The notes below the pieces were generated by a model. It saw only the letters and a program-made list of their open reading frames with translations. It ran no database searches and was not told where the DNA came from. This document shows, in pieces, positions 1 through 64,000 of a stretch of 64,000 bases of DNA (position 1 is its first letter; every line of letters starts with the position of its first letter). Both the position numbers and the translations under genes were made by a program. Origin of the DNA: Mugil cephalus (taxonomy: Eukaryota; Chordata; Actinopteri; Mugiliformes; Mugilidae); assembly GCF_022458985.1 (NCBI RefSeq), contig NC_061781.1, forward strand, positions 16,709,001-16,773,000, written 5' to 3'.

Positions 1-480
1 ATATAAACATGGTTTTGTCTTTTGAAAGAAGAGTTGTGTAGACTTGGTCTGTATGCACCACATCAAAGCTGAGGTCTTATTATTATACTGTATCACCAAC
101 TAACCACTAAACCTCATGACCACTCAGACATTTTTCGTGGCCATATAGGTGAAGGTCACAGGTCGCTGTGACATGACTCAACATTATAAAAAAAATGATC
201 AAAGTCAAAAGAAAAAGTAAACTTTGTCAATTGTGTGCAACAGGAAGGAAATCTTTCTTCAATGGACCAAAGTGCAACAACTTAAACAGAACGTACATGT
301 CAGCACATCTGACACACACATATATACATATACATACATGTATAAATAATATAAGCTAAGGCACATGGCAATTGCCAGGACACAGTGCAGACACCGTACC
401 ACACAGTGATGCAACTAGTCAGGATGTTCTTATAAAATGTCACAATATACAAACAGCCCTCCACAATCATCTTTGGACAC
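1..480. other. 3' flank of gene A, no gene seen
   Basis: AT-rich sequence with only short open frames that look random. It lies downstream of the 3' UTR of the minus-strand gene A, whose likely poly(A) signal (TTTATT on the plus strand, AATAAA on the minus) is at 484-489. I see no exon, repeat or RNA gene here. Confidence 0.5.
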
Positions 481-483
481 ATA

Positions 484-489
484 TTTATT
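484..489 (-). terminator. Likely poly(A) signal of gene A
   Basis: Plus-strand TTTATT reads AATAAA on the minus strand, about 600 nt downstream of the gene A stop codon at 1085-1087. A 3' UTR of this length is plausible; other AT-rich hexamers nearby make the choice uncertain. Confidence 0.35.
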
Positions 490-1084
490 TATAAAACATT
501 TTTTATACAAAATAAGCAACCTGAGAAGTAAGAAGGATTGGACACTTTGGCTTCAAAAATAAAATGTTTCTATTGTAAAACAGGATGTGATTTGTCCACC
601 ACCAACTGGAGGAAGGTGGTACTGCAACCCCATCATCCAGCATGTGCTTTACTTCAGACTCCAACACCCAGAGAGAGGTGAAGATGTGGGCTCACTCTCT
701 CTCTCTGGCCTTTTCTCTTTCTTGTGTACCTTATAATCTTCTGCTATTATCAGAACTTAAAGCTGACATATCCACATTTTCTTTCTATACATTCATTTAG
801 CACAGACGCAATACTTTACAAGTTTCCTCATGTACTAGACTCATATCTTTAGTTTGTCATCTTCCCTTATTGTTTTCAGTATTTCTTCAGTCACACATTT
901 GCAGTAGTTTCTGATATGACAGCAGCGAGTAGAATAAAACCCTGGATATAAACTGAAACACAACAACTGTCCATGTTCTCTGTCCAACTCTTCACTGATC
1001 AGATGATCCTCAAACATTTGCTTTTGATTCTCTCATTTTCAGCTGTCGAACTCTTGTCAGTCTCGTTGCTTTTGCAACTTTCTG

Positions 1085-4000
1085 TCAAAGAGATTCCTGC
1101 AGTGAAAAAAAGAAGAAACAAATGATTTAAATCTCAAGGATCTCAGCATATTACAGAAAGAAATATTAAAAAAACAGTTCAAATTTTCAGATCAAAAAGC
1201 AGATACAACTAAAGCTACAAGTGCAAAACATAACACACCCAGACACGTGGTATTCATGCATAAAATGTTTTAAACTCTGAGGGAACACAGGGCTAAGATA
1301 CATTTTAACAAGTTAACTGTAACCTCTCCTTTACCTCTTCTCCGCCGTGCTTGGAGGAGATGTTGGAACAGTGTTTTTTACTGCTTCTCTGCTACATAAT
1401 GAAACACAAATAAATATGAAGCGAAAGGTTTACATAGCATGACCAGTATGTATTTGTATGTTAAGCTTAAATGCATAGAGGGTGACTGTAGTTGGTACCT
1501 TAGAAGAGTATTGTTTATGAAGGTACCACACTGAGGCTACAATGTTCAGGGAAAGCAGAAGACCAGATAAGGTCCAGGCAGCAGTGTAGGAGCCTAGAGC
1601 AACAAAAAACACCCAAGAATTAAAAAACATTCAGATGAAAATACTGATATAATTAATGACACTAATTAAACCAGCGTATCCGAAGGTTTTATTTCTCAGT
1701 TCAGGCTACAGTTATTAACTGTACTTTGGGTACATTTTTGTCTTGTCTTCTATATTACAGACTAGATTTAGTGACTAATGCTGCATTCACACACTGGGCC
1801 TCAGGATGTAAACGTTCCTGTACAGACAGTTACTGAAACACAAAAAGCTCCTGAAACATGAACTTAGAAGAACAGAACATTTCACAAGACGGAGCCTATC
1901 TAAGGTTTGAAAGAGTTGAGTTCAGAGGTGCCCTTAATGATGGATGCGTAGCCATTTGTGCTTATAGGGCTGTCATGATATCAGATTTTTACTTCACGAT
2001 TACTGTGGACAGAAAATGTCAAGACAACGATATCAGTCAGCACTTCACTCATTTGTATCTGATACAGGAGCTGTATGAACAGCACACCATTTCACACAGA
2101 GCACCACACTAGCCGAGATCTGTCAATCGACACAGTAGGACCTGCCCTTATCGCTGCTGAGCCACACAGAGCGGATCTTACCTGCACCAGAAGTAGCGCG
2201 AACATTACGTACGAGATTAAAAAATGTACTAGTAATCGTCTGGTTGTTGTTTGAAATGCCGGTCCGCCGCATGAACGACTCTTGTTTATTATATCATGTA
2301 ATAGGTCAACCGGAAATCGGGCCGTATTAACATGGTATTGTCCCGCTGAAAAGACACGTATCGCCACCTAGTGTGGAAGAGGAGAACAGTTATTCGATTT
2401 TCTTGTGCTGCATGTAAACTGGGACAAGGACTGTAGTCAGAAAGTGGAATTTTGAGCATAGCTCGATTAAGCTCTGTATGTAAACGCACTGACTTACTCT
2501 GTGAGGTTCCTCGCAATTGGCCAAGAAAGCCCCCAGTCCCCAGGTAAAACTACAACTTTTATCTGTCAATTATTTTCTTTATCTGTCAATACAACAGTCA
2601 GGTATGTTTATGTTTACAGCAGATGCACCCTACTGTTGCACATGTTAAAAAATATTTGAGCAGATTAATATTGAATGCAAAATGATAATAATAATGTATA
2701 TTTATAAATAGCACTAGGTTGACTTTAATATAGATACACATAGTAGGTAGGGGGTCTCTACTTAATCTCTCCATCAGTTTGGGATCCTTGGCCTGAAAAA
2801 CATTGAACACCCCTGATTTACATATCATATGCACATTTTGAACACAATGTTTAACATATTTTCAAGTCATTAAGTCCTTAGATACTGACGTCATCATTTT
2901 GAGGATCATGTGTGTCCTTAGATACAATAGACGAGTCCAGAAAATATTCAAAAAATATCAAGAAGGATTTGACAAACTCCACATCCAAATCAAATTTACC
3001 AAAATCCATGTACACGTGGAGATGACCTCCACCTTCTCTTCCATATTGGTTGACAGCCTCACACTGATAGAGCCCATTCAGATCAGAGGTCTTCCTCACA
3101 AACTGCAGAGTTGCACCCTGAACTTTAATATCAGACTCAGGCAAAGACTGATCAGACCTGGAGGAGACAAATGAGGCTCTGCATAAAATGGACATAGACT
3201 GAAAGGGGGGGTTGAGTTAATGTAGTTTCTGCAACATCAGATGCCTTTGGATGGGAATTAATCCAAAATTAATTTTACTAAAGCCACAACTGTTTCACCA
3301 CTGTAGAAAGACTGGGAAAATGACAAAGCAGACAATGCTTCGAAATTAATCGTGTAAATACTGTTTCTGATTAAGAAAGTCTTAACTGTGAGTTATCTGT
3401 AAACTACTGTACCTGCTCCAGATGAAATTTGCCTCTGGGTTGGCGTTGGCCACACATTCATAGGAGTCTTCAGAACGTTGAATGATCATCACGTCTATGG
3501 GAGGGACTGGAAAAGAATTTAAATAAAAAGAAAAGACTTTTTGAACTGTAGTGTTTACTATTGGTGAGCAGAAATGAGCAGCATTATCTAATTACTTTTA
3601 CTTGAAAATTAGTAAAAGGTTCAAATGCGAACCTTATTTGATCAAAGTGATAGCGTCATCCACATAACTGTGGGACTGGATGAGGTGGTTGCGAGTTTTC
3701 CAAGGAAACATCCTCACTTGCTTCCTGGAATGTCAATAAAAGACAGACCAAATGCAAACTTGATGCAGCACTGAGGGTGTTTAAGCACTTGTACCGCTCC
3801 CAAGGATGACTAACTAAATAACAAAGGTATGTTCACATCTGCGGAGGAAACAGCTGAAGTGTAATACGTAGTTATCTGTTGATGCAGGAATGTATTTTTT
3901 TTACTCACAGTGAACTTGGATGGTCAAAGGCAGGACTTGTTTTTCAGGCAGGCCTGCTGTTGTGATGACACACTGAACTGATTGGTTCTTGATTTCTGTG

Positions 4001-7000
4001 GTAGGGACTCCAAACAGTGAGCTGGTTGTGGTCATTGTACCGTTGTCATGCTGGGTGGAGTTGGTCGTCACCCTCACTGCCAGGGTACCAGTGAGCCAGG
4101 TCACCTCTGAAGGAGGCTTGGAGCCGGCAGCCGTGCAGGTAGCAAGAGAAACTTCTCCAGTACCCAAAGTTAAATTATCACCCTTCAGACTTGTGACTGG
4201 AGGCACTAGAATAGTCACCACACATGAAAAGAGTCAATCAAAGGGTAAAAGGTGAAAACAACACAACATTTTAACTGTAAAGTTTCATCATACCAAGCAG
4301 GTTCAGAGGTATCTCTGTCTTGTGATTTCCACTGGGGAACAAAGTGAAGATGCACGTGTAGCTGCCTTCATCCTTCAATTGAACATTGGACAACTGTAGA
4401 GATCCAATTTTGTCAGAAAAATTCCCAATAAACTTAAATCGATTATCAGGTCCATTAACATATTGGGGTCCATCCAATTGGATTGTGTAGAAGTTGTCAT
4501 TTTTAGGTTTTTCTCTGGTTCTCCTCTGCCATGTAATCTGAGTCAGGGTCTCCGAGGTCTCAATGAGTCTGCAGGGTAAGATAGCGGTCTCTCCTTTCAC
4601 CACTGTTGCGCTTCCACCAATCACCTGGAGGGCTGTAGAGGACAGGATATGCTTAGTCCATGGGCCAGACCGGATTTCGGTATCACTATATATATTTTTT
4701 GGATAGATATATGTCTGTAGATAATTTTTTTGTATGATAGCCTTTCCGGGTGAGTAGCTAAATCTTGGTTATCAGCTCATGAAGTTAACCACCCCCTAAG
4801 GAAAACTGTGTTAGATGCAGGTGCATAGCCTGTTTTACCCTCATGATTAGGACTTTTCTCAATGTTCATTAATATTGTGTTGGGTATCATTTTAAATGGG
4901 ACCTTCTAAGCTTTCATTTAAACCCAGTTGTGAACCTTTCTGATAAATATGGAGGTCACTGCAGCTCATCAAACCATCAAAAGCATGCATTTTTTCAGAT
5001 TTTACGCCTAAACTACGCTCTTTCTTTCAATCCTGTAGCATATAGGAACATCAGAAACACAAAACACAAGTACTACAACATTCACCTGACTGTAAGGTTT
5101 CAGAAAATATATAACATGCCCACATAATTTCATTGTGAGAATTCAAGATGGCATCAGACGGCGTCTTTACCCATTTTCAACTTTTGATCTTGACAACGTA
5201 GACGGCCATGTAATACCTCTTTTTACAGCTGAACAACTAAACTGGGGTAGAGATACCACTAAAGATATCACTCTCCAGTACAAGAACCTCAGTGGACAAG
5301 TGGACACCACATCCAGCAGTGGAGAACATTCCTTTGCAGTCCCTTGAACAAGACCGGTCAAAGTTTCTGGTGGAAGAGTGGAAACACCCACGATACAGAG
5401 AAATGCTGCATGGCAAGGTGCTGTGCATGACCGGTGAGGAAACCTGCTATAGGATGACAAAGGATGAGTGTGAGGAAGTATCAGAGCTGTACTCAACACA
5501 AGAAGAAGCTGACACTCGCCTGCCAAGTGTCTTTTAGTCGACTGAAGTAATCATGGGACATGAATGATGATCTGTACGAAAAAATCAAATGGGTCACCTA
5601 CTGCATGTATGCTGCTACGACCAGCACAGGTGAGGTCAACAAACTGCATTACCAGCTTTTCACTACCAAAAGGGGAAAAGTTGAGTCCCACCAGTTGCCA
5701 CCCTGTAAATACTGCCTCTATATGCATGCTCAACGAGCCAACTACCAAGCAGCAATCTGGAAGTGCTGTCTGCAGGCTGACCCAGTGGTGCCAAGCCCTA
5801 CTGGGCATGGATGGACAGATTATTATGGCAAGCTGGTCATAGATTGGATGCACTCCCCACCTGCACCAGATCTGGTCTTTGAACTACTGACATGCAAATG
5901 TGTTCATTCACGCACAATGCCAAGTTGCATGCACCTGTCAAATGGTCTGACATGCCCAAACATGTGCAGGTTACAGAACTGTAGTAACTGTAGTAGCAGC
6001 ATGATCCAGAGCCTCATTTTGAAGTAGGGGATGGTATAATATGGATATTTTATACATTTTCTGAAGTTGATTGGCTGATAGTTAATTTGATGTGCATTGG
6101 CCTCAGATGTGCCACTAATCATATCAAATTTGACCTTTGACCTGAATTTGACCTTGTATCTCAAAAATAACCCTTGTAAACCTGCAAAAAGAGGTATTAC
6201 ATGGCCATCTATGTTGTCAAGATCAAAAGTTGAAAATGGGTAAAGATGGCCTCTGACGCCATCTTGAATTCTCACAATGAAATTATGTGGGCATGTTATA
6301 TTTTTTCTGAAACCTTACAGTCAGGTGAATGTTGTAGTACTTGTGTTTTGTGTTTCTGATGTTCCTATATGCTACAGGATTGAAAGAAATAACATAGTTT
6401 AGATGTAAAATCTGAAAAAATGTATGCTTTTGATGGTTTGATGAGCTGCAGTGACCTCCATATTTATCAGAAAGGTTCACAACTGGGTTTAAATGAAAGC
6501 TTAGAAGGTCCCATTTAATATGATACCCAACACAATATTATTGAACATTGAGAAAAGTCAAAAAAAAGTTATTAGTTCTTTTGCTGTAATATCTTGATGA
6601 CTGTTTGCTGCGGCCGTTGGAATCAAAGGTTGCGCACGACGAAACCACCTTAGTAAACCCATTTGGTCTCAATTACAGCATTTGCAAGAAAGTCTATGAG
6701 AAAGTACGGATCATGAGTCTTCCTGGATCGTGGCTTGACACTGAATGGACTATAATCAGTGAAAAGAAAAGTCAACAGCTCTGGTCCTTGTTCATGCATT
6801 GAGAAGTAACTGACAGTTTACAAAATGTCACAGTGAGAAACTGCTTATGCCGTATAACCTGAAGTAAACTGACAATTTACAAAGTGCTGATTTTTGAGAA
6901 AATAAATATGCAAGCGCATTCGCACATATTGGTATTAAAAGCACTGGGCGTATGCATTTGTGGTGTCAGCACAGAAAAGACTTATTTGAACTTTTAAAAC

Positions 7001-8111
7001 ATTCCACTGAGAAATGAAGGAAATGTGACAAGAAAATGAGACTCACATTGTTCACACTCTTGTGAAAACAATGTTACTAAACAGTGAGCAGTAACATCTA
7101 GACTTCTAAAGGCCTTGTGCGAATAGGAAAAAGAAAAAAGAAAGAAAAAAAGAAAACATGAAAAACGGCACAAGGTGACCTGGCCTCCAAACTTACTACA
7201 TTCCAAACTTATCAAGTACCTGTGGGATGCGCTGTAACAAACCTGATCCACAGCCCAACACCCTACACCATGCTAGCACGCTTTTTAGATGGCAACTTAG
7301 CATCAAAAAGTGTCATCTCTGCAGGGATTTAATGACAATAAGGAGTTATTAATTTTTCTAGAGAGTTCATTGTATTAATCAACATACTCGGACTTGGAAT
7401 TTAAGTTAAAACCTCCACAACCTGATGATTAAACAAGAAGCTATAAAAGCCTGTACGAACTCTTAGGCATGCTCAAGTCACAAACCCATTTAAGACATTT
7501 AAGAAAACACACGCATATGAAACCAAATCCAAGGGGGAAAAAAAATGTAAACAAAAACTTCACACATTCACATCCTCCACGGACCGTACCGCTGCGTGAT
7601 AGGGAAAAAGTGTCTGATCATTGGATTATATCCAGATACTGTAAAGTGTGTGGCGCAGTTACAGTTATAATCATTTTGTAGCCAGTTAAGAAAAATATAT
7701 GGTAAGACAACTAACGCCTATCATCATTGTTCTAACAACAGTCACGCGTTAACCCAAAACCCAATTACAAACAGAACAGGCAGAAGTTACTACTCACATC
7801 TCACTGCGCCATAATAGCGTTTGAGTCTCTTATTAACCTTACTACCTGCATACTGAGGTTAATACGTGACGTCTTATTTGCTATAAATGACCAAAATGGT
7901 GCTGAAGCTGAATTCCCATTGTTCTCTGCAGGTAATAGTTTCTGTTGCACCTGAGTAAACACGAAGCAAGAACGACGAAAAACAGTTTACCTTCGGTGTT
8001 TCTGCTCATCAGTGTTACTGACAGCACCAGCAGTAGTTTACAACCCACGGAGATTTCACGTTTCTGGAAAATGTTACCCATAAAGGGCACACAAAAAAGA
8101 CGTGGCTCCAT
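1085..8111 (-). CDS. Gene A: nectin/PVR-like IgSF receptor, 8 exons
   Basis: Single-pass cell-surface receptor, 390 aa when spliced. Exons (minus strand): 7991-8111, 4294-4632, 3909-4205, 3413-3506, 3000-3157, 1499-1593, 1335-1391, 1085-1096. All have GT donors and AG acceptors and the phases fit throughout. Exon 1 gives a signal peptide (core CKLLLVLSVTLM). Exon 2 is a V domain with Cys61, Trp75 and Cys134 in DEGSYTC, followed by FPSGN, a hallmark of nectin V domains. Exon 3 is a C-type domain (SLATCTAAGSKP, VTWLTG). Exons 4 and 5 form a third Ig domain (SYECVANANPEANFIWS, GLYQCEAVNQYG). Exon 6 encodes the membrane span, and exons 7-8 a tail of about 22 residues without the C-terminal afadin-binding motif of classical nectins. 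Family assignment rests on motif resemblance; nectins and PVR mediate cell adhesion and NK/T-cell recognition. The start is the upstream of two in-frame ATGs (8109-8111, 8079-8081), and gene B has both. Confidence 0.85.
2169..2491 (-). mobile_element. Terminal fragment of ISL2EU-like DNA transposon
   Basis: Read on the minus strand, this starts with CAGTGCGTTTACAT and runs about 320 bp nearly identical to the left end of the large composite at 22770-23085. It sits in the gene A intron between the third Ig domain and the membrane exon. Homology stops abruptly after the shared TAAGATCCGC, so it is a truncated copy. It lies in a different intron from the gene B copy, so the two insertions are independent. 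Confidence 0.7.
4851..6559 (+). mobile_element. Foldback DNA element with about 375-bp inverted repeats
   Basis: Left arm 4851-5229 and right arm 6182-6559 are inverted copies of each other, well over 90 percent identical by eye; outer ends are GACTTTTCTC and GAGAAAAGTC. The interior carries two coding remnants on the plus strand. It lies in the intron between exon 1 and the V exon of gene A. Gene B has matching flanking sequence (6578-6710 resembles 21628-21740) without this element, so it probably inserted after the A/B duplication. ATTAG flanks the left end and occurs about 10 bp outside the right end, too loose to call a target duplication. Confidence 0.75.
5340..6027 (+). pseudogene. Internally deleted transposon protein in foldback element
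   Basis: Two open pieces, about 5340-5537 (contains STQEEADTRL) and 5560-6027 (contains HQLPPCKYCLYMHAQRANYQ and a Cys-rich end with CKC and NGLTCPNMCRLQNC). They resemble the middle and C-terminal parts of one uncharacterised transposon-borne protein family common in fish and invertebrates, joined with the segment between them missing and a frame change at about 5540. The element is therefore probably non-autonomous. No enzymatic function can be assigned from what remains. Confidence 0.55.
6880..7260. repeat. Dispersed repeat gamma, copy 1
   Basis: Contains AAATATGCAAGCGCATTC, GGTGTCAGCACA, CTTCTAAAGGCCTTGTGCGA and GACCTGGCCTCCAAA in order. The same string of blocks recurs at about 36990-37370 and 38670-39400. 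It lies in the first intron of gene A. No coding potential is visible and the family is not recognised. Confidence 0.6.
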
Positions 8112-8800
8112 TCATTCGCTCCTCACGTGAACAGCGCAAACTGATGTCTCTCTCTCCCGAGACACAGCAAGTTCAAATCGTGGCATGGGCAACTAGGTGT
8201 GGCATTTCCGGTGGCATTCCCAGATGCCGAGGCCGATGCCACTGATTCTTCTTGGGCTGATTCTGGTTCGATTTTAAAAAGTCGGTTTCTTTCATAGGTT
8301 GCCACAATTACTGACTTGATTTTTGTTCGCAACATCCCTCATTATTACTGTACAACGTTTCAAGTAATTTTTACCGTATAATAAGAAAAACACTGAGTCA
8401 TCCAACCTAAACAGTTCAATTCTTCATATCCAGACTGTCATAAAACCCTCTCCTTCATAGGTTTGTTCAAATATCGTCTTGATTATTGTCTGTACTGACC
8501 CTGACTGCGACTGTACAATATTTATAAGTTTACTATATAATTTTGAAGAGGAGATTTCTGTGAATAAATGATCACTCAGAAACCTCTGGTCTTTCAGTGT
8601 GTTTATTCCAGCATCTGCTGATGGGCTCAGGACACATACCACGCATAAAGTATTGATAGTGGCAAGATGAGGAAAGAGTTCACAAAACACTCACTTTATA
8701 ACCCCTGTCTGCTGAAGGTCACAGGTTTCACTCCTCAGTAGTTTCCCCTCTCTGAGGCTCTCCTTACAGAGATAAAATGAACTGAGCTCATAGCAGTAGA
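8112..8800. other. Upstream region of gene A
   Basis: Intergenic sequence upstream of the gene A start. It differs from the sequence at the equivalent position in gene B (31410-31920), so A and B probably use different promoters, or one promoter was replaced. A C/T-rich stretch lies near 8144-8158; no TATA box or CpG island stands out. Confidence 0.4.
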
Positions 8801-9084
8801 TAGATTTCTTTGCTTGCTCTTGTTGCGTTTACGAATGTACCACACTGCTCCATTTCGGAGCTGTAAATGTCCACATTTACCTGCTGATGATTTCCACATC
8901 AGCAGGCAGTGTTAGCACACGGCCATGCAAATCCGTTTAACCACTAGTGTGGGATTATTCTGTGATATGCTAATTTACTCATCATCACAGCAAAATATTC
9001 CATCCTTAGTCAATCGACTGCATTAATTCCTCTCTCAACCAGCATGAAAAACAAACAAACAAACAAACCATATACCGTAATGCC

Positions 9085-9140
9085 GTCACAATTTTGAAAA
9101 ATAGCTGATATACATTTTTGGTCATATCGCCCAGCCCTAC
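9085..9140. mobile_element. Possible solo end of a hAT element
   Basis: The sequence GGTCATATCGCCCAGCCCTA resembles the end of fish hAT elements and the right end of the element at 11426-12253 (GTCATATCGCCCACCC). No partner end is visible nearby. Confidence 0.3.
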
Positions 9141-9434
9141 AGGACTTCATTCACTCCCTACTCTAACCAGCTGTACAACAACAATTACAGGAACAATTTC
9201 TCAATCCCAACGAGGAAATAAATCCTCAAATGTTCAAAGTTATAAACGCACACATTTTGTTGGATTTGTGTCTGTGTAGCTTTTAACAATACATGTATTT
9301 GTTTTAAATAACTGAGAAATTCATAAGAAGTCGGTGTAGGGAAGTATTTTTTTTTTACTGATGACACACTGATGACACACTGAATCGACTGGTTGTTAAT
9401 TGACGGGGTAAGATAGCGGCCCCTCCTTTCACCA

Positions 9435-11265
9435 CAGCCGTGCTTCCACCAATCCCCTGGAGGGCTGTAGAGGGCAGGATATGTTATTAGGCTTTCACAT
9501 CACATCTCATCACTTTACTGCGTGTGGCATCATTACTGTCAAATTAGTTTGAAGTAGAATGTACTGTATGCATCAGCACCTCATATTGTAGTGAAGCAAA
9601 GAAATCATCTGCACACGGGTACACAGCCAACAATATATCTACCCTCATAGAGCTGCTATGTCACAAAGGCACATGGTGGTTTTCTTCTTTAAAGAAGCTG
9701 AAGTCACCAATTTACTAAGGACTGTCAGCACATTTGGGGGAGAACTGGGGAGAACTACATATACAAGCACATTCCCACATGTTGCTATTTAAAGCGCAGA
9801 GTGTGTATATTTTTTTTGTATCAGCCAGCACTTGTAAGGCACTTATTTGAACCAGAGGACCTTGGATTAGCGCCCACATTCCTCTAAGAAATGAAGAATA
9901 TCTTTGATAGGAGTGGCTAAGGCTCACTGATGTATGTAGGGAGTGAAGGCTGGCCCATGTGATCTGATCCACTGATCTGATCCACTAGACGAGCAAATGA
10001 AGCTCAAACTGCTGAAATAATGAAAGCTGGTTCAAGTTCAACTCACACAGCCGTGCTTCCACCAATCACCTGGAGGCTGTAGAGGGCAGGATATGTTATT
10101 AGGCTTTCACATCACATCTCATCACTTTACTGCGTGTGGCATCATTACTGTAAAATTAGTTTGAAGTAGAATGTACTGTATGCATCAGCACCTCATATTG
10201 TAGTGAAGCAAAGAAATCATCTGCACACGGGTACACAGCCAACAATATATCTACCCTCATAGAGCTGCTATGTCACAAAGGCACATGGTGGTTTTCTTTA
10301 AAGAAGCTGAAGTCACCAATATACTAAGGACTGTCAGCACAGATGGGGGAGAACTGGGAGAACTACATATACAAGCACATTCCCACATGTTGCTATTTAA
10401 AGCACACAGTGTGTATATTTTTTTTGTATCAGCCAGCACTTGTAAGGCACTTATTTGAACCAGAGGACCTTGGATTAGCGCCCACATTCCTCTAAGAAAT
10501 GAAGAATATCTTTGATAGGAGTGGCTAAGGCTCACTGATGTATGTAGGGAGTGAAGGCTGGCCCATGTGATCTGATCCACTGATCTGATCCACTAGACGA
10601 GCAAATGAAGCTCAAACTGCTGAAATAAATGAAAGCTGGTTCAAGTTCAACTCACACAGCCGTGCTTCCACCAATCACCTGGAGGGCTGTAGAGGGCAGG
10701 ATATGTTATTAGGCTTTCACATCACATCTCATCACTTTACTGCGTGTGGCATCATTACTGTAAAATTAGTTTGAAGTAGAATGTACTGTATGCATCAGCA
10801 CCTCATATTGTAGTGAAGCAAAGAAATCATCTGCACACGGGTACACAGCCAACAATATATCTACCCTCATAGAGCTGCTATGTCACAAAGGCACATGGTG
10901 GTTTTCTTTAAAGAAGCTGAAGTCACCAATATACTAAGGACTGTCAGCACAGATGGGGGAGAACTGGGGAGAACTACATATACAAGCACATTCCCACATG
11001 TTGCTATTTAAAGCACACAGTGTGTATATTTTTTTTGTATCAGCCAGCACTTGTAAGGCACTTATTTGAACCAGAGGACCTTGGATTAGCGCCCACATTC
11101 CTCTAAGAAATGAAGAATATCTTTGATAGGAGTGGCTAAGGCTCACTGATGTATGTAGGGAGTGAAGGCTGGCCCATGTGATCTGATCCACTGATCTGAT
11201 CCACTAGACGAGCAAATGAAGCTCAAACTGCTGAAATAAATGAAAGCTGGTTCAAGTTCAACTCA
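9435..11265. repeat. Three tandem units of about 610 bp
   Basis: Units begin with GCCGTGCTTCCACCAATC at about 9437, 10050 and 10660 and end in TTCAAGTTCAACTCA. They differ from one another by only a few substitutions and short indels, so the amplification is recent. Each contains the 5' edge of a decayed V exon plus intron sequence of the nectin-like gene; the CTCACTGATGTATGTAGGGA segment also occurs once in the gene B intron at 21800-21910. A minus-strand frame of about 85 codons in each unit is fortuitous. Confidence 0.85.
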
Positions 11266-11425
11266 GACGTACTGGTTTCTTTGCCGTCCGTTTGGCCCTT
11301 GTCGGCCACCGTACTAAGTAGAGGTTGATTAAATAAAAACCTAGAACAGTACTTTGTCAGAGCTGTGTATAGTGTATAGTCACTGGAGCTGCCAGACATT
11401 CAGGACACAGTTGATGGTTTCCTGC

Positions 11426-12253
11426 TAGGAGGGGGCGATATGACGATATTAAATCGTGAACGATTACAACGTGAAGATGATCTGTTAAAACTGCAGATTC
11501 TGTGCTGGTGCACCGACGCACCAGACGTATTACGTCATAAATCTGACCGACCAATCATAGCGAATTACGGGCAGTGACGCGCTTTCTTACCCGCCTCCTT
11601 GTTTATGTGTGTAGCGGTAGCCGCGTGGGGAGCCACGGCTGAAAGCCAAAAGGAGTTGGTCACTTAAAAAAAAACAACACTTCCATTATACGGAATAGGT
11701 TTGGATTTTCCTCAATGAAGTGCAGGCAAATGTTCTGTGCAAAGTTTGCACACAACAGGTTCGCACGTCAGTGGTAACATGACGAACCTGCTCAATCATT
11801 TTAAGAGGAAGCATCTCAAACAATGGAGGCAGCAGCTGGCGTAAGACCAAAGCAGTCAACATTAACACAGGCATTTAACAAAGTTTTAATTTAACAAAAC
11901 ACTCTGTATGACAAGTCAAGCAAGCGATGGAAAGAGGGAACAGAAGCAGTTACCTTTTATCTTGCAAAAGATGTGGTACCGTTCAAGACGGTGGGAAACA
12001 AGAGGTTCAAACGCCTGCTTAAAGTAGTTGACCCGCGGTAAGAGCTGCCCAGTCGAAAATATTTGTGCAACACTGCCATGCCACGTCTCTTAATCTTGAT
12101 TGTTTGCACATGCAGGCAAAACTATTTTAAATAAAATCGGTTAACAACGGTTCGGACTAAATTGTCTGTTTTTAATTTTTCAATTTAAGATCGTGATAAA
12201 ATCGAAATCGTTTTTTAAAAATGTGATATTTTTTGTCATATCGCCCACCCGTA
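11426..12253 (+). mobile_element. Deleted hAT transposon
   Basis: Both ends carry a GGGCGATATGAC-type inverted terminus (11431-11443 and, inverted, 12236-12250), typical of fish hAT elements. The interior has broken plus-strand coding pieces resembling a BED zinc-finger segment (11700-11830) and, near 11920-12040, a hAT transposase N-terminal segment. Several stops and frameshifts are present. No clear 8-bp target duplication was found. Confidence 0.6.
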
Positions 12254-12264
12254 TTAAACAACTG

Positions 12265-13175
12265 TGCTTACAGGAACAGCGTCGAGCCAGTAGATTCTTC
12301 TTGCTCCCACAGGGACACGATTTGGAAAGATGCAAAAACATCAGCCGTGCTCAAAGAGAGAAAGATACGAGTAACGGAAGATCTGACACCAGAAGATAAG
12401 GATGCCCGGAACAGACCTTGCCCTTTGGTGGAGCAGGCTTTAGAGGGCCATTTGCCTACGTCAATGGAAAAAGAGTGTCAATGAGTAACATGTAGGTGAT
12501 ACATCTGTGGTTCCTGTGGTATCAAACTGTTAATTTCCCTCTATTGTCTTAGCTAACGGGCTTATGTTTTAAAAAAAAAAAAAAAAGACATTGAGAAATG
12601 AAAGATGACAAACGAACTGAATGTGTTGGTCTGTCGCAGACGGTGTAGTTTTCCTCAAATCCTAAGAGAGGATATTGAGTGCCTTATTTTGTCATTTTTA
12701 GTTATTCTTTATGTCAATTTGTGTTATTTCTGTTAACGCCAGGGGTCTTAGAAATCAGTTAAAGAGAAAAAGCGTTTTGTATTGCCAGACTAAAGGAGCA
12801 GATTTTTACTAAATTCAAGAGACTTATGCTTCAGAAGCAGATGTGTCAATTTGGAGGAGTCAATGGGGAAGAAACGTTTGGTTTTCCTTTGGTAGCAACA
12901 GATCAGCAGGGGTCACAGGGAAAGTTTAAAGGTAATATTATCAATCACTTTTCAGACACTAATGGTAGATGGATAATCATCATCAGTTTATTGTTATAAA
13001 TATATATGCATCCAATAGTAAACAAAATAATCAGTTATATTTTCAACAATAGAAAACAAAATTAAGCAGCTGTTACTAACATTCCCTACAGTATTATAGG
13101 GAGGAGACTTTAACATAGTGATGGATCAAAGCTTGGACAGATGGCGGAGTAATGAGTGAATTAGGACAAAACCAC
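12265..13175 (+). mobile_element. L1-type LINE fragment
   Basis: 12270-12490 encodes a stretch like the C-terminal part of L1 ORF1 (IWKDAK, TEDLTPEDK, ARNRP, then PFAYVNGKR after a frameshift). 12725-13170 encodes broken endonuclease-domain motifs (NARGLRNQLKR, an ETYAS match to the QET motif, GGDFN). It is therefore a short, damaged non-LTR element lacking the reverse transcriptase, in the region between the pseudogene copy and the 3' end of gene B. Confidence 0.6.
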
Positions 13176-13225
13176 CAACCTAGTGGTTTACGGAGGCAGC
13201 AGAATACAGACTGCTGGTTTAGTCA

Positions 13226-13575
13226 CAATGCCTTGTCTAGAAGGACAGCAACACATGCTTCCTTTTTTTCTAGTGGAGTGTGATGTGGTACCACTGCTGG
13301 GATTTCATGCATGTGTGCTCCTGGTTCACCAGATTAGCACAGAAACCAATGTTGATTTCACCAAAGATATTTTTGAGCAGTATAAAGACTTATTCCACGA
13401 CGAGCTCGGAGTACTCCCGATCACATACTCCATGACCCTGCATCTGGCTGCACAGCCTGTCATCAGCACACCGCACCCCCTTGGCAATGCAAGCATGAGT
13501 TCACCACAGTGTCCAAGCCCACAGACTGGGTGTCGTCCATGGTCGTCGCACACAAAAGGGACAAACAAGAAATAA
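13226..13575 (+). mobile_element. Ty3/Gypsy pol fragment
   Basis: An open frame (about 13183-13575) contains VPLLGFHACVLL followed by KDLFHDELGVLP, the pattern found between protease and reverse transcriptase in Ty3/Gypsy pol. It ends before the catalytic RT motifs and has no LTRs. It abuts the 3' end of gene B at about 13580, where A/B homology stops. Confidence 0.55.
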
Positions 13576-13715
13576 GTTTTTGTTTGTTTGTAAAACCAGT
13601 GAGTAGAATTAAACCTTAAATATAAACTGAAACACCACACGTGTCCACGTTGTCCAACTCTTCACTGATCAGGTGATCCTCAAACATTTGCTTTGGATTC
13701 TCTCATTTTTACCTG

Positions 13716-16700
13716 TCAAACAGGTTCCTGCTGTGGAAAAAAGGAAGAAACAAATGATTTAAATCTCAAAGATCTAAGTAGATTACAGAAAGAAATATTA
13801 AAAAATTACACTGAAACAAACACACACACAAAAAAATGTTACAGTTCAAATTTTCAGATCAAAAAGCAGATACAACTAAAGCTACAAGTGCAAAACATAA
13901 CACACCCAGACAAGTGGTATTCATGCATAAAATGTTTTAAACTCTGAGGGAACAAAGAGCTAAGATACATTTTACCAAATTGACTGTAATCTCTCCTTTA
14001 CCTCTTCTCCACTGTCGTTGCTTGGAGATGTTGAAATAGCGTTTCTTTCTCCACGTGTCCCTTGTTCTCTGCTACATAATGAAACACAAATAAATATGAA
14101 GTTAAAGGTTTACATAGCATGACCAGTATGTATTTGTATAGCTTAAATGCATAGAGGGTGACTGTAGTTGGTACCTTGGAGTATACTTGCGTTTACGAAA
14201 GTACCACACTGAGGCTACAATGTTCAGGGAAAGCAGAAGACCAAATAAGGTCCAGCCAGCAGTGTAGGAGCCTGAAGCAACAAAAAACACAAGAATAAAA
14301 AAAACATTCAGATGAAAATACTGATGTCATTAGTGTCACTAATTAAACCAGCTTATCTGAAGGTTTTATTTCTCAGTTCAGGCTACAGTTATTAACTGTA
14401 CTCTGGGTACATTTTTTGTCTTGTCTTCTATATTACAAACTACATTTAGATGACTAATGCTGCATTCACACACTGGGCCTCAGGATGTAAACGTACCTGT
14501 ACAGAAAGTTACTGAAACACAATTTCACACAGTTTCCACAATTTCAGTTTCTATCTATCCAAACTCAAACTGGGTCAGTACTGTTGTCAAAAGTTTTCGC
14601 TTTAGAGGTTTCTGAATAAAACACCAGATGATGACGTCATCATTTTGAGGATCATGTGTTTCCTTAGATACAACAGACGAGTCCAGAACATGTTCAAAAA
14701 ATATCAAGAAGGATTTGACAAACTACACATCCAAATCAAATCTTACCAAAATCCATGTACACGTGGAGCTGACCTCCACCTTTTCTTCCATATTGGTTGA
14801 CAGCCTCACACTGATAGAGCCCATTCAGATTAGAGGTCTTCCTCACAAACTGCAGAGTTGAACCCTGAACTTTAATATCAGACTCAGGCAAAGACTGATC
14901 AGACCTGGAGGAGACAAATGAGGCTCTGCATAAAATGGACATAGACTGAAAGGGGGTGTTGAGTTAATGTAGTTTCTGCAACATCAGATGCCTTTGGATG
15001 GGAATTAATCCAAAATTGTACCAAAATGTACATAGACAAAGGCTAAAAGGTAAAAATGAAAAGAATTTCAGTTATTAGCTCTTAATTGATTGTTTTTTTT
15101 TTTGTTGTTTTGCTGTCCTTCAACATCTGGAATAACAAGGCAGGACTGGGACCAAAAGAACGGCCCTGGCTTTTTTGATCCCTGGCGGCCCACCATGGTG
15201 ATTTACACGACATGTGTAAGCACACGCCATAGCAGGGGATGTATGTGCACATTGCGAAGTTTCAAATATTAAAATAAAGTGCAGTAGCCTACATGGAAGA
15301 GAGTAAAATACGCTCTGTCACTACTCAGAGCAATGTTTCACTAATATAATGTGATAATAATAACTGTAGGCTACAAAGGCAGTTCATACATAAACACACA
15401 GTATAAGTATTAGCTCCATTGGTAGAGTGGAACAGGGTATGTGGACTTCAGATTTGTGTTATTGCTTTCTTTTAATGTTTTGATTTATTCTTATCTCTCG
15501 TGATGCCACCCACGTCATTTTAATGTTTTATTCGAGTTTAGCAACGTTGTTTAATCGCCTAATAAAATGTATTTTTATTTGTTTGTTCTTTTGAATGGTG
15601 ATAAGTTTTATCCTTTTTGACTCTGTATTGTTGAATAATGAGTAACTGTTTAATGTGTATAACTGTTTCTTCCTTTCCTTTTGTTTTCTTTCTGCATAGT
15701 TTTCACAGTGCTGTAGACTACACAAGATAATAAACCAAGGCACCCGTACGAAACTCTCCGCCTCATTCTTTGAACCAGGGGTCTGCTACATTATGTATGT
15801 TTTAAATCTGACTCAATAAAATTAGTAATGTAGCCTATGATAATTTCCTAGGTTGATCATTTGCATATAAACCTACAATTTCCCCAGATACTGTTTAGTG
15901 TACACATCCGATAACATTTTCATTGTTGATGCCACGTTGATTCTCCCGAACATTTCAGTAGCTGCTCTGACCTCAATCTGTCCCTGCTACAGTTGGGTCA
16001 CGTCTCTCTCATCATCAACATCCTCACCATCCACCTCCGCTACCTCTCCGGCAACCACCACCACCTGTGCACTCGCTGCCGGGTCCGGGACTGCTGCAAT
16101 CGACTCGCCGGCAACCGCCGAGCTTGTGGTAGCAGCAAACATGTCACCTATTTTAGCACATTTTGCTGCGTCCTCTTTCAGTATTTTTTTCCCCCTGAGC
16201 TTTTCTGCTCCCCCCCTTCCATTTTTTCCCCCCGTCCATCTCGACTACAGCTACCACACCCCCTCCCCCTACGGTCAGTACAAATGATCAGGAGGGAGGG
16301 AACGAGAGCTGAGAGATTTCATTGGACTAGTCCAATGTCCTTCAAGAAAATCAACCAATGGGCCACATTTTGTGTCTCGGATACATTTGCGGTCAATTAA
16401 AAACTAGATACTTTTTTTTAAATAATGACATGCCCAAATATGTGCATCGGCCCACCGGGCATTTCCCGGTATGCCAGATGGCCAGTCCAGCCCTGCTTGT
16501 AGCTCACCCTTCTTCCTCTTCTTTAATCACACAACCAGCACAGTAAAGATAAAATGTCATAAAAGACTTTGAATGTGATGACGTCTGGCTACAGTTCTCC
16601 AGGCTACATCTGAGTACAGACAAATTCAAATCCCTTTCCCTAAAGACACAACTGTTTCACCACTATACAAAGCTTGGGAAAATGACAAAGCAGACAATGC

Positions 16701-19700
16701 TTCAAGATAAACCATGTAAATACTGTTGCTTGTTTAAGAGGCTGTTATTTAAACTACTGTACCTGCTCCAGACGAAATGTGCCTCTGGGTTGGCGTTGGT
16801 TACACATTCATATGAGTTTTCAGAACGTCGAACAATCGTCACGTCCATGGGTGGGACTGGAAATTAAAAAAGACAGAAAAACCGAGAAAGAATGAGCAAT
16901 GTTGCTTCTATAAGCATGGAAACACTAATGTTAACAAAAGAAGGTCTAACATGAATGACCAGAACCTACCCACTCAGATAAGCCGATGACTGCCGTACCA
17001 ATAACAGCCTGACACGGCTCTTTATCGGCTACTGAGGTACCATGTTTGCTTTTGTCAGAATAGCATACTTGTGTGTTTTAGAAGGCCCCGTTGAATGTAT
17101 GAGTCCATTCACTGGTGTGTGTTTAAAAACCTCAGAAGTGAAAGTAGCAATTCCAGTCCTGTAGACAATGTTGGAAGAATATCAATGGTGTCAGTGGAAA
17201 TTCCACCAGAAACAAAATACAGTGTGGCAAACAGCCATCAGAAACACTATATTCAGGTTGTAGTTTCTGTACTTTTGTCAAACCCTTCAACTTTTCACAC
17301 TGGGATATTTACTGAAAATAGCCATATTTACTATCTCAGATTCAAACTGCACATTCTTCTCATTCACGGCTTGTCATTAAGGGAAGATGGTGGGTCAGAC
17401 TGAAGTCAGAGTAGTTGAGAACCACTAGAATGTATGAATCCATTCATTAGTTTGTGTTTACAGTGTGTCCTGTCAAACTCACACTTTCCAATGACCTCAA
17501 GTGAGGTCAAGGTGTATAATAAATTCCGCTTTGCCCTGAATCAATTGTCCACAGTTTTCATTTGATGAATAGCGTATTGTGCCTGATCCCGGGTCTCTGT
17601 TTCGGCACAGCTGAGATGTCCCTGACCTGCGGTGTTGTGAACTGGTGAACTGCTGCACGTGAATGTGTGTGTACAGCACAGACCTCAGTTTGGGTCATGG
17701 GACCTGAAGTTCAGGTTGTGGATAATGTTGGAAGAATGTCAGGTATCAGTGGACTGCTGGGGAAATTCCACCAGAAACAAAATACGGTGTGGCAAACAGC
17801 CATCAGAAACGCTATATTCATTGTGGTTTCTGACACAACAGGTAAAAATGTCCTCCATGTGCTGATTGTTCTCTTGTGACTTCAGGAAAAAATACAAAAG
17901 CTGCACATTCATACCGTAAAAACAGAAGAGTACTGTATTCAGAACAGCTGAGTGGAGAAAAACCTGATTTTTTGTATATACACAACAAACTCATTGTCTC
18001 TTGTTTGTGAAACAAGTCTGAAATGTACTGTGTCATCCAAGAAGTAGAAGGAATCAAAACCGGACAGATGTTTCACATAGGGGTATGTAGACAATGAGTG
18101 GTTGTTTTAAGGGTCAGGAAGGGCAATTATATTGGGATTTCATCATGTTAGAACCAATACAGAGAAAAAAATGCATGCTCTCCTGTCCACCATGAAGCCT
18201 GACCAAACAATTTCAATAACCTGGCCAGATTTTGCTTTGGCATGATTGCTTTTAATCCAAAATGTAAATATGAAATCACAAATCGTACAAGGAATATGTT
18301 CTGTGCTTCTACCCCATCCATGTAAGGCAAATGTGCACTTTTTTTTGGAGGAGAGGGCAGTCAAGTAAGTGGGATGAACTTTCTCCTTAAATGGAGTTGA
18401 GTAACCTCTACTGGTCATTACAAATACAGAATTCAGGAGAACTGAGAAACCCAGAAATGCCATTTCACATCCACAGTCTGCGAAAGCCAATAAACAAAAC
18501 TTGCAATCAGCTAAGAAGACATGTGCCAGGCTCATTTTGTCCTGACCCTTGGGTCCCTTCATGCCTTTATCTAGAGCAACCATATGGAGCAACAACCGAC
18601 TGGACTGGAGGAACAACAATGATGCTGTGTGGGCCTCAATAAAATGTACTTCCTGAGCAATGCATGCCACGTGTGGCTAGAAGCTTTTTAACAGTCTGTT
18701 GCATGTGGCCTGTTATTTGCTGTGGTTTGTTGGGGGAGCAGTACCAGCTGAAAAAGACAACAGTAGGAACAACAAACTGATCCAAAATCCTGGTCATGTA
18801 ATCAGCGGAGAGTTGGACTGAAAAAGTGTTTGCACGCTTTCGGATTCCGTTCTTCTTTTTTTTTGCATGTTTGTCACACTGAAATGTTTCACATAATCAA
18901 ACACATTTAAATTTAAGACAAAGATAACACAAGTAAACACAAAATGCTGTTTTTAGCATTACACAGCGGCAGAAAAAGAAGACTGGTGTAAAAAAAAACA
19001 AAAAACAAAGGTTTCCTGTCAGTTTTTGGGTTTTTTGGGTGGCCAGACAACCACAGTTTCTGGGTACAGTCCCCGTTTTGGATGACATATCCCACACCTG
19101 AAGCTGTCTCCGAAAGTGGCCCCCAATTTTAGCTTAATTTCTCAATCCCAACGAGGAAAGAAATCCTCAAATGTTCAACGTTAAGCAATAAACACACACA
19201 CATTTTGTTGGATTTGTGTCTGTAGATTTAAACAATACATGTATTTTTTTTTAAAAATAACTGAGAAATTCATAAGAAGTCAGTGTAGGGAAGTATTTTT
19301 TTTACTCACAGTGAACTTGGATGGTCAAAGACAGGACTTGTTCTTCAAGCAGGCCTGCTGTTGTGATGACACACTGAACTGATTGGTTGTTCATTTCCGT
19401 GGTAGGGATTCCAAACAGTGAGCTGGTTGTGGTCGTTGTATCGTTGTCGTGCTGGGTGGAGTTGGTCGTCGCGTTCACTGCCAGGGTACCAGTGAGCCAG
19501 GTCACCTCTGAAGAAGGCTTGGAGCCGGCAGCCGTGCAGGTAGCAAGGGAAACTTCTCCAGTACCCAAAGTTAAATTATTACCCTTCAGGCTTGTGACTG
19601 GAGGCACTAGGATAGTCACCACACATGAAAAGAGTCAATCTAAGGGCTAAAAGGTGAAAACAACACAACATTTTAACTGTAAAGTTTCATCATACCAAGC

Positions 19701-22700
19701 AGGTTCAGAGGTATCTCTGTCTTGTGATTTCCACTGGGGAACAAAGTGAAGATGCAAGTGTAGGTGCCTTCATCCTTCAATTGAACATTGGACAACTGTA
19801 GAGATCCATTTTTGTCAGAAAAATTCCCAATAAACTTAAATCGATTATCAGGTCCATTAACATATTGGGGTCCATCCAATTGGATTGTGTAGAAGTTGTC
19901 ATTTTTAGGTTTTTCTCTGGTTCTCCTCTGCCATGTAATCTGAGTCAGGGTCTCTGAGGTCTCAATGAGTTTGCAGGGTAAGATAGTGGTCCCTCCTTTC
20001 ACCACTGTTGCGCGTCCACCAATCACCTGGAGGGCTGTAGAGGACAGGATATGTTATTAGTCTTTCACATCACGTCTCACCAGTTTACTGCGTGTGGTCT
20101 CATTGCTATAAAATTAGTTTGAAGTAGAATGTACTGTATGCATCAGCAGCTGATAGTATTTAGTTATTTCACATTTACCCCCACAATGAACTGAGCATAG
20201 CTTTAGTTCGGGCTCCGCTAACATTCCTTACTTTATCAGATGTTAGTTGAATTATACCTCAGCTTGAATCATGCTTGCTGCTTCTGTTGCCAGCTCCTGC
20301 TTTTTATGCTTAACATTGACATCAGTGATTCTTTCTCTTTTTCCCATATCCTGGGCAAGTTTTGCTGTGGCTTCTCCTACATTAGCCTTCCCACATATGT
20401 ATGATGAAGGCCAGAGACTGAACCAAACCACCAGAGAAAAAAGCTCCTGCGGGTGGAAATAAATGGTTTCTTTGTTCTTTGAAAGAGTTGTGAAACACAA
20501 CCTGGGCTTACTGGAAGCGGTCCATGGACTGCTTCCTCAGGCAAAACAGAAGCTGCTGTTGATAAGAATGAGAGGTGGTTTCCCAAAAGGGTATCCCACG
20601 TCATATCCCTGTCAACTGCACTGAGACAAGGACAAAAACATAATTTAATCTGGGGAGTTGGATTTCTTAATTCTATAATGTTACATGGGCTACAATAAAG
20701 CTGGAAGCTGATGCCACTATTACATCATATCAATACATCAAGTTGTTGGCCTGAATGAAATTATCCCGATTCTGAGCTGTGTTTGAGCTTAACGGGGACA
20801 ATTGGGATAAATATACTCTTCTTTGTGTGGTTATCTCCTGGAAGATGCGTTCACGCCGTAACGCTCTTCTCGCCATTTGGGCTCCAATGAAGGGTGTGAC
20901 GGCCCCAGGGCCCCACCCGGGTTTGGTGTTGTTGTTGTTGTTGTGGTGTGTGTGTGTTTATGTTTCAGGGTGCTGATTGTACCGGATTGGAGGCAGCTGG
21001 CCACTGTCTCCAGCCCTATAAAACCCGCCTTCCTGAGGGGTTCGGTCTCTGTTCTTTCCCCTGGAGTCATGAGGAGCTGATCATCTTTGTTTGAGTTCTC
21101 TTTGTTTAGTTTTCTATTTTAAGTTGAACTGGCAGTATGTTTTCTGCTAGCTTCTTTGGTTCAATTTAGTAAGACTGAGTGATATTGTTTACTTTTGAAT
21201 TCATTTTGTTAAAATAAACTACTTGTTTTCATTTAAATCCCAATGTGCTTCTTAAATTTGTGATGGTCTATGAGCCGGACCATAACAAGGGGCACATAAT
21301 TCTTTCCCAAACAGCTGATTGACCAGTGAGTGGAGCCTTTTTTCGGATTCAGATAAATCCTGAAAGTTACCCTGACCCGAAGCAGGTTTGCCAGTCAGAG
21401 TTACCATGGTAACGTACCTCGACAAGAATGAATCCAGCTTTGTGATACCAGAAACCCAGGGTTAACCCTGAAGTTACCTCACTAAATCCGTAATCCTGCT
21501 TCGTGATACAGGCCCCAATTCAAACAACTATATTATTGTTATTATTATTATTATATGTTTCTGACTGACTCCCTCTCCATGGAAGGCATTGCCAGTGCAT
21601 TCAGATGTTCTTTATCCATTGTGTTTGCTGTAATATCTTGATGACTGGGGTCATGGGCTGTTGGAATCAAAGTTTGCTCACAACGAAAGCACTTTACTAA
21701 ACCCGTCGGCCTTAATTACAGCAGTTCAAGAGAGTCTAGAGTGACACTTGAACACAGTTACACCAGACACCAAAAGTCTAAACTGCAACCAGGTCATGGG
21801 TGGCTGAGGCTCACTGATATATGTAGGGAGTGAAGGCTGGCCCATGTGATCTGATCCACTGATCTGATCCACGAGACGAGCAAGAGAAGGTCAAACTGCT
21901 GAAATGAAGAGGTCAGAGCTGCCAGACATTCAGGACATTTAGTGCCTTTTCTTTAGCTGCAAGAACAAGGCACAATGGTTCCTTTCTGATTCCAGACTCC
22001 AGCCACACCATCTTCACACTATTCATCCTCCCACCATTTGGCAGCTGTTGCCTGATATTTACATACACACACGTACTATTCTGCATTATTTCTAGTCTAT
22101 ACATTTTATTGTATTTTGTTACATATTTTTATCCTGTTTATTCTATTTGCTTCTCTGATGTTGAGTTGGTACTAAGTACCAAGAATTTAATTGCTGGTAA
22201 TATTTTCTGCAGTGTTACACAGTACATTTGAATGCTCCAGCTTTTCTCAGCTCAAGCAGTCCAGCTCTGACTTCAGCTCCAGAGAAACAGGGACATGGTG
22301 ATGTATAGGGAATAAAAGAATGAGTAAAGACAGGGATGGATGGAGGCCTGGCAGACTGCAGGGGCAGTGGTTATAGAGTTGGTCATTCTTGATGTTTGAC
22401 TGCACTTCAGTCCTTCTCCTCCACCCTAATTAAAGAACTGTGGTTGTGTTTTTCTTATCCTTCCTTCTGCTTTTCTCAGATACATTTCTTCAAGCCAAAT
22501 CCCTTTCTGCTGAGCACGAAACGACACCACTTAAAAAACTGCTGTGACTCCTCTCTTCTTGCTGTTTTCCATCTTTTTTTCTTCAGAGCTCTGTGCAGGA
22601 CTGGGGGGAAGAAGTCGAGGAAGGAGCCATCTACAATGTGACACTAAACAGGGTTCAGATTCAACAGGCAGCCAACAAGGGAGCGAGGTGTGTGTTTTCA

Positions 22701-25700
22701 GTGAACATGAGGCATTGCTGCTTCCTCCGGTGGGCCTCTTTATACCAACATGATAAGATGTTCCACAGTCAGTGCGTTTACATGCACAACTTAATCGAGC
22801 TATGCTCAAAATTCGACTTTCTGACTACAGTCCTTGTCCCAGTTTACATGCAGCGCAAGAAAATCGAATAACTGTTCTCCTCTTCCACACTAGGTGGCAA
22901 TACGTATCTTTTCAGCGGGATAATACCACGTTAATACGGCCCGATTGCCGGTTGACCTATTATAATAAACGAGAGTCGTTCATGTGGCGGACCGACATTT
23001 CAAACAACAACCAGACGGATAATAGTACATTTTTTAATCTCGTACGTAATGTTCGCGCTACTTATGGTACAGATAAGATCCGCGCTATCCCTCAGACACT
23101 TCTTCTAGTGGCTCCGTTTCTCTTCTTCTTCTTCTGCGACCGGCTTTCTTGGATGTTTTTGTTCCGGGGTCACACACCAGCGCAGTGGTTGCGGAGCATG
23201 CGCACACCCATTATCCGTTGGAAAACTCAGATTCCTATTCATGGATTTCAGTGACTTCACGTTTTTGTTGCGGCTGCCATCTTTAGGACCTAGCGCCACC
23301 ACCCGGTCCTGGAGAAAAATGGCCAGTCAAACGGCAAATGCACATCTTTCACCTTCTGAAAAACAACAGTATTTAAAAAAAAAAATTGGTATTTTGGGTT
23401 TCGATCCCTACTTAATTGTCCTTGAAATGCTAATTCCCCTTCAATCTGCCTTAAATTTGCCTAATTTTGCTGACATATACATTTATCTAATCCGTCCCCC
23501 TACACCGGCGAGTCCCTGAAGGCTTACAAGAGCACCGAAGCCTACCGGTACTTCACCTCAGGTTGGGTCACCATTTGATCATGGGAAAGGCAAGTTATGT
23601 ATTTATTTACTACTTTACGAGCTTTCTGGCCGATTAAAACTACCACGAACGTTACATTTGCTAGCTTGTTTCTGGCTGGCTAAGTGTTTATTTACCAATA
23701 TATTCGCTGCTATGTGGTTAAAACTAACGTATGCTATGTGGTTAAAAGTAATGGTTGTGAGGTCATTGTATCTGTGTCACTGTATCATTAGTACAGATTG
23801 AGAGGTCGTTTTAACCAACCCATGGTCCTTTCATTAAGCTGTGCTTAATGAAAGGATCGTTATTGCAAGGTAGCATTAAAACAAACATTACAAACCATTT
23901 ACTGTGTGATCAACATGTGGCACAAATACACTGACAGCCATGCTACTTCAATGGAACAATAGATGGGCAAATGTTACACAAAGAACAGCACACTCTGACC
24001 ATCCTGTCGAGTGATGTAAGGTTTCCTGCTGTTGAAGTCTGGCACAGAGAGATGGGGATTGTGCTCTGTAAAATGGTGTACTTGTTCCTCACAAGACCAA
24101 TGACCCGCTCAACCCACCCAAACCACTAGACACAGTGATAAGACTCCCTGTGGAGTGATTGATATTAGATACTTACCAGAATTGTGGTGTTTGTATTGGG
24201 AATAGGTCTGTGATCTGGCTGTCATGTCTTTAGGTCTTTCAATGAAAAATTCAAAACAGTCAATTACGGAGGTACAATTTCTGAAGCTACTATTTCTAAA
24301 GCACATGGGTGAACTAATTTGAATCTGTTCTTTAAGGGGCCATACTATTAATGTGGATAGTCAACTACCGCAGCTGACCGCACAGCAGATAGACTGCATA
24401 TTGACAGCATACTTCCGGTATCTGACGGTCCTAAAGATGTCGCCGTTGAGACGGTGTGACGTCACATGAATGACGCCGCTTCCGTTTGACTTCCGCTCCC
24501 TCGAGTGTGCACGTCTTTACTTCCGGCGAGATGGCGTTTTTCACTAGATGTCTGCAAGATCTGCCAAAGTTGACCATATCGGATGTCCACAGACTCGTCC
24601 GAAAGGGATACTGTGCCCCCCGAAGTAAACGGGAAAAGGGGTACAAGATGTATCTTTCCGGTTTTATTGACAACTATGAAGGTAAGTTTGAAATTGACCG
24701 TGAAACACATTTCACACTGTGATATCGCTAACTAGCTACCAGAAGCTAACATTTAGGCCCATTGGCCTGTAGATATTTTAGATTTATAGAATTACTTGCA
24801 GAATTTTTTAGCTGAGGTGCATACGACCAAAACAAAACGCAGCACCCTGAAAAGGCGCAAACTGTTCAGAACCAGAAGAAACTATTCAGTAGTGGTGAGA
24901 AAACAGAACCTCTCGCTATCAGGCACAACGTTTAGCTGTCAAGTTAGGATTAGTTTGAGATTGTACAGAAATGTGTATCAGGTGGCTTGATCGACTGTAC
25001 CGTGCTGAAAAGTGTGTTTTGTGTAACATTAAATGAATGATGTTGAATTCCCACAGTGTCAAACAAAGACCCTTCAGGGAGTGTTAACTAGGTGACCCGT
25101 GAGGGGCTGGATGATGTCCAAGAAAAGGCAATGGTCAGGTTTCCTGGTTTTCTTTCTTTTTATTAATCAGTACCCAACAATAACAGCAACAGCAAAGGGT
25201 GAAATGTCTCTTGTGGTCCGACCTGCAACACAGACAGATGTTAACTGGCGCCTTAAGTACTGTGCCACTGGATTAATTACTGGACTCTTCCACTTTACAG
25301 GTAAATTTACCTATTTATCACATGGCTAACTCACCATAGACAAATATTCAATGTCTCCTGCACACATCATATTTACAATACTGCATTTTGCTGCTGTCGT
25401 TATCCCCAAAACACCCCTAAAATATAAATACAATAAATAGAAAAAAAACCCACCCTGATTTGAAAATCCCCCCACTTCCTATCTTGTCACTTGGTCTCTC
25501 CCGGACTCTTTATGAAGGGGCTGTGCCCCCGGGGGAATCCTTTAGGCCGCGCACCGCAGAGCAGACACTGGACTGGACAAGTAAGTGCTAACCACAAACA
25601 ACGTAATTTACCACAACAACACTAATGTCCTCATTTACCACGATGGTATTGCACATACATATTCACAAACACTTGTGCACTGCTTACGGTGTACCTTTCC

Positions 25701-28700
25701 AATAATGTGCACAACTTTGTTAGGGTTAGCGTTTCCTCTCCTTTTCCTTCCTGTACCAACCCACCTCGCCCAGAATATTTTTCACCTTCCTCTTTGTGGT
25801 GGGGACCGGGAAAGAATGGATGGCCTCCACCTTCCCCCGTTGTGGCTTGATCTTCCCGAAACCAATGATGTAGCCCAGGTTCGCCACTTCCCTTTAGGCC
25901 ACAGCACACTTGTGTGGGTTGATGGTCAGGCCAGCTGCTTTGATTGGCTGAAGGACCTGCTGCAGGTGTAGTCTGTGCTCTTCCCAAGACTGGCTGAAAA
26001 CAAAATCGTTACAGGGAGGGTGACTGTCAGGGCTGTATGCTACAGGTCCATGAAGAAAACTGAGAAGCCTCACGACGTCAGAGTTGTTTCACATATATTT
26101 TAAGAGAGAATTGTCAGATCTATTAATGTGTTACTGGAGTACACTGCTGAAAACAGAAAGCAACATTTATTTGAGTATATATGTGTAAGATTGCTCGGAC
26201 GTCATGCACTGTAGGATCACCAGTGGTTTCTCCCGGTCGGATGGACTTGCAGATTTTCACTTGGCTGAAGTCCATGAAAAAAGTGTGGTCGACATAAATA
26301 ACTAGGTACGGCCTGGGATTGTAGCGAGCACTCCGGATCACTGCAGCATACTCAGCTGGAACATGGATGTCTCTGTGCCTCAGTCTTCTCTCTATCACAC
26401 TATGCACAGAATCACACTCCATTTGTGTGTGACCTGTGAAGAAATTTCTGTGTCACAGGCTTCTGCTTCATAGAAGCAAACCTGACGAGGGCATTACTCA
26501 AGAGCAGATTGCGGTTCTGGTAGCCACATCCATCACTCCACAGGATGTATTCTTCACATGATGGGTGTGCTTCAAGATAATGGACAATGCATGAAGCAAA
26601 CTCATTCGCAGAAAGACCAGCTTCACCCTCATGCCACAGGTACTTTGTTGCATCATGTGATACCATGTCAAAAATGGTGAAGTTATGAACAGAAAGCTTG
26701 GTTTTGTAATAGAGGGCAGAGGCTTGTAGCTTGGGGCAGAGCAGAAGTCCCTGCAGATCCATGCACACCAACAAGGTCTTCTCACCTGCCTCTTCCTTGT
26801 CCTTCTGCTTCAGGTTCGAGCACTGTCTTTTTTAAGGCAGTGCTCCTCCCAAATGGCAGTGTCAATGTTCCCAGCCTTGAATGTACAACAGGTATCACAC
26901 TGGTCTTTTTTTTGGATAACACTTGGAAAACACTTGCCTTGACAGAGGCTGGATATCATGTTCTGCGCAAGAGCACTTATACTGTGTGTAGAGGTAATTG
27001 ATGGACTTGAACACAGGCTCCAGATACATCTTTGAAGAAGAGGACCTACAGTAGTGCGATGGAACTTTAGGTAAGTCCAGAAGGAAGTTCTTCAAGAAGT
27101 TCTGCTCATCTGTCGCCACCCTCACTCTCACTCTCTCAGTCTGCTGAGGACTTTTCCCTCTTCTCCCCACCCACTTCAAACATAACCACTGCTTTATCCC
27201 TAATGTGGACAAGAACATGTGTTGACACACTCGAAACCTTCTACCATCCACAACAAGGTGATAAATAATGGATGGTGACATCCTGGACTCTTCTGCTGCT
27301 GTCCGCCGGCGCTTCACACTGTTCAACTCCATTAATGATTAGACAAAAAATTTCCTCTCTCTCCAGTCTCATTTCTCCCAAAAGTACTTGAAAGTCTCCT
27401 CTCTCTTTGATTTGTCAATATGTCTGCAGTTCAGTTTGGAGGACTTTTGGCAAGCCGCAGACTGGCATGGCATGCCCATTTGTCTCGCCTCCTTCAAGAC
27501 AGCCTCATTACTTTTCCTACCAAGATAGGACTGACCCCTCATTCGCCTCCTTTTCTGGACATTGACCTTCCAAGTCTCGGGATTTGGCCGCTTTCTCTGC
27601 CTTCCCAGACGAGCCTCAGCACCTGAGGAGTCCACCTCAACTGCTTCTCCCACTGAAATACAAAGACAATAATTGTGTGAGATGTGTGTGTCTGTGTATG
27701 AGACACATACTTCCATGTGTGCCATGTGTCTGTGCTTGTTTTTTATTATTACATGTTATTCTATGAAGTGTGCTATGAGTTGAGTTTTTGTTTGCAATAT
27801 TATTATTATTATTTTTATGAATGATAATACCACCTTCATGTTCAGATCCATTTGTGCCAGAAACAGGAGTATCACCCTGTTCACTTCCATCTGAATCTTG
27901 AAAAAAATTAAGAGGAACATATTAAGTACAGAGTTTTCATATATGTCCACTAATGGGCTGATCCTTTTTGCAATACAGCAGCAACAAAACATGGCTTAAG
28001 GGTTTAAAACCTCCTTTTGCAATTGCGGATATTAAATCTAGATCTGTGAAAGTGAGTTTGAAGGTGAATTTCCTGTCTCTGTACAAGGAAAAAAAATATC
28101 ACTGATAATACCTACTTTCATTTTCAGATTCTTCTGGAATGTATTCAGGAGAGTCTCCTTTTTCACTTTCAAGTGATTCTTCGAGTGAAAAAATAAAAAG
28201 AAACACATTTAGTACACTAAACGCAATACTGACAAACTGGCTGAGGAAGAGAGGAAAGACAGGACACTGGCTGACTTAACCCTATTTTTTTTTAACTCCA
28301 CAAACCTTCTTCACTTTTGCTGTCTGCCTCTGTCTCAAATGCCCTGTTATACTGTACTTTGGCAATAGCACAAATCTCTTCTAAAGATAGAGACATATAT
28401 CTCTCCTGAAAAAGAGGAAACATTGCGTACGTCAGACACATTAGATTAGATGAATACATCAATCAAGTAAACGTTATCAAAACAAAGATAATAGGATATA
28501 AAAAAGAATAAAGTCTGGTTTACGGATATAGCAACCTTAGCGGAGGTTGACGGCAGCAAAAACCATCGGCTTAAAATAAATGTATCAATGTCAACAGAAT
28601 TGTGGAAAGCCCTGAGTAAATAACGAAAATATGTTCAACTACGTCATGTAGCTAATCCATACAAATTACAACTGCGAATGATTATTACCTAGTGCAAACA

Positions 28701-31407
28701 TACAGTTGTCAAACATTGAGTTTATGGTCATACTTTACCTTGACAGCGAACGATAAAGTTGTATGTTGTACTCCACTTCACAGACGCTATTCTCCAACAG
28801 TGGACGGGTTGACAGCTGGACCGAACGCAGCGGGAGATGCGTGCTTTTTGATTGGCATCCAATGGAGATACGTTTTAAATAGATTGCGTCATAAAGCACC
28901 GTCCTATTGGTCATATAGATACCGACCGCGTCAGTTGCTAGGGTAGAATGCGGACATGCTGTATACTGTATAACGCGGAAGACTTCAAAAGTGGAGATAC
29001 GTGTTTTTCATTGGACAGCGACGTTATGCACCTCTCCACATCCACTCTCAGACGTGCAATCAACTGTGTCTGTTTGACATCCTCTCGACTCATTTGTTGT
29101 TTGTTGCTGAGAAAGGCAGGCCAGTACACCTTACAGGGAGCAAGGTTGTCCACAAGAAAGCCTTTGTCCACCATGATGGCCATACCCGGCTTCAGCAGCT
29201 TTACGATCCCACCATCACTCATATAGAACCTGCATACAGGCCAGACACAAAGGTGACAGCACCATGGAGCGCCATGCCAATCATGGCCTTGAATGTTGTG
29301 CACGACTTGTACGTTGAGAAAACCTCACGTTTGAGGACTTCCAACTGCTGTTGTAGCTCCCTAATCTGGCAACGTAGAGCTTCGTTCTCGTTGGCCAAAT
29401 CTGCCCTCACTCCTGTTTGAGGGACTACACAGTAGTCATGATCTGGAGCTATTTCGGTCTCCATCTCCGAGTCCGAGTCTGGTGTGGGATTCTTGGCTTG
29501 CGGACGCCGTTCCCAGACGCTTAAGTCTGGACACAGGTAGTTCATACCCGTTCCACAAAAAGTAAACGGGTACAGCTCCCTTCTTCAGCTTCCTCAGCGA
29601 CCCGGCAGTCATGAAAATCACTCTGCTTAAAATGCCAACTACAGACTCGGGTATTTTTGGTTGGGTTGAAGTCATCCCTCCTGATCTTCTGCATCCACTC
29701 CGCCCGTACCGCAGCATCAACGGGGAATGAATGAAAGCTGACCTGCTTACTGTGCCGTGACGAAACTGTGCATAATGGCACACAACAATGAAGTGCTGAG
29801 GCGCTCACCCTCTGAAAGACGAATCGTCTCTCTTGAATCTTAAAAACACTCATACTGAGAAAGTATCTCCCTGCTATGCTATGCAATGTCGCTGTTCCCG
29901 CTCTCGCTTTCAAATCGACGCCGGCTGAAGTTTTGACCGGAAGTACTGGCCCACGCACTCGAATTCGGTCGCCATATTGTGCAAGGAGCCAATAGCATTA
30001 TCTGGGTGTCTCAATCGGATAATGAGAACTCGGACTTTAATCGGAGTAACGTGTTTACATGCGCCTAAGTTCTCCTGTTATTGTCCCATTAAGGTTAATA
30101 ATTCGTTTTTTCACGTGCTTGTAAACGTACTGAAGAAGAAATTATTAATTTTTCTACCAAGTTCATTTTACTAATCAACATACTCGGACCTGGAATTGAA
30201 GTTAAAGCAGACATTTAAGAAAACACACGAACATGAAAATGTTAGAATTATTTTTTGATATTTGACGTGATAACCAGTTGAGATTTTCTAGGTTGTATTT
30301 AGAAGTGTGAATATTAACATAATTAACATTCATATAATCAAATAAAGAATGAGGTCCTAGATAATGGGAGGGTCGAGAGCATTAACCCTGTTTAAGTTTA
30401 CTTGCGTAGGGGTGATGCATGTTGAGAAAGTAGCAACATAGCGAGTCTGAGACAAAACAATGAGGAGCTGTTCTGAAGTGTGATAGAAGTTGCAAAAGAG
30501 GGAGTCACAGGATGAGCGTGGTACAGAGCATGTGAGGCCTTGTCAGGGAGGAACAGGTAGGAAGGACTTTCTCTTCTTTCTAGGGCGCTGTCCCAGGGGA
30601 ATGGAGGACCTGAGTGGCCAAGGACCGGGACCAACCCGTCCACAACCACGATGGGAGAGTTAAGTCTAAACCACGACTCCTCCCCACCTGTAGCCAAGCA
30701 ATCATATTCATTTTGTTGAAACCGTTATAATCAGACAAGGTCCATGCGCATGTATTTCTATATTCCAATTCATTTTTTAATAAATAGCTTATATTGATAA
30801 CAAGAAGTCGTATGGTGTTTTTTTCAGAAGAATTAACGATCACGCTGACAAATTCAAACCCGAGGAAAAAACTGTAAACAAGAGCTTGACACATTCACAT
30901 CCCCCACAGACCGCAGCCGCTGCGTGATGAAAAAAAAATGTGCGTATTATCATTAGATTAAGTCCGGAAACTAAAGTGCGTGGCGCAGTTACAGTTAAAA
31001 TCATTTTTTAGCGAGTTTAGGAAAACATATGGTAACGCAACTAACGCCTATCATCATTGTCGTAACAACAGTCACGCGTTAACCCAAAACCCAAATACAG
31101 ACAACGGAACATCTCACTGCGCCATAGTAGCGTTCGAGTCTCTTTTTGACCTTACCACCTGCATACTGAGGTTAATGCGTGACGTCTTTGTGGCTGAAAC
31201 TGAATTCCCATTGTTCTCTGCAGGAAATCATTTCTGTTGCACCTGAGTAAACACGAAGCAAGAACGACGAAAGATAAACAGTTTACCTTCGGTGTTTCTG
31301 CTCATCAGTGTAACTGACAGCACCAGCAGTAGTTTACAACCCACGGAGATTTCACGGTTCAGGAAAATGTTGCCCATAAAGGGCACACAAAAAAGACGAG
31401 GCTCCAT
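13716..31407 (-). CDS. Gene B: nectin/PVR-like IgSF receptor, 8 exons
   Basis: Tandem paralogue of gene A, 395 aa when spliced. Exons (minus strand): 31287-31407, 19696-20034, 19310-19606, 16763-16856, 14747-14904, 14175-14271, 14002-14071, 13716-13727. The Ig exons have the same lengths and phases as in A. The V domain keeps DEGTYTC and FPSGN, the C domain keeps SLATCTAAGSKP, and the third domain keeps SYECVTNANPEAHFVWS. The membrane exon is 2 bp longer and the next exon 13 bp longer than in A, so the tail is read in another frame (REQGTRGERN, ISTSPSNDSGEE, then EPV and stop). The gene is stretched to about 17.7 kb by insertions, chiefly the 7.4 kb composite in intron 1. A/B homology ends about 130 bp past the stop, so its 3' UTR probably runs into LINE and Gypsy debris. 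Confidence 0.85.
15141..16495 (-). mobile_element. hAT-type element in gene B intron
   Basis: Ends are CAGGACTGGGAC (15141) and, inverted, CAGGGCTGGACTGG (16482-16495), a terminus typical of a fish hAT group. On the minus strand a coding remnant near 15930-16290 includes DAAKCAKIGDMF, like the N-terminal part of TTF/ZMYM-type hAT proteins. The rest is decayed and no transposase core is visible. Absent from the equivalent intron of gene A. Confidence 0.5.
17095..17880. repeat. Local tandem duplication, about 555-bp spacing
   Basis: The block GACAATGTTGGAAGAATATC plus CCACCAGAAACAAAATACAG at 17163-17222 recurs as GATAATGTTGGAAGAATGTC plus CCACCAGAAACAAAATACGG at 17720-17785. A second shared block (GAATGTATGA, TCCATTCA) lies at 17094 and 17429. 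The duplication lies in the gene B intron between the C domain and the third domain. No coding role is seen. Confidence 0.6.
17880..19137. other. Intron sequence of gene B, mostly unassigned
   Basis: A 175-codon frame on the minus strand (18143-18670) and a shorter plus-strand frame were inspected; neither shows a domain I recognise. 18690-18830 on the plus strand reads LLWFVGGAVPAE and then NRNNKLI-like residues, reminiscent of the 3' end of a LINE reverse-transcriptase ORF, but it is too short to be sure. The segment is absent from the matching intron of gene A. Confidence 0.3.
20240..20640 (-). other. Exon-like open segment of unknown origin
   Basis: On the minus strand 20259-20400 encodes an uninterrupted charged, probably helical stretch (DMGKRERITDVNVKHKKQ, LATEAASMIQAE) followed by a GT that could act as a donor. 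A second open piece is at 20460-20604. They may be parts of a DNA-transposon accessory protein, but no family is recognised. It lies in intron 1 of gene B. Confidence 0.25.
20895..21287 (+). mobile_element. Solo LTR, Gypsy-type
   Basis: Begins TGTGACGGCC and ends CATAACA, with CTATAAAAC at about 21015 and AATAAA at 21213, so it has TG...CA termini, a TATA box and a poly(A) signal in the expected order over 393 bp. It is flanked by AAGGG on the left and AGGGG on the right, an imperfect 5-bp duplication. A (GTT)n/(GTG)n stretch lies inside the 5' half. No internal retroelement sequence adjoins it. Confidence 0.6.
21290..21525. mobile_element. Possible Harbinger-type MITE remnant
   Basis: The right end reads AATCCTGCTTCGTGATACAG then GCCCC, and the body contains GGGTTAACCCTGAAGTTACC and AGAGTTACCATGGTAACG, sequence typical of common fish MITEs of this group. 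No clean left end or target duplication could be found. Confidence 0.35.
22593..22687 (+). other. Isolated exon-like segment
   Basis: Preceded by a pyrimidine tract and CAG, followed by GAGGTGTGT, and open as VQDWGEEVEEGAIYN then VTLNRVQIQQAANKGAR. It looks like one internal exon, but no other exon of the same gene is nearby. It lies just left of the composite at 22770. It may be a captured host exon or a transposon exon; I do not recognise the protein. Confidence 0.3.
23320..23585 (+). pseudogene. SWIM/YqaJ-type transposon protein, N-terminal fragment
   Basis: Opens at an ATG (23320) with MASQTANAHLSPSEKQQ and continues through FADIYIYL; after a one-base frameshift near 23507 it reads YTGESLKAYKSTEAYRYF and TSGW. 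That last motif is characteristic of the segment before the SWIM zinc finger in fish YqaJ-type transposon proteins. The SWIM and nuclease domains are missing. Confidence 0.5.
24531..24722 (+). pseudogene. Second YqaJ-type N-terminal exon
   Basis: Starts at ATG 24531 with MAFFTRCLQDLPKLTISDVH and contains KGYKMYLSGFIDNYEG followed by a GTAAGT donor. The layout (LPKLT, then KGYK..L.GF) resembles the first exon of another YqaJ-like transposon protein, distinct from the one at 23320. No matching downstream nuclease exon was found. It may belong to the element nested inside the ISL2EU copy. Confidence 0.35.
25735..26010 (-). mobile_element. Ty3/Gypsy reverse-transcriptase fragment
   Basis: On the minus strand the frames read WEEHRLHLQQVLQPIKAAGL, TINPHKCAVA, LGYIIG, KVEAIHSFPVPTTKRKV and GEVGWY, the thumb/connection region of Ty3/Gypsy RT, with one frame break. 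Only about 90 residues remain and no LTRs adjoin. It probably inserted into, or was captured by, the surrounding element. Confidence 0.65.
26105..28200 (-). pseudogene. DDE/RNase H-like transposon protein, multi-exon
   Basis: Pieces on the minus strand in order: acidic exons near 28130-28185 and 27838-27900; 27369-27655 (RKRPNPETWKVNVQKRRRMR); 26895-27310 (RRFRVCQHMFLSTLGI, SHYCRSSSSKMYLEP); 26412-26790 (VCMDLQGLLLCPKLQ, LWHEGEAGLSANEFASC, WSDGCGYQNRN); 26123-26422 (HTQMECDSVHSVIE). This order matches a transposon-derived protein family widespread in fish and insects; the Asp residues in MDLQ and WSDG and acidic residues near HTQMECDS are plausible catalytic sites. The LLVCM/HTQME parts are interrupted by frame changes, so it is probably dead. 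Its superfamily name I cannot give. It appears nested in the ISL2EU copy. Confidence 0.5.
28938..29958 (-). pseudogene. THAP-DDE transposase, internally deleted
   Basis: N-terminal THAP zinc finger at about 29650-29870 (CCVPLC, then VCSWHF about 47 residues on: the C2CH pattern). Next comes a coiled coil (NENEALRCQIRELQQQLEVL, 29320-29400). This runs directly into the end of a DDE_4-type catalytic domain: FKAMIGMALHGAVTFVSGLY, then KPGMAIMVDKGFLV and REDVKQTQLIARLRVDVERC. The centre, which should hold the HTH and the first catalytic acidic residue, is missing between the coiled coil and FKAMIG, and at least two frame changes are needed. After VERC the sequence diverges at about 29020, probably a nested-element boundary. 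Confidence 0.7.
30140..31190. other. Gene B intron 1, proximal part
   Basis: 30140-30240 and 30840-31190 match gene A intron 1 (7340-7500 and 7530-7960), confirming that the duplication covers this intron. The intervening 30240-30840 is extra in B and has a 99-codon minus-strand frame without recognisable domains. CACGCGTTAACCCAAAACCC is shared exactly by both genes at 31073 and 7743. Confidence 0.5.
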
Positions 31408-31438
31408 CCATTCGCTCGGATACTGCTACTGACGGCAG

Positions 31439-31918
31439 TGAGTACTGCACACGCGCAGTCCTCCTCTTAAGGAGGTGCAAGTTGCAGGTGATGCGATAAT
31501 ATTAATGATTGTATTGACTGAATTGTATAGACAGACAGACAGATTATTATTGGGAGAGCATAATGTGGAAAGATTAATTCCTTTGTTTGACATTTGTCGT
31601 GTCTGTTTAGTTTTGGGTTTAGAAATTTATTTAGATATTTGTTTTTAAATTTTTTAAGCTATTTATTTTATTTTTTTTATTGCATATTTAAACCTATTTA
31701 AGTTTATGTTGTCCTCTGTTATTTATATATTTGTTTTTGCACTAAAGTGAACAAGGCCTTTTTTTATTTTATTTTTTAATATATTAATTGTTATTGTTAA
31801 AATGTGTTAATATGTTAAAATATACAATAGTGATAGTTTAACATTTTGCTTTATATTTATTTTCCACTTTTATATTTTTTGTATTCATTTCAGTGGAATA
31901 AAGCATAGACAGTCACAA
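31439..31918. promoter_or_regulatory. Upstream region of gene B, inverted copy at window end
   Basis: This 480-bp AT-rich block starts 32 bp upstream of the gene B start codon and recurs inverted at 63504-63993. It begins GTGAGTACTGCACACGCGCA and contains GACAGACAGACAGATTATTA. Position makes it a promoter candidate for B; a TATA box or initiator is not obvious. Confidence 0.4.
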
Positions 31919-32046
31919 AGGCTATACTTTGTTTATTTGAAAGGCTGTAAACGCATCTCTTAGTGTTGGGTCCTAAGCCTATATTGCAGCAAATGGAGGA
32001 ATATAGCCAGACCAGTGATTGAGGAGAGTGATCCGGTCAGTGAATG

Positions 32047-34201
32047 CTACTGATCTACTGATTCGCGTTGCGTCACTGTACTGCCCTCACGATGCTTGTA
32101 CCAATGACACATAGACACATAGACATCTCCCACGATGCCCCAACCCAGGTCTAACCGCTGAGCATACGGCGTTTTGTGAGGCCCATAGGTGGGGGTGATG
32201 GTGTGCAATCTCTGGCGAGGGGATTTCTGTCCTATCATCTGGCACCATGTCACACTCTATTCAAGGGGTTAGGGGAAGCTTCACTTTCCCGTCCATTGAC
32301 TCAATGATGAAATTAGCAGCTCTCCTGCCTGACGTCTCTACTTTCCCAGCACATGTCTTCAGTGTGTATGGGGTAGAACTGGTTTTAACTTCAAAGAGAC
32401 TAAAAAACTCAGTCTTGGCAAGTCTTGTTCGTCCAGCACCGCATACATCTTGATCGCCTTTTCCTTTTTCCCTTCAGGATATGCTTTCACCAGGCAGATT
32501 TTGGAGCAGGATCGTGAACCGTCTGCATTACCACAAACCTCTGTGCACTTGGAGATAACTGAAGAAGATGGGCTTTCACTTTGCTCCCCGCTGTCATCTC
32601 TGTCAGCCATTGCGTGTTGCGTGGACACAAAGAGAGGACCAGGGTGCAACGCCGCAATGTGTTTGTCACTGTTACACTCAAGACACTTCTGTCAAATGAC
32701 ACTTGTCATTTGACACTCTTTTGCCATATGTTGAGTAGATCCACAACATTTATAACAAATATGATTCTCTCGGAGGTATGCTTTGCGCTCATCTAGATTC
32801 TTGTTTCTAAAGAGCTTACATTTTTTTCAGTGGATGGGGCTTCTTATGTATCGGACACTGCCGATCAGGTTCTTCTGTTTTCCTTGGAGCAGGACTGGTT
32901 TGGATGCCCGATGCCTCTGCAGGGATGTCAGTTTTGTGTACAGCCACAGACCCTCTACCACTGTACTTTGTGGGCCTTTCAGTCCTGGAAGAGACATGAC
33001 TGCTGAGGGGGGTTATAGTGAAACTTGGATATTTTTTTATCTTCGCCTGTTGTTCAACAAACCCTGAGAAGACGGAAAAGGGAGGAAAGGCCACTCTGAA
33101 ATCCTCCTTATATTTGCTTCCAACACTGATCCATTTTTCTATCAGTTCTCTCAGCTTAATGTTATCTCTATTGGTCAGCGTTGGAAAGTTTTCAATATTT
33201 TTAAGCAGTGCATCTTACGTAACCTCAGGGGTCCCATAACACTCTGCAGGATTGACGCCATGCACTGCACGAATTCTCTTTGCCTGCTCTGATGAGTCAG
33301 CTCCCAACCATTTAGTTAACAGGTCCAATTCTTCCCTAGCTGAAAGATTCAAATCTTTTGTGGAACTTAGGAAAGAGGCTTTCCATGACCAATAATTCTC
33401 CGTCTTGTCATCAAATTGCAGGAGACCAGCACTCACCATTTCTCTTCTGATGAGATATCTTGCAAAGTCTTGTGCACCTTTAGGCTCAGGTAAGCACACA
33501 CTTCCAGGGTCAGTTGTGTGCTGAGACCCACAAGGATAATTGTCACTCAAACCTTCATTCCTTATTGGCTCCTTTTTGACATCTTTGTAGACTGGCTGCA
33601 TGTTTTTTTGGTTGTCATGAGAAACTGTAGGCTTTATGTCAGATGTTTCCTGTTTATCTATATTTCTTTCATATGTTTGCACATCTACAGGTCCCAAAAG
33701 CTGTTCCTGGAAGAACATGTCAGAGTGCTGTTGGATGTACTCACTAGTGCGTTGAACTGGACTAAGGGGCTTTTCTTCAACAACTGGAGGTTGGCTAAGC
33801 TCCCCGCTTTCAACTCCAGCTTCCTCAAAAGCTGTAGCCTCAGCTTTAGCTGCAGCAGCACCTCTTTGTGACCGGAGGAGATGAAGATCGGTATCAAGGC
33901 TAGCCTTTTGCTTCAGCAGGGTTGCTTCTAGCTCTGCTTTCCGTCTCATCATTTCAGCCTCTCTGTCAGCAAAGGCTAATTGAGCCTGAGCAGTTTTTGC
34001 CTTTGCATAGGCTTTTGTGGCTGCAAAGGTTGCTGATGATGATCTGGTGGATGCTCTAGATGACCGGGACTCAACGTCTTGAGGAGAGACCTTCGTCTTG
34101 GTAGCTTGCTCTACAACCTCTGCTTTTTGTCCTCCTTCGGCTCCTTTCTGCTGTGCAGTGCTATCTTCTTTAAGATATTTCGCTCCTGAGCGTAGACTCA
34201 T
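32047..34201 (-). mobile_element. Bel/Pao retrotransposon gag-protease fragment
   Basis: A 328-codon frame starts at 34201 (MSLRSG). It is charged and coiled, rich in Ala/Lys/Glu, then shows FARYLIRREMVSAGLLQFDD and ELDLLTKWLG, a pattern typical of Bel/Pao gag (DUF1759-like). After a stop at 33215 the homology continues in broken frames to a CCHC-type knuckle (CYKCCGSTQHMAKEC, about 32720) and a protease-like stretch to about 32050. RT, RNase H and integrase are absent. It occupies the intergenic space upstream of gene B. Confidence 0.7.
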
Positions 34202-34289
34202 GATTGCTGAGTATTATCGTACTGCTTAAGCCCGATGTGTAATATCTTTTTACTGTACTGCCCTCACGATGCGTGTACCAATGCAAGGC

Positions 34290-34977
34290 TAGACAGTCAG
34301 TTAACGATTTGTTGAAGTCCTTCAACAATCACAAGGCTTGTCTTATCTCATCTTTTTAATGAAGTCTTCTTGTTACCGCAAAACTGGAAATTGTTACAAA
34401 CAAAAAACACATATCTATAGTTAATAAACATTATACAGGTACATTTAAATAAGTGTTCAATGAAGCTAGCATCTGCTGTAATTAGCAAAGCACATTTTTT
34501 CACCAATATCATCAATGAAGCGTTTATCCTAACATGCTTTACAAAATACATGCATGTAACAAATATCCACAAAAATACTTACAGAGCTTACAGAGCTTAG
34601 CTTGTCTGTGCTCTACTGGCTTAATTGAACATGCTACGGGAAAAAAACAAACTGTATAACATAGCTTGAAACTAAGGAACAGAGCACTCACTCCGACGCG
34701 GTTTTTCTAAACCAAAGAACAGAGTGCTCACTCTGACGCGTTTTTTCACAACCAAAAACATCGACTTTTTTTAAACACTTTTATCTACTCAGTGATTAAC
34801 TTATGAACTTATTTAACTTAAGATTTTTAAGTTAAATAAGTTCTGCAAGAGCAGCACAGTCACTGACTCGAGTCAGTTCGTGAACGGATCACTTACTGAT
34901 TCGATGAACAAATAATTTTAATGAACTGATTCGAGTGATTCGGTACAGTAAAAAGAACGATGGTTCCCATCACTACA
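34290..34977 (-). mobile_element. Probable 5' LTR of the Bel/Pao element
   Basis: On the minus strand the sequence starts TGTAGTGATGGGAACCATCG just upstream of the gag frame, with TG at the edge as expected of an LTR. It contains CGAATCA-type repeated motifs near its start. The 3' boundary is estimated from the distance to gag; no second LTR was found, only a short look-alike (TGATCCGGTCAGTGAATG) near 32030. Confidence 0.4.
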
Positions 34978-34979
34978 CA

Positions 34980-35712
34980 TGACGTTCAAGCGACGGGTGT
35001 ATCAAAATATCGACAGTATCAATATAAATATCGACATCGAGTCGATACTAGCGTGCTTTGTTGTTTGTTACATACAGCAAATTATTTGTCACGGAGTTCA
35101 TGTGATGCCTGCAGACATTTCAGCCCCTCTAACAGCCAAGAGACAGTTTTTGACTCACCAGGGGGATTCAGAAACTGGAAAAAGGGAACGTACAATGAGG
35201 GAGGATTTGCAGTTAATTCGAAGTCTGAGCACCAATTTTCAGTTGACAAAAGTTGCTGTTTTATCTGTCAATATATTAGTTAACTACCCGATTTAAATTG
35301 TTGAAATTGTGAACACTGTCTTATTTATCGCTTGTCTGAATGAAGCATATGGCTTTTTTTCCTGGGTTGTATGTGCCCCTCGAACACAAAAGCCGGCCCC
35401 AACCCTCATTGTCATTGTATTGTCTTGTTATATTATTTCTTTTTCTTATTTTGTACTCATAACTTTTTTCTAAAACAGTTGTGTGTAGTAAAGGAAGGAA
35501 TTGGTTAAATTTTATACCGTTAAATTGTTTTATATTGTAATTAGTTTCAGAAAAAAACGGTTTATTACATTGATATTTATCCTGTATTTTATCATAGTCA
35601 TAGTTAACTAACCAGAGGCAAAATCACAAAGTTATTCAACGATCATGCCGTTTCCAAAAAAAGTATCGGTATCGGATCGATACCAAAATTCCCAGTACCA
35701 CCCAGTACTACA
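34980..35712. mobile_element. Possible hAT-type MITE
   Basis: The right end holds AAGTATCGGTATCGGATCGA then TACCAAAATTCCCAGTACC, a terminus common to a fish non-autonomous hAT group; the left end has a related ATCGACAGTATCAATATAAA and CATCGAGTCGATACT. Overlapping open frames at 34960-35296 are not protein-like. Boundaries are approximate. Confidence 0.4.
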
Positions 35713-36079
35713 AAAACAACTGCAAAAGTTTTAGGCAGGTGTGGAAATTAATTTGCAAAATGAGTGGGGAAAAACAAAAAATGGTAAAAATCTAAAGTCC
35801 CATCAATATTTTGTGTTACTATCCTTTGCCTTCAAACCAGCATCAATCCTTATAGGTACACTTGCACATAGTCAGGGATTTTGTAGGATGGTAGACTTCA
35901 GAACCAAAATCAAGGACATCAGATCCTGCCTTTTACCCCAACAGGTTTTATCCGTTGACACACCTGAACTGTTGTCCTTGTCTGAGGAAACACTGGAGAG
36001 TTTTGCCCTGGTTGATGCAAGGACACTTGGTCGAGTTTTCTTCCAAGTAAAGTCCACAACCTGACTCTTAGATCTATTA

Positions 36080-36903
36080 GGTGCGTTTGGGGTTGAACCT
36101 CGTGGTTGCCTCAGTCTTCCACCTTTGATGATGTGGTGGGCGGCTACAGTCTCTAACACCATCACCGGAGCCTCCAGCATCCCCACGGCTTCTCCCTCTA
36201 CGGCCCTGAATGTGACCTCTGATGGATGGATGGATAGATATAACTTTATTCATCCCCGAAGAGAAATTCAATTATCCAATAGCTCATCAAAACATAAAAA
36301 TGTGGAGGACCCGTGCATATAATAACACACACAGAATAATTTGTTACACAAACAAGACTTGGTAACGTAACGTTGCACTATTCTAAAAAAGTCACCAAAC
36401 CAACAAGGCATGATTCGTAGTGCACGAAGCACACATTTATCCATAAAAAGTACAAGTACACACATAGTACAGACTTACAGACTTGGTACACTGTTCTAAA
36501 AAAGTCACCACGCAACACAATGTACTGGCTATAATTAATAACTTATCAGATCATGCTCATGATAAATAGGAAACTCTGTAATGGTGTATTTCCTCATTCA
36601 CTGCTGTCTTTATTTCACGTTAATACCCGACATAACGGTGCATAAGGAAGCTTCCGGGGTTCAAGCCATAATCTGAGTTCTCTGTAAGTCTCAAAAATAA
36701 CAAACGTGTGTCCCCAAGTCACACACAACAAACAGCAGTTAGTGGTTCTGAAACTGTGTTATTGATCAGCAGGCTACCTGTTAAAATATTCTGACCGCAA
36801 AGAATCCATACAGAGCGTTGAACTAAGATTGGATCTGAAATGAGGTGTGAACACAGGTACTTAATGTCAGCCACTTCCAAACAGGTTTCCTAGGTTGGAT
36901 GTT
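36080..36903. repeat. Segmental repeat beta, copy 1
   Basis: Near-identical to 40868-41721 over about 820 bp (TTTGATGATGTGGTG, AACTTTATTCATCCCCGAAG, GTTCAAGCCATAATCTGAG in the same order). The inside includes (GGAT)n and the TTTATTCATCCCCGAAGAGAAATTCAA-type tail of a fish SINE/LINE. A stub of a piggyBac-like frame lies at its left edge. Confidence 0.75.
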
Positions 36904-38099
36904 GACGGAAAATCTAACAACTGACAGTTTACATAATGCCACAGTGAGAAACTGCTCATGCCTCATAACTTACTTGCTCAAGTCAAGCAGCTGAAGTAGA
37001 CTAACAATTGACATAGCGCTGATGATACATTTTTGGGAAAATAAATATGCAACCGCATTCCCACACATTGTTATTGAAACCACAGGGCGTATGGTGTCAG
37101 CACAGTAATATCTAGACTTCTAAAGGCCTTGTGCGAATAGGACGCTGGGTTGAATTATGATATTACGTAATACACCGTCTAATACTGGCAGCCTGACACA
37201 GACACACACAGGAAAATGGTTTAGGAAGTAATTTCAACAAAAAACAAAACAAAACAAAACAAAACAGGAAAAACAGCACAAGATGTTGACCTGGCCTCCA
37301 AATTCACTAGATTCCAAACTGATTACGGGATGCAGTGGAACAGGCCTGATCAACAGAGCCCCCCCCCAACCCAACCCATAGGACACAAAGGCCCCCACTA
37401 ATAACATCCTGTTACCAGTCACCATATCCTCGGAAGGACCTTGTCCATTCTCTGATGAGTCACAACCGTTTTAGAGGCACAAGGGAGTAGGTCTTTCAAT
37501 GAAGTATTGGATAGAAAGGTGGTCATTATGCCTGATTGGCAGTGACGTATTGTTGAAGAAGAACAGTTTTAATATATTCAATACATTTATTGAGCAACAT
37601 GCTCTTGTTGGGTTTTAAAGGGGTTAATAAGGCCTTCAGCCTGCGTATAACCTTGGGAAGAATCAAGAAGAATGTTACTTACGCTATCTCACCGTATAAG
37701 GAGTTGTCTTTTGCCTTGCTACAGCTTGCTCACAGACTAGGACACATCACACCCTGATATCTCACATGCTGGAAACCAGATAAAGCTAATCGGCTACACA
37801 TAGAAACTCACTGACACATGAGAGGCAGTACTCCTCCCCATTGTCTTACGGGCTGGGTCTAGGTATAATAAGGTCACTGTATGTCCCCGAAGTGGGGCTT
37901 TTGGTTCTTTCTACCCCTAAGGTGAACTGACCAAAGCCTCAGCGCTGAAATCAATATCTATTCTCTGTGTACCAAATAAATATCCAGAAAGTGAGACATT
38001 GTCGCGTGATTTGTGCGTAGGTGAACTACCCTTTCCAAACGGTATAAAGATCCTGGGCTGAAGGAGAGGAAAATATCCTCCTTTGACACTCTCAGGACA
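36904..38099. other. Non-coding mosaic with repeat gamma copy 2
   Basis: 36990-37370 matches repeat gamma (also 6880-7260 and 38670-39400). An (AAAAC)n tract lies at 37239-37265. 37440-38099 shows no gene, RNA or recognised repeat; short frames are random. Confidence 0.45.
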
Positions 38100-38670
38100 G
38101 TATGTTCAGTTCTCTTTATGTATCACAGTATCCTCAAGAATACTTGCAAGTTAGATCAGTGACACTATTCATTTTATCGACAGCCCTGGGCCAGGTGAGG
38201 CCTATGGGCTCTATTGAGGGCCTATGGAATATAATGTGCACATTAGACTTGAACCACAGAGCAATGAAAGAATGTGGCCTGAACGGATGAACCACGTTGC
38301 CTTTGGCACTAATACCCAGCATGCATCTGGCACACAAGACAAAGAACCTGACTGTTTCCATGAGGGTGTGCTCAGGTTGGGGGAATTTATAGTTCCTGGA
38401 CCATGTCAAAATATCTTCCACATCAATGCCAGTACGTAGGTGTCCCAGAAGAATGTGACCTTGTAATGAGATCATCAGTGTGATTTACGTTACTTTTTTT
38501 TGTGATTTTTATTGTTGTGAGCGATTAGTGCGTGTCTATTTTGCCAGGGTTTTAATTTATCCAAACACCTCAAATCTATTTGTCTGACCACACAAAGTAC
38601 TTGCTGATGACCTTCTGAAAACAGTTGACTTTCATATTTTCCATCCAGCAGTCTTCAGGTTTTTTAAAAT
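38100..38670. repeat. Segmental repeat alpha, copy 1
   Basis: Shares TATGTTCAGTTCTCTTTATG through GATTTTTATTG and GTTTGTC-type sequence with 41750-42300, and in part with 39392-39700 and 40205-40380. A minus-strand frame of 113 codons (38134-38475; GHILLGHLRTGIDVEDILTW) is open in this copy. The plus strand carries the overlapping frame HIRLEPQSNERMWPERMN ending at a CCAGTACGT donor-like site, with an upstream stop. The family is unrecognised. Confidence 0.65.
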
Positions 38671-39391
38671 CTTAATATGCAACCACATTCCCACATATTG
38701 TTATTGAAACCACAGGGCGTAAGCATTTGTGGTGTCAGCACAAAAAAAATCTAATATAAGCATGGCACTTATTTGAACTTACTTCCCCCGTGACTTTAAA
38801 ACAGTCTGTTGAGAAATGAAGGACATGTGACAGGAAAATGAGACTCACATTGTTCACACTCTTGTGAAAACAATGTTACTAAACAGTGAGCAGTAATATC
38901 TAGACTTCTAAAGGCCTTGTGCGAATAGGACACTGGGTTGAATTATGATATTACGTAATACACCGTCCAATACTGCTACTGAGCCACTAGAATGTACTGT
39001 AGCCACACTAACTGGCTCAATCCAATATAGAATAGTTAAAACTAAGAAAACATTAGAAATAAATAATATCAACCATCTTGTGAAAATTCAATGTTCTGAT
39101 GAGAAACTTTTGGATTTAACATTCGTGTGGATGTTACTTAAACATGTTCCACCCACTTATAGACCAGACCAAGAAACCCCACTCCATAGCAATGACACTC
39201 TTGATATTAGCAGCCATCCCCAGCAGGATGCAGCCTGACATAGACACACACAAGAAAATGGTTTAGGAACTGATTTTAACAAAAAAAAAAAAAAAAAAAA
39301 AAAATGGAAAAACAGCACAATGTGTTGACCTGGCCTCCAAATTCACTAGATTCCAAACTGATCACAGGATGCAGTGGAACAAGCCTGATCC
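38670..39391. repeat. Repeat gamma, copy 3
   Basis: Same ordered blocks as 6880-7260 (ATATGCAACCACATTCCCAC, GTGTCAGCACA, TCTAAAGGCCTTGTGCGAAT, GACCTGGCCTCCAAATTC), interrupted by 38970-39235, which is absent from the other copies and shows a short open frame without known domains. A poly(A) run lies at 39282-39304. Confidence 0.5.
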
Positions 39392-40680
39392 CTAGAGCCA
39401 GGTGAGGCCCATGGGCTCTATTGAGGGCCTGTGGAATACAATGTGCACATTAGACTTGAACCACAGAGCAATGACAGAATGTGACCTGATCGGATAAACC
39501 ACGTTGTCTTTGGCACTAATACCCAGCGTGCATCTGGCACACAAGACAATGAACCTGACTTTTTCCATGAGGGTGTGCTCAGGTTGGGGGAATTTATAGT
39601 TCCTGGACCATGTCAAAATATCTTCCACATCAATGCCAGTACGTAGGTGTCCCAGAAGAATGTGACCTTGTAATGAGATCATCAGTGTGATTTACATCAC
39701 TGTTTGGTGTTTTTATTAGCCCAATCTCCATGGTCTGGAGTGCTGTGTATCAGACCTGTGGAGCTCCATAAACTGCATCTGCCCCAGTCATCATGGCCTC
39801 CCCCAGTTATTCAGTCCTACCTAGATGAACAACTCACCAACCTGCCCATGATGTTGATGAATGTTATCCTCACAAACTGTCACAGATCATCAGCTATGTG
39901 TTATATTACTAGACCCTACATGTTTCCTTCAGCTCGATGTATGTATCTATGACAGAAGTTTGTTTATCTTGTTTCGCCTGTTCCTCTTTTCTCTCTATCT
40001 TCTCTGTTTCTACCCGGCTGGCCTTCAGCAGACGGGTCCCTCCATGTGAGCTGGGTTCTGTTTAAGGTTTCTTCCTGTTAAAAGGGAGTTTTTCCTTGCA
40101 GCTGTTGCCCTCAGACTTAATCTGGAGTTGCAGGCTGGTTTTTGTGAAGCATCTTGAGACGATTTGTATTGTTATTGGCGCTATATAAATAAAACTGAAT
40201 CGAATTATCGTGAGCGGTTAGTGCGTATCTATTTTGCCAGGGTTTTAATTTATCCAAACACCTCAAATCTGTTTGTCTGACCACACAAAGTACTTGCTGA
40301 TGACCTTATGAAAACAGTTGACTTTCATATTTTCCATCCAGCTGTCTTCAGGTTTTTTTTTGTTTTTTTTTTATCTTAAAGCAGAGATTGTTTACAGTAT
40401 GTTATGTGTGTGGTTTTGTAGCTCTTTCTTTATTATGTATTGCTTTATCTCTCCATTATTATACACTACTGTATGTTTCACTTCATTCATAACATGCTCT
40501 CTTAACTGTATTTATTACATAAGACTATCCTTTACATATCCCACAGGGGGATCATTTGCAGTATTGCAGCAGCAGACAATTTAAAGACAGTGCACACAGG
40601 AGATAAGGCAAAATAAACATTAAGTAACTACAAATTACAGACAATGAAATACATGTTGCACAACGAGAGAATAAAGGATG
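39392..40680. repeat. Segmental repeat alpha, copy 2, split by a LINE tail
   Basis: 39392-39710 and 40205-40660 together match repeat alpha copy 3 (41840-42560). Between them lies the L2-type LINE 3' end. The minus-strand frame is still open (96 codons), while the plus-strand frame has a stop (WP changed to a stop) at about 39482. Confidence 0.65.
39715..40207 (+). mobile_element. L2-type (Maui-like) LINE 3' end
   Basis: Contains GGTTTCTTCCTGTTAAAAGG, GAGTTTTTCCTTGCAG and the terminal TTGGCGCTATATAAATAAAA then CTGAATCGAATT, the classic 3' tail of fish L2-group LINEs. 5'-truncated: no reverse-transcriptase residues remain. It splits repeat alpha copy 2, so it inserted after the segmental duplications began. 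Confidence 0.75.
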
Positions 40681-40699
40681 TGTAAACGGTCTTTCCTAG

Positions 40700-40935
40700 C
40701 TCCTGTAATTAGGAGATTTCAGAGTCATCTGAGACTTTCTGAAGGTTTTTGGCTGCATTTTTGTTTGTGTTTTCGCAGAGGAGTTTGAAAACTGCAGCAT
40801 CAAAAAAGTGGGAAAAGATTTCACCTGGTGGTGGGTTTCCCATATTGAGACGGGGTTGGACACCTGGGGTGGGTTTAGGGTTGAATCTTGGTGGTTGAGG
40901 GACTTCACCATCAGGCTCTGCCTCAGTCTTCCACC
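40700..40935 (-). pseudogene. piggyBac-like transposase fragment
   Basis: Minus strand: PRFNPKPTPGVQ, NPPPGEIFSHFFDAAVF, LLCENTNKNAAKNLQK. This matches the segment preceding the catalytic domain of piggyBac (PGBD-type) transposases, with F.P...PG and the TN.NA motif. The DDD core is absent. It joins repeat beta copy 2. Confidence 0.55.
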
Positions 40936-41721
40936 TTTGATGATGTGGTGAGCGGCTACGGTCTCTAACACCATCACCGGAGCCTCCAGCATCCCCACAG
41001 CTTCTCCCTCTATGGCCCTGAATGTGACCTCTGATGGATGGATGGATAGATAGAACTTTATTCATCCCCGAAGAGAAATTCAATTATCTAATAGCTCATC
41101 AAAACATAAAAATGTGGAGGACCCGTGCATATAATAACACACACAGAATAATTTGTTACACAAACAAGACTTGGTAACGTAACGTTGCACTAAAAAAAGT
41201 CACCAAACCAACAATGCATGATTCGTAGTGCATGAAGCACACATTAAGCCATAAAAAGTACAAATACACACATAGTACAGACTTACAGACTTGGTACACT
41301 GTTCTAAAAAAGTCACCACGCAACACAATGTACTGGCTATAATTAATAACTAATCAGATCATGCTCATGATAAATAGGAAGCTCTGTAAAGGTGTATTTC
41401 CTCATTCACTGCTGTCTTTATTTCACGTTAATACCCGACATAACGGTGCATAAGGAAGCTTCTGGGGTTCAAGCCATAATCTGAGTTCTCTGTAAGTCTC
41501 AAAAATAACAAATGTGTGTGCCCATGTAATAAGGCACACACAACAAACAGCAGTTAGTGGTTCTGAAACAGCGTTATTGATCAGCAGGCTACCTGTTAAA
41601 ATATTCTACTAGACTGCAAAGAATCCATACAGAGCGTTGAACTGAGATTGGATCTGAAATGAGGTGTGAACACAGGTACTTAATGTCAGCCACTTCCAAA
41701 CAGGTTTCCTAGGTTGGATGT
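40868..41721. repeat. Segmental repeat beta, copy 2
   Basis: Second copy of the block at 36080-36903. This copy keeps about 65 bp more at its left (ACTTCACCATCAGGCTCTGC) and a few indels (ATTCTAAAAAAG shortened to AAAAAAAG near 41190). The (GGAT)n SINE tail is shared. Confidence 0.75.
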
Positions 41722-41749
41722 TAATAACATTAAACACTAATAACACTAG

Positions 41750-42600
41750 TATGTTCAGTTCTCTTTATGTATCACAGTATCCTCAAGAATACTTGCAAGT
41801 TAGATCAGTGACACTATTCATTTTATAGACAGCCCTGGGCCAGGTGAGGCCCGTGGGCTCTATTGAGGGCCTATGGAATATAATGTGCACATCAGACTTG
41901 AACCACAGAGCAATGACAGAATGTGGCCTGATCGGATGAACCACGTTGTCTTTGGCACTAATACCCAGCATGCATCTGGCACACAAGACAATGAACCTGA
42001 CTGTTTCCATGAGGGTGTGCTCAGGTTGGGGGAATTTATAGTTCCTGGACCATGTCAAAATATCATCCACATCAATGCCAGTACGTAGGTGTCCCAGAAG
42101 AATGTGACCTTGTATTGAGATCATCAGTGTGATTTAGCGATTAGTGCGTGTCTGTTTTGCCAGGGTTTTTATTTATCCAAACACCTCAAATCTATTTGTC
42201 TGATCACACAAAGTACTTGCTGATGACCTTATGAAAACAGTTGACTTGCATATTCTCCATCCAGCTGTCTTCAGGCTTTTTTTTTAATCTTAAAGCAGAG
42301 ATTGTTTACAGTATGTTATGTGTGTGGTTTTGTAGCTCTTTCTTTATTATGTATTGCTTTATCTCTCCATTATTATACACTACTGTATGTTTCACTTCAT
42401 TCATAACATGCTCTCTTAATTGTATTTATTAGATAAGACTATCCTTTACATATCCCACAGAGGGATCATTTGCAGTATTGCAGCAGCAGACAATTTAAAG
42501 ACAGTGCACACAGGAGATAAGAGAAAAAAATTAAGTAACTACAGATTACAGACAATGAAATACATGTTGCACAATGAGGGAATAAAGGACATGTCATGGT
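41750..42600. repeat. Segmental repeat alpha, copy 3
   Basis: The most complete alpha copy. The minus-strand frame 41783-42124 (113 codons) and plus-strand frame 41873-42088 (71 codons) are both open and nearly identical to copy 1. A CAGTACGTAGG donor-like site ends the plus frame at about 42080. It continues into the 40205-40660-like sequence with TTTGCAGTATTGCAGCAGCA. Confidence 0.65.
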
Positions 42601-44364
42601 ACTACAATAATAATAATGAGTGCCAGCTGAGAATGACAAAACTGATTTGAATCGGCGGTAAGAAGAACCGAAACAAACAATCAAATAAAAAAGAGCAACA
42701 GCAATACCTTGGCAGCATCCTTGACAGTGTCATGGGGATTGCAATTATCATACAAAATATGAACGTGCATGTCCTGACAAAGAAATGAAATGATATGAGG
42801 TGGTATTTCACTCTAGTGTGCTACCAGCTTGTCACTCAGCAGAACAGGCTGTAGGGTGTTGAAAGTACTTGAGAAATAAAAAACCAACAATATGATTCTC
42901 ACAGTGTTCCCAGCCTTCTCCAGATCCAGATCACAGAGAGCTCTATGCAGGAGGCAGATGATGGGGTTGGGTTGGTGGAGAACTGAAATGGGTCCAGCAG
43001 TGAGGTCACCAGAGGGCGCAGATGAGCAAAGGCCAGCCTCTCTAGTATCTTTACATCAGGTCATTACATTTATATCACTACACTAGGTGGAGCCTTCTAT
43101 GAAGACGGACTGATACTGTCTTAATAATTCTAACTTTGAAGTCCTCACAAAATTATTAGAGCTCAAGAGGATGATCCCATCCAAACCACCCCAGTGTGCT
43201 CTCATGTGTGTGTTTAAATAGTCAGGCACCGCCCATACATGATCAAGCTGAGAGGCAAAATGGAGCTGCATAAAGAAGAGACGGCGTGGGAGGGGCATTC
43301 ATATTTGTGTACATCTTCAAGCAGCTTTTTCAGGAATTGACAAACCACCAAAAGACCATCATGAACACCTATATAACAGTTCCCTGTCTCTGCTGGACCA
43401 GACACCGGCGTATAGGGTACATATAGTGCATAGTGCATATGTGTTCACTTTCCAAACAGGTATGAAGTTGAAGTTAAAAGGCATCAGATAGTTGCATTCT
43501 AAATGTGGTTTTCCTGGGTAATATTAGGACTTAAGCATTTACCACAGTTCACACATACGTATACCGTACATATATATAACATATGTGCTCACTTGTTTTT
43601 TGTTTTTTTTTTTAAATGCTGTTTCCAGTCTTACGTTTTCATTCTCTAAACTATGTTTATCACTGTTGCTCTCTGTCTACAAATTTCTCCACAAGAGTTT
43701 AAAGCTGCACTAACAGGTACATTTATAAATGATCACTCTATGCACTGCAGTGCACTGCTGAGCATTCAATATTTATCATTTTGAAGCATTTTTTCATTTT
43801 CAGGTTGGTACTTGAATGAATGAATTCAGCAAAAGATATACAAAAAAAAAAAAAAAAAGTTTTAATTAACAAGTTGCATACTTGGCCACAAAACTTCCTG
43901 TTCATTTGTTCCCTCCGCGGCTGGACTTGCAGGTTTCTCTGTTCAACACAGTACAATGGTGTGAGCTTGAACAGGAAGGAAGATGTCTTTGCAGTAACAG
44001 TCTCTGTGCACACCATGGTCAAACTGATCTCTACTCAGTTAAGTGTCCTGAGGTGACATGTTATGATTAAGTACTGAGAAAATTAAATGTCAGGGACAGA
44101 AGGTCATCCAGCAGTCAAAAAACAAAGCTGAGTACACCAACCTTCCATACAAGCAAACTTGTGGCAGTCATTACATACAGTATATTATTTGAAAAAAGCA
44201 GTTAGAAAAATGTAGTACTGTATGGTGAGATGTAAGGCAATGCTGCATGTTAGCGGGCCCTGGTCTTCCGAAGGTAAGGCAGTCACTGTGAAAAGCAACG
44301 GCTCAACAATATTGTTTAAAAATCTAAACTTCTCAACGGACAAGATGATGATTATTGTATTTAC
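42601..44364. other. No intact gene recognised
   Basis: Several short frames were inspected (for example the minus-strand 43214-43438 frame with TGNCYIGVHDGLLV); none matches a known domain. AG at 44053-44054 on the minus strand followed by GACACTTAA could be the last exon of the orphan receptor at 44365-44591, adding Asp-Thr and a stop. A poly(A) run lies at 43841-43858. Confidence 0.35.
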
Positions 44365-44591
44365 CATTTCTACAGCAGGAGGAGGATTATTTCTGTAAGA
44401 AAAAGGGGCATGATGTGAGTACGTTGCAGCAGTACAATGTCACATTAACGTAAATTGAAGGGAAGCAAGTTCAACTTACTGTAGAAAGAGTCCTCTGAGA
44501 ACAATGAAAACTAATACAAAGATCAGGAAACACACACAAGGAACACCAACCGCCACAGCAATCATTGGGTCAGGCAACTCTCCAGGTTTCT
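44365..44591 (-). pseudogene. Orphan transmembrane plus tail exon pair
   Basis: Two exons on the minus strand with clean splice sites: 44480-44591 (acceptor after TTTCTTTCCAG, donor GTAAGT) and 44365-44392 (acceptor TTCTTACAG, donor GTAAAT). Phases join as ...KPGELPDPMIAVAVGVPC, VCFLIFVLVFIVLRGLFLQ, NNPPPAVEM. This is a stalk, one membrane helix and the start of a cytoplasmic tail of a single-pass receptor, phase 1 at the start as usual for IgSF genes. No extracellular domain exon was found upstream to 45.5 kb, where a Tc1 element begins. It may be part of a large gene or a decayed relic. Confidence 0.5.
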
Positions 44592-45568
44592 CTGGAAAGA
44601 AAATACCTTCTCAGTATCAACATGCAGTTTAATTAGCCTGGCTTTCATGATGTGTGGGGTCATTGTTTCACAGAGGAAGCAGGGGGTGAGGCGTGTCCTG
44701 TTATGTCACATCTCCTACAATAAAAAAAAGTGTTTTTATTTAATATGTGATGAGGAAGTAACTTTAACAAGTGTTGTACAGTGAATCAATGGGATGGCTA
44801 AGACAACGCCGCCATAGTGTAGCTCTTTGTGTCTATGCCTCAAGGCCAGATTAACAACTCTGTGTTCACATTCTGACTCTGACACACCTGTGTGTAAGGT
44901 TGATTTGAGGATGTAATATCTGTTGAGTAAATATCCGGACGAGGTCACATAATAGCGACTGAGCAGATGCATCATGAAGGTATTGCAATATTTACTATTA
45001 CCAACCAAGTGGAGGGTATTTGCAAACCATGACCTCCAGAACCATACAATAGGCATCTGAAGGCCCCAGAGGCATATCATCAGAGATGCCTCAGGAAAAT
45101 CCTCAACATCACCTTGGAAGGATTTGCAAATTCAAACAACAAACATCGCATTCAAAAGAAGACAGTATGACTCACATATACCACAAGCACAGGTCTGAAC
45201 TACAGTCAAAACAGTAACAAGACAGACCATACTATTGAACCACCTATGTGGTTCAGAGTCTGCTTCAAAGAAAATAAATAAACACAGATGGAGTGGCTTC
45301 TAATTATATTAGAACTGATGAAAACTCATGTTCAAAATAAGAAATAAAGGCTGACAGACCTAAGAGTATCTCTTAGTGTTCCCCTGCAAAGTAAATTAAA
45401 GATGCTCTGATTTAAAGTATTCTATACCTCAAATTACCGAGTTGTGCTTCCCCTGGTGCCACACCAAGTATGGACTGGACTGTATGTCTTCGTTATAAAT
45501 GGATGAGAAATGTCTAAAAATGTTGGCCAGAACTCTTTCAGCCTCCGACAAGACAAGAACATGTGACA
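44592..45568. other. No gene recognised
   Basis: A 114-codon minus-strand frame (44736-45080) shows no Ig cysteines or known motifs. The sequence between the orphan exon and the Tc1 element otherwise lacks features. Confidence 0.35.
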
Positions 45569-47109
45569 TACACTACCGTTTTAGAACACCACACTGAAAA
45601 TGATTCAGTTTATTGTGTCATTGCACTCTGAAACAAAAGCATAGAACAAATAAGCAATTTGAGTTGAAAAAGAAATCATGGAATCAATTTATAGACCAAA
45701 ACGTTTTCTAGACTTTTGACTCATCACAGTAGCCACCTTTGGCAGATATAACAGATGAACACACTCGTGGCGTTCTTTCTATAATAGAAACCAAATATTC
45801 TTCAGAAAGTTCTTCCCAAGTCTGTTGCAGAAGTTCCCTCAAATGTGTGGCACTTGTAGGTTGCTTGGCTTTCACTCTTCCGTCCAGTTCATCCCAAACC
45901 GGCGTGATGGGGTTTAAGTCTGGAGACTGTGCTGGCCACAGCTAACCATCTTGTACTTTTTTCCTGAGGTAGTTTTGGCGTAGCTTGGACTTGTGTCTTG
46001 GGTCATTATCTTGCTGTAGGATGAACCTCTGACCGACTAGGCACATACCAGAGGGTATTGCATGGCGCTGCAGAATGCTGTGGTAGCCATTTTGGTTCAG
46101 GGTGCCGCTCACTCTGTACAACCCACCAACCCTGGATCCAGCAAAACAGCCCCAGACCATCACACTTCCTCCTCCATGTTTGACCGTTGATGCCACACAC
46201 TGTGGAACCATCCTCTTGTCTACTCTGCGGAGTACAAAGATCCTGCGTGATGAACCGAAGATTTGAAATTTTGATTCATCAGTCCATAATAGCTTCTTCC
46301 AGTCTTCACTAGTCCAGTGGTGGTGTTTCGTGGCCTCTTTGTCTTATTCTGACATCTTAGCAATGGCTTTCTTGCTGCAACTCGTCCTGTCAAACCTGCA
46401 GCTCGAAGTCTTCTCTTCACAGTTGAAACTGAGACTTGCTTACTACGACTACTATTAAGCTGTGCTTGAAGGTGTTGTCCTGTGAAACGCCTGTCACACA
46501 AGCTGTTAACTCTCAGAAACTTGTCCTCTGATTCAGTTGTGGCTTTGGGTCTGCCAGATCGCTTCCTGTCAGAGTTTCCCCCGGTTTCTGAGTGCCTTTT
46601 GATGGTGAAGAAAACTGTACTCACTGACGCCTTGACTTTCTTTGCAATTTCCCTGTAGGAGAGACCTACATTTTTAAGTGTTATGATGGTCTGTCTCTCT
46701 TCCCTTATTAATTGTCTTTTTCTCGCCATTTTTGTAGCAACACACTACTTTCTGCAGTACAATACTGTTCACCTGATGCTCATGAGGGTCTGGTACCACA
46801 GTGTGTTCCAACACTGCTTCTATGCAGACTGAGGGGATTGTCAGTAATCCAGAAAAGTTAGAACACCTGTAGCAATTAGTAGCACCAGCTTTCAAAGCTG
46901 ATTCAACCTTCATTGCTGCAGAACAGCTTTAAATTGTCTAACCCACTTCATGTTCTCTGAAAAAGGCCTTTCTGTATATTTCTGAAATGTACATTGTTTT
47001 TCAGTTTACCTTTGTACCATTTCAAGCTATTCACTGGGCTTGCATAACTTGAATTGCAATAAATAACTGGGAAAATTAGGGTGTTCTAAACCTTTTGACC
47101 TGTAGTGTA
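45569..47109 (-). mobile_element. Tc1-like transposon
   Basis: The TA dinucleotides at 45569-45570 and 47108-47109 flank an element with inverted ends CACTACCGTTTTAGAACACC and, at the right, CACTACAGGTCAAAAGGTTT then AGAACACC. Length about 1.54 kb is normal for Tc1. The transposase is on the minus strand. Insertion into TA and near-complete structure indicate a fairly young copy. Confidence 0.9.
45708..46729 (-). pseudogene. Tc1 transposase, frameshifted
   Basis: Starts at 46729 (MARKRQLIREERQTIITLK). A paired-type HTH region includes SYREIAKKVKASVSTVF, an AT-hook-like KRSGRPK, and a second HTH (QVSVSTVKRRLRAAGL). A frame change near 46350 is needed to reach LLWTDESKFQIFG (first Asp), and another near 46215 to reach VMVWGCF, QQDNDPRHKSK (second Asp) and SPDLNPITPVWDEL. 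The third catalytic position, Glu in most Tc1 proteins (PIEHLW), reads Thr here. It therefore cannot be active. Confidence 0.85.
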
Positions 47110-49130
47110 TGTTGGCTGACACCTATTTACATCTAAGCCAGGTCGGACTAGCCCCTGATACATTCTTGCTGATTTGTCCTTTGACAAATGAAGTCTGTGT
47201 AACATCTTACCCTGTGTAATAATTATTTTTTTCTAGATTAATAAAACTTCTGCCAGCTGCCACAGTAAAACCCTGACTCTCCAAAGGTAATTCTGTTCTG
47301 ATCTTTGTCCTTTAAAATAAATATATATATATGTACACAAAGCCGTTCTCATTCCCAAGGCGTAATATACCAACGATTTGCCACACCCCTAGACATCTGA
47401 TACTGACACAAAAGCTACCCTTCCACGTCTGTATGAGACGCTCTGGATTCTCAGTTGACTTCAATGTAAACCCCCTCGCGTCAGTAAGAGACGCTTAGAG
47501 CAGAGGCCGCAGTCCTCCATTCACTGCAATAATAACGCGTTCGCGGCGAAATATGACGCGGCGATTTTTAGGATTTATTCTAATGAGATCAACTTAAACA
47601 CACCAAAATATCACTGATAATTCAACAATAAAATAGCCTCATGTTATGGCTCTGACTTTGAATCTTTTCTCCTTCGATTCTGAGAAGTAAGATCCATTTT
47701 GAAACGTTGCTGAACACGGTATGTCATTGAACACACCCTTTTTTCGGCGGGATAAAGCTCCACCGTAAAAACAGTAAAAACACGCCAAAAATAGCACTAA
47801 TAACAATATTAATAGCATAACTCTACTCAAGATATCAACATATAGGTTGGGAATATATCTTTCTGTTTGAAAATGAGTGGATATATGTTTTCTGAACCCT
47901 AATATCAACATCCTAACCCTGAAGAAGAATTCAGGAACTACATTTTTTTCCGAGTCACAATACACAGTAGCTTGCCGCGCCATTTAAATTGTAGTTCTGA
48001 TGTATTCTCTCTATTATGTAAAATTGTGACTGTGATCTTAGCAAACTTTGCATGGGCTTTAGGGCCTGGGGAGCACAACTGTTTGTTCAGATTTCATCTT
48101 TGTCATTGGTAAGAAGGTGAAATCAGGTTTTTTCAAGGTTTCAACACTAGTCACCAGCGCCACCTATTAGCTTGACCTTAGGGATCATAGTAGAGGTCAA
48201 TAATTTTCCACAGCAGAAAGAAAAAAATGTCTCTTAGCCACTGGCTCAGGGTCAGCATGAAGGCAATGAAGGTCACATGCTTTCCTTGCTCACAATTATT
48301 TTATTTGATCAAACAGATGTACAACCAAAATATGCAGCCATACAAACAATGGTAGATAACTAGAAACTGGAGCATCAAAAATGACAATTTCAGAATATAT
48401 TCAAAATATAGACAAAACTTTGTGATTCTATGACTGAACAGCCTGCGCATGCTGCCCATGCATTTATAGTTGGTTATAAAATATAGTTACAGTATACATT
48501 TTACGTTACAGTAGTATGAATACAGTCCATTTGTTGAATTAACTTCACACTGTTGTAGTGAGGTTGGCATTTTCGTTATGCACACAGAAATATATGAGGA
48601 TCACTTTGATTTTTCATGTGTACCACAGAACCTTCAAATATTTGCAGTTTAACAGCTTAATGTCATGTAGAAATCTGTTCAAACCATGATAATGGCTTCA
48701 TCCCTGATGGATGCTACGTTGTGGTTCTTGTTATGGCCATTTTTATACATACCTGATTTAAATGCTATGACAAACAACTTCCTATAGTTGGTCCAGTAAT
48801 GACTGCAAACATTACAATCAAGACTCACTTATTATTAATCAAATGTATGTTTTGGAAAGCATTTGATGTAGTGACAAGTGGCTCATTCCAAAGATTAGTC
48901 ACACTATCAAAATAGTGTGACTCCTGTTACTGCCTCTCTGTTGTGGAGGACAACGTGTGTGTGAACTGTAATATCACAGACTCTGTGGATCCAGAGGAGC
49001 CAACATATTGTTAATAAGAGAAGGCCTGGCCTCTTTCCACTTTAGCAGGATTCCGTGTTTGTGATCTCCCAGTCAGCAGCAGCCAACTCAGACAACGTCT
49101 CACAAGTGACTGCTGCATCCTCCTTGTGTG
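47110..49130. other. Non-coding, possible unclassified MITE near 47.3-48.0 kb
   Basis: 47330-48000 contains (AT)n followed by GTACACAAAGCCGTTCTCA and GGCGTAATATACCAACGAT, a sequence I associate loosely with a fish repeat. A 114-codon minus-strand frame (47639-47983) with one hydrophobic stretch is probably chance. 48000-49130 shows no exon; a hairpin lies at 48897-48922. Confidence 0.3.
48897..48922. repeat. Short perfect hairpin
   Basis: AGTCACACTAT at 48897-48907 pairs with ATAGTGTGACT at 48912-48922 across a CAAA loop. No T-run follows, so there is no reason to call it a terminator; it may be a relic of a small inverted repeat. Confidence 0.6.
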
Positions 49131-49507
49131 TGTGACGGCCCAACAAGACACTTCCTATTGTTACCATTGAAGGAGCCTGGGTGGGGAACTGATTTCACCT
49201 GAGAGATGGGAGGAGCCAAAAGGCATAAAGGGACGGCCTCCCAGTCGTTCTCTCTCTCTCTCTCTCTCTCTGGGCAGCCGCCATGATGGCTTCTATATTG
49301 GTTTAGGTTTGGTTTGTTTCTACATTTGTTTCAACACTCATCCACATCCTCTCCTGCACCCACACTTCACACTACTGATCCCCTTCATATTTACACACTT
49401 CATCTTTTTAGTTTATTCTGTGGTTAATTTAAAGAAATCACGTTTGGTTGACCTCATCACTGTGTGTGATCTCCTTGTTTGTTACCACCCTGAGCCAGGC
49501 TGTAACA
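49131..49507 (+). mobile_element. Solo LTR upstream of gene C
   Basis: Starts TGTGACGGCC and ends TGTAACA, with a perfect 5-bp duplication GTGTG at 49126-49130 and 49508-49512. A TATA-like GGCATAAAGG lies at about 49220, followed by a (TC)n run. It is nearly identical to the LTR at 58850-59223. It ends 115 bp before the gene C signal-peptide ATG, so it could contribute a promoter or a 5' exon. Confidence 0.75.
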
Positions 49508-49621
49508 GTGTGACTTACGCATTAGTATTTTTGTTGCTGTTGTTGTTTTGTTGTTCAAGTGCAACTAACCACTTCCTTTCTGTTGCACCTACATACACAC
49601 TACATTTAAAAACACGTGGTA

Positions 49622-52600
49622 ATGTTCCAGTCCCTCCTTCTCTGTCTGATGGTCACCATGTCTCGTGTAAACCAAGCCGCTGTGCTCTTCACTCTGCTGC
49701 TGGTTTTGTGTCGTGTCCTTACAGGTACAGTAATGATGTTGTTTTCTCTGGGTTTATTTGATCATTAAAATTTACGCTTATTATTTGTATTGCTTTCTTC
49801 AATATTAGCAATGTTAGCAACTAACCACTTCCTTTTCTCACCGCCTCCACATTTACATTTAGAGCCAACAGTTCCAGAGTGTCAATCTCTGTCTGATGGT
49901 CATGATGTTCAGCCAAAACCAAGCAGCTCTGCTCCTCATTGTGCTGCTAGCGCGCCGTGTCTTTGCAGGTAAAGAGGAGGTTTGTGTTTGTGATGCTTTT
50001 ATGCAGATTTAAGTGCACCTTTTATTTCATCATGATGGATTGTTTCCTTTCAACTTTAGGGTCTGAAACTGATGAGCACAGGGATATGCTGGTATCCAGA
50101 GGAGACTCAGTCACGTTCCACTGCAACGTATCCAGAGAAAATGCTTCAGAAATGACCTGGAACTTTAAAAGATTCATTTACAAACATTCTATCCTGATAA
50201 ATCAGACTTTTTCAAATGTATCTTCTGACAGACTGAGAATAGATCCTTTAAAGTTAAATATTTTCAGTGCTCAACCTGAAGATGCAGGACTTTATTCATG
50301 TAGTGCAACTGACAGACGAGGCTTAAACTGTGTTTCCTGGAATTTAACTGTGTCTGAGAACATTGAAGGTAGGTAGAGCAGAGCAAAACACAGCAAATAA
50401 TTTCTGCAACATGCTTCATACAGTTCAAACAGTTTAAACTGAAAAAATACTTAAATATCATTCTGATCTGATTTTACGTAGAAACAAGTTCATCATATTT
50501 ACCATACGTACTCACAGCTGCAGTCGGATTGCTTCTATGTGTCATCGCATCAGCTGTCTGCCTCTGGAGGTGAGTGATGCCTTTCAGCTTCAGATTCAGC
50601 ATGAACAAATACGTTTATGTGCACTTAATAGCGCGTGATATGCAAAATTACAAATGATAATTTCTAAATTCGCAGTTTGTGTTGTACTTTTTGAAAACCT
50701 AGGACGTTTATGCACGTTGCTGTTAGTCCCTTCCTAGATGACACACATAGTGCAGCAGTCTCGAAGCACTCGCCTTTTTGTTGTCAGTGTCATGTCACTG
50801 GTCTCCCGAGTTGTGATGACATCTGAATCCAGCAGCCCACTTCTTCACCTCGCTGTAATAGAAATTAAACACTTCTGTAGTGATGGTTGAGAGTAGATGG
50901 CTGCACAACAGTGGAGAGACTGCTGACTTACAATTTTCTGCATGATAACTTAGAGTGCTGAACTGCACATGGACACAACAAGTGTTTTATTACTCATGTC
51001 ATTATACTCTAAATCTGGACTTTTCAATCTTCGTGTGTCAAAGTTTTCTAATGTTTGTGCAAAACGTAGTTTAGCAGCTAGCAGTTAATTCGTTGAAATA
51101 AAAAATTTAACCACTTTAACTCCTAAAACTTCAATTCAGTGGATGATTTGTAGCCTTAAACAGAGTGTTTAATATGTGTCGACTTTAAGAGATAGTATAG
51201 TATAGTATAGTATAGTATAGTATAGTATAGTATAGTATAGTACAGTATTGGACTCTCTTTTCTTGAGCCATGAATTGTATTTTGGGTTATGAGCTGTTTT
51301 TTTGTTTTTACTTTTAGTTTTTGGGCTTTCATTTTTTTTTTTTAGTTACCAGTACTTTGTGTTGTCCCATTTTGTGCTTCGCATCATTAGTTTCACATGT
51401 GCCTCGTTAAACCACCAAGAGTGTGTAATAGTGTACACTATTTATATCCCTGTTTGTTCTTTATTTTTAGTCATTGTCAAATTTACTTTGTGTTGTTCAT
51501 CTTGCGTTTGAATCCTACCTTCCTTGCTACACCTCTGGCATTTAGTGTAACTGAACCAAACACTGTCGCTGCAACTTGCAATTACAAGATGTTAAATGTA
51601 AAAGTGAACCGTTGCCGACGCATTAAGTCAGTGAATGGACTCAGAACAGTGTCTGAAATGCCAAAGCATTATCAGACTTAAGCACTGCTGTCTTCATCTT
51701 ATCTGACGTTGTCGACCATAAGCTACTGGTCATAGCAGACCAAATAAGACTGTTGACTTTATTATTGATATGAGCAGAAGTATATTTTATCATCGGGGCC
51801 GTGTTTAAGTGGGTAGAGCGGGTTGTTGACAGACCAGGTTAGTCGTTTGAGTTGCTGTGTCACTGTGAGTGTAAAGCACTTTGAGTACGGTTCTATATCA
51901 ATCCAAATACAACACCACTGACTTTAACTTCAGTTAGAGGCTAAAGAACAACAAAGATATGGACCCTGTGGTGATTTTCTCTTTCATAAAATAATAACAC
52001 CCTGTTTCTTGCCCAGTGCCAGTTGGACTCTAGCCCCAGGTGAACCTTTAAAAGGATAACCCGTGATAGATAATGGACGGACAGATCTGCATTAGATTTG
52101 AGCCTTTCAACAATCAGGATGTCTCAAAAGTTGAGAAACAGTTACCTCTACTGGCATATCACTACAATATAAAACAGACAAAACATCAGAGAAGATGGTG
52201 TGCAGGAAGCAGAAGGGAAATAAAATGTTCTCTGTGTGTCTGGCCACTGCGAGATATGAAAAAGGAAATGGATTTCTGACCTATCACACTTGCGATTTGC
52301 ATCACAACGTAGTCATTTCTGGGAAGGTGCAGATCAGACTACACTGCAGAGTAGAGACGCAGAACCACAAATATGATTTAAATCCACTTCTGTTACCAGC
52401 ATAAAATCAACTTCTTTATGAATGTCCATGTTTTGGTCATTGGATTTTCCCATCAGAAAGGGATATTAAAAAACAAACAAAAAAACAGTGGTTATTTGAT
52501 TTTGATTCTTTAATTCAAAAATTAAAATTGAAATTTGATACATTTTTCTTTATCATGTTCGAGGATGAATGAACAAAACTTTAAAACCGGTCTTTTTTTT

Positions 52601-53626
52601 CTAATTTCTGTTTATAAAAACAAAAAATAAAATCGTTATAAGACAGAATCAAAAAAGCAACCGTATTTTGCAACCGGAAATTTCCGATTTCAAAGTAAGA
52701 GCCGATATCTCTGCACGCATATGTTAACTAGTAGCTAACTATTCCCTGATTATATGTAGTTAATTTTAGTTTGAAATATGCGGTTTTTCTGAAGCCATGT
52801 TGTCTTCCCAGAGACACACTCTTTTATTGTTTCGAAAAACAACGAACTGATCCGTGTCCATCAACTTCTGTTACACACCGCCCGTCTCATACATGCTCTT
52901 ACTTTGGAAACGACAACTTCCGGTCGCACAATATGAAAAAACCGGGCGCTTTTCTGTTTCTTTTCTGTCTTCTAACGATTTTATTTTTTGTTTTTAGAAA
53001 CATAGAGAATTAAAAGAGATTTCAATCTTAGTTTTTGAATTTTAAAATGAAAATTAATTGTTTTTTTTAACATCCTTTTCTGAACGGAAAATCCAATGAC
53101 TAAAACATACACGGACTGTGAACTCATGCACAGAGAAACTATCTGTGAATGTAACAGTGAGACGTCCTTCAAACTGACATTTGATAGCAGACTTAAGCCA
53201 GATGTATGGCTCCATGACAGATGTTTAACAGGAGTCACCAAATGGATTGAAATTCGCTTTGATAAAACATGTACTTTTATTTTTTTTTTGTGTCGTCTGT
53301 GTGTGCAAGTCATGATATGATTCGATGCATGATATAACCAGCAATGGTTTTTACTTATACAATGACTAATACAACCAACGTAATCTTTCGTTGTCAGCAG
53401 TTGTGTATAGCCACTATATGCTCTGCAGTGAAGTGTGTCTTCTATTCATACTAACTAGGACAATGTCGTTATTGGTCGCTGCTTTGTCTTTGTAGAAGAA
53501 GCAGGTCGAGGGCAGAGCAAACATTTCCGGTCGGGGATCAGACTCGATCTGGATCAAGAGAAGAGGTCAGAAGAGCTTTGTCAACTTTAATTGTTTTTTT
53601 CTCCTGCATTAGAGGCTGTACAGAAC

Positions 53627-53659
<33 letters not shown>

Positions 53660-53787
53660 TTTCATAGGGACACAATCAAGAGGAAGACAACACGGATCAG
53701 TGGAGAAACAACAAGAGAAGGAGTCAGTACATGGAGAAGCTGAATCCAATCTATGGTGACAACTGGGTGGACAAGTCATTAAGATGA
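49622..53787 (+). CDS. Gene C: single-V-domain IgSF receptor, NPIY tail
   Basis: 229 aa when spliced with the first signal exon. Exons: 49622-49724 (signal, 1a), 50060-50368 (V domain), 50482-50569 (membrane span), 53496-53565 and 53668-53787 (tail). Phases 1-1-2-0 fit. The V domain has SVTFHCNVS, Trp in EMTWNFKR and EDAGLYSC, plus N-glycosylation sites (NVS, NQT, NLT). The membrane exon reads YVLTAAVGLLLCVIASAVCL. The tail is very charged (RRSRSRAEQTF, RRSQYMEKLNPIYGDNW) and holds an NPIY motif but no ITIM. Alternative signal exon 1b is at 49896-49968. Poly(A) signals AATAAA occur at about 53880 and 53936. I recognise no named family; it resembles fish-specific immune-type IgV receptors. Start chosen at the most upstream in-frame ATG of exon 1a, preserved in all three genes. 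Confidence 0.75.
49896..49968 (+). CDS. Alternative signal-peptide exon 1b of gene C
   Basis: Encodes MVMMFSQNQAALLLIVLLAR and ends GCAGGTAAAG in phase 1, just like exon 1a, so either exon can splice to the V exon. Its upstream sequence (GTTCCAGAGTGTCAATCTCT) is homologous to exon 1a, showing a local duplication about 250 bp apart in which the first ATG was lost. The same pair exists in genes D and E. Confidence 0.6.
51191..51242. repeat. (TATAG)n microsatellite, gene C intron
   Basis: About ten uninterrupted TATAG units. The same array stands at 57031-57092 in the matching intron of gene D. Confidence 0.95.
51800..51920 (+). mobile_element. Possible SINE with L2-like tail
   Basis: GTGGGTAGAGCGGGTTGTTG then GTGTAAAGCACTTTGAGTA and TTCTATATCAATCCAAATAC resembles a tRNA-derived head followed by a common fish LINE-type tail. 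Short and degenerate. Confidence 0.35.
52428..53108. mobile_element. Foldback element with long imperfect inverted arms
   Basis: The left arm starts ATGTTTTGGTCATTGGATTT and the right arm ends with its inverse (AAATCCAATGACTAAAACAT after an imperfect start). The two halves remain alignable for about 300 bp each (AAAAACAAAAAATAAAATCG occurs in both orientations). No coding content. It is inserted in the gene C intron upstream of the tail exons. Confidence 0.65.
53627..53661. repeat. (TTA)n microsatellite
   Basis: About eleven TTA units immediately upstream of the acceptor of the gene C last exon, within its polypyrimidine region; length variation could affect splicing. Confidence 0.9.
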
Positions 53788-54030
53788 AGATGGAAACAGA
53801 GACATGGACGATGTATGAAGCACATTACATTTTCTAGTTTGAAAACTGGCACTTTGAGGGAAGTGGACTCTAATTAATACAATAAAACTACAGTCTTCAT
53901 GTTAACGGTTACAGTTGTAATGTTGTTATAGTGTGAATAAAGTTAAGTTAAAGCTAACCCATGAGTCCGTCATATTTCAAGCCAGTCACACACAACTATA
54001 TAATATTAGATGTTAAGAATTGCTTCAAGT

Positions 54031-55298
54031 CAACAGACGTTAAAAATATTTCCAGTGCTCAACCTGAAGGTGCAGGACTTTATTCATGTAGTGTCACTTA
54101 CAGATGAGGCTTAAACAGTGTTTTCTGGAATTTAACTGTGTCTGAGGACTAAAGGTAGGTAGAGTAAAAAACATGGCTCATCATTTCTGCAACATGCATC
54201 ACATTGATTTTATGCAGAAATCAGTTCATCATGCACAGCAAATTGAGAAGAGTTGAATTCTTGGTGTTAAACTAGAAATACACTAGTAGAGTTAATTATA
54301 CTCTGGGTAGACTTAATCCATTATAATTAACTCTCAGTCGATAAATAGTTGTTGTCAAAAACCGAGTGTAAAAAGGAAGTGTCACTAAATTAAACATCTA
54401 GGTGTAAATGTTAAAATATTAACGCTGAACTTCTTACTCTAAACTCTGATCCTGTATTTAACACCTCAAGTGTTAAGACCCCCCTCCCCCCATTACTATT
54501 CGGGCACCCGAAGTCATTTTGTAGCGGTGAGCCACTGAAACTTTACTCGTCGCGCTGTTACTAACCACCTGAACACCTGCTTAATGAGCTTGAGGTTAGC
54601 ATTGTTAGCATGCATGCCTGGCCTCACTGTAACATAGAAAGTGAGTAAGGGCAGTAAACGCTTCGTTTGGCTTGACGTTTTGTCTGAGTGAGACGAGTCA
54701 TGCACTTTGTAACCATAGATATAAAACGTGATAAGATGATGCTAATGGTTCGGAGTTGCTAGCTAGCGTGCTAAAGTGGTGCTAACGCTACATACATACA
54801 CTGTTGCATGTTGTAATATTTGTGGTGCAAGTTTGAAAATAAATGTTTTTGAACTGCCAAACATGACTACCTTTTTATTTTAGTAAAGTTTGTTTTCCAA
54901 GTATTTTTTGTAGGATTATATAAGAATTATATTGACACCTTTAAGTGTTATGGGGGTAACACTTTTGTAGTTAAGAAATAGTCCTCTAACAGAGTTAATT
55001 GCTAACTCTATATAAAAGTGTTAAAAAACTAACACTGGTTGGTGTTAGGCAGTGTGTTAAATTTAACTAGAAGAGTTAAATTTACACTAACTTAGTGTAA
55101 AGGTACCAACACTCGAAAAAGTGTTAAATTAACCGTTGCAGGTGTGGACCCATATAGACACTTTAAAAGTGTTAAGATCAACTCTTACAGTGTTAATTTG
55201 GGTATGCTGATTTTACTGTGTGGGATTTACTATGTGTACTCGCACCTCTAACTTTATTGTTTCTATGCGGCATCACATCTGCTGTCTGCCTCGGGGGT
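54031..55298 (+). pseudogene. Broken IgV receptor copy between C and D
   Basis: 54031-54158 is the 3' half of a V exon (AGTGCTCAACCTGAAGGTGC, TTTATTCATGTAGTGTCAC) with an in-frame TGA in place of the conserved Arg codon and a damaged end. 54216-54233 plus 55221-55298 are the two parts of its membrane exon, separated by the 987-bp element below. Signal and tail exons are missing; downstream it fuses to the 5' region of gene D near 55425. Confidence 0.8.
54234..55220. mobile_element. 987-bp MITE with CACAG...CTGTG ends
   Basis: Splits a membrane exon whose intact form is known from gene E, so the limits are exact: TG at 54232-54233 is repeated at 55221-55222, a 2-bp duplication. Ends are CACAGCAAATTGAG and, inverted, CACAGTAAAATCAGC. 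The inside is full of GTGTTAA and its complement TTAACAC. No coding capacity. The terminus resembles CACTA-type elements but is not a full match. Confidence 0.7.
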
Positions 55299-55492
55299 GA
55301 GTGAGAAGTTTTACTTATATATTTTATTTGAAAGAGGGTTCAAACAAATTCACATTTTTATTGTTCTTTGTTCATGACAACTGGACTGAAAAAAAGTTGT
55401 ATTTTGTTTCTGTTCTGTTTTTTTGTTTTGTGCAACTTACCACTTCCTTTCTGTTGCACCTACATACACACTACATTTCAAAACACGTGGTA

Positions 55493-57504
55493 ATGTTCCA
55501 GTCCCTCCTTCTCTGTCTGATGGTCACCATGTCTCGTGTAAACCAAGCCGCTGTGCTCTTCACTTTGCTGCTTGTTTTGTGTCGTGTCCTTACAGGTACA
55601 GTAATGATGTTGTTTTCTCTGGGTTTATTTGATCATTAAAATTTATGCTGATTATTTGTATTGCTTTCTTCAATATTAGCAGTGTTAGCAACTAACCACT
55701 TCCTTTTCTCACCGCCTCCACATTTACGTTTAGAGCCGAAGGTAAAGTTCCAGAGTGTCATTCTCTGTCTGATGGTCATGACGTTCAGCCAAAACCAAGC
55801 AGCTCTGCTCCTCATTGTGCTGCTAGTGCGCCGTGTCTTTGCAGGTAAAGAGGAGGTTTGTGTTTGTGATGCTTTTATACGGATTTAAGTGCACGTTTTA
55901 TTTCATCATGATGGATTGTTTCCTTTCAACTTTAGATATCCCAGTAACTGACCACAGGAATATGCTGGTATCCAGAGGAGACCCAGTCACGTTCCACTGC
56001 AACGTATCCACAGAAAATGCTTCAGAAATGATTTACATCATTTACAAACATTCTATCCTGATAAATCAGACTTTTTTAAATGTATCTTATGACAGACTGA
56101 GAATAGATCCTTTAAAGTTAAACATTTTCAGTGCTCAACCTGAAGATGCAGGACTTTATTCATGTAGTGTAACTTCCAGACGAGGCTTAAACAGTGTTTC
56201 CTGGACTTTAACTGTGTCTGAGAACATTGAAGGTAGGTAGAGGAGAGCAAAACACAGCAAATAATTACTGCAACATGCTTCATACAGTTCAAACAGTTTA
56301 AACTGAAAAATACTTAAATATAATTCTGATCTCATTTTATGTAGAAATCAGCTCATCATATTTACCATACATACTCACAGCTGCAGTCGGATTGCTTCTA
56401 TGTGTCATCGCAACAGCTGTCTGCCTCTGGAGGTGAGTGATGCCTTTCAGCTTCAGATTCAGCATGAACAAATACGTTTATGTGCACTTAATAGCGCGTG
56501 TTATGCAAAATTACAAATGATCATTTCTAAATTCACAGTTTGTGTTGTACTTTTTGAAAACCTAGGATGTTTATGCACGTTGCTGTTAGTCCCTTCCTAG
56601 ATGACATTCATAGTGCAGCAGTCTGGAAGCACTCGCCTTTTTGTTGTCAGTGTCATGTCACTGGTCTCCCGAGTTGTGATGACATCTGAATCCAGCAGCC
56701 CACTTCTTCACCTCGCTGTAATAGAAATTAAACACTTCTGTAGTGATGGTTGAGAGTAGATGGCTGCACAACGGTGGAGAGACTGGTGACTTACAATTTT
56801 CTGCATGATAACTTAGAGTGTTTTATTACTCATGTCATTATACTCTAAATCTGGACTTTTCAATTTTCGTGTGTCAAAGCTTTCTAATGTTTGTGCAAAA
56901 CGTAGTTTAGCAGCTAGCAGTTAATTCGTTAAAAAAATAAAAAATGTAACCACTTTAACTCCTAAAACTTCAATTCAGTGGATGATTTGCAGCCTTAAAC
57001 AGAGTGTTTAATATGTGTCGAGTTTAAGAGATAGTATAGTATAGTATAGTATAGTATAGTATAGTATAGTATAGTATAGTATAGTATAGTATTGGACTGT
57101 CATTTCTTGTGCCATGAATTGTATTTTGGGTTATGGGTTGTTTTTTTGTTTTTACTTTTAGTGTTGTGGCTTTCATTTACTTTTTTACTTACCGGTACTT
57201 TGAGTTGTCCCATTTTGTGCTTCGCATCATTAGTTTCACATGTGCCTCGTTAGTTAGTTATTTAGTGAAGCTGGTAGCGTGAGAATCCCCAGTTTAAAGA
57301 AGTAGACGAGAGCATCGACGCCATAGAAGAGCTTGTCAGTTTTGTCTGTGTAATCTAATGGTTTTTAAGATAAAATGTGTTTTACAGCCAGTATTGTAAA
57401 AATCTTGGATCGTGTGCAGCAGAATTTTTACTTTTAACATGTAACTGATGATATTTATTCAGTTTTACTTTTGTATTTGCAGAAGACGTCGGGCCAGGAC
57501 CTGA
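55493..57504 (+). CDS. Gene D: IgV receptor with truncated tail
   Basis: Exons 55493-55595 (signal 1a), 55936-56232 (V), 56345-56432 (membrane), 57483-57504 (tail up to stop); about 169 aa. The V exon is 12 bp shorter than in C and E and lacks the TWNFKR segment, including the conserved Trp of the Ig core. The tail exon is homologous to that of E, but CCA has become TGA (57502-57504), giving a stop six residues after the membrane exon (RRRART); a 5-bp deletion follows. The rest of the E-type tail coding sequence persists, unused, at 57505-57565 and 57662-57730. An alternative signal exon is at 55772-55844 (MVMTFSQNQAALLLIVLLVR). Either a tail-less receptor or a pseudogene. Confidence 0.55.
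57031..57092. repeat. (TATAG)n microsatellite, gene D intron
   Basis: About twelve TATAG units in the intron after the membrane exon, at the position matching 51191-51242 in gene C. Confidence 0.95.
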
Positions 57505-57730
57505 AACTCCGTATGAGAGCAGGATCCTGAGCCAGGCTCAGTATCAAGTTCTATTGGGAGGAGAGGTTAGAGGAACTTTAATAATACACAAATTAGAGTG
57601 TCACAATGTATTTTTTAGTCAATATCACCTATTTCTTACCCATTTACTTTCATTCACATAGGTCGCCCCTCCTCAACCCTACAGACGTGCAGTGTATAGA
57701 ACAATCATGAACTCTGAGAGACTCCTGTAA
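57505..57730 (+). pseudogene. Unused tail exons of gene D
   Basis: Downstream of the premature stop, 57516-57565 and 57662-57730 still encode SQAQYQVLLGGE and PPQPYRRAVYRTI, homologous to the gene E tail, but in a frame not reached from the membrane exon. Confidence 0.7.
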
Positions 57731-58849
57731 ACCTGTCGAGTCCACTGAGCTGACAAGCACAAAGTACAAGAGAAAGAAAGTATTTCATTACATGTGAAAA
57801 CGATGCATCTCAGTATTGTTCTTGTAATAAGGAAAATTACCAAAGTGTATCTTATGTTTTTAAATGTTTAATCTATTTTTTTCTTGCATGCAGATCGTCA
57901 CCATTGTATTCCTATATCCTCTCCTTGTGTTTTTTGGCCTTCCCTGGTGTCTTTTAGATTTGTTTGTTAGGTTTACCCTGCAGTACCTTAATTTTCATTA
58001 ATACATTTTGTTTCCTCCTCCTGTCTCCTTCCTGTGTTCTGCATTTGGGTCCAACTTGTTTTTTGTTTTTTCTGGACCTCCACCACATTCTTCTCTGATA
58101 ACTTTTTCATACTTCTGCTCTTGGACCTGAGCTTCATACACAGTGTTCACATAGACACACATACGGGTAATGGGGAAGAGGTGGATACGATCTGAAATCA
58201 GAGAAGACAGAGCAGTGACACACAAGGAAAAAGGAAGTGACCTGAAACGAGAGAAGAGTTACATTTCAAAATAAAACAGGAAGTCATGAGACAAGAATGG
58301 GGACAAGACAAAACCTCAGCAAGTTGTGACATGTACCTGGATTGTGACGATATAAAAGCGTTTCTTCAAAGAAAATCAGAAGAGAGGAGAGCAGACTGAG
58401 AGGCAGAAGAGACAAGAACACATTAAGAAACCAGAAACTACAGTCTTCATGTTAAAGGTTTCAGATGTAATGTTGTTATAATGTAAAATAAAGTTAACTC
58501 AAAGCTAACTCATGGGTCTCTCATATTTCAAGGCAGTCACACAAAACTATATAATATTAGATGGTTAGAAATGCTTCAAGTCAGCAGACTCAGGCCTCAT
58601 CAAAGTGTTTGAAACTCTCCAACCAACAAGATGTGGTTATTGTACATACACGATACATGCATTCAAGTAAAGGATGCTCAGTGTTCACAGTGTGAGGCCA
58701 ACGTGTCTTCAGCGTAAGAGGAGGTTTTCCTGCATTTTATATTTGAGCTCATAATATGATTATAGTGATGAGAAATATATCTCAGTTAATTTTCAGTCAA
58801 GTTGAAACATTAAATCAACAATTCATGTTAGATTTTACATGAATGTGAG
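57731..58849. other. 3' region of gene D and spacer to gene E
   Basis: 58436-58580 matches the 3' flank of gene C (53877-54030), including AATAAAGTTAA, so a C-type poly(A) region also follows gene D. 57998-58225 has a minus-strand frame without known motifs. No other gene is seen. Confidence 0.4.
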
Positions 58850-59223
58850 TGTGACGACCCACCAAGACACTTCCTATTGTTACCATTGAAGGAGCCTGGG
58901 TGGGGAACTGATTTCACCTGAGAGATGGGAGGAGCCAAAAGGCATAAAGGGACGGCCTCCCAGTCCGTTCTCTCTCTCTCTCTCTCTGGGCAGCCGCCAT
59001 GATGGCTTCTATATTGGTTTAGGTTTGGTTTGTTTCTACATTTGTTTCAACACTCATCCACACCCTCTCCTGCACCCACACTTTACACTACTGATCCCCT
59101 TCATATTTACACACTTCATCTTTTTAGTTCATTTTGTGGTTAATTTAAAGAAATCAAATTTGGTTGACTTCATCACTGTGTGTGATCTCCCTGTTTGTTA
59201 CCACCCTGAGCCAGGCTGTAACA
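58850..59223 (+). mobile_element. Solo LTR upstream of gene E
   Basis: Same LTR as 49131-49507, in the same place relative to the signal exon. Flanks are GTGAG on the left and GTGTG on the right, one mismatch from the intact duplication seen at gene C. The matching position and shared flanking sequence show that insertion preceded the C/E duplication. Confidence 0.7.
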
Positions 59224-59336
59224 GTGTGACTCCTCATTAGTATTTTTGTTGCTGTTGTTGTTTTGTTGTTCAACTGCAACTTACCACTTCCTTTCTGTTG
59301 CACCTACATACACACTACATTTAAAAACAGGTGGTA

Positions 59337-61812
59337 ATGTTCCAGTCCCTCCTTCTCTGTCTGATGGTCACCACGTCTTGTGTAAACCAAGTCGCTGTGC
59401 TCTTCACTCTGCTGCTGGTTTTGTGTCGTGTCCTTACAGGTACAGTAATGATGTTGTTTTCTCTGGGTTTATTTGATCATTAAAATTTACGCTGATTATT
59501 TGTATTGCTTTCTCCAATATTAGCAATGTTAGCAACTAACCACTTCCTTTTCTCACCGCCTCCACATTTATGTTTAGAGTCGACGGCAAAGTTCCAGAGT
59601 GTCATTCTCTGTCTGATGGTCATGATGTTCAGCCAAAACCAAGCAGCTCTGCTCCTCATTGTGCTGCTAGCGCACCGTGTCTTTGCAGGTAAAGAGGAGG
59701 TTTGTGTTTGTGATGCTTTCATATGGATTTAAGTGCACCTTTTATTTCATCATGATGGATTGTTTCCTTTCAACTTTAGGGTCTGAAACTGATGACCACA
59801 GGGATATGCTGGTATCCAGAGGAGACTCAGTCACGTTCCACTGCAACGTATCCACAGAAAATGCTTCGGAAATGACCTGGAACTTTAAAAGATTCATTTA
59901 TAAACATTCTATCCTGATAAATCAGACTTTTTCAAATGTATCCTCTGACAGACTGAGAATAGATCCTTTAAAGTTAAATATTTTCAGTGCTCAACCTGAA
60001 GATGCAGGACTTTATTCATGTAGTGTAACTTCCAGACGAGGCTTAAACAGTGTTTCCTGGACTTTAACTGTGTCTGATGACATTGAAGGTAGGTAGAGTA
60101 AAAAACATGGCTCATCATTTCTGCAACATGCATCACACAGTTCAAACTTAAAACTACATAAATATAAATCTGATTTTATTTTATCAGAAACCAGTTCATC
60201 GTGGTATTTACTATACGTACTCACACCTGCAACTTTATTGCTTCTATGTGGCATCGTATCAGCCGTCTGCCTCTGGAGGTGAGTGAGAATTTTTACTTCC
60301 TTTCTACTGTTATTACAAAAATGACATCTTTACATATTTTATTTGGAAGCTGGTTCAAACAAATTCACAAGTTTTTCTTTTATCAATCTTTGCTGATACT
60401 GACTTCATATATGACAACTGGACTGAGAGAGTTGTATTTCATTCCTGTTTTTTATTTGTTCTAATTTGAAATAGAGTTTTCACATTGTTCTAATCTTTGG
60501 TCATAAAAACATCATTTTCAGTGCATTGTAGGAATGTTAAGTCATGTCTCTGTATTACAGCAGACATTTTGACTGGTTAACAACGGCCTCAGTGAACGAC
60601 ATTAGTGAGGACTCACACACAAAACTAAAACTGTCTCACTAATAAACAAAATGTAGGTTTAATTATTAACATTAATTATACTGTATCAGTGGTGAAATGG
60701 GTCCATTGTTGCTAAGGTGACGAAACAAAAGTAGTAATTTTGAGAAGTTTCTTGATCAACATAGAAACTTTACCAGTTCTAGATATAATTACATCTTATT
60801 CTGATGTGGAGAAAAATCATATTATTCTCTCATTATCTTTCTTTTCTGAAGCATTATTATTAATTTCTCATCCAGTTATAACATGATAAGTTGGAATATG
60901 ACACTCAAATTCAATATTAATGATAAATTGTGGTGTTAAAAATAAAAAATATATACAGATGCACTGAGTGTTAAAAAACATTTTAAAATGTTGAGCTTGA
61001 TGGATTTTAGTAGCTCCGTCAGGGACTTAAAGGTTCGGTTTATCTTTTTTCTAAGTCAGGTTGAGTGAACTGCTTATTTAGTGAAGCTGGTAGCGTGAGA
61101 ATCCCCAGTTTGAAGAAGTAGACGAGAGCATCGACGCTGTAGAAGAGTTTGTCTCGACCGTGTAAACAGCAAAACATGTTTAGGCCACTTTAAACAAGGC
61201 TCCCTGAACACTATCAGTTCCTCTTTGCTATATTTAGAATATTATGCAGATTGTCCTCAATGTTGATCTAAATCTGTCTCTTCTAAGCAGCAGTTTCACA
61301 TTGCAGTGGAGTTGCTGGTTTGCTACTGTGTGGCTTGTTGTAACACATTAATTGGAGACCAGCAAACGTATTATCACACCAGATTCACACACAAACTAAT
61401 CAAAGCTGACCACATCTGTTTAGTTCTGTCTGTGTAATCTAGTGGTTTTTATGATAAAATGTGTTTTGCAGCCAGTATTGTTAAAATCTTGGATTGTGTG
61501 CAGCAGAATTTGTACTTTTAACATTTAATCTCTATTATTTAGTTTTACTTTTGTGTTTGCAGAAGATGTGGGGACAGGACCCCAAACTCCACCCTGTATG
61601 AGAGCAGGATCCTGAGCCAGGCTCAGTATCAAGTTCTATTGGGAGGAGAGGTTAGAGGAACTTTAATAATACACAAATTAAAGTGTCACAATGTATTTTT
61701 TAGTCAATATCACCTATTTCTTATCCATTTACTTTCATTCACATAGGTGGCCCCTCCTCAACCCTACAGACGTGCAGTGTATAGACCAATCATGAGCTCT
61801 GAGAGACTGTAA
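59337..61812 (+). CDS. Gene E: single-V-domain IgSF receptor, tyrosine tail
   Basis: 218 aa. Exons 59337-59439 (signal 1a), 59780-60088 (V), 60188-60278 (membrane), 61563-61650 and 61747-61812 (tail). Phases 1-1-2-0 fit. The V domain keeps SVTFHCNVS, EMTWNFKR and EDAGLYSC. The membrane exon reads YLLYVLTPATLLLLCGIVSA then VCLWR. The tail is RRCGDRTPNSTLYESRIL, SQAQYQVLLGGE, APPQPYRRAVYRPIMSSERL, with YQVL and YRPI (Tyr-x-x-hydrophobic) motifs that could act as sorting or ITIM-like signals, though the -2 residues are Ala rather than the ITIM consensus. Signal exon 1b is at 59616-59688. An alternative last exon is described separately. Family name not recognised; likely an immune receptor. Confidence 0.78.
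59616..59688 (+). CDS. Alternative signal-peptide exon 1b of gene E
   Basis: Encodes MVMMFSQNQAALLLIVLLAH and ends GCAGGTAAAG in phase 1, matching exon 1b of genes C and D. Conservation of the frame and donor in three copies suggests use, but the upstream ATG of exon 1a is absent here. Confidence 0.55.
60561..60646 (+). CDS. Possible alternative last exon of gene E
   Basis: After TGTATTACAG the sequence is open in the phase required by the membrane exon (phase 2): SRHFDWLTTASVNDISEDSH, TKLKLSH, stop. The stop TAA (60640-60642) overlaps an AATAAA poly(A) signal (60641-60646). It would give a 27-residue tail with no tyrosine. No counterpart was seen in C or D. Confidence 0.4.
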
Positions 61813-62983
61813 ACCTGTCGAGTCCACTGAGCTGACAAGCACAAAGTACAAGACAAAGAAAGTATTTCATTACATGTGAAAATGATGCATCTGTGTATAG
61901 TTCTTGTAATGAGGAAAAGTACCAAAGTGTAGCTTATATTTTTAAATGTTTAATCTATTTTTTCTTGCATGCAGATCATCTGTCTTTGAATTTTATGCTC
62001 TACATGTTTTGTTTATTTCATTGTCCAGTAGATGTCGCTAAAGACTCAAATGTGTCAGTGTTTTGTGTTTTGAGTATTCCCTGTGACTCTGTTTGGTTTT
62101 CTTTGTTTCCTGTCCTTCTTCTGTGTTTCTTATTTTGTGTAATTTCGTGTATTTTTCCACTCTTTGCTAAATGTTTAGTTTCTCCGAGCGCTACATGTAA
62201 TATTATAGTTTTATATTATATAATAGTTTCATATTTAACGTTTCACATTTATATTTATCATTTATATTTATATTTAACATTTAGATTTAACAATTACCAT
62301 TTATATTTAATGTTTAGATTTACATTTAACATTTAGATTTAGATTTAGTTTTTAGATTAAGATTTAACATTAACTAAATGTGTTCAGATCTGCCTTTTTT
62401 CTGCTAGGCAAAAATAAAAAATAAAAAAATGTCCAACTGAATTCCTCAACATAGAAATAAATGAACATTTTATTTATTTTTTCAACTCTTGTTTTCATTA
62501 GAATTTTTTTATGTATTTTTATTGGTTTAGAGGCACAAATATGTCATATCCATTGTAATGGACACAGGGTCTGAAGGGGTTAACACGCGCAGCTTTACAA
62601 ACGGCTTTACCCCATAAGATTGTTTCCGGACCAACCCAGTATCGGTCACCAGCCGCCTCTCGTTTTCACGTCGCCGCTCCAAAACTTCCGGTTTTCAAAA
62701 TAAAACGTGGGGATTAAATGTATTAAACGTTTATTTAAAAAAATATGAAAAATGTTAAGATCTGATTTTTTTTTTAAAAAAAATAAAGAAAGTAAGAGTT
62801 ATGTCTCATAAAACTGTGTGAAAAAAATGACAAATGATTATGATGAAAAAGAATGATCCTGCAGTGATTTTGAGACAATAGTTCACATCACCTGGAAGTA
62901 ATGCTCATATTTACATGATGAAATGTATTAAAAATTCATAAAAAATATGAGATGTTTTAAAATGCTATATAAAAAGAATAGGT
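61813..62983. other. 3' region of gene E and AT-rich spacer
   Basis: 3' UTR and flank. 62210-62370 is a degenerate array of ATTTA(T/G)ATTTAAC-like units. A 147-codon frame (61893-62336) runs through this low-complexity DNA and is not protein-like. GC-richer sequence near 62590-62700 has no recognised feature. Confidence 0.4.
62210..62370. repeat. Degenerate AT-rich minisatellite
   Basis: Repeated CATTTATATTTA and TAACATTTAGATTTA words with variable spacing. Confidence 0.7.
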
Positions 62984-62989
62984 GTGTCT

Positions 62990-63230
62990 CATACAACAAG
63001 TGTAGATCTACTGTTCTACATTGATTTCGATTATTTCTCTCTAATTGATCTTCCTGAGCTCACTTCAGTTATTACAGCACTTCAACCATCAACTTGTCTT
63101 CTAGACCCCATCCCGACTAAGTTGCTTAAGGAGGTTTTTCCATTAAATAATACCTCCATATTAAATCAGATAAACTTATCTTTATTAACAGGATATGTGC
63201 CGCAGTCTTTTAAAACTACTGTAATTAAAT
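62990..63230 (+). mobile_element. L2/Maui-type LINE reverse-transcriptase fragment
   Basis: Reads LPELTSVITALQPSTCLLDP, IPTKLLKEVF, INLSLLTGYVPQSFKTTVIK, the conserved start of the RT domain in fish L2-group LINEs (STC.LDPIPT, N.SL.TG.VP..FK). It stops where the perfect inverted repeat begins. Confidence 0.75.
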
Positions 63231-63332
63231 GATGATATGATGGTAGTGTTATTGTAAATAAACAATATATATTACATACCATACTACTACTATATGCTGT
63301 TTATTTACAATAACACTACCATCATATCATCA
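63230..63332. repeat. Perfect 35-bp inverted repeat with 33-nt loop
   Basis: Left arm 63230-63264 (TGATGATATGATGGTAGTGT...) and right arm 63298-63332 (...ACACTACCATCATATCATCA) are exact reverse complements. The loop is AT-rich (63265-63297). It lies at the broken 3' edge of the LINE fragment. Confidence 0.95.
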
Positions 63333-63503
63333 GGACTACTGCCCTCATCCTGCCACTGCACCTTATCCACATATGTATCTTGTGTTTTCTAAGTGTCCTT
63401 GTCCTATTCTGTGTTTTTACCTTTGCCTTTATTTTATACCTCAGTATTTTATTCTATTGTATTTTATTGTTTATCTATCTATCGATCGGGTGTCACTGGT
63501 TGT

Positions 63504-64000
63504 GACTGTCTATGCATTCCACTGAAATGAATACAAAAAATATATAAAAGTGGAAAATAAATATAAAGCAAAATGTTAAACTATCACTATTGTATATTTT
63601 AACATATTAACACATTTTAACAATAAAAATTAATATATTAAAAAATAAAATAAAAATAGGCCTTGTTCACTTTAGTGCAAAAACAAATATATAAATAACA
63701 GAGGACAACATAAACTTAAATAGGTTTAAATATGCAATAAAAAATAAAATAAATAGCTTAAAAAAATTTAAAAACAAATATCTAAATAAATTTCTAAACC
63801 CACGACAAATGTCAAACAAAGGAATGAATGTCTTTCCACATTATGCTCTCCCAATAATAATCTGTCTGTCTATACAATTCAGTCAATACAATTATTAATA
63901 TTATCGCATCTCCTGCAACTCATCTGTGAGTGTTTTCTGTCTCACTACTTAAAGTGTTTCCGCGTCTTAAGAGGAAGACTGCGCGTGTGCAGTACGTGAG
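63504..64000. promoter_or_regulatory. Inverted copy of the gene B upstream region
   Basis: Matches 31439-31918 in reverse orientation almost throughout, ending CGCGTGTGCAGTACGTGAG at the window edge. In gene B the same block ends 32 bp before the start codon, so a related gene should start on the plus strand just outside the window. About 30 bp near 63940-63970 differs from B. Confidence 0.6.

Follow-up and report, generated by a model that had tools for sequence, protein, structure and literature searches.

Immunoglobulin-type heads mixed over two transmembrane/tail lineages in a receptor gene cluster of Mugil cephalus

How do neighbouring genes with closely similar ectodomains come to end in unrelated cytoplasmic tails, and are their products paired immune receptors? 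The question is raised by three genes, here called C, D and E, in the window, by which we mean the whole stretch of 64,000 nucleotides that was analysed (C12:16709001-16773000, in a genome of 634.8 Mb in 24 contigs).

Gene structure and breakpoints in the window

All three genes lie on the plus strand, and each consists of two leader exons, one V/I-set exon, one transmembrane (TM) exon and two tail exons with GT/AG sites (Table 1), the intron phases being 1 (leader-V and V-TM), 2 (TM-tail) and 0 (tail-tail). The models, like those of the second array below, are based on splice consensus and on likeness among the copies. Four Pfam Ig models were above their cut-offs for both C and E and, with a predicted signal, Ig domain, TM segment and tail, the products have the layout of type I membrane proteins of the Ig superfamily. 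The Ig domain of E contains only Cys 44 and 103, that of C has an extra Cys at 113, and that of D misses four residues, the Trp among them. PDB sequence searches gave generic Ig matches; likeness to TIGIT, CD226 or nectin-PVR was absent from the best 60 of 1102 PDB matches and from 33 obtained by profile, by a method that is weak at this distance. Rfam and tRNA scans of the sequence and a search of NCBIfam, a prokaryote library, returned no matches, and an AlphaFold2 prediction for three V exons was discarded (mean pLDDT 45.6, pTM 0.32, implausible helix).

Table 1. Features of the window (positions counted from its first base)
Feature	Position	Strand	Remarks
Block before C	49131..49507	+	shared with E (58850-59223); ends TG...CA; in C flanked by GTGTG; 96.0% C/E
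C leader exon L1	49622..49724	+	
C leader exon L2	49902..49968	+	second, related leader
C V/I-set Ig exon	50060..50368	+	Pfam Ig_3 1.1e-08, V-set 4.2e-07
C TM exon	50482..50569	+	C type
C tail exon 1	53496..53565	+	
C tail exon 2	53668..53787	+	NPIY
psi, dead E-type copy	54044..55427	+	between C and D
D C-like segment	55402..57252	+	leaders, V, TM, 0.8 kb intron; flanked by E-type stretches
D leader exon L1	55493..55595	+	
D leader exon L2	55778..55844	+	
D Ig exon	55936..56232	+	12 bases shorter around conserved Trp
D TM exon	56345..56432	+	C type
D tail exon 1	57483..57565	+	short E type of 83 bases; last residues RRRRART; length as in three second-array genes
D tail exon 2	57662..57730	+	E type; out of frame by homologous splice sites
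E leader exon L1	59337..59439	+	
E leader exon L2	59622..59688	+	
E V/I-set Ig exon	59780..60088	+	Pfam ig 6.2e-09, V-set 7.9e-08
E TM exon	60188..60278	+	E type
E tail exon 1	61563..61650	+	long type, 88 bases, YQVL
E tail exon 2	61747..61812	+	YRPI and stop; 61812 is the end of the stop codon

The sequence-only reading, whose region ran from the start of the C TM exon (50482) to the end of the E stop codon (61812), had noticed that C and E share similar signal and V exons, and this was borne out: the V exons agree in 297 of 309 bases (96.1%) and in 92% of amino acids, and the leaders, their introns and the V exon are 95.6-98.5% identical. The likeness drops already at the V-exon end, from 800/829 to 173/206, which that reading did not mention; the V-TM intron is 82.8% and the TM exon 86.4% identical, and homology ends 8 bases past the TM exon. 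Over 49560-50577, gapped columns left out, sites favouring C = D made up 13 of the 57 as far as 50357 and 28 of the 38 beyond. The best C/E breakpoint lies between 50342 and 50358, and both its permutation result (1 of 10000 equally strong) and its Fisher p of 1.5e-9, computed for a breakpoint chosen after data inspection, are indicative only because neighbouring sites are non-independent. The tails of C and E proved unrelated, as had been claimed: 24-base tail pieces, with three mismatches allowed, found the E type in the window only in D and E, the C type only in C and nothing in shuffles. In a sensitive search for the tail of the other type, the C tail intron, psi and the sequence behind D and E yielded just two pieces, 20 and 25 bases long and at chance level (E-values 0.97 and 0.46).

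The introns of C and D, said to match up to about 51408, align over 49529-51409 and 55402-57252 (92.7%), and the switch of D from C-like to E-like sequence, expected near 57255, was placed at 57252-57258. Beyond it D matches E over 57258-57337 against 61074-61153 (95%) and over 57338-57899 against 61422-61980 (91.9%). D is no clean tail swap, since its E-type tail is the short form. Its V exon differs by 6.1% from C and 5.4% from E and has a private 12-base loss.

The C-like segment of D begins at psi, a relic that the sequence-only reading had missed. It retains a 3' portion of a V exon, in which a stop lies in frame, the short intron, a TM exon interrupted by an insertion of about 1 kb, and the start of the tail intron. 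Its V end and V-TM intron are 92.2% identical to E, against 86.5% for both C and D; its TM exon with about 20 bases of intron is 85.5% identical to E, 73.8% to C and 72.9% to D; in the tail intron the likeness to E is weaker (71%). The D head is thus embedded in sequence that was formerly of the E type, and psi may, as an unproved possibility, be the source of the tail that follows. We dropped the match in reading phase between the psi TM exon and the D tail as proof of such an origin; it may be chance, because in M135, M153 and M165 of the second array the same tail exon comes after TM exons of the ordinary length of 91 bases. Upstream, the block shared by C and E (368 of 380 aligned bases identical over 49133-49515) is not present before D; it looks like a solo LTR and possibly carries a promoter.

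Heads and tails over the whole cluster

A DNA search of the genome with the E V exon gave at least 21 matches, all at C12:16.759-16.901 Mb; at least 4 fall within the window, and the minus strand between 16.8436 and 16.9009 Mb carries at least 17. A protein search gave 24 matches, which at E 0.001 were confined to this cluster. Exons were mapped over C12 16773001-16923000, where a second, inverted array (C12 16.840-16.901 Mb) yielded eight further models with head, TM and tail. Each name gives, in kb from the start of the window (C12 position = value + 16,709,000), where the first leader located for that model lies. M191, M162 and M148 are of the C type; the E tail is long in M185 and M138 and short in M165, M153 and M135. 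Three V exons are present in M153 and two in M138, all in phase, which makes three- and two-Ig proteins likely; for five V exons the modelled acceptor is an AG nine bases further in than the homologous one, and either keeps the frame. M148 has stops in V and tail, the M191 tail ends seven residues early, and partial or dead copies include M185a, M180, M167, X1-X3 and tail remnants such as that at 131.3 kb. X1-X3 were tried as a third receptor type and rejected, with no intact V and no TM exon found in them. Twelve V domains across nine genes are alike and open, and each keeps two Cys and a Trp.

The heads do not sort by tail. In a tree of 19 V exons, scored for the tail type of ten genes (D not counted; M138 and M153 represented by the TM-adjacent V), tail type takes 4 changes against a shuffled mean of 3.3-3.4, a single change occurs in 0% of 200 bootstrap trees, and the AU test rejects grouping all C-tail V exons in one clade (p 0.0048). 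Most branches of this tree are weak (3 of 16 starred), as expected with mixed, young sequences. The tree of the V-TM intron and TM exon of 11 genes splits C and E types with one change and support 100/100 and places D in the C type; TM type equals tail type in 10 of the 11 models, the only exception being D, which joins a C-type TM to an E-type tail. V exons are thus mixed over two stable TM/tail lineages, and it is well supported by these trees that heads of the C and E lineages, both apparently old, have been exchanged or homogenised.

Tails, membrane residues and selection

The tails fall into three classes, namely the C tail, the long E tail and a short E tail ending 7 to 11 residues past the membrane; counted from the TM window, 64 residues follow in C, 52 in E and 8 in D. 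The four C-type tails are alike, with tyrosines in YME and IYGDN, and when the genome was searched with the C tail, the same four were all that came up, a number to be taken as a lower bound. NPIY, which the sequence-only reading had singled out, is present in C but private to it; the other three C-type tails have NSIY, and we dropped NPIY as a conserved signal. YQVL and YRPI, reported for E, were both found, in tail exons 1 and 2, and the tyrosines of the long E tails lie in YQxL/I and in YRPI or YRTI, with Ala at -2 in the E-type motifs. Consensus ITIM, ITSM and ITAM motifs are absent from C, D and E, and consensus ITIMs from the array as well.

In E, M185, M138 and the remnant at 131.3 kb the first E-type tail exon is 88 bases long, in D, M165, M153 and M135 it is 83, and the short forms end in RRRRART, RRCRART or RRCRARTPNSV. 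In D the exon is 5 bases short and, with the homologous splice sites, the tail ends 7 residues past the TM, before exon 2 is read. The short tail recurs in M135, M153 and M165 and so makes a third class common to four genes, and private decay in D was rejected; the D tail block is nearest to that of M135 (94.7%). Four of 12 other AG sites in D keep the tyrosines in frame, with poorer pyrimidine tracts (0.39-0.56 vs 0.78). In the tail-block tree short and long forms are unseparated (two changes, a score that 210 of 500 shuffles equal or undercut; no branch starred), so the short tail is compatible with one or several origins. The short-tail stops lie 61, 61, 61 and 49 bases upstream of the last junction, and by the general rule on stop position some of these mRNAs might undergo nonsense-mediated decay. 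The sequence past the stop is still nearly intact, which could reflect recent loss or alternative splicing.

In C, D and E the TM is free of charged residues. An Arg occurs there in two of the 11 models, M135 (GIRSAV) and M153 (LLRGT), both short-tailed; LLRGT recurs in the partial copy M167, for which no tail was located, and M165 and D combine a short tail with no TM Arg. The association of TM Arg with the short tail (2/4 short vs 0/7 long, p 0.11) is suggestive only. An account of carp receptors gives a short tail combined with a basic residue in the TM as the usual mark of activating receptors that couple to an adaptor (PMC3031540).

The sequence-only reading also spoke of rapidly evolving receptors. 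The V-exon dN/dS is 0.82 for C/E (3 synonymous, 9 nonsynonymous), 0.84 for D/E and 1.89 for D/C, and over the 12 open V domains the mean dN is 0.055 and dS 0.053, a ratio of 1.03, with dN > dS in 37 of 66 non-independent pairs. Tail substitutions, synonymous/nonsynonymous, are 2/4 for C/M162, 0/5 for E/M138 and 0/3 for E/M185. Neither strong constraint nor clear positive selection is evident in V or tails; relaxed or mixed selection fits the mean V ratio, positive selection is not proved by it, and a ratio near 1 also fits spare-copy decay.

Competing explanations and related families

We regard the locus as probably a birth-and-death cluster of small membrane receptors of the Ig type, in which two TM/tail lineages exchange V exons, with three endings, the long tails serving in signalling and the short-tailed members as partners or decoys. 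Two old lineages, each with its own TM exon, introns and tail, would carry V exons swapped or homogenised repeatedly by gene conversion or unequal crossing-over, which the data do not tell apart, and D would combine a head of the C type with the short E tail. With V exons exchanged between lineages, the proteins should keep a shared ligand while differing in their endings. Long tails would signal via SH2 proteins, E probably being inhibitory, and short-tailed members may be activating partners where they have a TM Arg and decoys where they have none; we infer the shared ligand, the direction of transfer and all signalling. It is rather doubtful whether the system is modular to the point that V exons circulate singly or severally (one to three Ig domains) over three tail classes, that TM Arg was gained twice at different positions and that activating forms arise repeatedly from an inhibitory tail truncated by a 5-base deletion. 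The exchange of heads could instead be an illusion if C and E were recent duplicates that underwent one tail exchange, and the end of homology 8 bases beyond the TM exon would suit this; the drop in identity at the V-exon end and the conflict of V and TM trees over ten genes already disfavour that history, which is scarcely credible. Little more credit is due to D as an assembly artefact: such arrays do assemble badly, yet the D V exon is distinct from both C and E and has its own loss, and the D tail block is identical to no other copy. One complex transcription unit whose heads splice to several tails also seems improbable; all six head-tail joins in the window (three heads with the C or E tail) stay open, but AATAAA or ATTAAA signals (53881, 53936) follow C's own stop and the copies have their own leaders.

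What the cluster is for divides the two remaining explanations. These may be true paired receptors under selection, whose long tails inhibit, whose short TM-Arg members activate via an ITAM adaptor and whose V domains stay alike for one ligand, a serious possibility somewhat short of an even chance. Neighbouring genes with highly similar ectodomains, homogenised where the signalling exons diverge, fit it, as do the V exons mixed across tail types, the short tail with TM Arg in M135 and M153, and mammalian families working likewise in the accounts cited below; the Arg/short-tail p-value, the Ala at -2 and the uncharged membranes of C, D and E speak against it. The earlier proposal of paired receptors is partly supported: shared heads and exchanged tails are upheld over 11 models, C, D and E show neither charged TM residues nor consensus ITIM, ITSM or ITAM, and the short-tailed TM-Arg genes of the second array raise the odds of paired function. 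Alternatively, the array may be neutral, its V exons homogenised merely by proximity and its short tails, Trp loss and stops being decay of spare genes. The many dead copies (psi, X1-X3, the M148 head, partial M180 and M167) and the mean V ratio agree with this, but the 12 open V domains each keep two Cys and the Trp, and the TM/tail region of the same array is not homogenised between types, and we consider neutrality unlikely, if still worth weighing.

Among the titles and abstract openings listed by word searches of the literature, none describes this family, which is weak evidence of absence. NITRs have a J-like FGxG motif after the V domain; the V exons here end in WTLTVS or WNLTVS plus four residues, with no FGxG in them. 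According to the accounts cited, several families resemble the birth-and-death cluster in part. Siglec-11 and Siglec-16 are likewise neighbours with conversion-homogenised ectodomains, differing signalling parts, relaxed constraint and broken alleles; their ligand, expression and adaptor are known, and the mullet cluster, unlike them, mixes three tail classes (PMC5701461). CEACAM1 and its ITAM-bearing relatives have related V domains, kept similar by conversion or recombination, before unrelated tails; the likeness of V is by description, and CEACAMs have ITIM and ITAM-like motifs where this cluster has only YxxL/I and other tyrosines (PMC2832619). CD300A and CD300C are a single-Ig pair with ectodomain conversion and one decaying member, a likeness in kind, the E Ig domain having two cysteines only (PMC12447643). 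The salmon NILT cluster contains tandem V-type receptors in both orientations with one or two Ig domains, pseudogenes and transposons, and its hallmarks are CX3C, CX6C or CX7C cysteines in the V domain and 4-5 ITIMs in the long tail; the cysteines of C and E do not fit, the tails of C, D and E are short and lack a consensus ITIM, and the TM-tail intron is in phase 2 here and phase 1 in NILT (PMC3022915). Carp SITR is a fish Ig receptor family that includes forms with no signalling tail but, unlike the cluster, has no TM and a CD300-like V domain (PMC3031540).

Judged from gene structure, the family would follow the paired-receptor logic already known in mammals and may be a new fish member of it. 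A single genome shows heads that moved freely over fixed TM/tail lineages, and suggests how simply a tyrosine-tailed receptor could come to look activating, by a short frameshift in a tail exon and the later gain of an Arg in the membrane. With this pattern in one cluster and so simple a route, the origin of paired receptors would become testable in fish.

Blocks and broken copies around the receptor genes

The homology between the Ig-type receptor genes C and E starts at the left end of a block resembling a solo LTR, and the C-like segment of D, the third such gene, begins just past the block's right end. Another copy of this block, 91% alike, adjoins a tail remnant at C12:16.8407 Mb. The block may have aided duplication or served as a promoter source.

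After D, window 58435-58589 repeats the sequence 3' of the stop of C (53885-54038; 88%), and this may be the former site of a 3' end of C type, one of the two TM/tail lineages. In the inverted array, each of the three C-type genes (M191, M162 and M148) is followed by one broken copy (X1-X3) consisting of leader L1 and a V exon (88%), forming a repeated unit.

Features of the receptor cluster and the window (C12, NC_061781.1)
Feature	Position	Strand
Solo-LTR-like block before C; before E	window 49131-49507; 58850-59223	
Tandem leader exon pairs of C; D; E	window 49622-49968; 55493-55844; 59337-59688	
Broken copies X1-X3	C12:16853143-16853635; 16866790-16867279; 16896083-16896549	(-)
Nectin/PVR-like exons and ~612-base repeat region	window 3901-4768; 19302-20053; 9185-11268	all (-)
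Tc-type transposase relic; THAP and DDE_Tnp_4 domains	window 46223-46744; 28941-29997	both (-)

Leaders, V exon and insertions

The two tandem leader exons of C, D and E are mutually related and identical in phase in each copy, and are predicted alternative leaders. The V exon of C carries an extra Cys near its end (GLNC, window 50329-50331), which in M165, a short-tailed E-type gene of the inverted array, lies one residue earlier (GLCS); disulfide dimers could thus be possible.

The TM exon of psi, the dead E-type copy, contains an insertion of ~1 kb (window about 54232-55220), probably a transposon, whose ends are short and similar (CACAGCAAA / TTTTACTGTGTG); the repeat search reported no 14-base terminal repeat for it. 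The tail intron of C holds a long imperfect, MITE-like inverted repeat (window 52428-53108).

Nectin/PVR-like exons

The window also contains two copies, 96% alike, of Nectin/PVR-like V-set and C2-set exons, whose top PDB matches were Nectin-1 and then the poliovirus receptor. It further holds a stretch made up of repeats ~612 bases long that share 98% identity. According to PMC7286890, true PVR is confined to placental mammals and bony fish have unusual nectin relatives. The Nectin/PVR-like exons of the window are possible candidates for a linked ligand family.
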